Positions 1 through 64,000 of a stretch of DNA of 64,000 nt are shown piece by piece. The notes beneath the pieces were generated by a model, which saw nothing but the letters and a program-made list of their open reading frames with translations, was not told where the DNA came from and did no database searches. Position numbers and translations under genes: made by a program. Position 1 is the stretch's first letter. Every line of letters begins with the position of its first letter. This DNA is from Thermococcus sp. SY098 (GTDB lineage: Archaea > Methanobacteriota_B > Thermococci > Thermococcales > Thermococcaceae), in contig NZ_CP141821.1 of assembly GCF_035621495.1 (NCBI RefSeq), positions 1,516,760 to 1,580,759 on the forward strand, written 5' to 3'.

Positions 1-2
1 TT

Positions 3-236
3 GATCTCTTCAATACCCTGGGACTCTCTATAGAGGAAGGGCAAACGAGCTTTGACTATTATTTCCTCAAGTATTACTTCAAAGGAGGAGCAAAAGTAAC
101 TGGTTATAGGATGTGGGGAGTTTCCCAAGGAGTTACTTCTCAGGGAGATTTTAGCAGTGTGCCATTTTTCATAGATAATCAAACAGCTGTAGCCATATTT
201 GGAGTCCAGGGGGCTCAGGATTTACTTCAGAGGTGA
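3..236 (+). CDS. C-terminal end of an unrecognised protein (partial)
   Basis: An open frame runs from the window edge to a TGA at 234-236, giving about 77 residues. The visible part is rich in aromatic residues (a FDYYFLKYYF stretch) and glycine, and ends QDLLQR. There are no cysteines and no clear membrane segment. The next gene starts 6 nt after the stop with its ribosome binding site inside this gene's end, so the two are probably cotranscribed. I do not recognise a family; the start lies outside the window. Confidence 0.6.
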   Translation, partial: DLFNTLGLSIEEGQTSFDYYFLKYYFKGGAKVTGYRMWGVSQGVTSQGDFSSVPFFIDNQTAVAIFGVQGAQDLLQR

Positions 237-242
237 AATCAA

Positions 243-1010
243 ATGAATCTTGAAGAGTTATTCTATAGAGTGGGCGAGTTTGTAGAATCAGCATGGGAAA
301 AGATAAGAGACTTCATAAATCCAAAACCTCAAGAGGAGCCTCCAGCCTTTAAACTTTTGGGAAGAGTTGTAAAGAGGAAAGTTACAGTTCACGAATTGTT
401 AGTTCTAAAACTTCAGTTGACTTTTCTGTTCTATCTGTTCTTAGCTCTGCTAATTGTGGTTTTTCTGCCAAATGAGTTATATTTAGTTATTTTGACGGTG
501 GTATATTTTGTATATCTAAGAGCAATATTCCGCAAATATAGAGAGTTTTTTATTGAATATAAGCCGTATCAGGTATTTTATTATTCCATTAGCGTCATAG
601 GATTCTTTGCATTTTTTGGGTATGTGCTTTTGAAGAGATTTTCTTTAGACATTCGTTATTCGTTGGGCTACCTTGTCTTTGTTTTTGTTGCAGTTCTAAT
701 GTTTAGATTTTATTTCAAATCAAAATACGGCAGGGATTGGACCTATGGTGTTATAGAGGATATTAAAGAAAATGTTGTGAAAATTAGTGTTCATGATGAC
801 ATCAGAGCAAACGTTAAGCCCGGAGAATACTGGGTTGATAAAGTACCTGATGTTGAAATCGGAAGAATTGTGAAAGTTTTAGTTGAGGAAAGGACATTTA
901 GGGGAGCAGTACCAATAAAGATAATTGAAGTTTATTTAAGCGACCACCCTTCATCATCAAAAGCCTCAACAGAAGCAAAAGAAGACAGGGAAAGCAACAA
1001 AAGCTTGTAA
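243..1010 (+). CDS. DUF2101-like integral membrane protein
   Basis: A 255-residue protein with a soluble N-terminus (about 1-50), two closely spaced hydrophobic segments (about 55-95), two more (about 110-130 and 138-157), then a soluble beta-rich tail (about 165-240) and a Ser/Glu/Lys-rich end. It resembles the Thermococcales DUF2101 membrane proteins; that name is from memory and the function is unknown. The ATG follows GAGGTGA at 230-236, which overlaps the upstream stop. The last 79 nt overlap the convergent gene at 932-1225, so both C-termini are constrained by the same DNA. Confidence 0.75.
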   Translation: MNLEELFYRVGEFVESAWEKIRDFINPKPQEEPPAFKLLGRVVKRKVTVHELLVLKLQLTFLFYLFLALLIVVFLPNELYLVILTVVYFVYLRAIFRKYREFFIEYKPYQVFYYSISVIGFFAFFGYVLLKRFSLDIRYSLGYLVFVFVAVLMFRFYFKSKYGRDWTYGVIEDIKENVVKISVHDDIRANVKPGEYWVDKVPDVEIGRIVKVLVEERTFRGAVPIKIIEVYLSDHPSSSKASTEAKEDRESNKSL

Positions 1011-1225
1011 ATTCCGGTCCAAGGCTGCTTCTTATAAGTTTTTACAGAGAGCCATTCATTTTCCTTAATTCTCATTAATTCTACGGAATCAGTTGGAGGA
1101 GTTATTAGTATCTCTTCATTTTTTTCGTATAATGTAAAGCCAAGTTCTTCTAAAATCTGTCTTATCACTTCTATGGCTTTTCTTCTGTCTTTAAACGTTA
1201 TTTTGTAGTAGATGGTATAACCCAT
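932..1225 (-). CDS. Conserved small hypothetical protein
   Basis: A 97-residue protein beginning MGYTIYYKITFKDR, with an alternating beta/alpha pattern through residue 65 and a hydrophobic C-terminal stretch (GIYKLLLLSLSSF). A GAGGG Shine-Dalgarno lies about 6 nt before the ATG. The C-terminal 26 codons overlap the 3' end of the DUF2101 gene on the other strand. I do not assign a function. The N-terminal two thirds lies outside the overlap and looks like an ordinary folded domain, which argues that the gene is real. Confidence 0.6.
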   Translation of the reverse strand: MGYTIYYKITFKDRRKAIEVIRQILEELGFTLYEKNEEILITPPTDSVELMRIKENEWLSVKTYKKQPWTGIYKLLLLSLSSFASVEAFDDEGWSLK

Positions 1226-1312
1226 TTTAAACCCTCATTAGTACTCTTAAAAAAAGTAAGAATAGAAACCTTAAAAAGTTTTCTATTTTACTATTGTAGA
1301 TTAAAAAGAAAA

Positions 1313-1879
1313 TTAAAGTTCGCCACAAAGCTCAGCAAAGTTTCTATATATTTCACTTCCTTTTTCTGTGTGTGCAACTTCAGGATGGAACTGAACCCCA
1401 TATATAAGTAATCTTTTGTGCTTCATTGCCTCAACTTCACAGAACTCGCTCCTTGCTAAAAGCTCAAAATCCTTTGGCAGTCTTTTTACCTCATCCATAT
1501 GACTTTCCCAGACATTTAAACGTCTCGGTAAACCCTTAAAGATGTCATTTTCCTCTAAGATCTCGACCTCAACTAAGCTGTATTCTGCTTTTTCTCCTCT
1601 CCCGACTTTTCCGCCAAAATATTTTGCTATTAGCTGGTGGCCGAGGCAAATTCCCAAAATGGGAACATTGAAGTCTTCATAATTTTTGAGTATAGCTTCA
1701 CAATTACCTGTTCTTTCTAAGCTTGGTCCTCCTGAAAAAATTATCCCCCTTGGTTTCATTGCCTTAATTTCCTCAAGAGGGGTTGTATTTGGTATTATCC
1801 TCGCCTCAACGCCTAAATACCGTAAAGTCCTCCAAATTCTGTGAACGTATTGTCCGTGGTTGTCCATTATGATTATCAT
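1313..1879 (-). CDS. guaAA: GMP synthase subunit A (glutamine amidotransferase)
   Basis: The glutaminase half of the archaeal two-subunit GMP synthetase. It releases ammonia from glutamine for the XMP-to-GMP step carried out by the partner subunit just upstream. The class I amidotransferase triad is visible: nucleophile Cys78 in GICLGHQ, and His165 and Glu167 in QFHPEV. Length is 188 residues, normal for the subunit. I chose the ATG giving MIIIMDNHG rather than an in-frame start six codons earlier, because family members begin there and a GGAGTG motif precedes it. It lies 10 nt after guaAB in the same operon. Confidence 0.93.
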
Positions 1880-1889
1880 CTTCACTCCC

Positions 1890-2813
1890 TCACTCAAACT
1901 CTATCGTCGCAGGAGGCTTGTTCGTTATATCATAGAGAACTCTACCCACTTGGGAGATTTCGCTTGTAATCCTAAAGGCTATCCTCTGCAGAACTTCCCA
2001 GGGAACGTTCATCGCGTTTGCAGTCATCCCATCTAAGCTCTCAACGATTCTAACGGCTATTGTCTCTTTGTAAGCCCTTATATCACCCTGAACTCCGACA
2101 GTCTTTACATTTAAGAGCACGGCAAAAGCCTGCCAAGGCTTTAAGCCAGCTTTTTCAATTTCCTCTTCAACTATTGCGTTTGCCTCTCTAACAATAGCGA
2201 CTTTTTCGGGGGTTACTTCACCTAAAACCCTAACAGCCAGTCCCGGCCCTGGAAAAGGCATCCTATTATAGATTTTCTCTGGCAATCCAAGTTCTTTGGC
2301 GACTTCTCTAACCTCATCTTTGTACAAATCACGAAGAGGTTCTATGAGCTTTAAATTTAAGCGCTCTGGAAGACCGCCAACGTTGTGGTGGCTCTTTATC
2401 TTACCTTTGCTCTCAATCCAGTCTGGAGCAATTGTTCCCTGAATCAAAAACTTTGCATCTATTTCTTTGGCCACTTCTTCAAATACGTCGATGAAAACTT
2501 TTCCGATTATCTTTCTCTTCTGCTCCGGGTCGGTAACACCCTTCAAAGCATTGAAAAAGCGCTCTTGAGCATCAACGTAGATCAAGTTTAACCCAAACTC
2601 ATTTCTGAATGTTTTTATCACGAATTCTGGCTCTCCTTTCCTTAAAAATCCAGTGTTTACAAAAACAGCATAAAGTTTATCTCCAATTGCTTTGTGAGCT
2701 AAGATAGCTGCTGTTGAGCTGTCAACTCCCCCAGATAAAGCTATTATCGCCTTTCCATCTCCAACTTTCTCTCTAATTTCTCTAACTTTTTCTTCGATGA
2801 AGCTTTCCCACAT
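1890..2813 (-). CDS. guaAB: GMP synthase subunit B (ATP pyrophosphatase)
   Basis: The synthetase half of GMP synthase (307 residues). It adenylates XMP and accepts ammonia from GuaAA to make GMP. The N-type ATP pyrophosphatase loop SGGVDSS is at 27-33, and the dimerisation domain with DIRAYKE and a conserved TIEFE end is complete. The ATG giving MWES is chosen over two in-frame ATGs just upstream, because GGTGAT sits 5-6 nt before it. The promoter region between this gene and purP carries TGTTAAAAT/TTTTAACA elements like the purine genes. Confidence 0.95.
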
Positions 2814-2828
2814 GAGCATCACCTTTTT

Positions 2829-3885
<1,057 letters not shown>

Positions 3886-3901
3886 TTACTCACCAAGAAA
3901 A

Positions 3902-3937
3902 TGTTAAAATTTTATATTTTTAAGTTTTATTTTAACA
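3902..3937. promoter_or_regulatory. Putative purine operator of purP
   Basis: TGTTAAAAT (3902-3910) and ATTTTAACA (3929-3937) form a perfect 9-bp inverted repeat with an 18-bp spacer containing the TATA-like element for purP (reads AACTTAAAAATA on the minus strand). An extra GACATATTTTTG lies next to the distal arm (to about 3947). Spacing and arms match the purE-purD region exactly. Confidence 0.72.
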
Positions 3938-3967
3938 AAAATATGTCTAAAAACAAAGCTTTCAGGT

Positions 3968-5296
3968 TTAAAATTCAAAAGCCCATTTTGGATAAATGCC
4001 ATTTAAACAAGCTAAGCATAGATCATCCAATCCAACTGCTTTTATTAATCCTTTGATGCTCAAATATCTTAAGGAATCTGCCCCAATCTCTTTTCCTATC
4101 TCCTCAATCCTCTTCCAAGAGGCAATAAGTTCGTGTCGTGTTGGGATGTCAATTCCCATATAGCAGGGATATCTTATCGGGGGCGATGCTATTCTGACGT
4201 GGATCTCTTTTGCTCCTGCTTTTTTAAGCATTGAAACTATCCTTTTCATTGTGGTGCCTCTTACAATCGAATCATCAATCAAAATTATCCTCTTATCCTT
4301 GATGACTTCCTTAACTGGAGAGAGTTTGAGCCTAACTTTAAAATTCCTCTCAAATTGAGTTGGCATTATGAATGTCCTACCGATGTATCTGTTCTTTATT
4401 AAGCCTTCTTCATATGGAATTCCGCTTTCTGTGGAATAGCCTATTGCTGCAGCTCTCCCTGAATCTGGGACTGCTATGACAACATCTGCAGTGATGTTGT
4501 CTTCTTTTGCCAATTGCTTTCCCATTTCAACCCTTGCTTTGTAAACAGTTCTCCCCTCAATAACGCTGTCTGGACGAGCAAAATAAATAAACTCAAAAAC
4601 ACAGTGGGCATGCTTCTTCTTAGTCAAAACCCTATTTTCAACATCATCTGAGACAACAAAGGCTTCTCCTGGCTTTACATCTTTTGTTTCGACATCAAAC
4701 ATTCTTAGTGCTGAATCTTCAGAGGCGAAGTAATATCCATCCCCAGTTCCAAATGCTAAGGGTCTGAAACCTAAGGGGTCTCTGGCAACTAAGATTTTCC
4801 CATCAAACAGAAAAGCCAAAGAATACGCTCCTCTGACTTCGTTAAAAAGCATTCTCATGGCTTCAAATTCATCCTTTGTCTCTGAATAGTTTTTGAGAAA
4901 AATTAATCCCAGGAGTTCACTATCAACGCTTGTTTTGAATTTGAATTCTCCTTCATACTTTCTTCTTAATGTCAAATAATTAGTCAGGGTTCCATTATGA
5001 ACTAAGGCAAGTCTTTTCCCACAGCATTCAACTTCAAGGGGATGAGCTTCATTTAATCCGCCAAAAGTCGAGTATCTTACATGTCCAATAGAGATATTTG
5101 ATCTCAGCTTATTTAAAATGTGTCCCCTAAAAACTTCAGCTACAAGACCCAGCCCCTTGTATGTTCTTATTTTATTCCTCCAAACGCTGATTCCTGCACT
5201 TTCTTGACCCCTGTGTTGCAAAGCGAGAAGTGCATAGTATGCTTTTTGGTTTGCATTCTCTGTTTTTGCTGCAAATACTCCACACTTCTCCCTCAT
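3968..5296 (-). CDS. purF: Amidophosphoribosyltransferase
   Basis: First committed step of purine synthesis: PRPP plus glutamine to phosphoribosylamine. The N-terminal Ntn glutaminase has Cys5 (MREKC), expected to become residue 1 after removal of four residues. The PRPP-binding loop [10 protein letters not shown] is at 340-349. Cys232 (HCVFEF), a Cys in YPCYMGID and the C-terminal CLAC match the positions of the four iron-sulfur ligands of the Bacillus-type enzyme, so a structural Fe-S cluster is likely. 442 residues. It is divergent from purC, and the shared 154-bp region holds a purine operator. Confidence 0.95.
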
Positions 5297-5397
5297 ATGA
5301 CCACCGTCTTAACAAGTAATAGTTAAAGAGAGCTTTATTTCCACTGGAACTTTACATTCACATGCTTAAAAACTTTGCCCTACATTTGACAGAAATT

Positions 5398-5433
5398 TGT
5401 CTAAAAAAGGCTTTTAAATTATAAATTTTAACA
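5398..5433. promoter_or_regulatory. Putative purine operator between purF and purC
   Basis: TGTCTAAAA (5398-5406) and ATTTTAACA (5425-5433) are spaced by 18 bp around the purC TATA-like GCTTTTAAATTATA. The distal arm has one mismatch to the consensus TGTTAAAAT. A second partial element (TTTGACAGAAATT) adjoins it upstream. The site lies in a divergent promoter region, so it could act on both purF and purC. Confidence 0.68.
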
Positions 5434-5450
5434 AATTCTTGGTGAAGATT

Positions 5451-6140
5451 ATGGAGGCTTATGAAGGAAAAGCCAAGAAAATGATACCTTTGGATGAGGG
5501 AAAGTATTTGATGGAGTTTAAAGACGATGCAACAGCTTTTGATGGTAAGAAAAAAGCACAGTTCAAAGGAAAAGGTTGGCTAAATGCTCAGATTTCAGCA
5601 AAAATGTTCAAGCTTTTAGAGGAGCATGGTATTAAGACACACTTCATTGGCATTGCTGGAGACAACAAGCTGATTGTGGAAAAATTGGAAATGTACCCAA
5701 TTGAAGTTGTTGTTAGAAATATTGTTGCCGGTAGCTTGAAGAAAAGGCTTCCATTAAGAGAGGGAACAGAGCTAAAAGAACCAATTGTTGAGCTTTATTA
5801 TAAAAGTGATGAGCTTGGAGATCCGATGATAAACTATTATCACGCTAAAATTCTTGGAGTTAGCGAGGAAGAAATTAAAGAAATGGAGAAAATTGCACTT
5901 AAAGTAAATGGAGTCCTCAGAGAATACTTCAAAGAAAGGGGAATTCTGCTTGTTGATTTTAAGCTTGAGTTCGGCAAAAATGCTAAGGGGGAGATAGTTT
6001 TAGCCGATGAAATTAGCCCGGATACATGCAGATTTTGGGATGCAGAAACAAAGAAAAGCTTAGATAAAGATGTTTTTCGCTTTGATAAAGGAGACTTGAT
6101 TTCGGCATATGAGGAGATTTATAGAAGGATAATGGGTTAA
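5451..6140 (+). CDS. purC: SAICAR synthetase
   Basis: Phosphoribosylaminoimidazole-succinocarboxamide synthase: joins CAIR and aspartate using ATP. 229 residues beginning MEAYEGKAKKM, with the typical DDATAFDGKKK, VVVRNIVAGS and ADEISPDTCRFWD boxes. I chose the ATG at 5451 over an in-frame TTG four codons earlier, because GGTGA (5441-5445) is correctly spaced only for the ATG. It ends 9 nt before the convergent purM gene. Confidence 0.95.
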   Translation: MEAYEGKAKKMIPLDEGKYLMEFKDDATAFDGKKKAQFKGKGWLNAQISAKMFKLLEEHGIKTHFIGIAGDNKLIVEKLEMYPIEVVVRNIVAGSLKKRLPLREGTELKEPIVELYYKSDELGDPMINYYHAKILGVSEEEIKEMEKIALKVNGVLREYFKERGILLVDFKLEFGKNAKGEIVLADEISPDTCRFWDAETKKSLDKDVFRFDKGDLISAYEEIYRRIMG

Positions 6141-6149
6141 TTTAGCTTT

Positions 6150-7154
6150 TTAGAACATGATTTTGTAGTTTTCAATTTTTATTTTGGGTTTTTTAATGAT
6201 TTTTCCAATCTCATAGCTCAAATAATATTTGTTGAGAATCTGCAATGCCTCCTCCTTATCTCCTTGTGAAACTATCACAACAAGACCAATCCCCATATTA
6301 AAAACCCTAAACATTTCCTCTAAAGGAACCCCATTTTCGTAGATTAATTTAAAAATCCCACTAATTGGTGGCATTTCAAGGGAAAACCCATATTTTGTGA
6401 GCCTCTTTAAGTTTAAAAGCCCTCCACCAGTTATGTGTGCCAATCCTCCAACTTCAACGTTTTTCAAAAGCTCTAAAATCGGCTTTACATAAATTCTCGT
6501 TGGCTCAAGCAAATGCTCCCACAGCTTTTTGCCTTCAAACTCATATTCAAGCCCATACTTTGGAATTAAAAGCTTTCTCGCTAATGTTAAACCATTGGAA
6601 TGAATCCCAGAGCTTTCAATGCCGATGACAACATCTCCCGGTTTAATTTTTTCTCCTGTAATGACTTTGCCCTTTTCAACGATCCCAATAGCGGTACCCG
6701 CCAGGTCAAATCCGTTGATTAGATCGGGCATTACAGCGGTCTCACCGCCTACAATTGCAATTCCGCTTTGTTTAGCTCCCTCGTAGAGACCTTTGGCTAT
6801 TTCTTCGAAAATTCTATCATTAGGCTCCCTCACAGCTAAGTAGTCAACCAAAGCTATGGGCTCAGCTCCAACACAGATTAAGTCGTTTACGTTCATTGCG
6901 ATCATATCAATTCCAATTGTGTCAAACTTTCCGACAGCTTCAGCCACAAGAATTTTTGTGCCCACTCCATCAGTGGTCATCGCTAAATAGAAGTTTTCAA
7001 AATCAATCAATGCAGCGTAATGACCGATATCTTTAGCAGGCACTCCTATCTTTCCCTCTCTTAATTTGAAGGTTGCTCTTGCGAGTGAAATTATGCTCTT
7101 TAGTGTCCTTTGTGTTTTTTCTTCATCCACCCCGGCTTGTGCATATGTGAGCAT
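6150..7154 (-). CDS. purM: Phosphoribosylformylglycinamidine cyclo-ligase (AIR synthetase)
   Basis: Closes the imidazole ring: FGAM plus ATP to AIR. 334 residues with the PurM boxes DGVGTK (about 61-66), NVNDL (about 88-92), [10 protein letters not shown] and [11 protein letters not shown], and the C-terminal half starting near residue 175. It starts [10 protein letters not shown] after a GGTGA-type site. It is convergent with purC and divergent from purT. The 120-bp purM-purT region contains one palindromic operator. Confidence 0.95.
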
Positions 7155-7208
7155 TTGGAATCACCAAGGGAAAATGGGGAAATAAGTTTAAAAATTTTGT
7201 CATTTTTA

Positions 7209-7245
7209 TGTTTAAAAATGCTTAAATATATGCTCAATTTTAACA
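7209..7245. promoter_or_regulatory. Putative purine operator between purM and purT
   Basis: TGTTTAAAA (7209-7217) and ATTTTAACA (7237-7245) are separated by 19 bp that contain the purT TATA-like CTTAAATATA. TTTTGTCATTTTTATG precedes the first arm, as in the other sites. It sits in the middle of a divergent promoter pair and could control both genes. Confidence 0.68.
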
Positions 7246-7274
7246 TAGCAACGTCAATATTTTGGGTGATGCAA

Positions 7275-8564
7275 ATGATTGAGATTAGAGATGAAATTGG
7301 AACTCCTCTAACAGACTCTGCTGTTAAGATTCTCCTCCTTGGAAGCGGTGAGCTTGGAAAGGAAATAGCCATTGAGGCTCAAAGATTGGGAATTGAGGTA
7401 ATTGCGGTGGATAGATATCCCAATGCCCCAGCCATGCAGGTGGCTCACAAAAGTTATGTTGGAAATATGAAAGACAAAGACTTCCTGTGGAGTGTCGTTG
7501 AGAGGGAAAAGCCCGATGCAATAATCCCAGAGATTGAAGCAATAAACCTTGATGCACTTTTTGAATTTGAAAAAGAAGGCTATTTTGTTGTTCCAAATGC
7601 AAAAGCAACTTGGATCGCTATGCATAGGGAAAGAACGAGGGAGACACTTGCTAAAGAAGCAAAAGTTCCAACATCAAGATACATGTATGCTACAACCTTA
7701 GACGAGCTCTACGACGCATGTGAAAAGATTGGTTATCCCTGCCACACAAAGGCAATAATGAGCTCAAGCGGAAAGGGTTCATATTTTGTCAGGGGTCCAG
7801 AAGATGTTCCAAAGGCATGGGAAGAGGCAAAGAAGAAAGCTCGTGGCAGTGCTGACAAGATAATAGTTGAAGAGCACATAGATTTTGAGGTTGAGATAAC
7901 GGAATTGGCTGTAAGGCACTTAGATGAAAATGGCAAAGTTGTTACCACCTTTCCAAAACCTGTGGGGCATTATCAGATTAAAGGGGACTACCACTCAAGC
8001 TGGCAGCCTGCTGAAATAAGTGAGAAAGCCGAGAGAAAAGTTTATGAAATTGCAAAGAAAATAACAGACGTTCTTGGAGGCTTAGGTTTATTCGGGGTTG
8101 AGATGTTCGTTAAAGGCGACAAAGTATGGGCGAATGAAGTTTCACCAAGGCCTCACGATACTGGAATGGTTACTTTGGCCTCTCATCCGACTGGATTCTC
8201 AGAGTTCGGTCTTCATGTTAGAGCGGTTTTAGGCCTGCCAATTCCAGCCATTGAAGAGAACGGTATTAGGAAATTCCCAATCCTAACTCCAGCAGCAACG
8301 CACGTCATTCTTGCAAATCAAGAAGGTTATGCCCCAAAGTTCAGAGGTATCTTTAAGGCTCTGAACATTCCGAATACAACTGTGAGATTATTCGGAAAGC
8401 CTTCAGCGTACAAAGGAAGGAGATTAGGAGTGGCTTTAGCTTGGGACAGAGATGTGAAAGTTGCAAAGAGAAAGGCAGAGCAAGTTGCTCACATGATTGA
8501 GCTGAAAACAAGAAGTGGGGAATGGCAAAGCCAAGAGTTCGTAAAGGAGAAGCACTTGCTTTAG
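7275..8564 (+). CDS. purT: Formate-dependent GAR transformylase
   Basis: Makes FGAR from GAR, formate and ATP, so no folate cofactor is needed, consistent with PurP also using formate. ATP-grasp protein of 429 residues: pre-ATP domain with [19 protein letters not shown] (near 18-36), ATP-binding region with SSSGKGSY, and the metal-binding region [15 protein letters not shown]-like (written [13 protein letters not shown] here). The start at MIEIRDE follows GGGTGAT (7264-7270). An in-frame ATG two codons earlier is possible. It overlaps the convergent purE stop by 4 nt. Confidence 0.95.
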
Positions 8565-8992
8565 CTTCTCATTCTTTCCCTGTACTCCTCGAGCTTTTTC
8601 TTTAAGCTTTCATCTTTTAGTGCCAAAATCTCAATTGCGAGCAAAGCTGCATTTTTTCCATTGTCTATTCCCACCGCAGCAACCGGAACTCCAGGAGGCA
8701 TCTGAGCTATGCTCAAAAGAGCATCTAAGCCGCCAAGCTTGGCCGAAACAGGAACACCAATAACAGGTTTTGTGGTGTAAGAGGCTATAACTCCAGGTAA
8801 AGCTGCGCTGAGTCCAGCTATTGCTATGAAAACGTCGTAGTCTTTTTTTGCCAGCTCTTCAACTTTCTTTGGGTTTCTGTGAGCGGAGGCAACTTCAACG
8901 TCGTAGCTAACGCCAAATTCATCCAGCACTTTTGTGACTTTTTCAGCTATGTGGGAGTCACTTTTGCTGCCCATAACTACGAGCACCCTCAT
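8561..8992 (-). CDS. purE: PurE, AIR carboxylase / N5-CAIR mutase family
   Basis: Forms CAIR. 143 residues, slightly short for the family, with MGSKSDS (about 7-13), SAHRNP (about 40-45) and the GLSAALPG loop all present. No purK is found in the window. If purK is absent from the genome, this PurE would have to use CO2/bicarbonate and AIR directly (class II behaviour) although it is small and PurE-like. The C-terminus is truncated relative to bacterial class I enzymes. It is divergent from purD across a strong operator. Confidence 0.92.
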
Positions 8993-9047
8993 TCTACCAC
9001 CAGCTCGCTTTTCTGTGTTTAAGCTTATAAAGTTTTCGACATATTTA

Positions 9048-9083
9048 TGTTAAAATAAAGCTTAAAAAGTGAAAATTTTAACA
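9048..9083. promoter_or_regulatory. Putative purine operator between purE and purD
   Basis: TGTTAAAAT (9048-9056) and ATTTTAACA (9075-9083), a perfect 9-bp inverted repeat with an 18-bp spacer holding the purD TATA-like GCTTAAAAAG. The start-proximal arm lies where transcription of purD should begin. The distal arm is extended by GACATATTTA (9038-9047), itself part of an ACATA/TATGT dyad, and abuts the purE TATA-like CTTTATAAGC. This is the clearest copy of the site. Confidence 0.75.
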
Positions 9084-9100
9084 AATTTTTGGTGAAGACT

Positions 9101-10399
9101 ATGAAAGTTCTTTTAGTTGGTGCTGGTGGTAGAGAAAGTGCAATTTCCGAAGCCCTCGTAAAAAGCGGTGCTAAGCTTTATGTAGTTGCAAAGCATGTTA
9201 ATCCAGGCATTAAAAGGTTAGCTGAATGTTACGGTTTGGCAAAAGAGACAGATGTCACGAAAGTCTTAGATTTTGCTCTAAAGTGGAATGTTGATTTAGC
9301 TTTCATCGGTCCAGAGGCCCCTTTAGAGAAAGGCATTGTCAACCTTTTGGAAGAGAATGGCATTCCAACAGTTGGGCCGTCAAAAGAGGCTGCTCGGCTT
9401 GAGACGAACAAAGCCTTTGCAAGAGCTTTGATGGAAAAGCATAAAATTCCAGGAAGAAAGCTCTTCAAAGTCTTTGATGACGTGAAGGAGATGGAAAGGT
9501 GGATTGACGAGTTTGGAAAGCCTGTTGTAGTTAAACCCCTCGGACTAACAGGTGGGAAGGGAGTTAAAGTAGTTGGCTACCAGCTTAAGGACAATGAAGA
9601 AGCAAAAGAATATGCCGAGCATTTGATTAAAAAAGATGGAAAGGTTTTGATTGAAGAGAGAACGGATGGTGTGGAGTTCACATTTCAGGTGTTTACGGAT
9701 GGGAAGAGAGTTATTCCAATGCCTTTGGTTCAAGATTATCCACATGCTTATGATAGTGATGTTGGACCGATAACTGGCGGCATGGGGTCTTATTCGTGTA
9801 AAGATCATTTATTGCCGTTTATTACAAAAGAAGACTATGAGAAAGCTCTTGAAACGCTCAAAAAGACTGTTGAAGCTATGAGAAAAGAGGGAACTCCTTA
9901 TAAGGGGATTCTCTACGGCCAATTCATGCTTGCCAAAGATGAACCGAAAATCATTGAATACAATGCCCGCTTTGGTGATCCAGAGGCTATGAACGTTCTA
10001 CCGATTTTGGAAACACCTCTGCTTGAAATAGCTGAGGGAATAGTCGACGGAAATCTCAAGAAAGCGGAGTTTGAAAAGAAAGCTGTTGTTGTGAAGTACA
10101 TTGCACCAAAAGGCTATCCGGAGAATCCAGTAAGAGGAGTTCAAATCCAAGTCGATGAAGCTAAAATTTTGGAAAGCGGAGCAAAGATTTACTATGCTTC
10201 AATTGATGAGAACCTAACTCTTCTCGGTTCAAGAGCTTTAGCAATTGTTGGAATTGCTGATTCATTGGAAGAGGCAGAAAAAATTGCTTCGGCTGGAATA
10301 AAGCACGTCAAGGGTGAAATATTCTACCGCAAGGATGTGGGAACAAGAGAGAGCATAGACAGGAGAATTGAGATTATGAAAGCGATTAGGGGTGAATGA
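9101..10399 (+). CDS. purD: Phosphoribosylamine-glycine ligase (GAR synthetase)
   Basis: ATP-grasp ligase joining phosphoribosylamine and glycine. 432 residues with GAGGRESAI (about 7-15), the LTGGKGVKV ATP loop, and EYNARFGDPEAM near residue 290. The ATG after GGTGA (9091-9095) is chosen over an in-frame TTG at 9089. First gene of the unit purD-purP-purS-purQ; its stop overlaps the next gene's ribosome binding site region. Confidence 0.95.
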   Translation: MKVLLVGAGGRESAISEALVKSGAKLYVVAKHVNPGIKRLAECYGLAKETDVTKVLDFALKWNVDLAFIGPEAPLEKGIVNLLEENGIPTVGPSKEAARLETNKAFARALMEKHKIPGRKLFKVFDDVKEMERWIDEFGKPVVVKPLGLTGGKGVKVVGYQLKDNEEAKEYAEHLIKKDGKVLIEERTDGVEFTFQVFTDGKRVIPMPLVQDYPHAYDSDVGPITGGMGSYSCKDHLLPFITKEDYEKALETLKKTVEAMRKEGTPYKGILYGQFMLAKDEPKIIEYNARFGDPEAMNVLPILETPLLEIAEGIVDGNLKKAEFEKKAVVVKYIAPKGYPENPVRGVQIQVDEAKILESGAKIYYASIDENLTLLGSRALAIVGIADSLEEAEKIASAGIKHVKGEIFYRKDVGTRESIDRRIEIMKAIRGE

Positions 10400-10401
10400 A
10401 C

Positions 10402-11541
10402 ATGATTACAAGAGAGCAGATTTTGGAGGTTTTGGAAAAATACAATAAGGAGAACATAATCATTGGGGCAATTGGGAGTCATTCAGCTTTGGATATAGCC
10501 GATGGAGCCAAAGAGGAAGGCTTTAAAACACTCATAGTTTCCCAAAAAGGGAGACACAGAACTTATGCTCACTACTTCAAGAAAAAGAGGACAAAAGATG
10601 GTTTGACTAAGGGTTTCATTGATGAGGTAATAATTTTAGAAAAATTTGCTGAGATAGTTGAGATTCAGGAAGAGCTCAGAAAGAGAAACGTCATCTTTAT
10701 CCCAAACCGTTCGTTTGTTGTCTATACGGGCATTGATAATGTTGAAAACGACTTTTTAGTGCCGCTCTTTGGAAGCCGTAATTTGCTCAGAAGTGAAGAG
10801 AGAAGTGAAGAGAAGAGCTACTACTGGCTCCTTGAAAAAGCTGGCTTGCCTTATCCAGAGAAAATTGAAGATCCAAAGGATATAAACGAGCTTGTAATAG
10901 TTAAACTCCCTCATGCAAAGAAAAGGCTTGAGCGCGGTTTTTTCACCGCTGCAAGCTACAAAGAGTTCAAAGAGAAGGCTGAGAAGCTGATAAAACTTGG
11001 TGTAATCACAGAGGAGGACTTAGCCAAAGCGAGGATTGAGCGCTATATCATTGGTCCAGTGTTTAATTTTGACTTCTTTTACTCTCCGATAGATCAGGAG
11101 ATTGAGCTTTTAGGTATTGACTGGCGCTTCGAGACAAGCTTAGATGGACATGTTAGGTTGCCAGCTCATCAACAATTGACTTTGCCAGAGCATCAGTTTG
11201 AGCCAGAATATACTGTCTGCGGTCATACAAGCTCGACTTTGAGAGAGTCTTTGCTTGAGAAGATCTTTGACATGGCAGAAAAATATGTTGAGGCGACGCA
11301 AAAATACTATTCGCCTGGAATAATTGGACCTTTTACTTTGCAAACAGCTCTTGATAAAGATTTGAACTTCTACATCTACGATGTTGCCCCAAGAACGGGT
11401 GGAGGGACAAATATCCACATGGCTATGGGTCATCCTTACGGAAATGCACTGTGGAGGAAAGATATGAGCACCGGAAGGAGAATTGCGCTTGAGATTAAGA
11501 GGGCTATTGAATTGGATGAGCTTGAGAAGGTTGTTACGTGA
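10402..11541 (+). CDS. purP: PurP, FAICAR synthetase (379 aa)
   Basis: Second PurP: AICAR plus formate plus ATP to FAICAR. 379 residues, longer than the copy at 2884-3885, with GAIGSHSALDIADGAKEEG near the N-terminus, an ATP-grasp core with LPHAKKRLERGFF, and the shared C-terminal MSTGRRIA box. It sits between purD and purS, so it is probably the pathway enzyme, and the other copy may have a different role or substrate. GGTGA at 10391-10395 fits the ATG at 10402 better than the ATG two codons earlier. Confidence 0.92.
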   Translation: MITREQILEVLEKYNKENIIIGAIGSHSALDIADGAKEEGFKTLIVSQKGRHRTYAHYFKKKRTKDGLTKGFIDEVIILEKFAEIVEIQEELRKRNVIFIPNRSFVVYTGIDNVENDFLVPLFGSRNLLRSEERSEEKSYYWLLEKAGLPYPEKIEDPKDINELVIVKLPHAKKRLERGFFTAASYKEFKEKAEKLIKLGVITEEDLAKARIERYIIGPVFNFDFFYSPIDQEIELLGIDWRFETSLDGHVRLPAHQQLTLPEHQFEPEYTVCGHTSSTLRESLLEKIFDMAEKYVEATQKYYSPGIIGPFTLQTALDKDLNFYIYDVAPRTGGGTNIHMAMGHPYGNALWRKDMSTGRRIALEIKRAIELDELEKVVT

Positions 11542-11551
11542 GGTGATGCTC

Positions 11552-11797
11552 ATGAAGTATAAGGCAAAAATCATTGTCCGCCTAAAGGAAGGGCTTAACG
11601 ATCCGGAAGGGAGGGTAATTGGAAAGGCTTTGAAGAATTTGGGCTACAAAATTGAAGACTTAAAAGTGCCGAAATACTTTGAGCTCGTTTTTGAGAGTGA
11701 AAATCCAGAGAAGGATGTCAAAGAGATGTGCAAACGCTTGCTTGCAAATCCAGTTATCCACACCTACGAGTATCAAATCGAGCCCTTAGGTGAGTGA
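11552..11797 (+). CDS. purS: FGAM synthase subunit PurS
   Basis: Small structural subunit (81 residues) of the three-part FGAM synthase, bridging PurQ and PurL for ammonia transfer. It starts [14 protein letters not shown] and has the PurS pattern [24 protein letters not shown] at 11541-11547 precedes the ATG, and the upstream gene's stop lies in the same stretch. It is followed by purQ with only one base between stop and start. purL is displaced about 2.2 kb downstream. Confidence 0.94.
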
Positions 11798-11798
11798 G

Positions 11799-12470
11799 AT
11801 GCCAAAGTTCGCTGTTATAGTGTTTCCAGGGACAAACTGTGACTTTGAAACAGTTGAAGCAATTAAAAAAGCTGGTGGAAAAGCAGAGAGAGTTTGGTAT
11901 AAGGAAAGCTTGAAAGATTTTGATGGTGTTGTTTTGCCTGGCGGTTTTAGCTATGCTGATTACCTAAGGGCTGGAGCGATAAGTGCGAGAGCTGAGATAA
12001 TGGAAGAGGTTGAAGAGCTTGCTAAAGATGGAAAGCCAGTGCTCGGAATATGCAACGGTTTTCAAATTCTAACTGAAGCTAAGCTTTTGCCCGGTGCTTT
12101 GAGACCAAACAAAATTCCAAGATTCCTGTGCAAGTGGGTCCATCTTAGAGTTGCAGACACTGAAACAGCTTTTACAAGCTTTTACAAAGAAGGGGAAGTC
12201 ATTAGAATGCCAATAGCTCATGCTGAGGGCAATTATTACACCAATAATTTGAGCAAAGTTAGGATAGTCTTTCAATACAGCGATGAGAATGGAAATATTA
12301 ACGAAGAATCAAACCCCAATGGTTCTATTTTCAACATAGCGGGAATAAGCAACGGGAATGGCAACGTTCTCGGAATGATGCCTCATCCAGAGAGAGCGAG
12401 TGACAGATGGTTAGGAAGTGAAGACGGGCTAAAGGTGTTCAAATCTATGGTGGAGCATGCTAAAAGGTGA
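11799..12470 (+). CDS. purQ: FGAM synthase subunit PurQ (glutaminase)
   Basis: Class I glutamine amidotransferase giving ammonia to PurL. 223 residues. [15 protein letters not shown] at 47-61, nucleophile Cys85 in GICNGFQ, and the HPER box ([10 protein letters not shown]) near the end complete the triad. The ATG is chosen over an in-frame GTG three codons earlier, because GGTGAG lies just before it. Last gene of the purD unit. An AT-rich gap follows, then two non-purine genes before purL. Confidence 0.94.
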
Positions 12471-12646
12471 ATTTTAATTTTTATTCAATTTCATTCAATT
12501 TTTTAATTGCTTTTTAAGGTTTACTTCATTAAAAATCGCAGATTTGTTAAAGGGAGCTTTCTGATAACTTACTTTTTTTGAAAAATCAAATAATACTATA
12601 ACAAAGCTGAAAAATTTAAATATTAAAAACCACTTAGAGTAGTATG

Positions 12647-12682
12647 CTAGAGTGGCAATGAAGTATTGCCGAGTTACTCTAG
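12647..12682 (+). promoter_or_regulatory. Nested hairpin in the leader of the exported-protein gene
   Basis: CTAGAGT (12647-12653) pairs with ACTCTAG (12676-12682), and inside it GGCAAT (12654-12659) pairs with ATTGCC (12665-12670) around a GAAGT loop. GAGTT is left as a one-sided bulge. A TATA-like TTTAAATAT lies at about 12614-12623, so transcription should start just before the hairpin, which would be the 5' end of the message. The ribosome binding site AAAGGGAGATGG follows it. Confidence 0.6.
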
Positions 12683-12706
12683 TAAAAAGAAAAAGGGAGA
12701 TGGGAT

Positions 12707-13981
12707 ATGAGGCGTCGGGCAATATTTGTTTTGCTTTTGAGTTTATTAATGTTTGGAGGAGCGCTCAGCAACTCAGTATACGCAAAACCAAGCTTTATAC
12801 CAAAAATTTCAGTGACTAAGTTTGTTTTAGGAATTTACGATCCAAATCCCACTATGAATGATGACTTAAGAGACGCTAGGAAGACATTTGCCATTTTGAG
12901 AATACAAGGCAATAAGTTGACTGGCTTTTTGTTCTATGGCTTGAAGGTTAGAAGAATAAGCAAAAACATTAGGATTGTTGAATCTGAGTACTTTGACGGT
13001 TATGTTATTCTATTTGACTCAAAGGACACAGAAAATGGTATTATAGGACTACAGGGCAATATATACAAGAACGGGACGGTGTGGATATTTCTGCAGGAAA
13101 TTGGCAAGAAGAATATCATAGCATTGTCTTTTGAGGATAAGCAATTAGTAGAAAGGCTCTCAAAAATGAAATTACCAAAAGAGAAAATAGATGACATAAG
13201 CTGGTCATTTAAAATTGTACCTCCTAAGATAAACATTCATGAAATCGCCTCCGGCAAAGAGATTATCTTAATGGGCGGGGTTCAGCAAAGATGCTCTTAT
13301 AGCACTAAAGCAGTGTACATAACATCCTCATGGCCAACAAATTCACCCACAACGTACTATATTAAAGTACAGGCTAAGTTCTGTGGTCCAACAATTCTAA
13401 AAAGTACAGATGAATACAAGGTAATTGTTAAAAATTTAGATGAAGGAAGGATTGTATCTTACGGTACAAGTTATCGGGAAATTAGTGGGGATACTGCATT
13501 TGAAATTCGGGGATCTCCTTCTCGGCCAATAGATATAAAGGTAACGGTACCTTACAAGGATAGTCCCAATGAAGTACAAGATTTAATAATCAGGGTGTCA
13601 GGTAGTATCGTTAACTTTGGATATAGTGAAGTTAGTTGGGCTATTAAATGGGCGGCTGATTTAATAACATGGGCACTTAATCTTCCGCCAATACCCACTA
13701 AAGCAACACAAGGCCCAACTTTTCCTCCAATAATCATTGAAGGTGGAGAAGAGAAGAATACCCTAGCTGTAGCCTACAATAATTTGAATATTGGTGTTCC
13801 TGGACAGTTCTTGCAAATAGAGGGTATTGTCATTCGATACAATAATGGTCCTTCATATGACATTACAAGAAAGTTTTATGCACTATACAACGTACCGGTA
13901 TACTATGGCCCATCTTCAAATCCCAGTCATGTAGCTGATGTAGAGACTCAATGCAGTTTAAGGGTTACCCACACTAACTAA
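12707..13981 (+). CDS. Exported protein of unknown function
   Basis: A 424-residue protein with a clear signal peptide: MRRR, a hydrophobic core to about residue 20, and a likely cut after VYA near residue 26. The mature part is beta-rich with few cysteines (one near QQRC, one near KFC, one near the C-terminus) and no recognisable domain. It is 17 nt upstream of a second membrane-anchored gene, with which it should form an operon. The pair interrupts the purQ-purL order and has an AT-rich, ATA-rich coding style unlike the purine genes, suggesting later insertion. Confidence 0.75.
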   Translation: MRRRAIFVLLLSLLMFGGALSNSVYAKPSFIPKISVTKFVLGIYDPNPTMNDDLRDARKTFAILRIQGNKLTGFLFYGLKVRRISKNIRIVESEYFDGYVILFDSKDTENGIIGLQGNIYKNGTVWIFLQEIGKKNIIALSFEDKQLVERLSKMKLPKEKIDDISWSFKIVPPKINIHEIASGKEIILMGGVQQRCSYSTKAVYITSSWPTNSPTTYYIKVQAKFCGPTILKSTDEYKVIVKNLDEGRIVSYGTSYREISGDTAFEIRGSPSRPIDIKVTVPYKDSPNEVQDLIIRVSGSIVNFGYSEVSWAIKWAADLITWALNLPPIPTKATQGPTFPPIIIEGGEEKNTLAVAYNNLNIGVPGQFLQIEGIVIRYNNGPSYDITRKFYALYNVPVYYGPSSNPSHVADVETQCSLRVTHTN

Positions 13982-13997
13982 AAGAAGTGATGTTTAG

Positions 13998-14576
13998 ATG
14001 AAGCCTGAAGACTTTCTTCCCCTCCTTACTCTTTTACTTTTGTTTGGGGTCTTTTATGGAGTAATGGAACATAAATGCACAATTAGAGTATCTGAAGAAG
14101 TAAGTAAAGCTGTGGAAAAAGTGGAGAAGGAAGACATTGTTATGGATATTGGGCTTCACACAACCGAGCTCCGAAAGAACTCAGAACGGGCTCTTGCATG
14201 TCTCAACGCTAGCAAGTGTTCAAAAGCCACACTGATAAGATATCTCATGAAAGCATCATTTCACATGGAAATGTTGCACTCCTACTACAGTAGAGCTGTC
14301 ACCTCTATCCTTAAGCCTGGTGAGGAAATCGAACCCTACATCAATACCACTACACTAGATTGTGCGAAAATGTTAGAGAGGTTTGCTACAATAATAATCG
14401 AGGACGACATAACTGAGAGACAGCTCAAAATTATAAAAAGAGCGCTAATAGACGTTAACAAATTTACGAACAATACACTCAAACTTAACAATATCACTTT
14501 AATCCTGCAGGAGAATGGAAAAATACAAGAAAAGTGCCAAACTTACCTAGTGGCGTTTAACAATACCACAAGGTGA
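13998..14576 (+). CDS. Membrane-anchored exported protein with several N-glycosylation sequons
   Basis: A 192-residue protein with one hydrophobic segment at about 7-24, then a helical, probably extracellular domain. It contains several N-X-S/T sequons (NAS, NTT, NNT, NIT, NTT) and six cysteines including CLNASKC, which fits a disulfide-bearing surface domain. No family recognised. An AAGTGATG motif precedes the start. It probably works with the exported protein encoded 17 nt upstream. Confidence 0.7.
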   Translation: MKPEDFLPLLTLLLLFGVFYGVMEHKCTIRVSEEVSKAVEKVEKEDIVMDIGLHTTELRKNSERALACLNASKCSKATLIRYLMKASFHMEMLHSYYSRAVTSILKPGEEIEPYINTTTLDCAKMLERFATIIIEDDITERQLKIIKRALIDVNKFTNNTLKLNNITLILQENGKIQEKCQTYLVAFNNTTR

Positions 14577-14633
14577 GTGTTTTTCTTTTTCTGAAACTTC
14601 TCGCAGAGAGCACTAAGTTTCTGAACATTTTTA

Positions 14634-14670
14634 TGTTAAAATAAACCTTAAAAGCTTTAAATTTTTTACA
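14634..14670. promoter_or_regulatory. Putative purine operator of purL
   Basis: TGTTAAAAT (14634-14642) and a degenerate second arm ATTTTTTACA (14661-14670) are spaced by 18 bp containing the TATA-like CCTTAAAAGC. GAACATTTTTA precedes the first arm as in the other copies. Having its own operator explains how purL can be separated from purS-purQ and stay coregulated. Confidence 0.68.
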
Positions 14671-14699
14671 TTTTTCTGATAATAAGGGAGGTGATTATA

Positions 14700-16841
14700 A
14701 TGTTCCCTCATGAGGAAGAATTTGTCCGCGAAAAGCTTGGAAGAGAGCCTAATGAAGTGGAAAAGGCCATGATTGAAGTAATGTGGAGCGAGCATGCCTC
14801 ATATAAATCAAGCCGCAAGTGGCTCAAACTTTTACCAACTAAAAACGAGCATGTGATTTTAGGACCCGGAGAGGATGCTGGAGTTATAAAGTTTGACGAA
14901 AATATTGCAATAGTCGTTGGAATCGAAAGTCACAATCATCCAAGTGCAGTTGAGCCCTATGGTGGGGCAGCAACAGGTGTTGGCGGAATTGTAAGGGATA
15001 TACTGTGTATGGGGGCTCGTCCTATAGCTCTGCTCGACCCAATACGCTTTGGCCCATTGGAGAAAGAGCGCAATAGGTATCTCTTCGAGTACGTTGTTAA
15101 GGGAATAGCTGACTATGGCAACAGGATAGGGGTTCCTACTGTTGGCGGCGAAACGGAGTTTGATGAGACCTTGGACGGCTATACATTGGTGAATGTTGCA
15201 TGCATTGGCATAATGCACCCCGATGAGTTAGTTCACAGCTACGTAACCGAGAGCGGTCTGCTTTTGGTTTTAGTTGGGAACAAAACTGGAAGAGACGGCA
15301 TTCATGGAGTGACTTTTGCAAGTGAAGAGCTGAGCGAAAACGCTGAGGAGGAAGATCGCTCCGCTGTGCAGATTCCGGATCCGTTTACTGAAAAACTTTT
15401 AATTGAAGCAACCCTTGAGGCAGTGAAAACTGGTAAAGTTAAAGCCCTCAAAGATTTAGGCGGCGGAGGCTTAACTTGTGCATCTTCAGAAATGGCTGGA
15501 AAGAAAGGGTTTGGTGCAGTCATTTATGCAGATAGAGTGCCACAAAGAGAACCTAATATGAATGCTATGGAGGTAATGATTTCAGAGAGCCAAGAGAGGA
15601 TGCTTTTTGCTGTTAAAAAGGAAGATTTGGAAGAGATGTCAAAGATTTTTGAAAAGTATGAACTTGAGTGGACAGTTGTTGGGGAGATAATAGACGAGCC
15701 AAGATACATTGTTTACTGGAATGGCGAAAAAGTCGCTGATTTGCCAATTGATCTGCTCACAGAAGTTCCAATAATAGAATGGGATGCCAAGCCGTATAGT
15801 GTTGAAAAAGATGTCCGAACTCCTGAAATCGCTCCACAAGATGCTTTTCTTAAAGTTCTCTCAAGCCCAAACATATTAAGCAAAGAATGGGTTTACAGGC
15901 AGTATGACCATGAAGTTCAAGGAAGGACAGTTTTAAAGCCCGGTCTGGATGCCGCTGTGCTGAAAATAAACGATGAATACGGCTTAGCTTTTGTGAGCGA
16001 TGGAAATCCTTCATACAGCTACTTGAATCCATATCACGGAGCAATGGCTTGTGTGGTTGAAGCTATGAGAAACTTGGCTTCCGTTGGTGCTAAACCTCTA
16101 TCTTTAGTTGACAACCTGAATTTTGCCTCCCCAGAGAGGCCTGAGGTGTATTGGAGCTTCATCGAGACAATTAAAGGACTCAGAGATGCGGCAAATGCTT
16201 TTGGATTAGCTTATGTCAGCGGTAACGTGAGCTTTTACAATGAGGTTGGCAACAAACCGATAAAGCCAACTCCAGTAGTTGCGGCTTTAGGAAAGGTCAA
16301 GCTTGAGCACATTACAACCATGGACTTTAAAGATGAAGGTAATTTGATTGCCGTTGTTGGAGTTACAAAGAATGAATTGGGAGGAAGTGAGCTCTATAGA
16401 GTTTTCGGCATTGGAGGTGGAATCGCTCCGAGAGTTGACTTAAAAGCGGAGAAAGAAAACGTTGAAGGCATCTTAAAGGCAATTGAGCATGGATTAGTAA
16501 AAGCTGTTCATGACGTAAGCAGGGGAGGTTTGGCGATAGCTTTAGCTGAGATGGCAATAATAAGTGGAGTAGGATTTGAGGTTGACATAAGTAAAGTTCC
16601 AGTGGAAGCAAAGCTCTCTCCCTTAGAAGTGCTGTTTTCAGAAAGTCAAGCAAGATTTATAGTCAGCTTTGAAGAAGAAAACCTTGAAAAGCTCAAAGAA
16701 ATGTTTAAAGACTTTGCAGTTATAGGAGAAGTTGGAGGCAGAGAAATGGTGTTTAAGAGCAATGGGGACGAAGTAATTAGGGTAAGTGTAAAAGAAGGGA
16801 GAAAAATTTACGGTTCGCTTCCAAGGCTTCTTGGAGAGTAA
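14700..16841 (+). CDS. purL: FGAM synthase subunit PurL
   Basis: Large catalytic subunit of FGAM synthase (713 residues, the small archaeal/Gram-positive type that needs PurS and PurQ). The N-terminal SEHASYKSS box, [19 protein letters not shown] near 78-96, a second half with SDGNPSYS, and the C-terminal DVSRGGLA box are present. GGGAGGTGAT just before it favours the ATG at 14700 over the in-frame GTG at 14691. It has its own promoter and operator and converges on guaB. Confidence 0.95.
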
Positions 16842-16850
16842 CTTTTCTTT

Positions 16851-18338
<1,488 letters not shown>

Positions 18339-18587
18339 TAAACCTGACAACGGGTTTTTAAGGTTTTTGTATATGTATTTATGATGTCATGAAATCCCTC
18401 AGAAAATGGTATATTCATGAAAAATAAATCAACTGTCCGAGTTTCAATGCAAAGCAATTTTTAACAACATTTTTTTGGCATGTTTGAAATTTCTCGAATG
18501 TTTTTGCACAGTTTGACAACTTTACAAAGGTAAAGCTTATAAACTCATGACAGCGCCTAAGAATGAACATTCCCCGAGGTGAGGACA

Positions 18588-18662
18588 ATGAGCAAGACAA
18601 AGATGATACTTGCCCACATAGCACCAATCGCAATCGTTTTAGCATTATTAGCACTTGCATGA
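18588..18662 (+). CDS. Membrane microprotein of 24 residues
   Basis: A complete small frame: MSKTKM followed by one hydrophobic helix of about 17 residues ending in Ala, then TGA. It has a full promoter and leader: a TATA-like GCTTATAAACT at about 18534-18544 and GAGGTGAGGA 3-4 nt before the ATG, leaving a short untranslated leader. Positive residues at the N-terminus predict N-in insertion. The promoter, strong ribosome binding site and membrane-helix composition together argue for a real gene. The function is unknown and I do not recognise the family. Confidence 0.55.
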   Translation: MSKTKMILAHIAPIAIVLALLALA

Positions 18663-18800
18663 AAATCTGACAATCATGCTCATCATTCCTTCCAATTTTT
18701 TGTCTTCTCTCTCTCCTATTCCGTGGTTCATTAAATATTTGACAACAACTTTGCCAAAAAGTATAATAAACAGTCAGCTTATCCTTTAGCGGTGATTTCC

Positions 18801-19131
18801 ATGGTAAGGGGGGAGTACGAAACCAATTAGAAAAGAAATTAGAAAAGCCTATTCTGAAGCAGATATTTTGGGAGAAATTTTAAGAGAAGGAATTTATTGG
18901 GCGTTTATGGGCCGTCCGTTTGAGGTGCTACCGTTTTTGAGGGGTAAACTTTTGAGTGAAGCAGCAAAGCTCAATGGCGCAAGTGAAAATGCAAGGCTTG
19001 AAATTGAAAGGCTTTTGAAAGAGCTTGAGGGACTTTACAAAGAAATCAGCATGTCAGAAAAGGTTAATGAAGAGCAGATAGAGGCTGTTTTGTCCTATAG
19101 GGAGAAACTCGTTAAGATTGTGTATGGTTGA
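18801..19131 (+). CDS. Small conserved hypothetical, frameshifted at a run of six G
   Basis: The downstream frame encodes an 87-residue helical protein if started at a TTG (18868). However, coding continues upstream of that TTG in the same frame, back to 18808. GGTGA (18791-18795) and an ATG at 18801 open in another frame, and the two join if the GGGGGG run (18808-18813) is one base shorter, giving about 109 residues beginning MVRGSTKPIRKEI. This is either a sequencing error in a homopolymer, slippage, or a recent frameshift. The composition is Lys/Glu-rich helical; no function is assigned. Confidence 0.6.
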
Positions 19132-19165
19132 GGTAGGTTTATAACCTTCCTCCCTTCTATTATTC

Positions 19166-19223
19166 TTGGGATGATGACGGAGATTTCGCCCGATAGATGA
19201 GGACACTCGCATGGGCTGACCAA
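19166..19223 (+). ncRNA. Box C/D sRNA (2'-O-methylation guide)
   Basis: Terminal stem TTGG (19166-19169) with CCAA (19220-19223). Box C GATGATGA (19170-19177), a 12-nt guide (19178-19189), D'-like CCGA (19190-19193), a degenerate C' TAGATGA (19194-19200), a second guide of about 12-15 nt and box D CTGA (19216-19219). Length and spacing are those of archaeal C/D sRNAs, which guide Nop5/fibrillarin methylation of rRNA or tRNA. A TATA-like GGTTTATAACC lies about 30 nt upstream. The targets were not identified. Confidence 0.78.
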
Positions 19224-19362
19224 TCTCCATACAAGCTTTTTCTTTCTTGAGATTTGAATAAGTTTGCACGTTAGCGCAGTTGTAGTGAGCTTTCAAAAAT
19301 ACGCCAATCATGGAGAAAACACTTTACAAACAGCTTTTTTAGAAGGATACACGAACCTTGAT

Positions 19363-19386
19363 CAAACTTCGCTTTTTCGAAGTTTG
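19363..19386. other. Perfect 9-bp hairpin upstream of the zinc-finger/EF-1 beta promoter
   Basis: CAAACTTCG (19363-19371) and CGAAGTTTG (19378-19386) flank a 6-nt loop. It lies about 15 bp upstream of the TATA-like GTTTATAAATAC (about 19398-19409) of the next operon. It is not followed by a T-run, so a terminator role is unlikely. It could be an operator. The rest of the 346-nt stretch between genes (19132-19477) holds the C/D sRNA and nothing else I can support. Confidence 0.4.
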
Positions 19387-19477
19387 TTAGAGAAAGGTTT
19401 ATAAATACTCTCCATGAACAGCCTAAGGAACTTCACGATAATGGGATTAAAAACCCCGCTTCTTGGAGGTGTTGGAA

Positions 19478-19654
19478 ATGGAAGCTGTCAAGATACCAGT
19501 CTGTACGTCATGTGGAAAGGAGATAACTCCAAGGGAGCACGCGACACACTTCATCTGCCCCAACTGTGGGGAGGAGATAATCTGGAGATGTGAAAGCTGC
19601 CGCGTATTGGGAGCACCATACAAGTGCCCCAAGTGCGGATGGGAAGGACCATAA
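19478..19654 (+). CDS. Small zinc-finger protein, HVO_2753 family type
   Basis: A 58-residue protein with four CxxC pairs (C9/C12, C27/C30, C38/C41, C50/C53), enough to bind two zinc ions. It resembles the archaeal HVO_2753-type small zinc-finger proteins that are encoded next to EF-1 beta. The ATG at 19478 follows GGAGGTG; an in-frame TTG five codons earlier is less likely. It is 13 nt upstream of the EF-1 beta gene in one operon. The molecular role is not established here. Confidence 0.88.
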
Positions 19655-19667
19655 AGGGGTGATTCAA

Positions 19668-19943
19668 ATGAGCGATTTCAACATTGTTGGTGTTATTAAG
19701 GTTATGCCCACAAGTCCAGAGGTTGATCTGGATAAGCTTGAGGAGAACATAAAGAAGGCAATACCAGAGAAGTACGGTTTCGTTAAGATTGAAAGGGAGC
19801 CAATAGCATTCGGTTTGGTTGCTCTTAAAGTTTACGTCCTTGCCAAGGACGAGGAAGGATACTCCCTTGACGAAGTTGCCGATGCATTCAGAAAGGTTGA
19901 AGATGTTGAGAGTGCCGAGGTAGAAAGCGTCTCAAGAATTTGA
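19668..19943 (+). CDS. ef1b: Translation elongation factor 1 beta
   Basis: Nucleotide exchange factor for aEF-1 alpha. 91 residues of ferredoxin-like fold beginning MSDFNIVGVIKVMPTSPEVD, the usual archaeal length and start. AGGGGTGAT precedes the ATG. It is cotranscribed with the zinc-finger gene from the promoter near 19400. It ends just before a strong hairpin shared with the convergent TPR gene. Confidence 0.95.
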   Translation: MSDFNIVGVIKVMPTSPEVDLDKLEENIKKAIPEKYGFVKIEREPIAFGLVALKVYVLAKDEEGYSLDEVADAFRKVEDVESAEVESVSRI

Positions 19944-19947
19944 TAAA

Positions 19948-19963
19948 TGGGGCAAATGCCCCA
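19948..19963. terminator. Hairpin between convergent EF-1 beta and TPR genes
   Basis: TGGGGCA (19948-19954) and TGCCCCA (19957-19963) form a 7-bp GC-rich stem with a two-base centre, followed by a TTCTTTTTTA tract at 19970-19979. Its position right after the EF-1 beta stop, between convergent genes, fits a transcription terminator. Confidence 0.5.
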
Positions 19964-19977
19964 CAGGATATTCTTTT

Positions 19978-20982
19978 TTAAATTCCAATGTTTAGAAACG
20001 TGGGGCTTTTTAGGTCTTCTAAGATCTCTCTTAATGATTCGTTGCTAATTTTGCTATAAACTTCCTCAAACTTATTCTCTTTACCTTCTTTCATCTTTGC
20101 GAGTTCTCGGATTGCCATGAAAAAGTTCTTGAGCTCTTTGTCTTCTTCAAAGGCATTCACTAAAACGTCGATGTTTTCATAAACTTCTCTGTAGAGCTTC
20201 TCGTTGAACAAATCTTTTATAAACCCAATTAATGTGTCAAATGCAAATTCAAAAAGCTCTTCATTTTCCTCAGCTTTTGCAAGTGCAAGGCTTAGCGATT
20301 TGAATGCCCCTTTATAATCCTCCCTACCCGCATATACTTCAGCCTCGATCAACCTTGCATTTATTTCAATGTCTGTATCTCTTGGGCTCTTCAAGACTTC
20401 CTTAATCAGTTCTTCTGCTTTCTCATCTTCCCCTTTTTCATAGTAGAAGTGGGCCAAATCGATTAGGCTTATTAGGTAGTTCTTTTCATCTCCTAATTCC
20501 TCAAATAGTTCTCTTGCTTCCTTCATAAATTTAATTGCCCTGTCTAAATCACCAAGCTCTTCGTAGTTTACTGCCATGTGTGCTAAAGTTAACGCTTCTT
20601 CTTTTTTGTCCCCTCTTTTTCTTTCCAGGTCTAATAACTTTTCATAGACTTCAATTGCTTTTTCCGGAAGTCCAAAATGCTCATAAGCATCTGCCAAGTA
20701 ATACAATGCTTCGCTGTACTTCTCTTCACTTTCTCTATATTTCTCTGCAATTTTCTTGTAAACTTCAATGCCTTTTTCAATCTCATCAAGGTGTGCATAG
20801 ATGTGTGCAATTTCATGAGCGAGCTCATAGGCCAACTCATCCTCACACTCCAAAGCTAAATCCTCAAGTCTTCTGAGGAGTTCTCTAAGCTCATCCTCTT
20901 TTTCGATCTCTTCAAGGTAATCATCAAGATGCTCAAGGACGGCTTCACAGTCTTTCCTTTTTAGGGCCTTTTCAAATTCCAT
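19978..20982 (-). CDS. TPR-repeat protein
   Basis: A 334-residue, very acidic and helical protein with several tetratricopeptide repeats. The clearest are around residues 85-185, with the W-L-G-Y-A-F-A-P type pattern as in ALYYLADAYEHFGLPEKAIEVYEKLL. TPR proteins usually hold protein complexes together; no partner is evident. The ATG at 20982 is preferred to the upstream in-frame GTG at 20994, because the only good ribosome binding site (AGGTGAG) overlaps the GTG. Confidence 0.85.
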   Translation of the reverse strand: MEFEKALKRKDCEAVLEHLDDYLEEIEKEDELRELLRRLEDLALECEDELAYELAHEIAHIYAHLDEIEKGIEVYKKIAEKYRESEEKYSEALYYLADAYEHFGLPEKAIEVYEKLLDLERKRGDKKEEALTLAHMAVNYEELGDLDRAIKFMKEARELFEELGDEKNYLISLIDLAHFYYEKGEDEKAEELIKEVLKSPRDTDIEINARLIEAEVYAGREDYKGAFKSLSLALAKAEENEELFEFAFDTLIGFIKDLFNEKLYREVYENIDVLVNAFEEDKELKNFFMAIRELAKMKEGKENKFEEVYSKISNESLREILEDLKSPTFLNIGI

Positions 20983-21046
20983 CACCGTTCTCACCTGGAG
21001 AAGGTTATTTTTAGAGGTTTTAAAAACAGTTAGGTTATGTGCTTAA

Positions 21047-21151
21047 AGCCCTTGTGCTGGCGATGACACTGATTTTGAAGAAAAGGCAGATATGGACAAC
21101 AATGGAATCATAGATCTTCACGATGTAATGCTTATCCTCCAGGAGGCTTGA
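21047..21151 (+). pseudogene. Fragment of a dockerin / EF-hand-like C-terminus
   Basis: About 34 codons open from just after a TAA (21044-21046) to a TGA (21149-21151), with no start codon. The reading contains DMDNNGIIDLHDV, a calcium-loop pattern with D, D, N, I, D and D at the loop positions, and a downstream helix VMLILQEA, as in type I dockerin repeats. It looks like the 3' end of a lost secreted protein gene. The remainder of the 344-nt gap (20995-21338) contains the thermosome promoter. Confidence 0.5.
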
Positions 21152-21338
21152 GAACTTTCTTTTCTTTTAATTTTCTAAGATTTTCTCTACCTTCATCCCC
21201 CTCCACTCTGCATTTTGTAAAAATGTTTCTAAAGCGAAAAATTTATAAATAATCCAAAGGAACCTATGAGTGGAAACAACAAATTGTGAATAAAAGCTAT
21301 TATGGTATAATTTAAAAAATCGAAGGAGGTGGGCGGAG

Positions 21339-22982
21339 ATGGCCCAGCTCGCAGGACAACCAATCTTAATTCTGCCTGAGGGGACTCAGAGATATGTTGG
21401 TAAGGACGCCCAGAGGTTGAACATCTTGGCTGCAAGGATTGTTGCTGAGACCGTTAGAACAACTTTAGGACCAAAAGGAATGGACAAAATGCTCGTCGAC
21501 AGCTTAGGAGACATCGTCATCACAAACGACGGTGCAACCATTCTTGATGAGATGGACATCCAGCACCCAGCTGCAAAGATGATGGTCGAAGTTGCTAAGA
21601 CCCAGGACAAGGAGGCTGGTGATGGTACAACCACAGCAGTTGTCATTGCGGGTGAGCTTCTCAGGAAAGCTGAGGAGCTGCTCGACCAGAACATTCACCC
21701 AAGCATCATCGTCAAGGGTTACACAATGGCTGCCGAGAAGGCACAGGAGATACTTGACAGCATCGCAAAGGATGTTGATGTCAACGATGAAGAGACACTC
21801 CTCAAAGCGGCAGTCACTGCAATAACCGGAAAGGCAGCTGAGGAGGAGAGGGAGTACTTGGCAAAGCTTGCAGTTGAGGCTGTCAAGCAGGTTGCAGAGA
21901 AGGTTGGCGACAAATACCATGTGGACATTGACAACATCAAGCTCGAGAAGAAGGAGGGTGGAAGCGTTAAGGATACAAAGCTCATCAAGGGTGTTGTGAT
22001 TGACAAAGAGAGGGTCCATCCAGGAATGCCAAAGAGGGTTGAGGGAGCTAAGATTGCACTCATCAACGATGCAATTGAGGTCAAGGAGACGGAGACAGAT
22101 GCTGAGATAAGAATCACAAGCCCAGAGCAGCTCCAGGCATTCCTCGAACAAGAGGAGAGAATGCTCAAGGAGATGGTTGACAAGATCGTTGCAACAGGAG
22201 CAAACGTTGTCTTCTGCCAGAAGGGTATTGATGATTTGGCACAGCACTATTTGGCTAAGGCTGGAATCCTGGCAGTGAGAAGGGTCAAGAAGAGCGACAT
22301 GGAGAAGTTAGCAAAAGCAACAGGAGCCAAGATCGTCACAAACATCAGAGACCTCACACCAGATGACCTCGGTTACGCAGAGGTTGTTGAGGAGAGAAAG
22401 GTCGCTGGCGAGAACATGATCTTCGTTGAGGGTTGCAAGAATCCAAAGGCAGTGACAATCCTCATCAGGGGTGGAACAGAGCACGTCGTTGACGAGGTCG
22501 AGAGGGCAATGGAAGATGCTATAAAGGTCGTTAAGGACATCATCGAGGACGGAAAGATTGTCGCAGGTGGTGGAGCAAGCGAGATCGAGCTCAGCGTCAA
22601 GCTCGACGAGTATGCTAAAGAAGTCGGTGGAAAAGAGCAGCTCGCCATCGAGGCATTCGCCGAGGCACTCAAGGTCATTCCAAGAACATTGGCAGAGAAC
22701 GCTGGACTTGACCCAATCGAGACACTCGTTAAGGTCATTGCAGCCCACAAGGAGAAGGGACCAACAGTCGGTGTTGACGTCTTCGCAGGAGAGCCAGCAG
22801 ACATGATGGAGAGGGGTGTTATTGAGCCTGTGAGGGTTAAGAAGCAGGCAATCAAGAGCGCAAGCGAAGCAGCAATCATGATCCTCAGAATCGACGACGT
22901 CATAGCAGCACAGAAGCTTGAGAAGGAGAAGGAAGGAGAGAAGGGAGGAGGAAGCGAGGACTTCAGCAGCGACCTTGACTGA
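21339..22982 (+). CDS. thsA: Thermosome subunit (group II chaperonin)
   Basis: ATP-driven protein-folding chaperonin, 547 residues, forming a two-ring complex in the cytoplasm. NDGATI (63-68), GDGTTTAVV (94-102) and the [10 protein letters not shown] box mark the ATPase domain. The C-terminal tail is acidic ([13 protein letters not shown]) rather than a long GGM repeat. Codon use is strongly biased, as in highly expressed genes. A TATA-like AATTTATAAATAA at about 21240-21252 implies a long leader; a second weaker TATA-like element lies nearer (about 21304-21316). The ribosome binding site is GGAGGTG. The subunit type (alpha or beta) is not decided. Confidence 0.95.
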
Positions 22983-23108
22983 TCTCTCTAACTTTTCTTC
23001 TTAAGTTTTCTTTTGAATCTTTGGTGGATCTTAAAAATCCTCTTCTGGTTGTCTTGAAATGCCATATACTTCAAGAAGATTTCTCTTGGCTCTCCTTTTT
23101 AAAAGCAG

Positions 23109-23717
23109 CTAAAAAGAGGATGCAGTAGCATTAAGTTTCTCAATCTCTTTTTCAAGCCTCTTCAGCTTTTCCTTGGCTCTTCTCAGCTGGGCGTTGGCTA
23201 ACTCAACTATTTTTTCAATGTATCCTTCACCCACCCAAAGGGCACCATTTTCTCCTAAGGGAACGTCCATTCTTTCTGTTGACCTTATTTCAACTACAAG
23301 CTTCTTGTGGCTGATGCTCTTGATGTTTGAATGCTTGAACCCGCAGTTTATTGCCAGATTTAAAAGCTCAACGGCATCTTCCAATGTTTTGGCAGAAACG
23401 TGAATTATGGGGCTGTGAAGCATGAACCAGAGCATCCCAGAGTTGTGCTTCTTGACCGCTGTTAAAACCTCTTCAAGAGAAACCTCTCTGTGCCACTTGC
23501 CGAGCCATTCAGCGTTAACCTTATCTCCAAACTCTGGCATCTGCATTACGGTTATCCTTCCGGAGCATGAAGATGTTGTGAAATAATTTGGAAGGGAGTT
23601 TATTTTCTCCAAAAGATGAATTATGTCTTCATCGACTAAGCCCTTCTCTAAGGCCTCGCTCAGACTTTCCATTGCTTTTCGCTTTTGGAGTTCAAAGTTC
23701 TTCTCGTAGAGGAACAT
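23109..23717 (-). CDS. taw3: tRNA wybutosine-synthesis methyltransferase Taw3
   Basis: Taw3/TYW3 family SAM-dependent methyltransferase acting on the wyosine base at position 37 of tRNA-Phe. It has the family signature NYFTTSSCSGRI and later LGKWHREVSL and VEIRSTERMDV. 202 residues from the chosen ATG (MFLYEKN). The frame stays open 14 codons further upstream, but a TATA-like CTTTTTAAATACC lies there, about 25-30 nt before this ATG, which fits a leaderless transcript starting here. It follows the helicase gene by 42 nt. Confidence 0.9.
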   Translation of the reverse strand: MFLYEKNFELQKRKAMESLSEALEKGLVDEDIIHLLEKINSLPNYFTTSSCSGRITVMQMPEFGDKVNAEWLGKWHREVSLEEVLTAVKKHNSGMLWFMLHSPIIHVSAKTLEDAVELLNLAINCGFKHSNIKSISHKKLVVEIRSTERMDVPLGENGALWVGEGYIEKIVELANAQLRRAKEKLKRLEKEIEKLNATASSF

Positions 23718-23759
23718 GAAGGTAAATTTGTGAAGGTATTTAAAAAGATTGACATGCAT

Positions 23760-25718
23760 TTAAGCAAAGGGTATGAATGCCCCCCTCTTCCTCACAAACT
23801 CCACAAACCTCTTGTAAGTTGGATGTGCACCCAAGGTCTCGCTGTCTCCAATAGCTATCAACTTGCGCTTTGCCCTTGTTAGAGAAACGTTTAGCCTTCT
23901 TAAATCAGTTAAAAATCCAAGCTCGCCCTTTTTATTGGAGCGAACAAATGAAAGAATAATAACTTCTTTCTCCCTCCCCTGATACCCATCGACGGTTTTT
24001 ACTTCAATTTCATCGTTTTCTATGAGTGAGCTTATCAAATCTCTTTGATCATCATAAGGTGTTATAACTCCAACTGACTCTGGCTTAATACCCATCCTTA
24101 ACAATCTTTTTACTATCTCCTTAACGAGCTTTGCTTCCAGCGGATTCTCCCTTGAAAGCGAACCTCTTCTTTGCCTTTCCCACTTTTCAGGATGTTTGGA
24201 TGTGTCAACAAAGACTAAGGGTTCTTTTGGATTTAAGATGGAATCCCAGGGCTCTCCAAAATGGAAAACCCTAATGCCCAAATCGAGCAAAGTTATGTTT
24301 TTGACTCCATCATGAGCCTTAATTCTTCCATTGTAAAATTCTCTGCTTGGGAACTCCATGAGTCTTTCATTCATTCTGTACTGGATTTCAAGCATCTTTG
24401 CCTTTGATGGGTAAAGTTCAATAAGCTTTTCAAAGAGCGTTTCGCTGAGTTCTTTTGCCTCCTCACTCAAAATCGTTGGGGGCAATTGCTTATGGTCACC
24501 AGCCAAGATGAACTTTTTGGCTTTTGCTATTGGAATTAAAACGCTTGGAATCGTTGCCTGTGAAGCTTCGTCTATGACAGCTACATCAAAGTTAACGTCT
24601 TTTATGAAATCAAGAACCGCTGAAGAGTTTGTGCTTAAAACAACATCCGCTTGTTTTATTATCTCTCCTATTATTTCTTCCTCAAGCTTTTTGGTTTCAT
24701 CATACAGCTTTTGAACTTTTTCGTTAAATGCTATCCATTGGGCCATTGATTTCACAACCCTTGCTGGAACGCCTCTTGCTCCAATTCCCCTCTCTGCGAG
24801 CCTTAGAATTTGCCTATCTGTAAGACCCCTCCGCCATTGGGGTGTTGGTTTTGTGTACTGATCTCTGAGCATTGCCAACCTTTCAGCCTTACTCCTGAGC
24901 TCTTTCACTCTCCTATACTTCTTGTGGACTTCAACCTGATAAGCCAGTGTTGATTCCTTTAGGTGCTTTGATACCCTGGAGGGATGTCCCAAGCGAACGA
25001 GCTTAACTTTCCCCCATAAGCGCTCGACTAAGTTATCAACAGCCACGTTGCTCTCTGCAGTTGCCAAAACTTTCTTCCCTCTTTTTACTTCTTGAAGAAT
25101 AACTTCAGCAAGTGTTCTTGTCTTTCCAGTGCCGAAGGGACCATGGATTAGGAAGAAGTCTTCACTCCCCAGAGCCAAGCTTACAGCCTTCCTTTGGCTT
25201 TCGTTTAGCTGCTTATCAAATGGTTTAAATTCAACCTCAGCACTTTCTCTGGGCTTTTCTAATCCAAGAACAAACCTTAATGCCTGCTTTCCACTTTCGC
25301 TGAGCCTTTCAAGGTTTTCTATCTGCCTCTTAAAGGTTACATCATTGGCATAGAGGTCGATTCTAACGTTTCTTAATGCCCAGGTCGGGACGCTCTCAAG
25401 GGCAACGACAAGAAAGCGCTTCCCCTTTTCAGTCACGGTTCCGATTAAGTCACTTGCCAAAGGATTTCCCCTGCTTATCACAACCAAATCCCCAACGCTG
25501 ATTTCAGTCTTTATCTCCTGCTTTCTGCCGTATTTAACGAGTTTGTAACCAAATTCCTCTCCAATAATTTTTCCATTTAAGCCAAGAACAGCTCTCCCTG
25601 CTTTTTCTCTCTCATATCCGGTTAGCTTCCTCATCTCCTCTCGCATAGCCTCTATCTCTGCCTCTCGCTCAAGCTCAACAAGCTCTTTGAGATGGTTAAT
25701 GTATCGAACTATGTTCAT
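23760..25718 (-). CDS. IGHMBP2/UPF1-like SF1 helicase
   Basis: A 652-residue superfamily 1B DNA/RNA helicase. An N-terminal beta-barrel accessory domain (about 1-140) is followed by Walker A GPFGTGKT (about 195), Walker B DEAS near 380, GDHKQLPPT near 405, the Q-Y-R box (EIQYRMNERLMEFPS), VDGYQGREKEVI near 580 and LTRAKRKL near 615. These match the archaeal IGHMBP2-family helicases. Length is normal. It is cotranscribed with, or overlaps the promoter of, taw3. Confidence 0.92.
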   Translation of the reverse strand: MNIVRYINHLKELVELEREAEIEAMREEMRKLTGYEREKAGRAVLGLNGKIIGEEFGYKLVKYGRKQEIKTEISVGDLVVISRGNPLASDLIGTVTEKGKRFLVVALESVPTWALRNVRIDLYANDVTFKRQIENLERLSESGKQALRFVLGLEKPRESAEVEFKPFDKQLNESQRKAVSLALGSEDFFLIHGPFGTGKTRTLAEVILQEVKRGKKVLATAESNVAVDNLVERLWGKVKLVRLGHPSRVSKHLKESTLAYQVEVHKKYRRVKELRSKAERLAMLRDQYTKPTPQWRRGLTDRQILRLAERGIGARGVPARVVKSMAQWIAFNEKVQKLYDETKKLEEEIIGEIIKQADVVLSTNSSAVLDFIKDVNFDVAVIDEASQATIPSVLIPIAKAKKFILAGDHKQLPPTILSEEAKELSETLFEKLIELYPSKAKMLEIQYRMNERLMEFPSREFYNGRIKAHDGVKNITLLDLGIRVFHFGEPWDSILNPKEPLVFVDTSKHPEKWERQRRGSLSRENPLEAKLVKEIVKRLLRMGIKPESVGVITPYDDQRDLISSLIENDEIEVKTVDGYQGREKEVIILSFVRSNKKGELGFLTDLRRLNVSLTRAKRKLIAIGDSETLGAHPTYKRFVEFVRKRGAFIPFA

Positions 25719-25833
25719 CTTATTCCACGCTCCCTCATATCTAACTCTCGATCTTCATTAAAAGCGTTGGGTTATCTGACCATAAATTATTTAAGATTGA
25801 ATAATTTAAAGTTGAATAATGTGATGATACATA

Positions 25834-26940
25834 ATGGAGAACCCATTTATATTTGGAGAACCCGCTAAAGGTGAGAAATTTATAGATCGAAAAAGAGAGC
25901 TTGAGAGGCTTAGGAACTACATCATAAATGCAAGAAATGTGATCATATATTCGCCAAGAAGATTTGGCAAAACATCTCTCGTATTGAAGGTGCTTGAAGA
26001 ACTGAGGGGGGAGATAATTTCCCTTTTTATTGATTGCTATTCAGTAACCTCTGAGAAAGACCTTGCGAACAGGCTTACAAAAAAAGTTCTCCAGCATTAC
26101 AAGGGGAAAGAGATATGGCATGCTGTAAAGAAGCTGTTCCAGAACATAACTCCAAAAATTACAATTGAAACGACACCCAACGTACAAATTGAAATCAGTT
26201 ATGAGGGCGTTGAAAATTGGGAGGAAGCGTTAGATTTGCCCCAGAAGTTGGCGTTAGACAAAGGTAAGAGAGTTGTTGTGGTTTTTGATGAATTTCAGGA
26301 ACTTGTAAAATTTGGTAATTTGCTTAAGCTCCTACGATCAAAATTCCAGCATCACGATAGAGTCAGCTACATCTTTATTGGCAGCAAAAGGCACCTAATG
26401 GAGTGGATATTTAAGTCAAAGGAGAGCCCCTTTTATAATTTCGGTGCTCACATTACTCTCAAAGAGATACCTAAGGAGGAATTTAAAATATACATCTGGA
26501 ATGCTTTTAAAAAAGGGAATATTGAAATTGGGGAGCATGTTATAGATAGAATCCTCTCTTTAACTAAATGCCACCCATATTACACACAAAGACTTTGCTT
26601 TGAGCTTTGGTATGTTGGGACTCTCAAAAAGGTGGTGGACGAAAAAGATGTGGAAAGAACCTTAAATGAACTTATATCAGATTTAGAGGACTCTTATCTG
26701 CTTATTTGGGAGTCTTTAACTCCAAACCAAAGAAAAGCTCTACTTGCAGTAGCCAAAGGAGAAGAAGACTTATTTTCAGGAGAATTCTTACGTAAATATG
26801 ACTTTAAAAGCCCAGCAAGTGTACAATCTGCCTTGAGAAAGCTTGTAAAAAAGGAGATAGTTACTAAAATTGGAGAGACCTACAAAGTATCAGACGTTTT
26901 TATGGAGTACTGGTTGAAAAAACGATTCCTTGAAGAATAG
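25834..26940 (+). CDS. Archaeal AAA-type ATPase with C-terminal winged helix
   Basis: A 368-residue member of the archaeal ATPase (PF01637-like) family. P-loop SPRRFGKTS at 40-48, Walker B VVVVFDEFQ near 148, a sensor-like IFIGSKRHLM near 180, and a winged-helix-like end (about 280-365) ending in YWLKKRFLEE. Unlike the four island ATPases, it lacks a PD-(D/E)XK-like tail. AAGATTGAATAATTTAAAG (about 25791-25809) holds a weak TATA. The stop is directly before the tRNA genes of the opposite strand. Confidence 0.85.
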   Translation: MENPFIFGEPAKGEKFIDRKRELERLRNYIINARNVIIYSPRRFGKTSLVLKVLEELRGEIISLFIDCYSVTSEKDLANRLTKKVLQHYKGKEIWHAVKKLFQNITPKITIETTPNVQIEISYEGVENWEEALDLPQKLALDKGKRVVVVFDEFQELVKFGNLLKLLRSKFQHHDRVSYIFIGSKRHLMEWIFKSKESPFYNFGAHITLKEIPKEEFKIYIWNAFKKGNIEIGEHVIDRILSLTKCHPYYTQRLCFELWYVGTLKKVVDEKDVERTLNELISDLEDSYLLIWESLTPNQRKALLAVAKGEEDLFSGEFLRKYDFKSPASVQSALRKLVKKEIVTKIGETYKVSDVFMEYWLKKRFLEE

Positions 26941-26944
26941 TTGC

Positions 26945-27022
26945 TGGTGGGCCCGCGGGGCTTCGAACCCCGGACCTCCCGCTTATCAGGCGGGCGCTCT
27001 GACCAGGCTGAGCCACGGGCCC
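26945..27022 (-). tRNA. tRNA-Ile (GAT anticodon)
   Basis: A complete cloverleaf on the minus strand. Acceptor GGGCCCG pairs with CGGGCCC, discriminator A and an encoded CCA follow, the T loop is GTTCGAA, and the anticodon loop CTGATAA gives anticodon GAT. No intron is seen. It lies 8 nt downstream of tRNA-Glu and should be processed from the same transcript. Confidence 0.95.
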
Positions 27023-27030
27023 TCTTCAAC

Positions 27031-27108
27031 TGGTGCCCCGGCCGGGATTTGAACCCGGGTCGCGGGATCGAGAGTCCCGCATGATTGACCGGGCTACACC
27101 ACCGGGGC
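27031..27108 (-). tRNA. tRNA-Glu (CTC anticodon)
   Basis: A complete cloverleaf on the minus strand. Acceptor GCCCCGG/CCGGGGC, discriminator A, encoded CCA, T loop GTTCAAA, and a 7-base anticodon loop CTCTCGA on a CGGGA/TCCCG stem gives anticodon CTC. First gene of the tRNA pair. Confidence 0.95.
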
Positions 27109-27130
27109 GCCGATAATCCTAAGCTCTGTC

Positions 27131-27146
27131 AAATTTATAAATTTTT
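27131..27146 (-). promoter_or_regulatory. TATA element for the tRNA pair
   Basis: AAAATTTATAAATTT on the minus strand, about 25-30 nt upstream of the tRNA-Glu 5' end, matches the strong Thermococcales TATA of stable RNA genes. Confidence 0.65.
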
Positions 27147-27234
27147 CGGTAATTTGGGCATTGCTTACTCTTGGCTTCCGTAATCCTTATATCCTCTTCT
27201 TTCAACATTAATGTACTGGCGTGGGGTGAGTGTT

Positions 27235-28230
27235 ATGAAGGTTTTGATCATGGCTGGCGGTTATGCCACTCGTCTCTGGCCCATAACCAAGGACAACCCA
27301 AAAGCTCTGCTTCCTCTGGGGGACAGATACATCATCGATTACATCCTTGAAAAAACAAAGGAGCTGGGCTTAGAAGTTTACGTATCAACCAACAGATTCT
27401 TTGCGAAGTACTTTGAGGAGTGGAGCAGGGATAAGGATGTCGAGCTCCTGGTTGAAGATACATTTCGCGAAGAGGAGAAGCTTGGCACCATTGGAGCCCT
27501 CCAAGAAGCGGTAAGTAGGCTCGGCTTGGACGATTATCTCGTCATCGCTGGCGATAATCTATTCTCCTTCAGCTTGAAGGACTTCTTGGACAAATACAAT
27601 GGAAAAACGCTGATAGCTGTCTATGATGTCGGCGACTTTGAGCTTGCGAAGAGGTATGGTGTGGTTCTTCTTGAGGGAGATAGGGTGATTGATTTTGAGG
27701 AAAAGCCGGTAAAGCCCAAATCGACTCTCATAAGCACGGGAGTTTATGTCTTCCCAAAGGATGCTATGGAAATGATACCCCAGTACTTGGAGGAGGGCAA
27801 CAAAGATTCTCCAGGCTACTTTATTCAGTGGCTCCTATCTAAAGGGATTGAAATTTATGCATACAAATTCGATGAGTACTGGTATGACATCGGAAGTGCG
27901 GACAGTTATTTGGAGGCATTGAAAACCCTTTTGAGGGAGAGCTACATTGAGGAGATACAGATAAGTCCCTATGCGAAGATTATTTCCCCGGTTGTTATAA
28001 AGAGGGGAGCAAAGATCCTTGGAAGATCAATAATTGGGCCATATGCCTACATTGGTGAGGGGTGTGTTGTTGAGAATTCTGACATAAGCGACTCAATAAT
28101 TTTTAAAAACACCATAATAAGGAATTCAACAATCTGGCGTTCGATAATTGATGAAAAGTGTGAGATAAGGAATTTGGAGCTTAAGAAGAGCTTAGTCGGT
28201 GGGCATGCGAAGATACAGAGGGGAGATTAA
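27235..28230 (+). CDS. Sugar-phosphate nucleotidyltransferase
   Basis: A 331-residue enzyme of the nucleotidyltransferase (GlmU/RfbA/ManC-like) family that makes an NDP-sugar from NTP and sugar 1-phosphate. The signature MAGGYATRLWPIT with PKALLPLG is at about 5-32, VIAGDNLF near 100, and EKP then STGVYVF near 155-170. A left-handed beta-helix with hexapeptide-like repeats forms the C-terminal part (about 235-325). The sugar cannot be read from sequence. The ATG follows GGGGTGAG; an in-frame ATG eight codons earlier lacks a ribosome binding site. Confidence 0.9.
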   Translation: MKVLIMAGGYATRLWPITKDNPKALLPLGDRYIIDYILEKTKELGLEVYVSTNRFFAKYFEEWSRDKDVELLVEDTFREEEKLGTIGALQEAVSRLGLDDYLVIAGDNLFSFSLKDFLDKYNGKTLIAVYDVGDFELAKRYGVVLLEGDRVIDFEEKPVKPKSTLISTGVYVFPKDAMEMIPQYLEEGNKDSPGYFIQWLLSKGIEIYAYKFDEYWYDIGSADSYLEALKTLLRESYIEEIQISPYAKIISPVVIKRGAKILGRSIIGPYAYIGEGCVVENSDISDSIIFKNTIIRNSTIWRSIIDEKCEIRNLELKKSLVGGHAKIQRGD

Positions 28231-28648
28231 TCAATAAAAATGAGGGACACCGCATAGAATTCGACCTTTAAACGGAGTTTCACCTTGAAGCAAAGCTTAC
28301 ATCCCATCCAAACCCTGCAGCTCTGGGCAAACTGCAGAATTTGTTCAGGCTATAAACCTTGGATCGAGATGAAGCTTCGTTTTTGGTCTCTTTTCTATAC
28401 AGTGCCCCTCACTATACAGCTCTCGCTTAACATATATAAAGCTTTCTTGTTTTTAATGCTTGTTTTAATTAAAGTTTTAATTTCAAATAATAAAACAAAA
28501 CTTCCCAAGATAGTGGGCAAGCTTTTCACCTGTTTTACGATTGCCATATAATCGAATCTTTACTCTTCAGGTGGGCAAAAAGCTTATATATCATCGGCGG
28601 TGCTTAATTAAATGTAATTAAATGTCATTAAAGCTGGAGGTGATTTAA
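28231..28648. other. Gene-free stretch before the sulfate-activation operon
   Basis: This 418-nt stretch has no frame I believe. It contains a direct repeat CTATACAG (28395-28402 and 28412-28419) and two TATA-like elements: ACATATATAAAG near 28430-28441 and AGCTTATATATC near 28581-28592. The second is the likely promoter of the RHH regulator. Stops are frequent in all six frames apart from one 88-codon frame without a ribosome binding site. Confidence 0.4.
28606..28630. promoter_or_regulatory. Tandem 10-bp repeats, likely RHH operator
   Basis: AATTAAATGT occurs twice head to tail (28606-28615, 28616-28625) followed by a partial CATTA. The repeats lie about 20-40 bp after the TATA-like AGCTTATATATC, over the expected transcription start, and before the ribosome binding site GGAGGTGA. 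A 10-bp period fits ribbon-helix-helix dimers binding one face of DNA. Autoregulation by the gene just downstream is inferred. Confidence 0.5.
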
Positions 28649-28879
28649 ATGGCAGAGGATGAAAGGAAATACACAACAGTCTCAATTCCGAAGCCCCTCT
28701 ATGAGAAGATAAAGAAGAGAATTGAAGGGACAGGCTTTACATCAGTTTCAGACTACGTTACATATGTTCTGAGGGAAGTGCTGGCAAGCTTGGAGGAGGA
28801 AGAGAAGGAAGAGGTCTTCAGTGAAGAGGAGGAGGAAAAGGTTAAGGAGAGACTTAGGGCTCTCGGCTACCTCGACTGA
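28649..28879 (+). CDS. Ribbon-helix-helix (CopG-like) regulator
   Basis: A 76-residue protein. The N-terminal strand KYTTVSIPKPLYEKI and two helices with TSVSDYVTYVLREVL make an RHH DNA-binding fold (about 6-45). An acidic coiled tail (EEEEKEEVFSEEEEEKV) follows. GGAGGTGA precedes the ATG. It is the first gene of the sulfate-activation operon, 30 nt before sat, so it is probably the local regulator acting at the tandem repeats upstream. Confidence 0.85.
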   Translation: MAEDERKYTTVSIPKPLYEKIKKRIEGTGFTSVSDYVTYVLREVLASLEEEEKEEVFSEEEEEKVKERLRALGYLD

Positions 28880-28909
28880 CTTCTGTTAATTTTTATTTGG
28901 GTGATTGGA

Positions 28910-30049
28910 ATGGTTTCTAAGCCACATGGTGGGAGATTAGTCAGGAGAATAGCCGCTCCAAAAACGAGGGAAAGGATTCTAAGCGAGCAGAGAGAATATC
29001 CGAGGGCTGAAGTTGACCACGGAAGAGCAATTGACCTTGAAAATATAGCCCACGGTGTTTATTCCCCACTTAAGGGCTTTTTAACGAGCGATGATTTTCA
29101 GTCCGTTCTGGATCATATGAGGCTTAGCGATGATACCCCATGGACAATCCCTATTGTTCTTGACGTAAAAAAGCCTGAATTTGAAGAGGGTGATGCAGTT
29201 CTGCTTTACTATGATGATCTGCCTATAGCGAGGATGCATGTTGAGGAGATTTATACCTACGATAAGAAAGAATTCGCCCAGAAGGTTTTCAAAACAGCTG
29301 ATCCTAATCATCCCGGCGTTGCTAAGGTCTATGGGATGGGCAAATATTTAGTTGGCGGCGAGATTGAGCTTTTGAACGAGCTACCAAATCCTTTTGCAAA
29401 GTACACCCTCAGGCCAGTTGAGACGAGGATTCTGTTTAAAGAGAGGGGGTGGAAGACGGTAGTTGCCTTTCAGACGAGGAACGTTCCCCACATGGGACAT
29501 GAGTACGTTCAAAAAGCTGCACTGACTTTCGTCGATGGTCTCTTCATAAATCCAGTCTTAGGAAAGAAGAAGAGAGGAGATTACAGGGATGAGGTGATTA
29601 TCAAAGCCTATGAGGTTCTGTTCAAGCACTACTATCCAAAGGATGCAGCTACACTTGCAACCGTCAGGTATGAAATGAGATATGCTGGACCGAGAGAGGC
29701 GATACACCATGCAATCATGAGGAAGAACTTTGGGGCGACGCACTTCATAGTTGGGAGAGATCATGCAGGAGTAGGGGACTATTACGGACCTTATGAGGCA
29801 TGGGATCTGTTCGATGAGTTTCCGGATCTGGGCATAACCCCCATGTTCATACGTGAGGCTTTTTACTGCAAAAGATGCGGCGGAATGGTCAACGCTAAAA
29901 TCTGCCCGCACAGCGAGGAGTTCCACGTGAGGATAAGCGGAACAAAGCTCAGGAAGATGATAATGAGCGGTGAAAAGCCTCCTGAATATATGATGAGACC
30001 AGAAGTTTATGAGGTCATAAGGAGCTTTGAAAATCCATTCGTGGAGTGA
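28910..30049 (+). CDS. sat: Sulfate adenylyltransferase (ATP sulfurylase)
   Basis: Makes APS from sulfate and ATP. 379 residues of the homo-oligomeric Sat/Met3 type: an N-terminal PUA-like domain with HGVYSPLKGFL, active-site QTRNVPHMGHE (near 189) and GRDHAGVGDYYGPYEA (near 285). A C-terminal zinc site (CKRCGGMVNAKICPH) is typical of thermophile enzymes. The ATG is chosen over an in-frame ATT/ATG region three codons earlier because GGGTGA fits it. With cysC downstream it gives PAPS. Confidence 0.93.
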   Translation: MVSKPHGGRLVRRIAAPKTRERILSEQREYPRAEVDHGRAIDLENIAHGVYSPLKGFLTSDDFQSVLDHMRLSDDTPWTIPIVLDVKKPEFEEGDAVLLYYDDLPIARMHVEEIYTYDKKEFAQKVFKTADPNHPGVAKVYGMGKYLVGGEIELLNELPNPFAKYTLRPVETRILFKERGWKTVVAFQTRNVPHMGHEYVQKAALTFVDGLFINPVLGKKKRGDYRDEVIIKAYEVLFKHYYPKDAATLATVRYEMRYAGPREAIHHAIMRKNFGATHFIVGRDHAGVGDYYGPYEAWDLFDEFPDLGITPMFIREAFYCKRCGGMVNAKICPHSEEFHVRISGTKLRKMIMSGEKPPEYMMRPEVYEVIRSFENPFVE

Positions 30050-30054
30050 TGTGA

Positions 30055-30981
30055 ATGCTTATAATCCACCACTGGGACACCGACGGCATAACATCGGCAG
30101 CTTTAGTTGCCAAAGCCCTTAGCTTAGGGGAGTTTGAAAATTTGAGTCCTCCCATTGGGGAGTTCAGGTTTGATGAAAGGATTAGAAAAGCAATCGAAAG
30201 AGCTGACACAATTTACGTGCTCGACCTGAACCTGCCGAATGAAGTTGAAGACGTTGATAAGGAGACGGTCTTCATCGACCACCACATACAGCCCAAAATT
30301 GAAAATCCAAAAGTTAAGCAGATAAATCCAGCTTTGAATGGAGAATATGCTCCTTCAGCCTCTTTTGTTGTTTCCCAATATTTTGGCATTTGGAACGAAT
30401 GGTCTGCTTTGGGTGCTTTAGGCGACATAGGCAAGAAAGCACTTGAAATCCCTAAAGTTAGAGAGCTTTTAACTGGATTAACTGGTGATGAAGCCCTTAG
30501 ATTGGTCCAGCTCATTGATTCAAACTATGTGGTAATGGATAGGGAAGGTGTGGAAAAAGCTGTGGAGGTTCTCCTAACACATAGCCTGAAAGAGCTTTTG
30601 GAATATGAGCCTTGGGTTAAGAAAGCTGAGGCAATTGAAAAGACAATTAATGATGCAATTGGTAATTTGGAGCTTAGAGATGGATTTGCCGTTATAACCT
30701 TTGAGAGTCCCTTCAATGTGATCTCCAAAGTCGCAAGGAAAGCTGTCTGGGAGCTTGGATACAACGGAGCGGTGGTTGTGAACAGGGATTTTCACGGAAA
30801 AGCCCAGATATACTTTAGAATTTCTTCCAAGCTCGCTGAAAAAATATATATGGGTGGAATAATTTCTGCTTTAAAGGAGAGGGGATTTAACGCTGGCGGA
30901 AAGAGGGAAGTTTTAGGGTGTATATGTGAAAAATCCAAAGTTGATGAGGTTTTGGATATAATTAACGCTCATCTGAGGTGA
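30055..30981 (+). CDS. DHH-family phosphoesterase
   Basis: A 308-residue DHH/DHHA1 protein. Metal ligands are visible in HHWDTDG (5-11), VLDLN (55-59) and DHH (75-77), and the C-terminal DHHA1-like region has a GGxxx motif (FNAGGKREVLGC). DHH enzymes include RecJ-like nucleases and NrnA, which degrades pAp. Position between sat and cysC makes removal of pAp, the by-product of PAPS use, an attractive but unproven role. GATGTGA precedes the ATG, 5 nt after sat. Confidence 0.85.
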   Translation: MLIIHHWDTDGITSAALVAKALSLGEFENLSPPIGEFRFDERIRKAIERADTIYVLDLNLPNEVEDVDKETVFIDHHIQPKIENPKVKQINPALNGEYAPSASFVVSQYFGIWNEWSALGALGDIGKKALEIPKVRELLTGLTGDEALRLVQLIDSNYVVMDREGVEKAVEVLLTHSLKELLEYEPWVKKAEAIEKTINDAIGNLELRDGFAVITFESPFNVISKVARKAVWELGYNGAVVVNRDFHGKAQIYFRISSKLAEKIYMGGIISALKERGFNAGGKREVLGCICEKSKVDEVLDIINAHLR

Positions 30982-30986
30982 TTGGG

Positions 30987-32402
30987 ATGAATGAGAAAAT
31001 TAAGGAAAGCTTGGAGAAGGTTAAGAAGGTCTTTGTGATTGGTCTTGACTCTGCTCCTCCCGAGCTTTTATTTAACAGATTTTTGGATGAGTTGCCTAAC
31101 ATAAAGTGGCTTGTAGAGAGGTCAATTTACGGCCCAATGCAGAGCACGATTCCAGCCATAACAATTCCAGCCTGGATGGTGATGGCGACTGGAAAAACCC
31201 CTGGTGAGCTTGGCTTGTACGGTTTTAGGCACAGGAAAAAGGGAACTTACAATGACATCTGGATTGCCCACAGCCTGATGGTTAAGGAGAAGGCAGTTTG
31301 GCACTACATAGCTGAAAAGAGCAAAAAATCGGTTTTGGTTGGAATTCCACCGAGCTATCCTCCAAAGCCAGTTAACGGCTGGCTTATCTCGTGCTTCATC
31401 ACTCCAGACGCTTCCGTTGATTATACGCATCCAAAAGAACTTAAGGGGGAGATTGAGCGCTTAGTTGGTGAATACATCTTTGATGTGGTCTTTAGGAAAG
31501 AGAACAGGGACGAGGTTAAAGAGCAGCTCTGGGAGATGACAGAAAAGCGGTTTGAAGTGATTAGATACCTCATTCAGGAGAAGGATTGGGACTATTTTGA
31601 ATTCGTTGAGATTGGTCTTGACAGAGTCCACCACGCATTCTGGAAGTACTTCGATGAGAACCACCACCTCTATCCTGGCGACGACAACCCCTACAAGAAC
31701 GTCATTCCTGATTACTACAAGCTTCTTGATAAAGAAATTGGAAAGACTTTGAAGCTTTTGAACTTGGATGAGACGGCTGTAATAATCGTTTCAGATCACG
31801 GGATAAAGGCAATGAAAGGTGCATTTGCAATCAACCAGTGGCTCATTGAAGAAGGTCTCTTGAAGATTAAGAATCCGGAGATTTTGAAGGAAGGAAGGCA
31901 GGTCAAATTCAACGAGCTCAAAGTTGACTGGAGCAAAACTATTGCATGGGCCTGGGGCGGCTATTACTCCAGGGTTTTCCTCAATGTGAAGGGGAGGGAA
32001 CCAATGGGAATAATTGAGCCCGAAAGGTATCATCAGGTTAGGGATGAAGTTGCCGAGCTGATAAAGACCATAAGGGGACCAAACGGAGAAAAGTGGGACA
32101 CGAAGGTGTTCTATCCTGAAGAGATTTACCCAGTTGCCAAAGGTGACAAGCCGGACATGATGGTTTACTTAGATGATTTGAACTGGAGAGCTGCAGGAAC
32201 TCTCGGCTATGAAAGTCCCTATCTGTTAGAGAACGATTTGGGCCCGGACGATGCAGTTCACGCTGAGTATGGAGTTTTCTCTCTCTATCTGCCCGGCATG
32301 AGCGAAGCAAAAAGAACACAGCTGACAATCTACGACTTTGCTCCAACTGTGCTCAAGCTCTTTGGAATGAAAAAGCCTCTCAGAGGGAGGAATGTTGTAT
32401 GA
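30987..32402 (+). CDS. Alkaline-phosphatase-superfamily phosphodiesterase/nucleotide pyrophosphatase
   Basis: 471 residues of the type I phosphodiesterase / nucleotide pyrophosphatase family. Metal-binding IGLDSAPPELL is near the N-terminus, the likely nucleophile Thr lies in the TIPAITIPAW segment near 55, and SDHGIKAMKGAF lies near 272. There is no signal peptide, so it acts in the cytoplasm. In this operon it could act on APS, PAPS or a sulfated or phosphorylated sugar; the substrate is unknown. AGGTGAT precedes the ATG, and the stop overlaps the next start (ATGA). Confidence 0.85.
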   Translation: MNEKIKESLEKVKKVFVIGLDSAPPELLFNRFLDELPNIKWLVERSIYGPMQSTIPAITIPAWMVMATGKTPGELGLYGFRHRKKGTYNDIWIAHSLMVKEKAVWHYIAEKSKKSVLVGIPPSYPPKPVNGWLISCFITPDASVDYTHPKELKGEIERLVGEYIFDVVFRKENRDEVKEQLWEMTEKRFEVIRYLIQEKDWDYFEFVEIGLDRVHHAFWKYFDENHHLYPGDDNPYKNVIPDYYKLLDKEIGKTLKLLNLDETAVIIVSDHGIKAMKGAFAINQWLIEEGLLKIKNPEILKEGRQVKFNELKVDWSKTIAWAWGGYYSRVFLNVKGREPMGIIEPERYHQVRDEVAELIKTIRGPNGEKWDTKVFYPEEIYPVAKGDKPDMMVYLDDLNWRAAGTLGYESPYLLENDLGPDDAVHAEYGVFSLYLPGMSEAKRTQLTIYDFAPTVLKLFGMKKPLRGRNVV

Positions 32403-32647
32403 ACAAAAGGGACATAACCTTCATCCCTCATGCGCTGGAAAGGATGAATGAGAGAGAAATTTCAAAAGAGCTTGTGATTGAGGCTTTACTTAATCCAGAT
32501 AAAGTTGGAGAAGGGTATTTTGGGAGAAAAGTCGCTCAGAAGGTTATAGATGGAAAATTGATCAGGGTCATTTACGAAGAGCATGAAGATAGCATCATTG
32601 TGATAACAGTCTATATAACTTCGAAAGTTGATAAATACCTGAGGTGA
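32399..32647 (+). CDS. DUF4258-like protein (putative toxin-fold)
   Basis: An 82-residue protein with the HALERMNEREIS motif of DUF4258 proteins, a fold related to small ribonuclease toxins. It is translationally coupled to the upstream gene through ATGA and followed by a DUF2283 gene 5 nt later. This pair recurs in broken form at 39573-40158 in the island. Toxin activity is inferred from family and pairing only. It lies inside the sulfate operon. Confidence 0.75.
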   Translation: MNKRDITFIPHALERMNEREISKELVIEALLNPDKVGEGYFGRKVAQKVIDGKLIRVIYEEHEDSIIVITVYITSKVDKYLR

Positions 32648-32652
32648 TGCAA

Positions 32653-32868
32653 ATGAAAATTTCATATGATCCAAAGTATGATGTTATGTACATCAAGTTT
32701 TCAGATGCAAAGATAGTGGACACCGTTGAAGTCGATGAGGGGATTATCATAGACTACGGGGAGCATGGAGAAATCGTAGGTATAGAGATAATTAACGCAT
32801 CGGTGAGAATCAAATCGAAACCCCTGAGCGAGATCACCATAAAAATAGAAGAACAAGCTGCCCCTTAG
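32653..32868 (+). CDS. DUF2283-like protein, partner of the DUF4258 gene
   Basis: 71 residues with the DUF2283 pattern: MKISYDPKYDVMYIKFSD, then IIIDYGEHGEIVGIEIINAS. GAGGTGAT lies just before the ATG. Such proteins commonly follow DUF4258 genes and are thought to be antitoxin-like. It ends 9 nt before cysC. Confidence 0.78.
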   Translation: MKISYDPKYDVMYIKFSDAKIVDTVEVDEGIIIDYGEHGEIVGIEIINASVRIKSKPLSEITIKIEEQAAP

Positions 32869-32877
32869 GTGAAGGCT

Positions 32878-33402
32878 ATGGAGGGCTTTACAATCTGGCT
32901 CACCGGTCCGAGCGGTGCTGGAAAGACAGTTTTAGCACATACTTTAAAGAAGAAGCTGAAAGAGATGGGATATAAAGTTGAAATTCTTGATGGAGATGTC
33001 GTAAGGAAAACACTCTATCCCAACTTGGGCTTTTCCAAGGAAGCGAGGGAGATGCACAACAGGATAGTGATCTACATGGCAAAGCTCTTATCAAGGAATG
33101 GTGTCATAGCTATAGTTTCTCTGATTTCGCCGTATAGAGCTGTTAGGGAGTACGCAAGAAAGGAGATAGGTAGATTTATTGAGGTCTATGTGTATGCACC
33201 TTTAGAGGTCAGGATTCAGAGGGATCCGAAGGGATTATACAAGAAAGCCATGCGCGGTGAAATAAAAGGATTGACGGGCTACGATGGAGTTTATGAGGAG
33301 CCGGAGAATCCAGAGGTTAAGGTGGACAGCTCAAAGATGACCCCGGAGGAAGAGGCTGAAGCAGTGCTGAGGAAGGCTAAGGAATTGGGCTATCTGCCTT
33401 GA
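32878..33402 (+). CDS. cysC: Adenylylsulfate kinase
   Basis: Phosphorylates APS to PAPS. 174 residues with P-loop GPSGAGKT (10-17), DGD (near 37), the APS-kinase FSKEAREMHNRIV region, ISPYRAVRE, and a lid region with DPKGLYKKAMRGEIKGLTGYD, typical of the family. AGGTGAAG precedes the ATG; an in-frame GTG three codons earlier overlaps that site and is rejected. No PAPS reductase or sulfotransferase is visible nearby, so the end use is open. Confidence 0.94.
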   Translation: MEGFTIWLTGPSGAGKTVLAHTLKKKLKEMGYKVEILDGDVVRKTLYPNLGFSKEAREMHNRIVIYMAKLLSRNGVIAIVSLISPYRAVREYARKEIGRFIEVYVYAPLEVRIQRDPKGLYKKAMRGEIKGLTGYDGVYEEPENPEVKVDSSKMTPEEEAEAVLRKAKELGYLP

Positions 33403-33412
33403 GGTGGGTTTT

Positions 33413-34153
33413 ATGCTCCCCTTTATTTTTCTCGGCTTTTTTGTTGGATTTTTGGTTGGGCTGACTGGCATTGGTGGGGGTGCTTTGATGACTCCCTCAC
33501 TTATCTTCCCGGGAGTTGAACCTTTGATGGCTGTTGGGACTGACCTTTTATATGCAACTGTTACGAGAATTTTTGGTGTGTTCTTCCATCATAGGAAGGG
33601 GATTATTAGGTTTGATCTGGCTTTAAGGCTCTTTGCTGGTAGCTTGCCCGCAATTTTACTTGGATCTGTTCTACTTAGAGTTATTGATAAAAGCACGCTT
33701 AATAATTATCTCACCTTATTGCTTGGCGTGATTCTTGTTGTCAGCTCACTCCTCAGCTTAGTTAAGGGAGAACTCCATGTTCCCATAAGACCCAAGAGAG
33801 AATATCTGTATCTTTTAGGATTCATTGTTGGCTTAACCGTTCAGTTCACTTCAGTTGGTGCTGGAGTCATAGTGAGCTTTGCATTAATGAATTTAGCCAA
33901 GCTCAATCCAGGGGAGGTTGTTGGTATTACAATATTTTATGGTTTAGCTTTATCATCTTTTAGTGCTTTGAACTATGCGTTTTTAGGAAGTGTAAATTAT
34001 CATTTGGCCTTGCTCCTGATTGCTGGAACCTTACCGGGTGTGTATCTTGGAACCCATGTGAACAGAAAGGTGGATGGAGATAAGCTGAAAAGGGTTATTA
34101 ACGTGATAATTTTGGTCATTGGAGTCTTGACACTCTTTCAGAGGGTGATTTGA
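33413..34153 (+). CDS. TauE/SafE-family membrane transporter
   Basis: A 246-residue polytopic protein with about eight hydrophobic helices and the family motif GLTGIGGGALMTPSLI near the N-terminus, repeated in weaker form (GAGVIVSF) in the second half. TauE/SafE proteins export sulfite or sulfoacetate-type anions or take up sulfur compounds. As last gene of the operon it may move sulfate or a sulfur by-product. GAGGTG lies upstream of the ATG. Confidence 0.88.
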   Translation: MLPFIFLGFFVGFLVGLTGIGGGALMTPSLIFPGVEPLMAVGTDLLYATVTRIFGVFFHHRKGIIRFDLALRLFAGSLPAILLGSVLLRVIDKSTLNNYLTLLLGVILVVSSLLSLVKGELHVPIRPKREYLYLLGFIVGLTVQFTSVGAGVIVSFALMNLAKLNPGEVVGITIFYGLALSSFSALNYAFLGSVNYHLALLLIAGTLPGVYLGTHVNRKVDGDKLKRVINVIILVIGVLTLFQRVI

Positions 34154-34173
34154 GTTGTTCTCGATTATGAGTT

Positions 34174-34232
34174 AGGGGGCAAAGTTCTTTAGATCCTGTT
34201 TTATTTCTCTATCTGGGCGCTTACGCGCCGCA
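34174..34232. repeat. Dispersed repeat R1, copy A
   Basis: Contains the shared core TTTATTTCTYTATCT followed by a GGCGC-TTAC-GCGCC hairpin (34216-34229). Related copies lie at 42571-42612, 43524-43583 and 45981-46025, always between genes of the island. It begins about 20 nt after the transporter gene's stop. Confidence 0.55.
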
Positions 34233-34250
34233 TAAAGGGCAAGTAGATGT

Positions 34251-34721
34251 TTAATGCTTCAAAACTTCCTCTAAACTCTCTATTGGAGAGTAGAAGCCAC
34301 TTTTAATCATTGCTCCTAGAAGTTGGTTTGCCTCTTCCAATGTTAGAACATCAGTTTTAACGCCTAACACCAAAACACCAATTGTACCTGAGACTTTAAC
34401 ACCTAGGAGGTATGCAGCTTTTCTGGCATCCAAATCATCGCTAAGGAGTATCCTTCCCCTATTTTTTGCCACTGCGATGCTGGAGGCTTCTCCCTTCCCC
34501 AAGCTTGTACAAAGTTTTCTGTACAGTTCAATTTCCTCGTTTTTGAGTTCTACAACTTTAAAGGGAAGTTTGACCTTTGGCAAAATACCTCTTTCAATTC
34601 CAAGGTTGAATTCTTCTAAGACTTGCTTTGTGATTATGGAGTCTTTCAAAATGTCTTTTAGTAATTCAAGCTTTTCGACTTTAGCAAAGTTCGATAGTAC
34701 TGTGTTATCAATTACAAACAA
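34251..34721 (-). CDS. PIN-domain toxin (DUF3368-like)
   Basis: 156 residues with the PIN fold acidic residues: Asp5 (VIDNTVLSNF), Glu in GKGEASSIAVA near 76, and SDDLDARKAA near 94-98. Such proteins are Mg-dependent ribonucleases. The start codon overlaps the upstream UPF0175 gene by 10 bp, a usual toxin-antitoxin arrangement with the antitoxin first. Confidence 0.88.
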   Translation of the reverse strand: MFVIDNTVLSNFAKVEKLELLKDILKDSIITKQVLEEFNLGIERGILPKVKLPFKVVELKNEEIELYRKLCTSLGKGEASSIAVAKNRGRILLSDDLDARKAAYLLGVKVSGTIGVLVLGVKTDVLTLEEANQLLGAMIKSGFYSPIESLEEVLKH

Positions 34722-34984
34722 TTCAGTGCCTCCACCTCTGCTATGACATCTTCCTTGCTCAATTTTCTAATAGGGATGCCTCTTTTATGAAACTCTTCGA
34801 TTAGCTCCTCTCGGGTCATTTCTAAAAGTTCTGCTGCCTTACTCAAGCTGATTTTTCTGTCAAGGTAAGCACTAACCACAACTTCCCAAAATAGTTCTTT
34901 GTCTTTTTTTAGGAGCCTTATTACCTTATCCGGATTGAGTGCTACAATCTTCTCGAACTCGCTTATCAGCCAAAGCTCTTCCAT
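34712..34984 (-). CDS. UPF0175-family antitoxin
   Basis: 90 residues with the helix-turn-helix-like KISLSKAAELLEMTREELIEEF-type region (split here as SLSKAAELLEMTREEL, near 51-66) and the HKRGIP box that marks UPF0175 proteins, usual partners of PIN toxins. GGTGAG precedes the ATG. A TATA-like GTTAATATAC lies about 35 nt upstream. Confidence 0.85.
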   Translation of the reverse strand: MEELWLISEFEKIVALNPDKVIRLLKKDKELFWEVVVSAYLDRKISLSKAAELLEMTREELIEEFHKRGIPIRKLSKEDVIAEVEALNCL

Positions 34985-35241
34985 GATCTCACCACTTGGA
35001 TTTTTATGATTGTAGTATATTAACTATTTGGTTTGAGCTTCTTTTGCCTAAGGGACGGGCTTTCAAGTGGGAAAATCTGAATGAAATATTAATAAAAAGT
35101 TGTGGTAATGGGTTAGAATAATATAAGGTGCTTCATTCCTTAAGACACTGTTTTTATTTCTTTTACCTCGTGCTTATGTGCCCCAACATATATTCCAAAA
35201 AATATAAAAAGTGTGATAATTTATATTATTGGGGATATAAA

Positions 35242-36567
35242 ATGCTGAGGGATGAAGAGATATTGGAGGCATTAGTCCCTTATAATTTTTGGGGAAAACC
35301 TCAGGAGACTGGTATTGAAAGAGAGGAATATCTGGAAAAGATTGAAACTTTTTGCAGGGCTGGGAACTTTATAATAGCAATTATAGGCCCAAGGAGAGCT
35401 GGAAAGACATTTTTGGCGAGACAGTTTTTAAAAAGGAAAATATCACAAGGGCTGAATCCCAAACAAACCCTGTATGTGAACCTCGAAGATCCTAAATTCC
35501 ATGCATACCTCAGCTTGGAGCTCCTTGATGAGATTTATAGGGTGTATAAAATCCACATTAATGACGAAGATTTTTCTCTCATAGTTTTAGATGAGGTGCA
35601 AAACCTTCCAAACTGGGAACGATGGGTCAGGAGCATAGCTGAAAAGGAGAATGCTAAAGTGATTGTAACTGGCTCAACATCTTCTTTGCTTAAAACTGAA
35701 GTTTCTGGAGTGCTGACAGGGAGGAGCTTAACTTTAGAAGTTTTTCCTTTAACCTTCAGGGAGTTTTTGAGTTTTAAAGGTTTAAATTTGAGGAGCTTCG
35801 CAGAAATCGTTGCACATGAAATAAAAATTGAGCGTCTTTTGGCTGAATATATGGAATTTGGGGGTTTTCCACAAGTTGTGCTGGTTGGAGATGAATATTT
35901 GAAAAGGGAAATCTTGAAAGAACTTTTTGAGGGAATAGTTATCCGGGATATTGCTTTTCGTCATGGATTTAAAGAGTTGAATACTGTGAAGCTGATTGCA
36001 GAACTATCAGTGAACAGGTTCGCTTCGCTTGTAAGTGGGAGTTCCCTTAGGAATGAAGTTGCCGGGATCGTAAAGAGAAAAGTTTCTCCAAATTTTGTGA
36101 TAGAAGTTTTAGAGGCACTGGAGGAGAGCTATTTGATCTTTAGAATTCCACCGCTTTCATATAAGGTTAGTGATATTAAACGGCATCCGAGGAAACTCTA
36201 TGTGATTGACACCGGTATAATAAATGCTGTAACACTCAGGTTTTCTAAGAACATTGGACGGTTGGCTGAGAATATTGTGGCACTGCATTTAATAAAAAAA
36301 TTTGGAAAAGAGAATGTGTTTTATTATAAAGGAAATAGAGAAGTTGATTTTTTAATTAAGGAAGGCTTGGAGGTAACAAAAGCAATACAAGTGAGCTGGA
36401 ACTTAAGTGAGAGTAAGAAGAGGGAAGTTAAAGGTTTGCTGGAGGCCATGGAAGAGTTTTCGCTGGAAAAAGGAGTGATAATAACATCAGCCTATGAAGG
36501 ATTAGAGGAAATTAAAGGAAAACGTATAAGATACATCCCGCTGTGGAAGTTCTTGCTGTTAGAATAA
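35242..36567 (+). CDS. ATPase with DUF4143-like C-terminal domain
   Basis: 441 residues. P-loop GPRRAGKT (49-56), Walker B LIVLDEVQNL near 110, sensor VTGSTSSLL near 140, and a helical middle. The C-terminal half has the PD-(D/E)XK-like motif REVDFLIKEG, but the usual E-X-K is replaced by QVS (AIQVSW), so a nuclease activity is doubtful. The frame is open 38 codons further upstream, but that part is AT-rich non-coding in style. The chosen ATG follows a TATA-like TTATATTATTGG with almost no leader. First of four such ATPases in the island. Confidence 0.82.
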   Translation: MLRDEEILEALVPYNFWGKPQETGIEREEYLEKIETFCRAGNFIIAIIGPRRAGKTFLARQFLKRKISQGLNPKQTLYVNLEDPKFHAYLSLELLDEIYRVYKIHINDEDFSLIVLDEVQNLPNWERWVRSIAEKENAKVIVTGSTSSLLKTEVSGVLTGRSLTLEVFPLTFREFLSFKGLNLRSFAEIVAHEIKIERLLAEYMEFGGFPQVVLVGDEYLKREILKELFEGIVIRDIAFRHGFKELNTVKLIAELSVNRFASLVSGSSLRNEVAGIVKRKVSPNFVIEVLEALEESYLIFRIPPLSYKVSDIKRHPRKLYVIDTGIINAVTLRFSKNIGRLAENIVALHLIKKFGKENVFYYKGNREVDFLIKEGLEVTKAIQVSWNLSESKKREVKGLLEAMEEFSLEKGVIITSAYEGLEEIKGKRIRYIPLWKFLLLE

Positions 36568-36633
36568 AGGAGCCTCATTTCTTGCTCTTGTTTATAAGGT
36601 ATTAAACTAGCTTTGGATTTTATACTCAACGGG

Positions 36634-36678
36634 TCTGACCTCCTCCCCGCCCTGAAGGGCGAGGCTTTCAAAAGAAAA
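36634..36678 (-). mobile_element. IS200/IS605-type end remnant, copy 1
   Basis: Read on the minus strand: TTTTCTTTTGAAAGCCTCG, then CCCTTCAGGG with GCGGGGAGGAGGTCA. This matches the right-end / omega-RNA 3' region that follows tnpB genes in many archaea (from memory). No transposase or tnpB is near. Nearly identical copies lie at 40661-40706 and 45141-45178 on the plus strand. Confidence 0.55.
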
Positions 36679-36683
36679 ATGTA

Positions 36684-36750
36684 ATGGCATTGCCAAGATA
36701 TTTTTAAAGAGTTGGTAATGCAAATACTAACATAACTGGACAGTTATGGT
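36684..36750 (+). pseudogene. Promoter and first codons of a lost ATPase gene
   Basis: About 55 nt closely match the promoter and start of the ATPase gene at 46114: both have GCATTRCCAARATATTT, the TATA core TTTTTAAAGAGTTGRT, and then ACAG of the fourth codon. Here the ATG is replaced by ATA and the frame decays at once. It abuts IS-end copy 1. It is the remnant of a second copy of that gene. Confidence 0.6.
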
Positions 36751-36761
36751 AAAAGGAAATC

Positions 36762-37358
36762 TCATCCTTCAGGTTTGGACTTCTTGCGTATAGCGATGAA
36801 AAACATGTGCTCATCTTTTCTTCTCCAGAAAATCATCCATAACGGCAAATTGCCAATTCTTGATTCCTTTATGATGTCCCCTCTAAGTTTGATGATTTGT
36901 CTTATAAACCCATAAATCTTTGGTGCTTTTCTGCCTGAGGTCTGCATGCTCATAAAGGCCCTAATTCCTTTCCACCCCTCTCTGTAAAATATGAGTTGCA
37001 CTGTGTCGGATTCTAAAAGCTGTTTTATGACCCGCTTCATTGGGGATTTAATTTTAAGATTAATCGGTTCCTTGAGTTCTGCTTTCTGGAAGGACCCACA
37101 AAAGGGACAGGTAAACTCGTAGTAGCTTTCTCTGCTTAGTATATCCATCCCAACGTTCAGATCTTCTTTGGTTAGCGGCATTCCACAGGAGGCACATGTT
37201 AAATAGGATTCTTCACTTTCAGACTCTTCAAGGGATACTTTGTACAGCTTGGAATCCTTTGATAGCAGGAACATTTCTCTTCCTATGATATGGAGGTCTG
37301 GGAAAAGATCTTTCAGAATGTTGTATACTGCAATGGCTTCGTGGTTGTTTAAATCCAA
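36762..37358 (-). CDS. Zinc-ribbon protein, second half of an interrupted frame
   Basis: 198 residues from a TTG, with CASC and CPFC zinc-ribbon pairs (about 54-57 and 84-87), then a basic domain with GWKGIRAFMS and a SKPEG end. The frame is open for 29 more codons upstream (to 37445) with good coding character (ETLEKIGKRVILTLYEG). It is directly in phase with the zinc-ribbon gene at 37446-37694, separated only by a TGA. So either one 311-codon gene has a nonsense codon, or the second gene uses an unusual start. The family is unknown. Confidence 0.6.
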   Translation of the reverse strand: MDLNNHEAIAVYNILKDLFPDLHIIGREMFLLSKDSKLYKVSLEESESEESYLTCASCGMPLTKEDLNVGMDILSRESYYEFTCPFCGSFQKAELKEPINLKIKSPMKRVIKQLLESDTVQLIFYREGWKGIRAFMSMQTSGRKAPKIYGFIRQIIKLRGDIIKESRIGNLPLWMIFWRRKDEHMFFIAIRKKSKPEG

Positions 37359-37445
37359 GCTGATAACATTTTTCCAGCCGCGTGATGTGCCTTCATAAAG
37401 CGTTAGGATTACCCTCTTTCCAATTTTCTCCAGTGTCTCTACAAT

Positions 37446-37694
37446 TCAGCTTCGTTTAACTGAAATAACGTCATATCTGTCGGTTATTTTACCATTTTCA
37501 ACCTTTATTTCGATATCTATGAAGCTATGACAAAAGGGGCATGATGTATACGCGTGAATTCTATCAGCATTAACCGTATCGCCAATTCGATAGTGCTCCA
37601 GCATGTTTTCCAGCGATTTTGTTTGGAAATTTTTCAGTTTGTGTCCGCATACGGGGCATTTAACGTGTATATGAACGTAGTCGAACATTCCCAT
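37446..37694 (-). CDS. Small zinc-ribbon protein, first half of an interrupted frame
   Basis: 82 residues with CPVCG (about 14-18) and CPFC (about 52-55), so a zinc ribbon like the one in the downstream frame. The ATG (MGMFDYVHIHV) lies 8 nt after GGGGTG. Its TGA is followed in the same frame by more coding sequence (see 36762-37358). It may be a complete small protein; the shared zinc-ribbon pattern suggests both parts belong to one ancestral protein or a duplicated domain. Confidence 0.65.
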   Translation of the reverse strand: MGMFDYVHIHVKCPVCGHKLKNFQTKSLENMLEHYRIGDTVNADRIHAYTSCPFCHSFIDIEIKVENGKITDRYDVISVKRS

Positions 37695-37992
37695 CAAACA
37701 ACACCCCTTAATTCTTTTAACCGATGAAGTTAAAAATTTACCCTTTAGCAGTATAAAAGGGGATTAAGGTGGAATACAGTCTTCATCGGAAGGAATTCTA
37801 TAACGGTTCTTTAATAATTATGGCTCAAAAATATGCACTAAACTGCACAAATTTTTCAAGCTTTGTGTATTATACTTCCTTAGGTGCACGAGATGAGCGG
37901 GCTCCGTTCCTAGATCACGTTGTTTGTGACTCAAAAGTACACCAGAGATCAGACGCTGCATTTTTTCTTTTGAAGGCTGATTTTAAAAACAG

Positions 37993-39408
37993 TTAATCAC
38001 CCCTCAAAATTTGGAGTATTGCATTCTCATCCAGCACTATTAACTCATCAGGCACGTTCTTAGCTTTCCTGCATATTAGGAGGTAGTGGCTTTCTCCTTT
38101 CCAGTTGCTTAGCTCGACTTTTCTTTTCAGCTCTTCGAGGATTTCTTCACCGTTTATGGGCTTGTTTCTCCACTTGCACTCGCCAAATAAGGCTTTTTTC
38201 TTGTCTCGACTGAGGGCAACTACATCTATTTCATAGACTTTTCGCTGTCCATTTTCTCTGTAGTAGCCCCAGTGCCGTCCTATCTCAGTGAACTTGAAGG
38301 GTAAATCTCCTTTGACATTTAAAATCCAGAGCAGTTCTCTGCAGATGAAATCGAACCTCCTTCCAGTGTAGTCAGGCAGCATGGAGATCACTTCTTCCCC
38401 AAGGTCTTCACGCATTGCTTCATACTCACTCAGCCTCGGATGGATGAAACGGAACCAGAAGTTGAGCAGTGGATGTCTTATGTAAATTACTCTCTCCTTT
38501 CCAAGAATAGCTCTATCATAGGAGAGCAACTTGAAGTAATCAACCAGTTCCTTTATCTGTCTCGTTAGTGATGTCTCTTCTCGATTCATATAGCCCGCTA
38601 TCTTGCTTAGTGATGTAGCTCCATTGGCCACAGCCTCAAGTATATCATAATAAACTCCAGAACGCCTTCCAAACTCAAGGGAGAGTATCCTTGGCACTTC
38701 CTCTTCTAATGGCGCTGAGGGAGAGAAGAAAAGAGCTCTAATTATTTCCTCTGCGCTTTTTCCTTCGAGTCCTTCATCTTCAATAGCTACGTAGTACTTG
38801 GGAAAGCCGCCAAAAACTGCATAAAGCTTCATAAAGTCATCTATGTCATCTATTCCAAGTTCCCTTGACATTTCGTAGCTGGCTTTAATTCCAAGCTCCT
38901 TCACGTGAAGTTCACGCTTTATCCTTCCGTAGAGCGGCTCCTTCGAATCCCTGAAGAGCTTTTTAATCATTCCAACTGTTGAGCCGGTGAAGATTAGCAT
39001 GAGATTTTTCCTGTTCTCATGGAGGTCTATGAAGTTTTGAAGGGTTGAGAACACCGAAGGCTCAACCCTCTGAAAGTCCTGAAATTCATCGAAGACGACA
39101 GCGCCGTTAAATCTCTCGAAAAGTACTTCAAAAAACTCATCCCATGTTGAGACATGCTCATATTTTGTTATAACTCCTTTTTTCCTCAGAATTTCTTCGT
39201 ACTCTCTCAAAAGGGATTCAGAAGTCTTGCCTCTATTCACGAAGAAATAAAGGTCTTTCTCTCCCAAGAACTCAAGAAGAAGCCTCGTTTTACCAACTCG
39301 CCTCAATCCATAAACCACGATGGTGTAAAGCTTCTTTTTTGAGCGTTTCCTTGCTTCTTCGAGTATTTCCATCTCAATTTCTCTGTCAATGAAGCGCACT
39401 ATATTCAC
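37993..39408 (-). CDS. ATPase with DUF234-like nuclease-fold domain
   Basis: 471 residues. P-loop GLRRVGKT (34-41), Walker B AVVFDEFQDF near 101, sensor IFTGSTVGMI near 134, a winged-helix region near 270-310, and a C-terminal PD-(D/E)XK-like motif YEIDVVA with ECKW about 15 residues later. The family (archaeal ATPase PF01637 plus DUF234) is common in archaeal genome islands with unproven function. The start at MNIVRF is close to a TATA-like AATATATAAATT of the intergenic region. Confidence 0.85.
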   Translation of the reverse strand: MNIVRFIDREIEMEILEEARKRSKKKLYTIVVYGLRRVGKTRLLLEFLGEKDLYFFVNRGKTSESLLREYEEILRKKGVITKYEHVSTWDEFFEVLFERFNGAVVFDEFQDFQRVEPSVFSTLQNFIDLHENRKNLMLIFTGSTVGMIKKLFRDSKEPLYGRIKRELHVKELGIKASYEMSRELGIDDIDDFMKLYAVFGGFPKYYVAIEDEGLEGKSAEEIIRALFFSPSAPLEEEVPRILSLEFGRRSGVYYDILEAVANGATSLSKIAGYMNREETSLTRQIKELVDYFKLLSYDRAILGKERVIYIRHPLLNFWFRFIHPRLSEYEAMREDLGEEVISMLPDYTGRRFDFICRELLWILNVKGDLPFKFTEIGRHWGYYRENGQRKVYEIDVVALSRDKKKALFGECKWRNKPINGEEILEELKRKVELSNWKGESHYLLICRKAKNVPDELIVLDENAILQILRGD

Positions 39409-39480
39409 CTACTGAATTATTCACTTAGTGAATATATAAATTTATCTGTGTGGGGACTGGAGAAACGGAAGATGTGGGGA

Positions 39481-39585
39481 GTAACCGTTCCCCCGAATGC
39501 CATCCAATGAAGATGGGAGGGTGGAAGCCTACCCGATACGAAATTAACACACTACACACAATTAACGGGTAGGCAGAACGGTTGC
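39481..39585. repeat. 105-bp structured inverted-repeat element
   Basis: Outer arms GTAACCGTTC (39481-39490) and GAACGGTTGC (39576-39585) pair over 9 of 10 positions. Inside are a short hairpin CCATC/GATGG (39500-39516) and a perfect 9-bp stem GCCTACCCG (39527-39535) / CGGGTAGGC (39566-39574) with a 30-nt AC-rich loop. It could be a small non-autonomous element or a structured RNA transcribed from the TATA-like ATATATAAATT at about 39430. It ends at the point where the broken DUF4258-like gene begins. Confidence 0.5.
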
Positions 39586-39794
39586 TTTGTGATCCTAAGA
39601 GCCTTAGAGGTGTGCTCCAGCAAGAACCTGAGGATAGGTTTAAGCTGTATTATACTTATACTGAGGATAAGGATTTGATAATAATAGTGGATGCGAAGCA
39701 TGTTAAAAGTAAGTTGAGATTAATAGTGGTGACTGTATTTCCGCAACCCTCTAAGAGGAGAACGAAGGTGAGAGAATATGAAAGAGAAGGTTGA
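39573..39794 (+). pseudogene. DUF4258-like gene lacking its N-terminus
   Basis: An open frame of about 73 codons after a TAG, reading AERLLCDPKSLRGVL then YYTYTEDKDLIIIVDAKH and a strand-rich end. It resembles the C-terminal two thirds of a DUF4258 protein; the H-A-x-x-R-x-x-E-R motif expected at the N-terminus is missing. It precedes and overlaps a DUF2283-like gene, as in the intact pair at 32399-32868. A TTG at 39582 could start a short protein, but there is no ribosome binding site. Confidence 0.5.
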
Positions 39795-40158
39795 GTTTAA
39801 GCCTGTGGATTATGATCCCGTAGTTGATTCACTCTTTGTAATGGTGCCCAAAAGTGAGTATGAGCATTCTGTTATGCTTGGAGACGATGTTATTCTGGAC
39901 TTTGGTCGGCTTTCAGGCAGGGATAAGTTGGATGTCATTGGCTTTGAAATACTTGAAGCTTCCAAAAAGTTTGGGTTGGACAAACATTTGCTCAGAAACA
40001 TTAAGAGACTCTACGCGGAGATTAAGATTAGCGAAGATAGGGTTGAAATGATGATTTCAATAGTCATAGTACAAAGAAAGAAGGAACGGGAGCGCTCAAG
40101 GATATTGGAAATGGCAAACGTCGGTCTTCCCACAGCTGTCACTTCAATTAGTGTCTAG
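39778..40158 (+). CDS. DUF2283-like protein with C-terminal extension
   Basis: 126 residues. The first 65 follow the DUF2283 pattern (DYDPVVDSLFVMVP, VILDFGRLSG, VIGFEILEASK). The rest is a basic helical extension. AAGGTGAGAG precedes the ATG. Its likely partner, the DUF4258-like frame upstream, is truncated, so this would be an orphan antitoxin-like protein. Confidence 0.65.
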   Translation: MKEKVEFKPVDYDPVVDSLFVMVPKSEYEHSVMLGDDVILDFGRLSGRDKLDVIGFEILEASKKFGLDKHLLRNIKRLYAEIKISEDRVEMMISIVIVQRKKERERSRILEMANVGLPTAVTSISV

Positions 40159-40213
40159 GCTTGGTCTTCATATTTTCACATCCAAAACGGCTTCTCTTAA
40201 AGGATGCGAGTGA

Positions 40214-40560
40214 GTTCCTAAAAAGCTCCGCAAACTTGGGATTAGAAAAGACAACCTTTTCAACAAGCTCCAAGGATTGTGGGAGGGCAAGCCATTGCTG
40301 CTTTATGTAGGCCTACATAAAGGAGAAACCGAAGCAATAATCTTGGCGAAGAGGAACAACTGTTGGGTTGCTTTGGATGATTTAAAAGCCCGAAAAGTTG
40401 CGAGAAGCGAAGGAGTTAAGGTAATCGGACATTGGGCATTCCAAAGCGTTTAAAAGAATTAAACTTAGCAGAATTTGAGCCTGAAGACCTTTTTAAAGAG
40501 TTAACTCAAATAGGTTTTAGAATTAAAAAAGAGCTGTTCTTTGAGATTTTCAAAGATTAA
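40214..40560 (+). pseudogene. PIN-domain (DUF3368-like) pseudogene
   Basis: Frame one (40214-40450) reads LQGLWEGKPLLLYVGLHKG then ETEAIILAKRNN, WVALDDLKARKVA and VKVIG, the middle of a PIN toxin with Glu and Asp-Asp positions intact. Near 40430 the reading moves to another frame that continues LGIPKRLKELNLAEFEP to a stop at 40558-40560. One missing base would restore it. The N-terminal strand with the first catalytic Asp is absent. So it is both truncated and frameshifted. Confidence 0.7.
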
Positions 40561-40660
40561 CTTGTTTCCGGTGTGTCCGCACTTCTGCTTTTTGAGACCT
40601 CAATCTCCCCTTTGTATCTTTGCATGTCCACCAAGATGCTTTTCTTAAGCTCAATCTGAC

Positions 40661-40706
40661 TTTTTTCTTTTGAAAGTCTCGCTCTTTAGGGGCGGGGAGG
40701 AGGTCA
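40661..40706 (+). mobile_element. IS200/IS605-type end remnant, copy 2
   Basis: TTTTTTCTTTTGAAAGTCTC, then GCTCTTTAGG and GGCGGGGAGGAGGTCA. Same orientation as copy 3 (45141-45178) and inverted relative to copy 1. The 60 nt upstream share scattered identity with those before copy 3 (TTTGNATCTYTGCA near the left), so the remnants are longer than the core. No tnpB is nearby. Confidence 0.55.
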
Positions 40707-40788
40707 AATGAAGAAAACAAAGTTGTGGTCAGGAACTCACATAATCTTTTTATTTCTGAACGACAGTTATGATATACGAGGTGAGAGG

Positions 40789-40953
40789 ATGGGTACAAAC
40801 GTTAAGCTCAACATTCCGGAGGATGTTTTAAAGACTGTTGGAATAGAGAGAGTTATTAAGATGATTGAGAGAGAGGTTATGATTGAGTACAGTGTTAAAA
40901 AATTGCATGGAAAGTTCAGAGGGAAGAATCTGCGCAAATTACTGGAATTCTAG
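40789..40953 (+). CDS. Small VapB/RHH-like antitoxin, orphan
   Basis: 54 residues beginning MGTNVKLNIPEDVLK, with a predicted strand, then helices, and a basic C-terminus (HGKFRGKNLRKLLEF). It resembles short archaeal antitoxins. GAGGTGAGAGG just precedes the ATG. No toxin gene follows directly; the next gene is another antitoxin with its own toxin. Confidence 0.6.
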   Translation: MGTNVKLNIPEDVLKTVGIERVIKMIEREVMIEYSVKKLHGKFRGKNLRKLLEF

Positions 40954-41042
40954 GATTTTATAGAGATAAATGAAAAGTACAGCTGATTTTGCGTAATCTT
41001 TTTAGTCTTTAGTTATTATTAAAAGATACGGGAGGTGAAAAT

Positions 41043-41240
41043 GTGGGCAAGGTTGTGATCACACTTAATGTTCCGGATGGTATGGAGGATGTTGTTAAGT
41101 CCTTCCTTGAGAGGGAGGCAAAGCTGATTATGAGAAGGCTTTCAAGGGCTGATTTTAAGGGTACATTTGGGATTTTAAAGGGGAAAAAGAAAAGCGTTGA
41201 TGAAATTGAGGCTGATGTTTATGACGAGTGGGAAGTTTAG
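41043..41240 (+). CDS. Antitoxin of a PIN-type pair
   Basis: 65 residues, GTG start after GGAGGTGA (41031-41038). N-terminal strand GKVVITLNVPDGME, then a helix and an acidic end VDEIEADVYDEWEV. Overlaps the downstream PIN gene by 20 nt. Shares with the orphan antitoxin at 40789 a similar leader and start, suggesting related families. Confidence 0.75.
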   Translation: MGKVVITLNVPDGMEDVVKSFLEREAKLIMRRLSRADFKGTFGILKGKKKSVDEIEADVYDEWEV

Positions 41241-41709
41241 GTTCTTCATTGACAGCAATGTTATTCTGAATTATTTTTATGGAGATGAGAATGCGAGAGA
41301 AATAATAGAGATTGCAGAAAATGCCGGTGAGATTTTCATAAATGGAATTGTTTTAACTGAAGTTTCAATAAGATACTTGAAAGATGAAACTGGCGAGAAA
41401 AGCTACACCTTGAAGCACAAACCGGAACTTGTTAAAAACGTTGATAAAAGCCCGCTCTACTCCGTTCTTGGTAATTTCTTATATCTCCCAGATAATGTAC
41501 TTATTGGAGAAGATGCAATAGCATTAATGGACATTTACGGTCTTCTCCCGAATGATGCTGTAATCCTGGCAACCTGCAAGTTTTATGGGATTAAGTACTT
41601 GATATCATTTGATAGTGACTTTAGAGAGGCATGTGGGAGAGAAGGAATTATTCTCATTGATAGCAAAGAGAAGCTTAATGAAATAATTGGTTCTGGTGGC
41701 TCAAGATGA
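41221..41709 (+). CDS. PIN-domain toxin
   Basis: 162 residues. First catalytic Asp in RFFIDSNVILNYF, Glu in VLTEVSIRYL, and the late acidic cluster ISFDSDFRE, all PIN positions. Likely a VapC-like ribonuclease inhibited by the antitoxin just upstream. The ATG at 41221 is chosen; an ATG two codons earlier is possible. The stop overlaps rfbD (ATGA). Confidence 0.85.
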   Translation: MTSGKFRFFIDSNVILNYFYGDENAREIIEIAENAGEIFINGIVLTEVSIRYLKDETGEKSYTLKHKPELVKNVDKSPLYSVLGNFLYLPDNVLIGEDAIALMDIYGLLPNDAVILATCKFYGIKYLISFDSDFREACGREGIILIDSKEKLNEIIGSGGSR

Positions 41710-42557
41710 GGGTTGCAATAATTGGGGCGAATGGGCAGTTGGGGACGGATTTAGTTGAAATCTTTGGAGAAGAGGCGATTCCCTTGACTCATGAAGATTT
41801 AGATGTTACTGATTTCGAGAGCTTGAAGATTTTGAAGGAGCTTAAGCCTGATGTGATAATCAATACAGCCGCATACGTTAGGGTTGATGATGCGGAACTT
41901 TATCCAGAGAAAGCGTTTCAGGTCAATGCAATTGGAGCTTTAAACGTTGCAAGGATAGCCAGCGAAATTGATGCTGTTAATGTTTACATCAGCACGGATT
42001 ACGTTTTTGACGGAACTAAAGGAGAGCCTTACACTGAGGAAGATGTTCCAAACCCAATAAGTGTTTATGGTTTAAGTAAATATACTGGGGAAATTTTTAC
42101 GAGAAATTATTCTAAAAAATATTACATCATTAGAGTTGCGAGTTTGTATGGGAAAGCTGGAGCGAGCGGAAAAGGCGGAAACTTCGTTGAGTTCATGATT
42201 CAAAAGGCCAAGAAGGGAGAGGAGATTAGAGTTGTTGACGACATGTTTATGAGCCCAACTTATACTAAAGATGTCGCCAGAACATTGAAGAATTTCTTGG
42301 AGCTAAAGTCAGAGTTTGGAGTCTACCACATGGTGAATGAAGGTTACTGCAGTTGGTATGAATTTACGAGGGAGATATTTAAAATTTTAGAATGGGATGT
42401 TGAAGTGAAGCCAATAAAAGCAAGTGAGCTGAAGAGACTAGCAAAGAGGCCAAGATTTTCGGCGTTGAAGAATGAAAAGCTGGAAAAGCTTGGGCTCAAA
42501 ATGAAACGTTGGGAGGGGGCTTTGGAAGAGTATTTAGAGGAGAAGGGATATCTCTAG
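41706..42557 (+). CDS. rfbD: dTDP-4-dehydrorhamnose reductase
   Basis: Last step of dTDP-rhamnose synthesis: NAD(P)H-dependent reduction. 283 residues of the extended SDR type: GANGQLG (8-14), STDYVFDG near 97, and the YGLSKYTGE active site with Tyr and Lys. rfbA, rfbB and rfbC, normally adjacent, are absent here, so the gene seems separated from its operon by the island. Translationally coupled to the PIN toxin by a 4-nt overlap. Confidence 0.92.
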   Translation: MRVAIIGANGQLGTDLVEIFGEEAIPLTHEDLDVTDFESLKILKELKPDVIINTAAYVRVDDAELYPEKAFQVNAIGALNVARIASEIDAVNVYISTDYVFDGTKGEPYTEEDVPNPISVYGLSKYTGEIFTRNYSKKYYIIRVASLYGKAGASGKGGNFVEFMIQKAKKGEEIRVVDDMFMSPTYTKDVARTLKNFLELKSEFGVYHMVNEGYCSWYEFTREIFKILEWDVEVKPIKASELKRLAKRPRFSALKNEKLEKLGLKMKRWEGALEEYLEEKGYL

Positions 42558-42570
42558 ATGTCTTTGGACG

Positions 42571-42612
42571 AAGGGACTCCGCCCCTTAAAACCCCGCTTT
42601 ATTTTTCTATTA
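42571..42612. repeat. Dispersed repeat R1, copy B
   Basis: GGGACTCCGCCCCTTAAAAC, then CCCGCTTTATTTTTCTATTACTCG, close to copy C but lacking the terminal GGCGC hairpin. It begins 13 nt after rfbD. Confidence 0.5.
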
Positions 42613-42685
42613 CTCGTCAAGGAATACAAAAAGCTAATAAAAAGCATGTTTGCTTTTATGAGCTAATGCTTTCTCTTTTTGAGTT

Positions 42686-43180
42686 TTAGACTTTCCATTT
42701 ATATTTTTCTTTCACGTATTTTATGAATTCTGGATCCTTGAATATATAAAACCAGTGCCTTTTGAGATTAAACTTAAGTGTCTTTGGATTCCGCAGTTTT
42801 ACTAAATGCCTGACGTTCATGCTGATCAGATAACGAGATTTTGAAGCATAAACAACATTCAGGAACTTGACATCATCAGCATGACCAACCAGCTTAACAA
42901 GTTCTCTATCTTCTTCAAATCGAACTCTTGGAGAAACTCGCTTAGTATGATTCAAAACCAAATGATAAATAGCTTTGGCTTTTTCAGGTTTTCCAACAAG
43001 TATACCAACAATTGCAAGAGTTTCTTTCATCTCTTCAATGGTCTCCTTAGAACCATAATTAACTAATTTGTCCTCACTAAGGAGAGTTAAAATCTTCCAA
43101 GAAGGACTCCGCTTAATATCTCTCGATTTTAAAGCACTGATTAAAATAGACGTATCCAAAACAACCTTGAGCTTAGGCAT
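42686..43180 (-). CDS. PIN-family putative toxin (TIGR00305-like)
   Basis: 164 residues beginning MPKLKVVLDTSILISAL. Asp9 (VLDTS), Glu in EEMKETL, and HADDVKFL with ISMNVRHL late. The family is annotated as putative toxin component of PIN type. Starts directly after the stop of the upstream small gene, so the pair is one operon. Confidence 0.82.
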   Translation of the reverse strand: MPKLKVVLDTSILISALKSRDIKRSPSWKILTLLSEDKLVNYGSKETIEEMKETLAIVGILVGKPEKAKAIYHLVLNHTKRVSPRVRFEEDRELVKLVGHADDVKFLNVVYASKSRYLISMNVRHLVKLRNPKTLKFNLKRHWFYIFKDPEFIKYVKEKYKWKV

Positions 43181-43462
43181 TCAAATCACTCCAAGCTTCT
43201 TAAGCTTAGCCTCAATCCTCCTAAATTTTCTCAACTCTCTTCTTGCAGTTTCAAGAAGCTCCTCAGTGCTCATTTTAACGGACTTTTTGTCCTTCACAAT
43301 AATCTTCCATGCCTTTTCATCGCTCATTGGCTTATCCATCTCATTCATTAACTCTCTAACTTGGAAAAACCAGATGACATCCTCTGGTTTTTCTTTTATG
43401 GCTTTAGCAAGACCGTCTACAATTGACTCGAATACTTTCCGATCCGCACTCTTAACAGCCAT
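43181..43462 (-). CDS. Putative antitoxin of the PIN pair
   Basis: 93 residues, helical and lysine-rich, starting MAVKSADRK. GGTGAG lies 4-5 nt before this ATG; an ATG four codons upstream would overlap that site. No recognised DNA-binding motif. The role is inferred from position before the PIN gene. Confidence 0.68.
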   Translation of the reverse strand: MAVKSADRKVFESIVDGLAKAIKEKPEDVIWFFQVRELMNEMDKPMSDEKAWKIIVKDKKSVKMSTEELLETARRELRKFRRIEAKLKKLGVI

Positions 43463-43523
43463 ACAGCTCACCATTCCACTCTTAAACTCACAACCTCTTA
43501 AACTTTTAGTTTAGATATATAGA

Positions 43524-43583
43524 ACGGGACTTCGCCCCTTAAACCCCGTTTTTATTTCTTTATCTCGGCGCTTCGCGCCACAA
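43524..43583. repeat. Dispersed repeat R1, copy C
   Basis: The fullest copy: CGGGACTTCGCCCCTTAAAC, then CCCGTTTTTATTTCTTTATC and TC-GGCGC-TTC-GCGCC, a 5-bp hairpin at 43567-43579. It sits between divergent cassettes. Copies A, B and D share parts of it. Confidence 0.55.
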
Positions 43584-43673
43584 TATGTGTTTTATGTGGA
43601 CATCATTTCTTTCTTTTGTTTATGCTTGCTAAAACCAAAATATTTAAATATTCGAGTCATGTTTATTATAATC

Positions 43674-45050
43674 ATGATTCGAAAATTTGTAAACCGGAAG
43701 AGAGAGCTCGAAGTCCTAGAGAGAGCATGGAGGGAAGGATTTCGACTTTTTGTGGTCTACGGGAGAAGAAGGGTGGGAAAGACCGCCCTTTTGAAGAAAT
43801 TCTTGGAGAATAAAAGGAGCATATATTTTCTCTGCTCCCAGAGGGGATATGAGAAAGACATCGAGAGATTTTCTCACGAGATAAGTTCTTTTATTGGTGC
43901 TCCGGTAAGATTCGAAAGCTTTAGGGATGCATTTAAGTTCCTAAGGGGGCTGGGGAGGCTTTTGGTGATTCTTGATGAGTTCTCTTACTTGATAGAGGCA
44001 GACAAGGGTGTTACATCCGAGTTTCAGGAGGTGGTGGATATAGTGCTTGAGGGTTCAGAGATCACCATTATCCTCTGCGGTTCGAGCGTTGGAATGATGG
44101 AGCGTGAGGTTCTCAGCTACAAGAGCCCCCTCTACGGTCGGGCAAGTGGGGTTCTGAAGGTCAAACCATTCCGCTTCTTCGACATGGTCGAATGGTTTGG
44201 AGAGGACTTTGAGAGACTTGTGAGGCTTTATGGAGTCACGTGGGGGATTCCCAGGTACATGGAATTCTTCAAAACGGGGAGCGATGATGAGATTATCAAC
44301 AACTTCTTTGATCCGAGTGCATTTCTTTTCAACGAGGCGAGGCTTCTCCTCATGGAGGAACTGAGGAACCCAGCCAGATACATGCAGATCATCGAGGCCA
44401 TAGCCATGGGGAAAACCCGGCTTAACGAGATCGCTCAGTACGTTGGGATGGAGGCCAAAGATCTATCTGCATATCTTAGGGTGCTCTCGAATCTTGGAAT
44501 TGTGAGGCGGGAAGTTCCAATAACAGAGAGGAAAGCCAAGAGAGGGATTTATGTTATAGAAGATGAGTACTTTCGTTTTTACCACCGCTTCGTCAGTCCG
44601 CATTATGAGGAGATAGACTCCCTCAACCCTGAGCCAGCAATTCAGGACTTCCTGAGGAACTTTAACACATACCTTGGAAAGACCTTCGAAAAAGCAGCCA
44701 GAGAGTTTCTGATAGAACTTAACAAGCATGGCAGGTTGCCATTTAAATTTACGAAGATCGGAAAGTGGTGGCATAAAAATGAGGAGATTGACCTCGTTGC
44801 ACTGGACAAAAGGGAAAATAAGGCTCTACTGGTGGAGGTAAAGTGGAAGGAGCTGAGCGAGAGGGAAGCGAGGGGAGTTCTAAAAGATTTGGAGCGTAAA
44901 AGTGGGCTTGTTGGGTTAGAAAACTGGCAGAAGTATTACGGGGTGATAGCGAAGGGTATTAAAGGTAAGGAGGCTCTTAAAAGTGGGGGCTGGCTCTTGT
45001 GGGATTTGGAGGACTTCGAGGATTTGAATTTTAAGATAAGAAAACTCTGA
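43674..45050 (+). CDS. ATPase with DUF234-like nuclease-fold domain
   Basis: 458 residues. P-loop GRRRVGKT (30-37), Walker B LLVILDEFSYL near 97, sensor ILCGSSVGMM near 133, a winged-helix region near 235-280, and a C-terminal PD-(D/E)XK-like motif NEEIDLVA with VEVKW about 15 residues later. Same family as 37993-39408, but on the other strand and not nearly identical. The ATG is chosen about 27 nt after the TATA-like AAATATTTAAATATT (leaderless). The frame is open further upstream without a ribosome binding site. Confidence 0.85.
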   Translation: MIRKFVNRKRELEVLERAWREGFRLFVVYGRRRVGKTALLKKFLENKRSIYFLCSQRGYEKDIERFSHEISSFIGAPVRFESFRDAFKFLRGLGRLLVILDEFSYLIEADKGVTSEFQEVVDIVLEGSEITIILCGSSVGMMEREVLSYKSPLYGRASGVLKVKPFRFFDMVEWFGEDFERLVRLYGVTWGIPRYMEFFKTGSDDEIINNFFDPSAFLFNEARLLLMEELRNPARYMQIIEAIAMGKTRLNEIAQYVGMEAKDLSAYLRVLSNLGIVRREVPITERKAKRGIYVIEDEYFRFYHRFVSPHYEEIDSLNPEPAIQDFLRNFNTYLGKTFEKAAREFLIELNKHGRLPFKFTKIGKWWHKNEEIDLVALDKRENKALLVEVKWKELSEREARGVLKDLERKSGLVGLENWQKYYGVIAKGIKGKEALKSGGWLLWDLEDFEDLNFKIRKL

Positions 45051-45140
45051 ATTTCGAACATAAGGAGAATAAGGCAATCTCCAGAAATTTGTTGTCTTTT
45101 GAATCTCTGCAAAGAAGAGTAACGCTTCTTTAGAGTTACA

Positions 45141-45178
45141 TTTTCTTTTGAAAGCCTCGCTCTTTAGGAAGGAGGTCA
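45141..45178 (+). mobile_element. IS200/IS605-type end remnant, copy 3
   Basis: TTTTCTTTTGAAAGCCTCGC, then TCTTTAGGAAGGAGGTCAG. It has a deletion of the GCGGGG segment relative to copies 1 and 2. A GTAAC/GTTAC mini-hairpin lies just upstream (about 45119-45138). Confidence 0.5.
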
Positions 45179-45263
45179 GCTTCTCAGCTTGTCTTAACAG
45201 CATCAGGAGGTAATACAAAACACATATATATCTGTATTACAAATATGTCCTTGGGTGAATTAC

Positions 45264-45494
45264 GTGGGAAATGTTATTAGTATTCGTGTTCCGCCAGAAA
45301 TTAAGCACGAAATGGATAAGTTAAAGGGTGAGGTTAACTGGAGCGAGGAAATTAGGGAATTCATAAAAAAGAAAATCAAAGAGCACAAAAAGAGAAAAGC
45401 GCTCCAGGAGGTTGTGGCTTATATCCAAACCTTGCCCGATGCACCAAAGGGAACAGCACAAAAGTTGGTGAGGGAGGATCGTGATAGTCATTGA
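45264..45494 (+). CDS. VapB-type antitoxin
   Basis: 76 residues beginning with GTG. N-terminal strand VISIRVPPEIKHEMD, then EVNWSEEIREFIKKKIKE, a ribbon-helix-helix pattern, and a tail that would bind the toxin. GGGTGA (45253-45258) fits the GTG at 45264 better than the GTG at 45255. Overlaps the VapC gene by 14 nt. The upstream TACAAAACACATATATATC has a TATA element. Confidence 0.82.
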   Translation: MGNVISIRVPPEIKHEMDKLKGEVNWSEEIREFIKKKIKEHKKRKALQEVVAYIQTLPDAPKGTAQKLVREDRDSH

Positions 45495-45897
45495 CTCTTC
45501 GGCCTTTTCAAAGTTCTTATTAAATGAAGAAGGCTGGGAGAAAGTAATCCCATACTTAGACCCCGACTTAGAACCACATGCCGTGGATATGTTGACCATT
45601 GAGACGACGAATGTGATATGGAAATACATGAAAAAGTACAAGCTAATAACGAGAGAACAAGCTATAGGACTTTACAAGCAGATGACAAAGCTCATAGGGG
45701 AGGAGGTAATAATATTGGAGCCAAGTGAAAAATATTTGCAAGAAGCTTTGAAAATTGCCATGGATTATGACATTTCCATTTATGACAGCCTGTTTTTGGC
45801 ACAGGCAAGAAATCTGAAAGCTGAACTAATAACGAGCGATAAAAGACAAAGAGATGTGGCGAGAGAAATTGGAATGGAGGTAGAGTACATAAAATAA
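45481..45897 (+). CDS. VapC-type PIN toxin
   Basis: 138 residues, GTG start. Acidic PIN residues: Asp5 (MIVIDSSAFSKF), Glu in DMLTIETTNVIW, DISIYDSLFLAQA and TSDKRQRDVA. A typical VapC ribonuclease size and layout, overlapping its antitoxin. Confidence 0.9.
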   Translation: MIVIDSSAFSKFLLNEEGWEKVIPYLDPDLEPHAVDMLTIETTNVIWKYMKKYKLITREQAIGLYKQMTKLIGEEVIILEPSEKYLQEALKIAMDYDISIYDSLFLAQARNLKAELITSDKRQRDVAREIGMEVEYIK

Positions 45898-45943
45898 CAC
45901 CCATGAGCGGGATAAATCATGCTTTACAGAAGATTGCAAGGGG
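45897..45943. repeat. Dispersed repeat R2, copy 1
   Basis: CACCCATGAGCGGGATAAAT, then CATGCTTTACAGAAGATTGC and AAGGGGG. Related to copies at 47513-47559 and 49243-49283. It starts at the last base of the vapC stop codon. Confidence 0.5.
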
Positions 45944-45980
45944 GACAGGATTGTTTTCACACCTTTCAAAAACTTATTGA

Positions 45981-46025
45981 TCGTCCTTAAACTCCGTTTC
46001 TTATTTCTTTATCTCGGCGCTTTCA
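45981..46025. repeat. Dispersed repeat R1, copy D
   Basis: CGTCCTTAAACTCCGTTTC, then TTATTTCTTTATCTCGGCGC, where the second hairpin arm is lost (TTTCAGG follows). It lies just upstream of the ATPase promoter. Confidence 0.5.
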
Positions 46026-46059
46026 GGCTGATGGACTGGACAATATTTGAGACACAGTA

Positions 46060-46104
46060 TTGGTAATAGCATTACCAAAATATTTTTAAAGAGTTGATAA
46101 TACA
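46060..46104. promoter_or_regulatory. Promoter with palindromic operator of the DUF4143-type ATPase
   Basis: TTGGTAAT (46060-46067) and ATTACCAA (46071-46078) form a perfect 8-bp inverted repeat directly upstream of the TATA-like AATATTTTTAAAG (46079-46091). GTTGATAAT follows, a further degenerate half-site. The start codon is only 24-30 nt past the TATA, so the message is probably leaderless. The decayed copy at 36684-36750 keeps the same pattern. Confidence 0.55.
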
Positions 46105-46113
46105 AATACCAAC

Positions 46114-47427
46114 ATGATTGAACAGTTTAATCCATGGTGGAAGGGGAAGGAATTTATAGAGGAAGATGAAGATTACAGCAAATGGAAAGAAAGCAGGATT
46201 AAATGGATTCCGGAAGCGATTGAAAAAATTTCACTTGAGCCATTTTCTTTGAATTTCGTATTTGGCCCAAGGCAAGTGGGCAAGACAACTCTCCTAAAGC
46301 TTATCATAAAAAAGCTCTTGGATAATGGAGTTGATCCCAAATCGATATTTTATATGCGGTGTGATTACCTGAGTGATTACAAAGAGCTTATGGAGGTTTT
46401 AGATGAGTACATGGAGTTCAGGAAGATTGAAGGAATTGAGAGCTCTTATTTCCTCTTAGATGAAATCACATTTCCGAAGGAATGGTTCAGAGCAATAAAG
46501 CTCTACATTGACATGGGGAAATTCAAAAGGGATGTTCTAATCCTAACGGGTTCTCTCAGTATGTATCTTAAAGGTGAAGTTGAAACTTTTCCAGGTAGGA
46601 GAGGAAGAGGAAAGGATATTATCATGTATCCTCTGAGTTTTAGAGAATTTGTAAAAGTTGTTGCACCAGAGCTCTACTCAAGAATTCCCAAGATTAAAGA
46701 CGTTGCTGAGATTGAAAAGTGTCTAAAGTTACGCCCATGGAAAGAAGAACTGCATGACCTTTTTATTCTTTATTTAAGGAGTGGTGGGTTTCCAAGGGCC
46801 GTGAAGGATATTCTTGAGAAAGGTAAAATAAGTGAGGAGACTTATGATACTTACCTCTCTTGGATCAGGGGAGATTTGATCAGGCTGGGGAAGAGCGAAG
46901 GCGTCGCAAAAAGGATAATAAAAGCCATCCTTGAGAGGGTTCCATCTTCAGTAGGATGGAACACAATTGCAAAAGAGGTTGAAGTTGGTTCTCATAAAAC
47001 AGTTTTTAGCTATGTTGAATTTTTTGAGAAAAGTTTTGTCCTTAAGGTTCTGCAGTACTTTAATCCTAACACTCTTGAACCAGATTTCAAAAAAGAGAAG
47101 AAAATCCATTTCATAGATCCATTTTTGTATCATCTTTTTTCACGCTGGTGCCTGATTGAGAAGCCGAGTGAAGATAAGATGGTTGAAAGTGTCGTTGCAT
47201 CACATTTGGCCAGAAAATACGACGTTGGCTATTGGAGGAATGGAAGTGAAGTTGACGTGGTAGCAAAGGATGGTATTGGCTTTGAAGTTAAGTGGAGAAG
47301 GAATGCCAAGCCTTCGAGGGTTAGAATAGGGAAAATAAAAAACGTTGTAACTCTCTCAAAAGATGATTTTTCAATTGATCCTTTGATGATTCCGGTTTAT
47401 CTGTTTCTTGCGTGTTTTGATGTCTGA
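46114..47427 (+). CDS. ATPase with DUF4143-like C-terminal domain
   Basis: 437 residues. P-loop GPRQVGKT (51-58), FLLDEITFP near 112, sensor LILTGSLSMYL near 145, and a GRRGRG loop. The C-terminal PD-(D/E)XK-like motif is NGSEVDVVAKDG then FEVKW, with E-X-K intact. A middle winged-helix-like part is at about 270-300. It is bracketed by R2 repeats and R1 copy D. Function unproven. Confidence 0.82.
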   Translation: MIEQFNPWWKGKEFIEEDEDYSKWKESRIKWIPEAIEKISLEPFSLNFVFGPRQVGKTTLLKLIIKKLLDNGVDPKSIFYMRCDYLSDYKELMEVLDEYMEFRKIEGIESSYFLLDEITFPKEWFRAIKLYIDMGKFKRDVLILTGSLSMYLKGEVETFPGRRGRGKDIIMYPLSFREFVKVVAPELYSRIPKIKDVAEIEKCLKLRPWKEELHDLFILYLRSGGFPRAVKDILEKGKISEETYDTYLSWIRGDLIRLGKSEGVAKRIIKAILERVPSSVGWNTIAKEVEVGSHKTVFSYVEFFEKSFVLKVLQYFNPNTLEPDFKKEKKIHFIDPFLYHLFSRWCLIEKPSEDKMVESVVASHLARKYDVGYWRNGSEVDVVAKDGIGFEVKWRRNAKPSRVRIGKIKNVVTLSKDDFSIDPLMIPVYLFLACFDV

Positions 47428-47512
47428 TTAATATCTGTTATCTCATTAAGGTTCCTAAAGTCATCAAAGAAATCATAAAGGGCTCATAAAGGTATCATGA
47501 ATTTGAAAGGGG

Positions 47513-47559
47513 ACTCCCACGAGTGAGGCAAGCAGAGTTTTGCAGAAGATTGTTAAGAA
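47513..47559. repeat. Dispersed repeat R2, copy 2
   Basis: CCCACGAGTGAGGCAAGCAG, then AGTTTTGCAGAAGATTGTTAAG. It lies between the ATPase and the AbiE operon, in direct orientation with copies 1 and 3. Confidence 0.5.
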
Positions 47560-47581
47560 ATGCCGAAAAATTTATTAAGTT

Positions 47582-47600
47582 AGTGACCAAAACAGTCACT
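47582..47600. promoter_or_regulatory. Inverted repeat before abiEi
   Basis: AGTGAC (47582-47587) and GTCACT (47595-47600) flank CCAAAAC, ending 2 nt before the first ATG. A TATA-like AAAATTTATTAAG is at about 47567-47579. AbiEi proteins have a winged helix and are known to repress their own operon through inverted repeats; this placement would block a leaderless start. Confidence 0.55.
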
Positions 47601-47602
47601 AT

Positions 47603-48391
47603 ATGATGAAGAATTACTACCTTTCAAGAACTGAACAGGAATTAATGAGCATTCTTAAGAGTGCGGAGATAGTGACTATTCAAGAGGTAGAGAATCTGTT
47701 CCCAAGGCTAAGTAAGGATATGATTAAAAAGGTGCTCTCAAGCCTCGTCAAAAAAGGCTACCTCTACAGACTTAAAAGAGGGCTATACCTTGTGAATGAG
47801 GAACCGGGAAAGCCTCTGATAAAAAACCCATACAAGATAGCACTCATGCTCTTTCCGGGCTATGTAGCGTTCTCATCAGCATTGAGGCTCTATGGCCTTA
47901 TTGAGTATGAAGCGTTCACGATCTTCGTGGCAACGCCAAGGAAGTCGGGTGAAAAAGAAATTGGGGAGTACACCATAAAAGCTGTTGCCCTAGGTGAAAA
48001 AGCAGTGGGGATAATCATCAAGAACGGGGTCTATACATCCACCTTGGCCAAAACGTTCTTTGACTGTTTTTACAAACCAAGCTACTGTGGAGGCTATTCC
48101 GAGGTAACAAAAGCACTTTATGAAGCTGAGAAAATAGACTGGGACGAGTTCTTGAGCTACTTTAAACGGTTTGCGAGCAATTCTCTCTGCCAGAGGACGG
48201 GCTACATCTTGGAGCTCGTGAAGGATATCGGTGTTGATGTTCCAGAGGATGTCATTGAGTACCTGAGGAGCAGGGTTAAAACATGGACCAAGCTTGTTCC
48301 GACGTTTCCATCCAGAGGAAAAAGTGTTAGAGAGTGGAAGCTGATTGATAACCTCGGAGAGGAAAAAATTTTGGGGTGGGCGTATGGATGA
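47603..48391 (+). CDS. abiEi: AbiEi-type antitoxin/repressor
   Basis: 262 residues. The N-terminal winged helix (about 10-65, ending YRLKRGLYLVN) is followed by the AbiEi core with FPGYVAFSSALRLYGL, which marks the type IV antitoxin family. It counteracts the AbiEii nucleotidyltransferase without direct binding in known systems, and represses the operon. Two ATGs are adjacent at the start; the first is used. The message is probably leaderless. Overlaps abiEii by 8 nt. Confidence 0.88.
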   Translation: MMKNYYLSRTEQELMSILKSAEIVTIQEVENLFPRLSKDMIKKVLSSLVKKGYLYRLKRGLYLVNEEPGKPLIKNPYKIALMLFPGYVAFSSALRLYGLIEYEAFTIFVATPRKSGEKEIGEYTIKAVALGEKAVGIIIKNGVYTSTLAKTFFDCFYKPSYCGGYSEVTKALYEAEKIDWDEFLSYFKRFASNSLCQRTGYILELVKDIGVDVPEDVIEYLRSRVKTWTKLVPTFPSRGKSVREWKLIDNLGEEKILGWAYG

Positions 48392-49178
48392 GAGGATACT
48401 CAAATACACGGCTGCTAGGACGGGACTGGGTTTAAACTATGTTGATAAGGAAGAGAAGATTTCATTGCTCTTAAGACAGCTGTGGGAGATTTTTGGTGAG
48501 AAGGCAATTCTAAAAGGAGGAACTGCACTCAACAGGGTTTATTTAGCCAGGATTGGGGCGGCAAGATTCTCGGAGGACATAGATATCGACTACTTCAACG
48601 GCAACGTTGAGGTATCGGCCGAGGAAATAGTTAAGGGAATGAAGAAAATTAAGGACTTCAATGTGAAAGGGCCAAGAGTCCTGCACAGGACGTTTCGCTT
48701 TGACTGCTATTACACCAATACGCTTGGAAATAGGGATAGAGTAAAGGTAGAGTTTTATCTCAGCAGACCGCCATACATTGAAGCAAAGGTTGAGCTGGTG
48801 AAGTCGCCATTCATTGATAGCTATCCCACGATGTTTAGGGTTTATTCTTTAGAGGATCTGCTTGCAAGGAAGATTGTTGCTTTATACAACCGCATGGAGG
48901 GCAAGGACATCTATGACCTTTTTCATGCTCTTAACATGGAGTTTGAGATGGACAAATTTCTGAAAGCTTTGGAGCTTACCACAAAGTTTTACCACATCGA
49001 GGGAGATTTTTGGGACGAATTGATTAACAAGTTGAGTCAGGCAAAGAAAAATGCCCGTCAGATCGGTAATTCAACCAACCACTTTATTCCCAAGACGCTA
49101 CGTCCGAACTGGGAGGAGCTCATTGAAAGCCTGCGCTTCAGGATAGAGGAATTGAGAAGGATGAAAGAGGATATTTAG
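48384..49178 (+). CDS. abiEii: AbiEii-type nucleotidyltransferase toxin
   Basis: 264 residues. The nucleotidyltransferase signature is clear: LKGGTALNRVYL (near 34-45) then RFSEDIDIDYF, with a later VKVEFYLSRP strand and LLARKIVALYNR. AbiEii toxins add nucleotides to tRNA and stop translation, giving phage exclusion in bacteria. The ATG (MDERILKY) is chosen because it sits at the end of abiEi and matches family starts. Complete and probably functional. Confidence 0.9.
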   Translation: MDERILKYTAARTGLGLNYVDKEEKISLLLRQLWEIFGEKAILKGGTALNRVYLARIGAARFSEDIDIDYFNGNVEVSAEEIVKGMKKIKDFNVKGPRVLHRTFRFDCYYTNTLGNRDRVKVEFYLSRPPYIEAKVELVKSPFIDSYPTMFRVYSLEDLLARKIVALYNRMEGKDIYDLFHALNMEFEMDKFLKALELTTKFYHIEGDFWDELINKLSQAKKNARQIGNSTNHFIPKTLRPNWEELIESLRFRIEELRRMKEDI

Positions 49179-49242
49179 AAAAATCGGAGTAACTAAAAAG
49201 GGAACTTGTAATCCTTCGATGCTATCACGATTAAATGGTGAA

Positions 49243-49283
49243 ATCCATGAGCGAGGCAAGCGGTAAAGGATTGTTAAGGGGGC
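49243..49283. repeat. Dispersed repeat R2, copy 3
   Basis: ATCCATGAGCGAGGCAAGC, then GGTAAAGGATTGTTAAGGGGG. Direct repeat of copy 2 on the other side of the AbiE operon. Confidence 0.5.
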
Positions 49284-49411
49284 GGAGATAGTTTTTTTGC
49301 CGGAACGGTTATCTCGATGTTTTTTGGGTTTTTGGGCAGGGCGGTGATAGCGAGGTATTTTTCGACTTCAGAGCATGATATGTTTAATTTAGCTTTGACT
49401 GTTTGGGACAT
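49274..49411 (-). CDS. Small hypothetical protein or gene remnant
   Basis: A 45-codon frame from an ATG (49411), reading MSQTVKAKLNISCSEVEKYL, then an AITALPKNPKNIEITVPAKK tail ending SPPP. Codon use looks coding, and the frame is open 7 more codons upstream. CAGGGGC before the ATG is a weak ribosome binding site. It may be the 3' end of a lost gene. The rest of the 500-nt gap (49179-49679) holds repeat R2 copy 3 and the STT3 remnant. Confidence 0.35.
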   Translation of the reverse strand: MSQTVKAKLNISCSEVEKYLAITALPKNPKNIEITVPAKKLSPPP

Positions 49412-49556
49412 AGCCCCTGTTGTGTCTTCTTTTGGAATCCCTGTACTTCAGGACGGGAATCATTGCAAGATTTAATTTAGGATAACATTTTTAGGAGTGA
49501 GTTGCTTATTTAAAACAGCAGTTGGTATTGCAGCGATAATCCCAAGGTGGTACTTT

Positions 49557-49652
49557 ATGAGAAAACTCGATAAGATATTTGAGCCAAAAGTTGCATTGCC
49601 TTTGATAATTTTAATTGCTGCAGTTTTCAGAGTGATTCCATTGAGGTATTAA
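49557..49652 (+). pseudogene. 5' fragment of an AglB/STT3 gene
   Basis: 31 codons, MRKLDKIFEPKVALPLIILI then AAVFRVIPLRY, then TAA. This matches the first 34 residues of the intact AglB gene at 50989 (IFEPKIALPLIALIA, RLVPLRYKY), with a small indel near the front. After the stop, traces (AAGTATAGGTATAAGG) suggest the homology was cut there. The fragment and the intact gene flank the flippase as direct repeats. Confidence 0.75.
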
Positions 49653-49679
49653 GTATAGGTATAAGGAGGTATCAGAACA

Positions 49680-50966
49680 ATGCAGAAAATAAAAAAAGAT
49701 ATCTTCCGTTTGCCCTATCTATCTACTCTTTTCACGTCATCCTTATATAGGAACTCAATTTATTTGATGCTTTCCAGCATTTTGGGAGCTGGTTCGGGAT
49801 TTATTTTCTGGATAGTTGCTGCTAGATTTTATTCTTCTGGAGATATTGGGATAGCTTCTGGAATTGTTTCGTCTTTAAGAATTTTAGGTATGCTTTCTGT
49901 TGTTGGGCTTGATTTAACGCTTGTACGATTTTTATCTGAGAAAAAGGAAAAATCAAACTTAATAATTAGTGCTATCTTGTTTTCCTCTGTTATTTCAATC
50001 TTGCTTTCAATTGTATTTCTTATTTTTATCAATTTTATCTCTCCCTCATTGTCGATTTTAAGGATACCAAAATATGCAAGCCTGTTTGTACTTTTCACTA
50101 TTTCATTGTCTATAACGTTTATTCAGGGGCAAGGAGTTTTTGTAGCGTTTAGGGAAGCAAAATACACCCTTATTCAAAACTTAGCTATGCTCATTAGAAT
50201 GATGCTTTTGCCTTTCCTTGTAACACTTGGTGCTCTTGGTATTTTTTTATCCTTTGGACTTGGGATATTTTTTGCTGCCATTATTGGTTTTATTTTAATG
50301 GTAAAATATCTTCACCTTAGTTTTAATAAGGTACCCGAAGTTAATGGGTTATTTGAGCTGATACCTTTCTCTTTAGGAGTGTATTTGGTTAGAATTTTTG
50401 AAAACTTACCAAGCCAAATTTTGCCAATATTGGTACTTAACGTGTTGGGCCCTGTAGAAAACGCATATTTCTTCATTGCATGGTGGACAATGTTTTTTAT
50501 TACGATGATTCCAAGAATGACATCATTATCTTTAGTAGCTGAAGGAAGCTATGATACAAAAACTTTTAATCAAAAGCTCTTGGGGAGTATAAAATTTGTT
50601 GTACTTCTAACATCTATAGCAGTGCTTATCTTTTTCTTCTTTGGTCAGTTTATCCTTTTAATATTTGGTAAGGAGTACGCTATACATTCTTTACACATTT
50701 TAAGGATTCTTTTGTTAGGAAACATTCCATATTCGATTAACGTTCTTTATGTTGCCAATATGATAGTTAAAAAGGACGTTAAAAAAGCAATTTTGATTTA
50801 TGGAACTATCTCTTTAAGCACGATTTTACTTGGTTACATTTTCTTAGGCTTTTTTGGTAGTTTGGGTATAGGCTATGCATGGATACTTGGAAATGTTATG
50901 GTAATGCTTGCAATTTTTGCATATGTATTTAAAACTCTTAAGTTTCTAATAGTAATAAGAAAATAG
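49680..50966 (+). CDS. Oligosaccharide flippase (Wzx/MATE-like PST family)
   Basis: 428 residues with about 12-14 hydrophobic helices and few charged residues between. The N-terminal LYRNSIYLMLSSILGAGSGF and later IASGIVSSLRILGMLSVVGLD-like segment fit polysaccharide transport proteins that flip lipid-linked oligosaccharides. AAGGAGGTATC precedes the ATG. Next to AglB, it probably flips the N-glycan precursor. It may have been inserted, as AglB 5' sequence is found on both sides. Confidence 0.88.
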   Translation: MQKIKKDIFRLPYLSTLFTSSLYRNSIYLMLSSILGAGSGFIFWIVAARFYSSGDIGIASGIVSSLRILGMLSVVGLDLTLVRFLSEKKEKSNLIISAILFSSVISILLSIVFLIFINFISPSLSILRIPKYASLFVLFTISLSITFIQGQGVFVAFREAKYTLIQNLAMLIRMMLLPFLVTLGALGIFLSFGLGIFFAAIIGFILMVKYLHLSFNKVPEVNGLFELIPFSLGVYLVRIFENLPSQILPILVLNVLGPVENAYFFIAWWTMFFITMIPRMTSLSLVAEGSYDTKTFNQKLLGSIKFVVLLTSIAVLIFFFFGQFILLIFGKEYAIHSLHILRILLLGNIPYSINVLYVANMIVKKDVKKAILIYGTISLSTILLGYIFLGFFGSLGIGYAWILGNVMVMLAIFAYVFKTLKFLIVIRK

Positions 50967-50988
50967 TAAGAGCATTCCAGGTGAGAGT

Positions 50989-53328
50989 ATGAAAAAGTTG
51001 AGAAATATTGAATCAATATTTGAGCCAAAGATTGCCTTACCACTGATAGCATTGATTGCAACAATATTTAGATTGGTTCCATTGAGATATAAGTATCTGT
51101 TTGGTTATGATCCCTACTTTCATTTGGCTTACATTGAGGAAAGCTTGAAGGCTGGATACTGGATTAACTTTTATCATTTAGCTAATGCTCCATGGGGAGT
51201 TTTGATGGATAAAAGAGGACATCCCCTTGGTTTTTATGTAACTCCTGTATATATTTGGAAGTTCTTGAAAATTTTCGGAGTTTCTTTTTATAATGCATTC
51301 AGGATTACACCAGTTATTTTTGGTGTTTTAACTGTAATTTTCTTTTATCTGAGCATGCTCAATTTTTACGGCAAAAAAGAGGCGTTCTTTTCAGCCTTCT
51401 TCCTCTCCGTGATGTTCGGCCACATCTTCAGGTCATCTGCGAACTACTACAGAGGAGACAACTACATGCTCTTCTGGTACTCCATCGCATTATACGGAAT
51501 TTCACTTGCCTTAACAAAAACCAGAAGGGCATGGAGGTACAAGAGGTTTGCCTTTTATTTAATCCCAGCTTTTGCAAGTGGATTTGCGAGTATTTTCTGG
51601 AGTGCATATTATCCAATTTTTGTATTTCTGCTTGGAAATGTTGTGTTTTTGGCAATTGGAGCTTTTGTCTTAGATAAAAAAGAATACTTTAAGCATTCGA
51701 TTGCTTTAACACTCTCTACAGCTTTTGGTGCTTTATTTGCTAACTATCTCGGTGGGAGGTTTAGATATGGCATGTTTGGTTTTATGAAAGGAGGTTCTCA
51801 GAAAATATCCGAAACTCTTGGGTTGAGTCTCGGGAAAATAAACGATGTTTATCTTTTGGTTCACATTAAATACTTGGTCCCTTTGACGATAATATTGGTT
51901 GTGTTACTCTGGACAGTCATTAAAGTCTTACCAAAGGATAAGCGCGTTAGATTTAGTGTTTTGAGTATTGGAGGTTTAATTATTGTTATAATTGCTTTCG
52001 AAAGATTTGAAGTCCTAAAAAGTCTAATTTCTGGCTTTGGAATTTTTAAAGAAGCTCCCATCTTGGAGACAAGGCATTCAACATTAGGAGATCTCTGGAA
52101 TGCTTATAATATTGTTCTCTTTTTAATTCCATTGTATGCTTTTGGCTTTTCAAGCAAGAAACGAATTATTTTTAATTTCATGATGCTTGGATTTCTAATC
52201 CCAAGTATTTATCTGATTTATGTTTGGGCGAGATTTCTATTTATTGCCTCAATGGCAGTGGCATTAATGGGTGGTGTTGGCTTAGTCAGTTTTTATGAAT
52301 TTTTAAACTCTAAACCCAATGGCAAGAAAGCTTTAGCATTAAGTCTGGGTCTCTTAGTTTTAGTCCCAACTATTAGTGCAGTTTCAGGATTTGAGAGAGT
52401 CTATGTCGAAAAACCATTAATAAATGACCACTGGATTCGGGCTTTAGTTTGGCTGAAAGACAACTCCAATGAAAATGATGTTGTTTTAGCTTGGTGGGAT
52501 TATGGAGCTTGGATTGAATATTATGCGAGAAAAGGAACAGTTGTACAAATGGGTGCCAATAATCCAAATGCTAAAATTACTGCCAAGTATTTTCTCGGGA
52601 ATGTTAGTAATTATTGGCTAATGAAAAGAGGCGTTGATTATGTTATTGTAAGCTATGACACTGCTCTTAAGTTTGGAGCAATTTTAGATACAGCAAATGT
52701 TTCAAAGGGAGATTACTTTTTGGCAGTTCTACCGCTGGTTTCAAGAGCTGGAGCATTGATCTTCCAACAAGGACCATATACAATAACAGCAAGGCCCGGA
52801 AAGGAGTGGAACATATTAATTAACACTGGAACTGCAGTATTTTCACCTAAAGAGGCTTTCTTGGAGTATAAGAATAGTATTACAAAGCTCAACATTACGG
52901 CAAAGAATGTTGCCAATGCTTATGTTTATTTGAATTTGAACTATGGTTATGCTGTTTTGATGAATGAGGAAACCTTTAACACGACTTTAGCCAGGCTTAT
53001 GTTCACAAATGAATATTCAAAGGATTACCAGCTTGTGTATTCCGATGGGGGTTATATCAAGATATTCAAGTTTAAGCATCCCAATGTTGTAGTTAATCAG
53101 ACAAAGAATGAGATAATATTCAACTTTGAAAATGCTACTGGAACAGGTTTAGGTGTGTTTGGATATTTGGAAAATGGAACTTTAGTGTTTAAGAAGTGGT
53201 ACCCAGTAAAGGATTTGAAGCAATTTAAATTATCTAGAGGTGTGTTTAATAATTCTTCTATGGCTATGATACAATATATCTACATGAAAGACAATGTATG
53301 GTTAGATATGGGAATATTTAGACAATAA
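50989..53328 (+). CDS. aglB: Oligosaccharyltransferase AglB/STT3
   Basis: Transfers the lipid-linked glycan to Asn in N-X-S/T sequons outside the membrane. 779 residues: about 13 hydrophobic helices to residue ~460, then a soluble C-terminal domain. The first external-loop acidic motif is GYDPYFH (Asp41), the second RGDNYM near 160, and the sequon-binding WWDYG motif is at 502-506. It is shorter than the ~970-residue long Pyrococcus form, similar to short AglB paralogues. GGTGAGAG precedes the ATG. The genome may have other copies. Confidence 0.93.
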   Translation: MKKLRNIESIFEPKIALPLIALIATIFRLVPLRYKYLFGYDPYFHLAYIEESLKAGYWINFYHLANAPWGVLMDKRGHPLGFYVTPVYIWKFLKIFGVSFYNAFRITPVIFGVLTVIFFYLSMLNFYGKKEAFFSAFFLSVMFGHIFRSSANYYRGDNYMLFWYSIALYGISLALTKTRRAWRYKRFAFYLIPAFASGFASIFWSAYYPIFVFLLGNVVFLAIGAFVLDKKEYFKHSIALTLSTAFGALFANYLGGRFRYGMFGFMKGGSQKISETLGLSLGKINDVYLLVHIKYLVPLTIILVVLLWTVIKVLPKDKRVRFSVLSIGGLIIVIIAFERFEVLKSLISGFGIFKEAPILETRHSTLGDLWNAYNIVLFLIPLYAFGFSSKKRIIFNFMMLGFLIPSIYLIYVWARFLFIASMAVALMGGVGLVSFYEFLNSKPNGKKALALSLGLLVLVPTISAVSGFERVYVEKPLINDHWIRALVWLKDNSNENDVVLAWWDYGAWIEYYARKGTVVQMGANNPNAKITAKYFLGNVSNYWLMKRGVDYVIVSYDTALKFGAILDTANVSKGDYFLAVLPLVSRAGALIFQQGPYTITARPGKEWNILINTGTAVFSPKEAFLEYKNSITKLNITAKNVANAYVYLNLNYGYAVLMNEETFNTTLARLMFTNEYSKDYQLVYSDGGYIKIFKFKHPNVVVNQTKNEIIFNFENATGTGLGVFGYLENGTLVFKKWYPVKDLKQFKLSRGVFNNSSMAMIQYIYMKDNVWLDMGIFRQ

Positions 53329-53354
53329 AATATTACTTGATGTCTGGTTATAAT

Positions 53355-55523
53355 CTATGGAAAATAATATATCTCACATCCATCACTAGAGTATATTTTG
53401 TTAATTTTCGAGTGTTTTTGAGTATATAGAATGTTATTAAAATTTACAACTTCTGCAAATGTTGCCCATATTAGTAATTTATCTGGAATTACCCCAATTT
53501 TTTTAGTATCAAGAGAAAAAAGAGATAAATATAGATAGGAATCATTGTTCAAGGTTTGATTTTTAACTAAAGGAAAAATATTTGATGAACCAATTTTCCA
53601 GAAATAAGGTGTCATTCCGCTAACCATTAGTTTTGGAATGCTTTCAATGCCTCCATATATGCTTTTATCTCCGATTTTTCTCTTTCCCCATTTTGCACCT
53701 ATAACTTCCGGTAGAAATATATAGTTCCTGTAAAAATATTCCTTTTCTTGAATACTGCCCTTATATAATATTCTGGGCTTACTTATCTCGTTTGATGGTC
53801 CTATATTATACCCCCAGACTACTTCAGCAATAAATCCAGAGTTGAACAATAAAAAGATGCACAAGAAAATGCCAATAAATGTTAGGGTGTTATTAAAATT
53901 TAAATGCAGTACTTTTCTCAAATATCTAAAAAACTCAGCAATACCTGAAATACCAAATGGAGCTAATATAAATGAACTAATGTACCATGTCCTGCCTCCT
54001 TCATATTGAGTTACACCTGGAAGATATGGCAAAATTAAAATTATAAAGAAGGGAATCGCTAACATAGTAGATAAACGAAATGTCCTTTTTCTTATATCTT
54101 CATATCCTTGTTTTATAATTCCAGTTACTATAAAAATTGCCATTAGAATATAAAGATAAATTAGCACTTTGAAATATATAGGGAAATTTCCCAGTAATAA
54201 CTTGGTACTGTATTTTTCATTAAAGAAAATGGTTCGGCTGAATTTTCTAATTGTTAAAAGAAATTGAATTATAAAATCAAGGATAACTTTAAAGTTATAA
54301 CCATTTGCAGTATGTTGATACCACAAGAAAATTAAAACAAAATACATAACAGTACTTATTCTTAACGTTTGTATCTTTTTTTCTAGATATCTGGCAAATA
54401 TAAGAGAGAAACACAATAAACATAGGGAGGAAAATAAAAAGATATAGGCAGTGCCATAATGAGAGATAATTAATGAAAACATGAATACTGCATTTAATAT
54501 CGACTTTTTTGAAATATTAATGTTTTCTTCAAACATTAGTAAAATCAAAAGTAACATAAATAACCCTGCTAAGGTCATTTTCATAGTAACTGATGACCAC
54601 AGAAAAGATATGAACATTGATAAAAAGAAAAAACTTGAAAAAAATGATAGTTTTTTATCTACGTTTATTTTATAAAATAACTTATATAAACCAGGAGGAA
54701 TAAATGAGAATAAAAGAGGTACACCTATTCTATATATCCATATTATTTCCGTCTCACATATATTCTTAAATAGTGGAATTAGGACACTTACACTGCCCAT
54801 ACTAGCTAATGCTGAAGAAATATGGAGCATTTCTATTGAATTCTGGGCTTTATTAGTTGATACTAAAAAGGCATATTCATGTACATTGTCAGTAACATGA
54901 GGAAAAACTCCGGACAATGAACTATAAAATGTAAGAGAAAAGGTGATTGTCCAAAGAATTAGCGGATAATTCTTTTGTGATTGTTTGCTTAATGAGACCA
55001 ATAGGGGAATAAGAGAAATGATAAAAAACAATGACAAAGTTATGGTATTATTATTATAAACTCTTAGTAAGTAACTTCCAAGAAACGATATTATAGGAAG
55101 CAATAGTAGAATCAAAAGCTTTATAATAGTAGGTACGATATTGCTTGTGTTTATATTAATAGTAATGTGATAGTCGTTATTGTTGTTATTGAGAACATAG
55201 AAGAATACCAAAAATGTAGTTAATATAATCAACGTAATTATTATATTAGTTGTTTGTTGAAATATTATTCGTATAATTCCAACAAGCATCAAAAACGACA
55301 GACTTAATCCAACAGAATATAGGATATATTCAACAAAATCAATATTATCTATTTTGAGAATACCTAAAAGCAGGACTCCTGGAACAAATGTCAAATAAAT
55401 AAAGCCAATAATCTGGCGTAAATATGGGATATTTATATCTAACTTCTCTAGACCTATAGCACCTATAAATGAAATTTGAATTGATAGTACTATAATTAAA
55501 ATATTCCTTTTTGATATTTCCAT
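53355..55523 (-). CDS. DUF2206-like polytopic membrane protein
   Basis: 722 residues with about 16-18 hydrophobic segments over the first 580, then a globular end. The start (ISFIGAIGLEKLDINIPYLR, FIYLTFVPGVLLLGILKIDN) resembles the Thermococcales DUF2206 proteins found in surface-polysaccharide loci; a role in glycan polymerisation or transfer is inferred only. Very AT-rich with many ATA and ATT codons, unlike the purine genes. Convergent with aglB. Confidence 0.78.
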   Translation of the reverse strand: MEISKRNILIIVLSIQISFIGAIGLEKLDINIPYLRQIIGFIYLTFVPGVLLLGILKIDNIDFVEYILYSVGLSLSFLMLVGIIRIIFQQTTNIIITLIILTTFLVFFYVLNNNNNDYHITININTSNIVPTIIKLLILLLLPIISFLGSYLLRVYNNNTITLSLFFIISLIPLLVSLSKQSQKNYPLILWTITFSLTFYSSLSGVFPHVTDNVHEYAFLVSTNKAQNSIEMLHISSALASMGSVSVLIPLFKNICETEIIWIYRIGVPLLFSFIPPGLYKLFYKINVDKKLSFFSSFFFLSMFISFLWSSVTMKMTLAGLFMLLLILLMFEENINISKKSILNAVFMFSLIISHYGTAYIFLFSSLCLLCFSLIFARYLEKKIQTLRISTVMYFVLIFLWYQHTANGYNFKVILDFIIQFLLTIRKFSRTIFFNEKYSTKLLLGNFPIYFKVLIYLYILMAIFIVTGIIKQGYEDIRKRTFRLSTMLAIPFFIILILPYLPGVTQYEGGRTWYISSFILAPFGISGIAEFFRYLRKVLHLNFNNTLTFIGIFLCIFLLFNSGFIAEVVWGYNIGPSNEISKPRILYKGSIQEKEYFYRNYIFLPEVIGAKWGKRKIGDKSIYGGIESIPKLMVSGMTPYFWKIGSSNIFPLVKNQTLNNDSYLYLSLFSLDTKKIGVIPDKLLIWATFAEVVNFNNILYTQKHSKINKIYSSDGCEIYYFP

Positions 55524-55550
55524 TGTACACCCCTTTGTCTTGGTTTTAAA

Positions 55551-56825
55551 TTAATTTGCTAATTTTTTGCTAATTTTTGATATTCTTAATTTTTCTTCTT
55601 CATGTTTCATATGCTTCTCAGCAATCGTTTTTAGTTCCTTTGCAAGTTTTGGATGTTCATCTATTAAATTTTCTTTTTCATAAGGATCCTCTTTGAGATT
55701 ATATAGTTCATCTTCTTGTTTCTGGCCTGTTATGAACTTCCAATCTTTAAGTCTTATAGCGGTACCTACACCTCTAACATATGAAATTGTCCATTCTTGG
55801 TTACTCCTAAATATACTACTATGTGGAAATTGATTTTCTTCTCCAATTAATTCTAAAATTGTGGATCCTAAGCTTATAAGGGAAACAGGATTTTCAAATT
55901 TCCCTTTAATGTCAGCGTTATATATCACAAGGGGTATATGTATATGCTCCTCATATAGTGAGACATAGTCATGACCATAAACTCCATGTTCTCCAAAGGC
56001 TTCTCCATGATCTGCATGAATGATGAAAATAGGGTCAAGGTCTTTTAAGTCATTCCATAGCTTTTTAACAAAGGAATCTGCATATGTTATTGAGTCATCA
56101 TATGAATCAATTAACCAATTCCTTTCCGTGTTAGATAATCTATCTCTCCAGTCAACTTTTCTTACTTTCCAGTTTGAGTATAATGCTCCAAAAAGACTAC
56201 TGTATTTCCTAAACTTCCTTGGAGGTAGATAAGGATAGTGAGTATCGAGTAATAGAATCCATAAAAATATTGGCTTGTTAGCTTTTTCGATATACTCAAG
56301 TATGAGGTTATAGTAGCTCTCCCATGGCTTAAATATCTCGCCTTTAAGCAGGAAGTTTTTAAGATTTCTTAAGGTAGCAAATATTCCTTGCCTATTTGAT
56401 TTAAATGCCTTTTGTAATATTTTTGAATATAGTCCTCTAGATGTTTTTTCATTTAAAAAATCGTGAAAATACTTAAATCCCTTATCGAATCCATAATAGT
56501 GTGAAACATAAACATTTGGAGTAATTCCAATTGTAGAATAACCTTTCTGAGAGAGTATTTCTGGTAACGTTTGTTTATTTTTTATGAATTCTCTCCAAGG
56601 ACGGGGATCTAATGTTCCATTACTTATTGGAGGATATTCCCCTGTAAATATTGAACTCATAGAAAGCGGCGTAGCAAGTGTGGCGGCAATTGCATTTTGG
56701 AAATATGCTCCTTTTTTTGCTAACTTATCGATAAATGGAGTTGTTTTCCGTTTATATCCCATAAAACTACAATGATCGGCTCTTAGGCTATCTAAAGTTA
56801 TCAATACTATGTTTCTCTTTTCCAT
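55551..56825 (-). CDS. Sulfatase-superfamily enzyme
   Basis: 424 residues. Metal-binding LITLDSLRADHCSF (Asp12) and HADHGEAFGEHG near 280 place it in the sulfatase / alkaline phosphatase superfamily. The C/S-X-P-X-R formylglycine motif is not visible at the expected place, which reads ATLATPLSMSSIFTG, so it may be a phosphotransferase or use Thr/Ser directly rather than being a true sulfatase. There is no signal peptide. The ATG is chosen after GGGGGTTGG; an in-frame ATG ten codons upstream is less likely. Confidence 0.82.
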   Translation of the reverse strand: MEKRNIVLITLDSLRADHCSFMGYKRKTTPFIDKLAKKGAYFQNAIAATLATPLSMSSIFTGEYPPISNGTLDPRPWREFIKNKQTLPEILSQKGYSTIGITPNVYVSHYYGFDKGFKYFHDFLNEKTSRGLYSKILQKAFKSNRQGIFATLRNLKNFLLKGEIFKPWESYYNLILEYIEKANKPIFLWILLLDTHYPYLPPRKFRKYSSLFGALYSNWKVRKVDWRDRLSNTERNWLIDSYDDSITYADSFVKKLWNDLKDLDPIFIIHADHGEAFGEHGVYGHDYVSLYEEHIHIPLVIYNADIKGKFENPVSLISLGSTILELIGEENQFPHSSIFRSNQEWTISYVRGVGTAIRLKDWKFITGQKQEDELYNLKEDPYEKENLIDEHPKLAKELKTIAEKHMKHEEEKLRISKISKKLAN

Positions 56826-56924
56826 GATTTTCCAACCCCCTTTGGTATTTATCACTTTTTACACAATGAAAGGAAATTTGACACTTAAAGCATTAATTTA
56901 TTGTAAATGTTGTAATTATCTTAC

Positions 56925-57467
56925 TTATAATTCTAGACCCATTTTATAGGATCTGTAAGTCTTTTTATCGACAGGACACTTCGTTTTTATCTCTCCTTCA
57001 ATAACAAATCCATATTTTTTATAAAGATTAATTGCGGGAGTATTCTGAGTAAGCACATCTAACTCTATTTTTTTGATTTCGTTTTCTTTGGCTGTCTTAA
57101 TTAATCTTTTCATGAGTAAACTACCGATATGATGTCCCCTATATTCTTTACTGACTACAATTCCTAAATTGGCAGTATATTTATTAGGAGAATACTTACC
57201 TTTAATATGGAGATATGCAAACCCTGCTATTTTTTTGTTTTCAATGTCCTCTGCAATCAAAGCTAAAAATGTAAATTTGGGGATAATTTTCCTAAGATAT
57301 TTATTAAACATGCTAGACAACGCAATGTAAGTAATCACAGGTAGTAATTTCCATTTTTGTAAAGGAAAAGGATGGAAAAGTTTTTTGTCTTCTTCTGGTA
57401 GGGAAAGATATAAGGTACTAAACGAGAAGATATCTCTTAATTTCATTTTCCTTACTTTTATTTCCAT
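56925..57467 (-). CDS. GNAT-family N-acetyltransferase
   Basis: 180 residues with the acetyl-CoA loop VVSKEYRGHHIGSLL near 107-121 and the TPAINLYKKYGF motif near 146. In this locus it may acetylate an amino sugar made by the DegT aminotransferase encoded just upstream on the same strand (gap 18 nt). The substrate is unknown. Confidence 0.85.
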   Translation of the reverse strand: MEIKVRKMKLRDIFSFSTLYLSLPEEDKKLFHPFPLQKWKLLPVITYIALSSMFNKYLRKIIPKFTFLALIAEDIENKKIAGFAYLHIKGKYSPNKYTANLGIVVSKEYRGHHIGSLLMKRLIKTAKENEIKKIELDVLTQNTPAINLYKKYGFVIEGEIKTKCPVDKKTYRSYKMGLEL

Positions 57468-57485
57468 AATAAACCCCTCATAATA

Positions 57486-58586
57486 TTATTTTATTACTTT
57501 TTTAATAGCTTCACTGATTATTGCTATGTCATTTTTTTCTAATTTTGAACTAGTAGGTAAATTAATTCCATTCTTGGAAATTTTTTCTGCAACTGGGAAG
57601 CTTTTATTAGTCTTATAAATGGGTAATGTATGCAATGGATAGAAGAAAGGTCTTGTTTCTACGCCTCTTTCTTTTAATTTTTCCATTAGTTCATCTCGAC
57701 TTACATTAGAAGAATCTTCTAGTACAATTGAGTATAACCAATAAACATTTTTTGCCCAAGGCATTTCTGGATGTAGTTTTATTAATCCTTTTTCCTCTAA
57801 CTCTCTTAACTCTTCTGAATACCATTTAGCAATTAGTCTCCTTTTTTCTATAAATTTATCCAGCTTTTTTAACTGAGCAACTCCTATTGCTGCTTGTAAA
57901 TTTGTCATCCTATAATTAAATCCAATAACATCATGCCAATACCGTTTTTTGGGGTTCATACCATGATCTCTTAAAATTCTCATTTTTTCTGCTAATTCTT
58001 CATTATTAGTTAAACACATCCCACCCTCCCCAGTTGTTATAATTTTATTCCCATAGAAACTAAAGCATGATATATCTCCAAAACTTCCAACTTTTTTTCC
58101 TTTATATTCTGCACCATGAGCTTCTGCTGCATCCTCTATGAGATACAATCCATGATCCTCTGCAATATCTTTAATCCAATCCATATCACAGGGATGACCA
58201 TATAAATGCACTACAATTATAGCTTTAGTTTTGTCTGTAATTTTTTCCTCAATTTTTTCTGGATCAATGCACCAATATTCAGGATGAGAATCAACAAAAA
58301 CAGGTTTAGCATTACAATATGTTACTGCGTTTGCTGTGGCAACAAATGTTAAAGTTGGAACTATAATTTCATCACCACTTGTTATTCCAAGTGCTGTTAA
58401 GGCGAGATGCAACGCTGTGGTTCCATTGGATGTTGCGATCCCGTATTTTGTACCTATGTATTTTGCAAATTCCTCCTCAAACTCTTTTATAAATTCTCCT
58501 TTGGAGGATATCCAGCCACTTTTAATAGCTTCAATGACATTTTTTAATTCTTCTTCTCCAAGAAGAGGCTCGGAAACAGGTATCAT
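57486..58586 (-). CDS. DegT/DnrJ/EryC1/StrS-family sugar aminotransferase
   Basis: 366 residues, PLP-dependent. SNGTTALHLAL near 55, the SFGDISCFSFYGNKIITTGE segment with the PLP Lys near 184, and WLYSIVLED late. Makes an amino sugar from a keto nucleotide sugar. With GDP-mannose 4,6-dehydratase two genes upstream, a GDP-4-keto-6-deoxymannose product (as in GDP-perosamine) is a good guess, and the GNAT would acetylate it. Overlaps the HD gene by 4 nt. Confidence 0.9.
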   Translation of the reverse strand: MIPVSEPLLGEEELKNVIEAIKSGWISSKGEFIKEFEEEFAKYIGTKYGIATSNGTTALHLALTALGITSGDEIIVPTLTFVATANAVTYCNAKPVFVDSHPEYWCIDPEKIEEKITDKTKAIIVVHLYGHPCDMDWIKDIAEDHGLYLIEDAAEAHGAEYKGKKVGSFGDISCFSFYGNKIITTGEGGMCLTNNEELAEKMRILRDHGMNPKKRYWHDVIGFNYRMTNLQAAIGVAQLKKLDKFIEKRRLIAKWYSEELRELEEKGLIKLHPEMPWAKNVYWLYSIVLEDSSNVSRDELMEKLKERGVETRPFFYPLHTLPIYKTNKSFPVAEKISKNGINLPTSSKLEKNDIAIISEAIKKVIK

Positions 58587-59266
58587 ATCACACCACTCTC
58601 CTTTAAATCTTGAAAGAGTTCAATAATAAACCTTTTCATAAATTCAAATCTTCTGAGTGCAATCTTCTTGGCTTTTTCAGTCCAAAACATATTGATCCAT
58701 TGAAGTTCTTTTCCAATAATTTCTTCAATAATATATTTGTTGGTTCTCATCTTGTTATTGGGGATTAGTTTTAAGTTTTTTTCAATCCAACTTGTTATAT
58801 CTCCGTTAAATCCGACTCCAAATGGGTTCTCTTCATCATATTCACTCATGTGCTTCAAAACGGCAGACTCCACAACCCTCATTAAGCCAATTGCTCCCAT
58901 TCCATCTAACTTATCAGCATCTTGAAGAATTTTCCCTTCTAAATATGTTGGTTCATCAATACGATCATGTTCTTCTATACTTTTGATAGCTATCTCTACT
59001 GTATCGGCATCAATATCAAAGTTCTTAAGGAATTCTTTTGCAATTTCTGCAGAGATTTTGGCGTGATTCTTCTCATTTTCAATTCTACCAATGTCATGGA
59101 ACAATGCAGCTAACTCCAGAGCAAGTTTATTAACATTGTAATCTTCAGCTATCGTTAAAGCAAGTTTTCTAACCCTGTTAGTATGTAACCAATCGTGTCC
59201 TGGTGAGTATGTATTTAGGAAGGTATTTCTGACAAACTCTTCAGCTTCTTTAATAATATCCCTCAT
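58583..59266 (-). CDS. HD-domain phosphohydrolase
   Basis: 227 residues with the HD motif pattern: HDWLHTNRVR near 24, FHDIGR near 52, EEHDRIDEPT, and LQDADKLDGMGAIGLMRV, as in small metal-dependent phosphohydrolases. Coupled by 4-nt overlaps to both neighbours, so it belongs to the glycan operon. A role in nucleotide or sugar-nucleotide cleavage is inferred. Confidence 0.85.
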   Translation of the reverse strand: MRDIIKEAEEFVRNTFLNTYSPGHDWLHTNRVRKLALTIAEDYNVNKLALELAALFHDIGRIENEKNHAKISAEIAKEFLKNFDIDADTVEIAIKSIEEHDRIDEPTYLEGKILQDADKLDGMGAIGLMRVVESAVLKHMSEYDEENPFGVGFNGDITSWIEKNLKLIPNNKMRTNKYIIEEIIGKELQWINMFWTEKAKKIALRRFEFMKRFIIELFQDLKESGVI

Positions 59267-60312
59267 ACTCTCAATCCTCTTGTTAATATTCTTGTCTCAT
59301 TTGGGTAATTAGGGGCGTCCCATGGAAATCTTTCTCCATTAAGCCATCTCTCCCATCTTTCTAAATCCGCTTTCACCATTATTTCCACAAGTTTATTAAA
59401 TCTCACCTTAGGTTCCCACCCTAGTTTCTTCTTAGCTTTTGAGTAATCTCCCTGTAAAAAGTTAACATCAATTGGTCTGAAAAATCTCTTGTCGATCTTG
59501 ACATATTCTTGCCAGTCTAAATCAACTATATCAAAGGCTTTTTCTACGAATTCTCTTACACTGTGGGATTCATTAGTGGCTATGACGTAATCGTCTGGTT
59601 CTTTTTGTTGAAGCATCAACCACATTGCTTCAACGTACTCTGGAGCATACCCCCAATCTCTTTTTGCATCCAAATTTCCGAGTCTTAATTCTTTTTCTAT
59701 TCCAAGAGCTATTTTGGCAACAGCATTTGATATTTTTCTAGTTACAAATTCTAATCCTCTAAGTGGACTTTCGTGATTAAAAAGAATTCCATTACATGCA
59801 AATATCCCATATGCTTCTCTATAGATTCTTGTCATCCAATATCCATATAATTTGGCAGCAGCATAGGGGGATGCTGGTTTAAAGGGACTTTCTTCATTTA
59901 CTGGCTTATTAGAACCATTTCCATATAACTCACTTGTTGCAGCGTTATAGAATTTTATTTCTGGATTTATTTGTCTTATAGCTTCTAGAATTCTGGTTAC
60001 TCCTAGACCTGTAATGTCTCCTGTTCCAATAGGTTGTTCAAAACTTGCTCCTACGAAACTTTGAGCAGCTAAATGGTAAACTTCATCTGGTTCTGCTATT
60101 TTTATTGCCTCAATAATAGAAGCTGCATCCACTAAGTCTGCGGGTATCAGATTTATTTTCTCAAAAATTCCTAATGCTTGTAAACGCCAGAAGTTGGGTG
60201 TACTAACTCTCCTATATGTACCGTAAACCTCATACCCTTTATCTAAAAGGAATTTTGCCAAGTATGCACCATCTTGGCCAGTTATACCAGTAATTAAGGC
60301 TCGTTTTGTCAT
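59263..60312 (-). CDS. gmd: GDP-mannose 4,6-dehydratase
   Basis: 349 residues, extended SDR. TGITGQDGAYLAKFLL (near 8-23), TSELYGN and YAAAKLYGYW give the Thr/Tyr/Lys catalytic set, NHESPLRGLEFVTRKI is the GMD-specific nucleotide-sugar box, and RDWGYAPEYVEAMW follows. Produces GDP-4-keto-6-deoxymannose for the aminotransferase downstream. Overlaps the GT4 gene by 4 nt. Confidence 0.93.
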   Translation of the reverse strand: MTKRALITGITGQDGAYLAKFLLDKGYEVYGTYRRVSTPNFWRLQALGIFEKINLIPADLVDAASIIEAIKIAEPDEVYHLAAQSFVGASFEQPIGTGDITGLGVTRILEAIRQINPEIKFYNAATSELYGNGSNKPVNEESPFKPASPYAAAKLYGYWMTRIYREAYGIFACNGILFNHESPLRGLEFVTRKISNAVAKIALGIEKELRLGNLDAKRDWGYAPEYVEAMWLMLQQKEPDDYVIATNESHSVREFVEKAFDIVDLDWQEYVKIDKRFFRPIDVNFLQGDYSKAKKKLGWEPKVRFNKLVEIMVKADLERWERWLNGERFPWDAPNYPNETRILTRGLRV

Positions 60313-61436
60313 CTTAGCACCTCCTCATAAGCTTTTTCGGTTAATTTTGCAATTGTATCCCAATCATATCTTTTTGCAAATTCAATACATCTTTTCTCCA
60401 TTTGTCTTTTTTTATATAAAGCATAGAGGATTTTCTCTGCTATGTCTTCTTCTGAGAGGTTACAAATAAAACCATTCAGTCCGTTTATCACTACTTCTGT
60501 GGCCGCATTTTTTTCGTGGCTTACAGTGATTACAGGCAAACCACATGCATTTGCTTCAAGTGTCACTAGTCCTGCACCTTCTCTTGTTGAAGGAAAAACA
60601 AAAACTTTTGAAGATTTCATGTAAGAATAGACATCTTTTGCATCTTTTAAAAATCCTAAAAAGTGCACATTTTTTTCTAATTTTAATTCCTTTGTTAATC
60701 TTTTTAAATTCCCCATTTCTGGGCCATCTCCTATGATGCCTACCTTTATATTAGGGATTTCTTGTTTTGCTATGCTAGTCGCTTTTAATAATAGGTCGAC
60801 ATTCTTGTGCTTTATTAATCTACCTGCATATATAATATCATATTTCTTATTTGAAGCATTAACTTTTTGGATGTCATTAAAACCTATTCCATCTGGGATA
60901 ATTTTAATTTTCTCGGGGGGTATTCCTAGTAGAGTCAGATCATTTTTCACTTTCTTGGATATTGCTATAACCATATCTGGTAGTTTTGAGACTAATTTCT
61001 CTATGATTTTTCCAAAAATCCCAATCTTTCCTAGGTACTCATACCAGTAGTTATTCCATACTTCATACCAAGTAATTACAAAAGGAGTGTGGTCATTCAT
61101 AGAGTGAAACTTTGCAGAAAAACAGGAAAAATATGGAAATATTTGACAATCGATGACATCGAATTTTCCCTCTAGTTTTGTTAAGGTTTTGATTCCAAAA
61201 TATAGTGCCTCACTTATAGACCTTCTTCGGTTAACATATAAAGTATCCCATTTTCCTATTCCATGTATATATATACCATCCTGAACGATATCATTTTTTC
61301 CCTCCCACCATTTTAATCCAAACCAGTGAACTTCATGACCCATTTCAACAAGTCTCTTGGAGATTTCGTAGGTTCTTTTTTCCCCTCCACCTTTTACCCA
61401 TGGATATACTGCATCATAAATAATTGCTATTTTCAT
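60309..61436 (-). CDS. GT4-family glycosyltransferase
   Basis: 375 residues, GT-B fold. N-terminal WVKGGGEKRTYEISKRL, acceptor-side middle, then YAGRLIKHKNVDLLLKA near 210 and the EGAGLVTLEANACGLPVI nucleotide-sugar motif near 290. Adds a sugar (often from GDP- or UDP-sugar) to the growing lipid-linked glycan. First gene of the gmd-aminotransferase unit. Confidence 0.9.
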   Translation of the reverse strand: MKIAIIYDAVYPWVKGGGEKRTYEISKRLVEMGHEVHWFGLKWWEGKNDIVQDGIYIHGIGKWDTLYVNRRRSISEALYFGIKTLTKLEGKFDVIDCQIFPYFSCFSAKFHSMNDHTPFVITWYEVWNNYWYEYLGKIGIFGKIIEKLVSKLPDMVIAISKKVKNDLTLLGIPPEKIKIIPDGIGFNDIQKVNASNKKYDIIYAGRLIKHKNVDLLLKATSIAKQEIPNIKVGIIGDGPEMGNLKRLTKELKLEKNVHFLGFLKDAKDVYSYMKSSKVFVFPSTREGAGLVTLEANACGLPVITVSHEKNAATEVVINGLNGFICNLSEEDIAEKILYALYKKRQMEKRCIEFAKRYDWDTIAKLTEKAYEEVLR

Positions 61437-61451
61437 TTTGAGTTCACCATT

Positions 61452-62576
61452 TTAGCATTCATCACTAACAATCGTGCTTATCATAAACGAGGAAAATATC
61501 GTCTGAAGCCCAATGACTATTAAGGTAAACCCAATCATGTACTCTCCCCTAAATGGTAACTTTTCATATCCTTGACTTAAAAAGATATGTCCTAAATACA
61601 GCACATAAGTAACACCAAGCAAAAATATGGCTAGACCTATTAAAATCCCTCTTTCCAGATTTAAGTGCTCTGTTATCCAGCTTACAAATTTTCCATCTTC
61701 AAAATATCCATGTTTTATCCCATATAATTTAGCGAAAACTCCAAAGTTCATGACTTGATAACTCAGTATAATAAGCAAACTCCCTGCAACCATTGAGTAA
61801 GTCCCTGGAACTACTCCAATGTTAATCTTCAAAAATCCTAAGGCAAGCAATAAAGCTCCAACCAAGAAGAAAAATCCTGAAGGTATAAAATATAGCCAAT
61901 CTGGAGCTTGTATTAACATGAATTTCAAGTGTCTCCACCCGTCTGAGAAGGAACTCAATTTAGACTCTCCCTCTCTTGGATAGTAGGTTATTGGGACTTC
62001 CTTAATTCTCAATCCTTTCCTCTTTGCCTCTATCAGCATCTCACTCGCAAACTCCATTCCTGGGCATTTTAAGTTCATTTTTTCTAAGGCTTCCCTTGTA
62101 AATGCTCTAAAACCACAGTGAGCATCTGAAATCCCAACACCAAAGAATAGATTTAGAATCCAAGTCAACAGAGGATTTCCAATATACTGATGCAGTTTTG
62201 GCATTGCTCCTGGCAAAATTTTCCCTTTTAATCTAGTTCCTATAACTAAATCAGCTTCGCCTTTCATTAAAGGTTCCAAAAGCTTTGGCATCTCGAGGAA
62301 ATCATAAGTATCATCACCATCAGCCATAACAATATATTTTCCTTTTGCATACCTAAATCCATAGATGTAAGCATAGCCATAACCTTTGCCATCAGGAGTC
62401 ACAACTTTTGCACCCATAGAGCGGGCAATTTCAGAAGTTCTGTCGGTAGAATTATCGGCAACTATAATCTCCCCATCGATGTTATATTCTTCAAAAACTT
62501 TCTTGATTTTCTCAATACATCTCCCTATTGTTTTTTCTTCGTTGAGAGTTGGTATGACAACTGAAACCTCTACCAT
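61452..62576 (-). CDS. GT2-family (DPM1/GtrB-like) glycosyltransferase with membrane tail
   Basis: 374 residues. Catalytic domain: VVIPTLNEEKTIGRC, VADNSTDRTSEIA, and the DXD-type MADGDDTYD near 93. The C-terminal third has four hydrophobic segments (about 225-370), as in polyprenyl-phosphate sugar transferases. Probably charges dolichyl phosphate with mannose or glucose. The ATG follows GGAGGGA; an ATG five codons earlier overlaps it. Upstream lie three broken copies of the N-terminal segment of a related gene. Confidence 0.9.
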   Translation of the reverse strand: MVEVSVVIPTLNEEKTIGRCIEKIKKVFEEYNIDGEIIVADNSTDRTSEIARSMGAKVVTPDGKGYGYAYIYGFRYAKGKYIVMADGDDTYDFLEMPKLLEPLMKGEADLVIGTRLKGKILPGAMPKLHQYIGNPLLTWILNLFFGVGISDAHCGFRAFTREALEKMNLKCPGMEFASEMLIEAKRKGLRIKEVPITYYPREGESKLSSFSDGWRHLKFMLIQAPDWLYFIPSGFFFLVGALLLALGFLKINIGVVPGTYSMVAGSLLIILSYQVMNFGVFAKLYGIKHGYFEDGKFVSWITEHLNLERGILIGLAIFLLGVTYVLYLGHIFLSQGYEKLPFRGEYMIGFTLIVIGLQTIFSSFMISTIVSDEC

Positions 62577-62578
62577 TT

Positions 62579-62809
62579 TTAGTCCCTCCAAGACTTTTTA
62601 TGTGTAACCTCCTGTCTGTGCTTGTTATTGTATTTCATCTGATTCAAAGTTGGCTTATTTTTAACAGCAGAACTTTCCGCAATCTCAGAGGTTCTGTCCT
62701 TAGAGCCGTCATCAACAACAAGAACATCTCCATACTTCTTAGCTAAAGCCACAACTGAGCCGATTGTCAATTCCTCGTTGTAAGCTGGAATCACTATAAG
62801 GGTTTTCAT
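62579..62809 (-). pseudogene. GT2 glycosyltransferase 5' fragment, copy 1
   Basis: Reads MKTLIVIPAYNEELTIGSVV, then ALAKKYGDVLVVDDGSKDRT and SEIAESS, a perfect GT2 N-terminus of about 45 residues, then unrelated sequence to a stop. The ATG follows the vapC stop by one base, and the TTAA/GGTGG there acts as its leader. The rest of the gene is missing. Confidence 0.75.
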
Positions 62810-62810
62810 T

Positions 62811-63227
62811 TTAACCACCGGGTAGAATTTTTAGTCCAAACTTTTCAAGCCTTTTAAAGTGTCTTGTGTTGTTCGTTAAAATCGGTAACTCATGGGTTAT
62901 TGCTATACTGCCAATCAGCAGATCTCTGATATCAACTGGTTTCCCTTCCTTCTCCAAGCTTGCTAAAATCTCTCCAGCTAAAATTGAACTCTCTTTTTCT
63001 AAAGGATACACTACCATGTTTTCAAGTAGCTTTTGGGTTGAAATTACATTTATATTTCTGAATTTTGATTTATATGCTCCGTAATAGAGCTCAAACACAT
63101 TTATTACAGTGGTTGCCGGGAGATATTCCTCTTCGAGCTTTTTCAAATGTGTTTTTGTGTTTTTATTCCCTCTAAGCAAATTTATTAGTATATCGGTGTC
63201 TATTATCAGAGCTTCCAATTCTCCCAC
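62811..63227 (-). CDS. VapC-type PIN toxin
   Basis: 138 residues from a GTG. LIIDTDILINLLRG (Asp near 10-12), FELYYGAYKS with Glu near 45, DIRDLLIGSIA and NNTRHFKRL complete the PIN pattern. Overlaps its antitoxin by 22 nt. The start could also be a TTG three codons later. The cassette is flanked by GT2 5' fragments. Confidence 0.9.
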   Translation of the reverse strand: MGELEALIIDTDILINLLRGNKNTKTHLKKLEEEYLPATTVINVFELYYGAYKSKFRNINVISTQKLLENMVVYPLEKESSILAGEILASLEKEGKPVDIRDLLIGSIAITHELPILTNNTRHFKRLEKFGLKILPGG

Positions 63228-63394
63228 AACCCCCGGATCTCTTTTTTCAGCTTTTCTGCTTCTTCTTCATCCATTTTCCAGGTTCCGGCGAATTCGGTTA
63301 TTCTTTTTCTCTTTTTGGAGATAAAGCTCTCAACCAGCCTTTTAATTTCATTCTCATCAACCCAGTCCGGAACTTTAATCGTTACAACTTTCAT
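63206..63394 (-). CDS. VapB-type antitoxin
   Basis: 62 residues: strand MKVVTIKVPDWVDENEIKR, then a basic helix (SFISKKRKRITEFAG) and an acidic/basic tail. AGGGGTGAG precedes the ATG. Partner of the overlapping vapC. Confidence 0.85.
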   Translation of the reverse strand: MKVVTIKVPDWVDENEIKRLVESFISKKRKRITEFAGTWKMDEEEAEKLKKEIRGLWENWKL

Positions 63395-63426
63395 TATCTC
63401 ACCCCTTTCTCTTATACGGCAGTATT

Positions 63427-63537
63427 CTAAGCCAGAGCAACAACTGAGCCAATAGTTAATTCCTGGTTGTAAGCAGGAATTACTACCAAGACCTTAGTAT
63501 TCCATGGGGAAATGTCAGCTGAGTCTTTCTCTCCCAT
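63427..63537 (-). pseudogene. GT2 glycosyltransferase 5' fragment, copy 2
   Basis: 36 codons from ATG to TAG: MGEKDSADISPWNTKVLVV, then IPAYNQELTIGSVVALA. The last 22 residues match copy 1 (KTLIVIPAYNEELTIGSVVALA). With copy 1 it brackets the vapBC cassette as a direct repeat. Confidence 0.7.
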
Positions 63538-63554
63538 AATGCATCCTCTCCCGT

Positions 63555-63812
63555 TTAGGGTTTGTTGAAAAACCTTGATTTTACTTTCCTCTCTGTGATT
63601 TTATTGCTTTTTGGAATGTTCTGTTGCATGAACATTTCTACCGCCAGTATATCTATTGTATTATTCACGGTAAGTTGGTTAATAAATTTTTTTGGATAGT
63701 CATGTGGTGAAAGAGAATTGTTACGATCCTTCTCTAATACATGAAGAACTGAGGAGATTGACCGGATCATAAGCTTCTCATTGTAGGCGGGAATCACTAT
63801 CAAAGTTTTCAT
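63555..63812 (-). pseudogene. GT2 glycosyltransferase 5' fragment, copy 3
   Basis: The first 17 codons (MKTLIVIPAYNEKLMIR) match copy 1; the next 68 are unrelated and could come from an insertion (NNTIDILAVEMFMQQN, KITERKVKSRFFNKP). The unrelated part looks coding but I do not recognise it; a transposase remnant is one possibility. It starts 2 nt after the HepT stop. Confidence 0.55.
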
Positions 63813-63814
63813 AG

Positions 63815-64000
63815 CTATTCACCCAGTTCTCTCTTCAGTTTTTCAAAGAGTGGCTTTACGTGAGGGATATCTTTCTTTATGGTCAGCCAGACAACTTCCC
63901 AATCAACGCCGAAATAAGCGTGAATCAACCTATCTCTCATTCCGGCCATAACCCTCCAAGGAATCTCCGGATGTTTTTCTTTAATTTCCGGAGGAATTCT
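63815..64000 (-). CDS. HepT-like ribonuclease toxin, C-terminal part
   Basis: 62 codons from the window edge to a [23 protein letters not shown] contains the R-X4-H-X-Y motif of HepT (here RDRLIHAYF), the toxin of MNT-HepT pairs, followed by the [16 protein letters not shown] tail. The MNT antitoxin and the N-terminus would lie beyond the window. Confidence 0.85.

Follow-up and report, generated by a model that had tools for sequence, protein, structure and literature searches.

Why does the beginning of an aglB gene occur twice in Thermococcus sp. SY098, once on each side of a flippase gene? The window in which this arrangement lies is a 64,000-nucleotide stretch of contig NZ_CP141821.1 (positions 1,516,760–1,580,759). 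The original prediction read the two copies as a duplicated aglB 5' end and proposed that the flippase, alone or with a different aglB, had come in by recombination at the aglB start, so that the glycosylation type could switch. Our analysis indicates that the locus is very probably the product of a one-way xenologous replacement of 13 kb, which left 5' stubs of the displaced genes under the old promoter.

The left-hand fragment does encode the first ~31 residues of an AglB. Its open reading frame (MRKLDKIFEPKVALPLIILIAAVFRVIPLRY, 31 codons) begins at the ATG at 49558 and ends with a TAA stop at 49651–49653, a slight correction of the bounds first proposed (49557–49652); the homologous stub runs over 49558–49656 on the plus strand, where the homology stops at TAAGTAT, and the match also reaches further left than had been noted. 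Positions 49558–49649 form a direct repeat with 50999–51090 (73% over 92 nt, spacing 1441), the longest direct repeat within 46–57 kb. A gapped alignment of the stub with the start of the intact gene gave 77% over 82 nt (E 6e-12), and the longest exact run shared by the two is 14 nt. The two copies flank the flippase gene at 49680–50966, as described before. The repeat is thus real, but the fragment was not copied from the intact gene at 50989: the stub shares 73–77% of its nucleotides with that gene, versus 80–93% with the aglB genes of relatives.

The resident aglB starts were located by a DNA search with window positions 49180–49675 as the query, in a comparison set of one genome per species. 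The stub with ~95 bp of upstream DNA is 80–93% identical to the aglB start in four genomes of the window's genus (G002, G003, G004 and G006) and in one of another genus of the same family (G070). The values are 93% for G003, 89% for a second G003 locus, G004 and G006, 84% for G070 and 80% for G002. Each match ends at window position 49656, within the aglB sequence AAGTAT, and one additional T in the window relative to the aglB of the relatives produces the TAA stop of the stub. Relatives whose aglB begins at the fragment and lacks the flippase had been anticipated, and this is what was found: aglB starts exactly with the fragment in all five genomes (twice in G003), with no such flippase in between. 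These matches indicate that the stub is the remainder of the resident aglB (aglB1), not a copy of the present gene.

The conserved DNA upstream of the stub (49463–49557, plus strand), a putative promoter and ribosome-binding region, is together with the stub 84–93% identical to the DNA upstream of aglB1 in G003 (both loci), G004, G006 and G070. Reading its open frame as the C-terminus of an old flippase was rejected, as no convincing flippase match extends past residue ~80 and stops are present there in G002. Further left lies the frameshifted 5' remnant of a gene from an older flippase family, flip1 (49221–49440, plus strand, ~65 codons). Its segment 49269–49406 is 80% identical to G002 and 86% to G006 at the nucleotide level, and in tblastn it shared 52–58% amino acid identity with intact flippases of 509–519 aa over their first ~65 residues. 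In G002 and G006, as in the window, a 5' remnant of this ~510-aa flippase directly precedes aglB, so the arrangement of flip1 remnant and aglB predates the swap.

The gene that follows the stub, flip2 (49680–50966, plus strand), encodes a predicted Wzx-type flippase of 428 aa (PF01943, 41.9 bits, cut-off 28.2). Its best relatives in the family share 30–34% amino acid identity over most of their length, and a flip2-like gene before aglB is absent in G002, G003, G004, G006 and G070. Next comes aglB2 (50989–53328, plus strand, 779 aa), whose product has the features of a short-type AglB oligosaccharyltransferase, namely an STT3-PglB core (PF21436, 27.7 bits, cut-off 23) and a WWDYG-type motif in the form AWWDYGAWI, and is predicted to transfer a lipid-linked glycan to Asn. 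It is 56–68% identical to the resident aglB. In a quick maximum-likelihood tree, aglB2 groups with the AglBs of two other genera (G010 and G020, SH-aLRT 98), apart from the resident aglB1 clade (97), which marks it by phylogeny as a xenolog of aglB1. No close donor of flip2–aglB2 was found among 81 family genomes by DNA, nor in protein searches, and the case for transfer therefore comes from phylogeny and composition.

The aglB2 gene is itself mosaic. A tract of ~420 nt (about nt 1800–2220 of the gene) is 82–93% identical to resident-type aglB; identity falls to as little as 37% in the middle of the gene, and the 3' end is divergent once more. The exchange may have used the resident-like tract as its homologous anchor, or the tract may stem from later conversion. 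Since this part of aglB2 is resident-like, the island does not form a single, wholly foreign segment. AglB mosaicism is also seen between G006 (L076) and G002 (L068), where identity is 42–65% at about nt 660–1300 and 70–97% over most of the rest. In G070, the resident-type aglB is truncated after about 240 codons (L078:9735–10766; G070 851735–852766), with rmlABCD upstream, and no replacement short-type aglB was found.

The proposal that a flippase and a different aglB arrived at the resident aglB start agrees with the position of aglB2 outside the resident clade, but it underestimated the event, which spans 13 kb and ends on the far side in a second, mirror-image stub. The replaced island (49657–62678; 13,022 bp) lies between the two stubs and has a GC content of 30–37%, versus 40–43% in the conserved flanks. 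Between 49657 and 62679 its DNA matches congeners only in the aglB tracts and in weak matches, and its genes have either no match or one of 25–68%. The left flank is syntenic at 86–97% amino acid identity up to 49178, and right-flank orthologs resume from about 68520, in the genome's continuation past the window. Besides flip2 and aglB2, the island holds eight genes running towards them on the minus strand, mostly concerned with sugars and glycosyl transfer. They encode a DUF2206 membrane protein (53355–55523; PF09971, 115 bits), a sulfatase-family protein (55551–56855; PF00884, 149 bits), a GNAT acetyltransferase (56925–57467; PF00583), a DegT/LegC-like sugar aminotransferase (57486–58586; PF01041, 488 bits; TIGR04181, 398.6 bits, just under the cut-off of 420), an HD-domain protein (58583–59266; PF01966), a GDP-mannose 4,6-dehydratase (gmd, 59263–60312; TIGR01472, 416.9 bits, a narrow pass of the cut-off of 415), a GT4 glycosyltransferase (60309–61436; PF00534) and an AglJ-like GT2 in place of the resident GT2 (61452–62591; PF00535; TIGR04182, 192 bits, under the cut-off of 325). 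The DNA left of aglB (34251–49178) is dense in toxin–antitoxin and ATPase genes (VapBC, PIN, AbiEi/AbiEii, DUF234 and DUF4143 ATPases), and each congener retains a different subset of these directly before aglB.

At the right-hand join, the first ~40 codons of the resident GT2 remain as a 5' stub (62679–62797, minus strand, 119 nt), which is 90% identical at the nucleotide level to the start of the intact GT2 in G006, 84% in G004 and 80% in G002 and G003. The incoming GT2, a different GT2 and the last gene of the island, starts about 90 nt after this stub. In G006 the GT2 region is single-copy and adjoins the right flank. In G004 one GT2 stub (1957454–1957553) is followed by a cassette with a DegT gene and then by an intact GT2. 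Beyond the stub in the window lie a VapBC-type toxin–antitoxin pair (62811–63430, minus strand; PIN 56 bits, the VapB model below its cut-off) and a second GT2 upstream region with 5' stub (63425–63722, minus strand), which matches G004 DNA at 92% over 66 nt of the GT2 start and at 75% over 281 nt of a second G004 copy. A third copy of the resident GT2 upstream region and start lies at 66020–66401, in the genome's continuation (L080). The second and third copies are older than the right-hand stub. Over 62679–64000 and L080:1–4500 (window numbering 64001–68500), the GT2 5' region thus occurs three times, its copies separated by VapBC, nucleotidyltransferase and PIN genes, and it looks as if toxin–antitoxin genes had repeatedly inserted at the gene start while restoring it.

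The gene content also points to a change of sugar. An intact orphan rmlD is present at 41706–42557 (plus strand; TIGR01214, 353 bits, cut-off 224), 86–89% identical in amino acids to its counterpart in those congeners that have it. RmlC has no match in this genome, and RmlA and RmlB orthologs are absent from it, the best matches being 38% and 34%. The rmlABCD genes stand beside aglB in G002, G003 and G006 and upstream of aglB in G070; G004 is without rmlB and rmlC orthologs, and all that it retains of rmlA is a 5' portion (214 of 352 residues) immediately ahead of its flippase. Exchange of the island is unlikely to have removed rmlABC directly, since the order rmlD–ATPase–aglB is shared with G070, whose rmlABCD lie upstream of aglB. 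The place of rmlABC in this lineage was probably to the left of aglB, so that their loss would have been separate from the swap. GDP-mannose 4,6-dehydratase and an aminotransferase of this kind yield GDP-4-amino-4,6-dideoxymannose (perosamine) by known pathways. With rmlABC missing, rmlD orphaned, and a GDP-mannose dehydratase and DegT gene in the island, we predict that the glycan probably changed from dTDP-rhamnose to a GDP-4-amino-4,6-dideoxyhexose, perosamine-like, as its sugar source. In G003 (L071:16757–18844) and G006 (L076:3440–5530), the rmlB frame is open over 695–696 codons, and an in-frame insertion of ~1 kb, which may be an intein, divides the ortholog.

Three observations support replacement at this site: the flanks are conserved and syntenic, aglB2 falls outside the resident orthologs, and remains of the displaced genes stand at the joins. 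A foreign segment of 13 kb would have displaced the resident N-glycosylation genes, with joins falling within the first 33–40 codons of the resident aglB and GT2, so that the 5' ends of both genes stayed in place, that of aglB with its upstream region. Because flip2 starts only 27 nt past the stub's stop, with AAGGAGG just upstream of it, there is scant space for a separate promoter, and apart from the stub, 49463–49557 is the nearest DNA able to drive flip2–aglB2. The left operon would therefore be read from the old aglB promoter, with the 31-codon frame as a leader, and flip2 would be translated from its own strong Shine–Dalgarno sequence. Entry at the aglB start, as originally predicted, is supported; homologous recombination exactly there is doubtful, as nothing is shared past 49656. 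The joins probably arose by one of two routes, and the data fit both: homology on one side with illegitimate end joining on the other, or insertion next to the resident gene, which, once redundant, lost its 3' part by decay. The swap, the loss of rmlABC and the toxin–antitoxin insertions may have followed one another in any order.

It could also be that the swap is real and the 5' stubs are chance deletion scars among decaying genes, their position being without meaning. We surveyed 51 sequence blocks from the family, 2.18 Mb in total and for the most part stretches of ~40 kb surrounding aglB, and counted orphan gene fragments outside ORFs of 150 aa. Across all families, 45 fragments were three-prime, 42 five-prime and 15 internal, as chance scars would predict; these counts contradict a general 5' bias of remnants in glycan loci, only the flippase family being clearly skewed. 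Fragments of the flip1 family, in contrast, were 14 five-prime (2 of them weak, at 53–54%), 1 three-prime and 2 internal, although 3' ends were nearly as detectable as 5' ends in a control (21–23 versus 23–27 of 27). The next same-strand gene after the flip1 stub is a flippase of another family in 5 of the 14 cases (G014, G019, G033, G042 and G025), and all 3 GT2 stubs (G019, G028 and this genome, G000) are followed by another GT2; with G070 excluded, such a gene never lies upstream. The apparent flippase case in G070 was dropped, being the 3' part of that genome's own decayed flippase. Against a base rate of same-function neighbours of ~3%, binomial P is 3e-5 for GT2 and 2e-6 for the flippases, the latter count including the discarded G070 case, and the survey's thresholds and classes were picked while viewing the data. 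The cases are not independent, one flippase family being common to G019, G033 and G042 and one GT2 family to G019 and G028, and the independent like-for-like events are fewer, numbering perhaps five or six when both joins of this locus are counted. Given the flippase skew and the like-for-like neighbours, we consider chance scarring unlikely.

We suggest, tentatively and as a possible reading only, that in Thermococcales the 5' ends of flippase, GT2 and oligosaccharyltransferase genes (promoter, ribosome-binding site and first 30–110 codons) act as fixed expression sockets that repeatedly capture non-orthologous genes of the same function downstream, the layered stubs recording past glycan types. 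Stubs of another kind, 3' stubs of a ~450-aa protein family, recur in the glycan loci of G003, G009, G012, G021, G038, G054, G055, G063 and G070, in some genomes directly before the flippase start, as a second recurrent boundary.

Site-specific integration of a mobile element at the start of aglB, which would make the two copies att sites, would account for a cassette between direct repeats and for the similar repeats around the toxin–antitoxin modules at the GT2 start. The repeats are divergent, however, flip1 stubs elsewhere end at varying points (about codon 39 to 111), no recombinase or integrase was found among the island ORFs scanned against Pfam, and the window's only tRNA genes are 22 kb distant, which makes this reading very improbable. 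Slighter still is the chance that the fragment arose by tandem duplication of the start of the present aglB, or of the flippase and aglB together, and then decayed: gene family and orientation agree and the spacing is close, but the stub is 93% identical to G003 aglB1 versus 73–77% to the adjoining aglB2, its upstream DNA matches the resident aglB of other genomes and not the DNA upstream of aglB2, and aglB2 groups elsewhere in the tree. As for the switch originally envisaged, in which recombination between the direct repeats flanking the flippase would remove it and toggle the glycosylation type, it is scarcely credible: the repeats are 73–77% identical and share no exact run longer than 14 bases, the genome contains no silent version of the former aglB, and no recombinase was found among the scanned island ORFs.

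Viruses and mating partners recognize archaeal surface glycans, and the proposed one-way replacement bears on how these come to differ. Such change is known mostly from differing clusters and not from their joins, and here both joins are visible. The stubs name the displaced genes, and earlier glycan types may be readable from the genome. Flippase and GT2 stubs followed by a gene of like function would offer a countable signature of swaps, testable across Thermococcales.

In bacterial O-antigen and capsule loci, variable flippase, transferase and sugar genes lie between conserved flanks, and exchange usually proceeds via the homologous flanks. The present locus has the same layout of variable genes and conserved flanks, but unlike in those exchanges both joins cut into the outermost variable genes within their first codons. 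A limited full-text literature search turned up no account of 5' stubs marking the joins in archaeal glycosylation loci. In Haloferax, aglB is described as having undergone xenologous displacement, and the aglB-proximal gene clusters as variable (PMC5867893). There, as here, aglB and neighbouring glycosylation genes were exchanged among related archaea, and the surface types differ as a result; the passages drawn on here describe the haloarchaeal exchange as homologous recombination and mention no such scars (PMC5867893), whereas in Thermococcus sp. SY098 the joins can be read to the base, each marked by the 5' stub of a displaced gene. The effector–immunity modules of the Vibrio cholerae type VI secretion system (T6SS) undergo stepwise displacement, for which a process resembling homology-facilitated illegitimate recombination has been proposed, with one homologous anchor and one illegitimate end (PMC5361080); such a scheme may also apply here. 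In both systems an incoming module displaces a resident gene of the same function and the remains form an ordered array, but where Vibrio keeps whole immunity genes downstream, the archaeal locus keeps non-functional 5' stubs upstream, by the promoter (PMC5361080).
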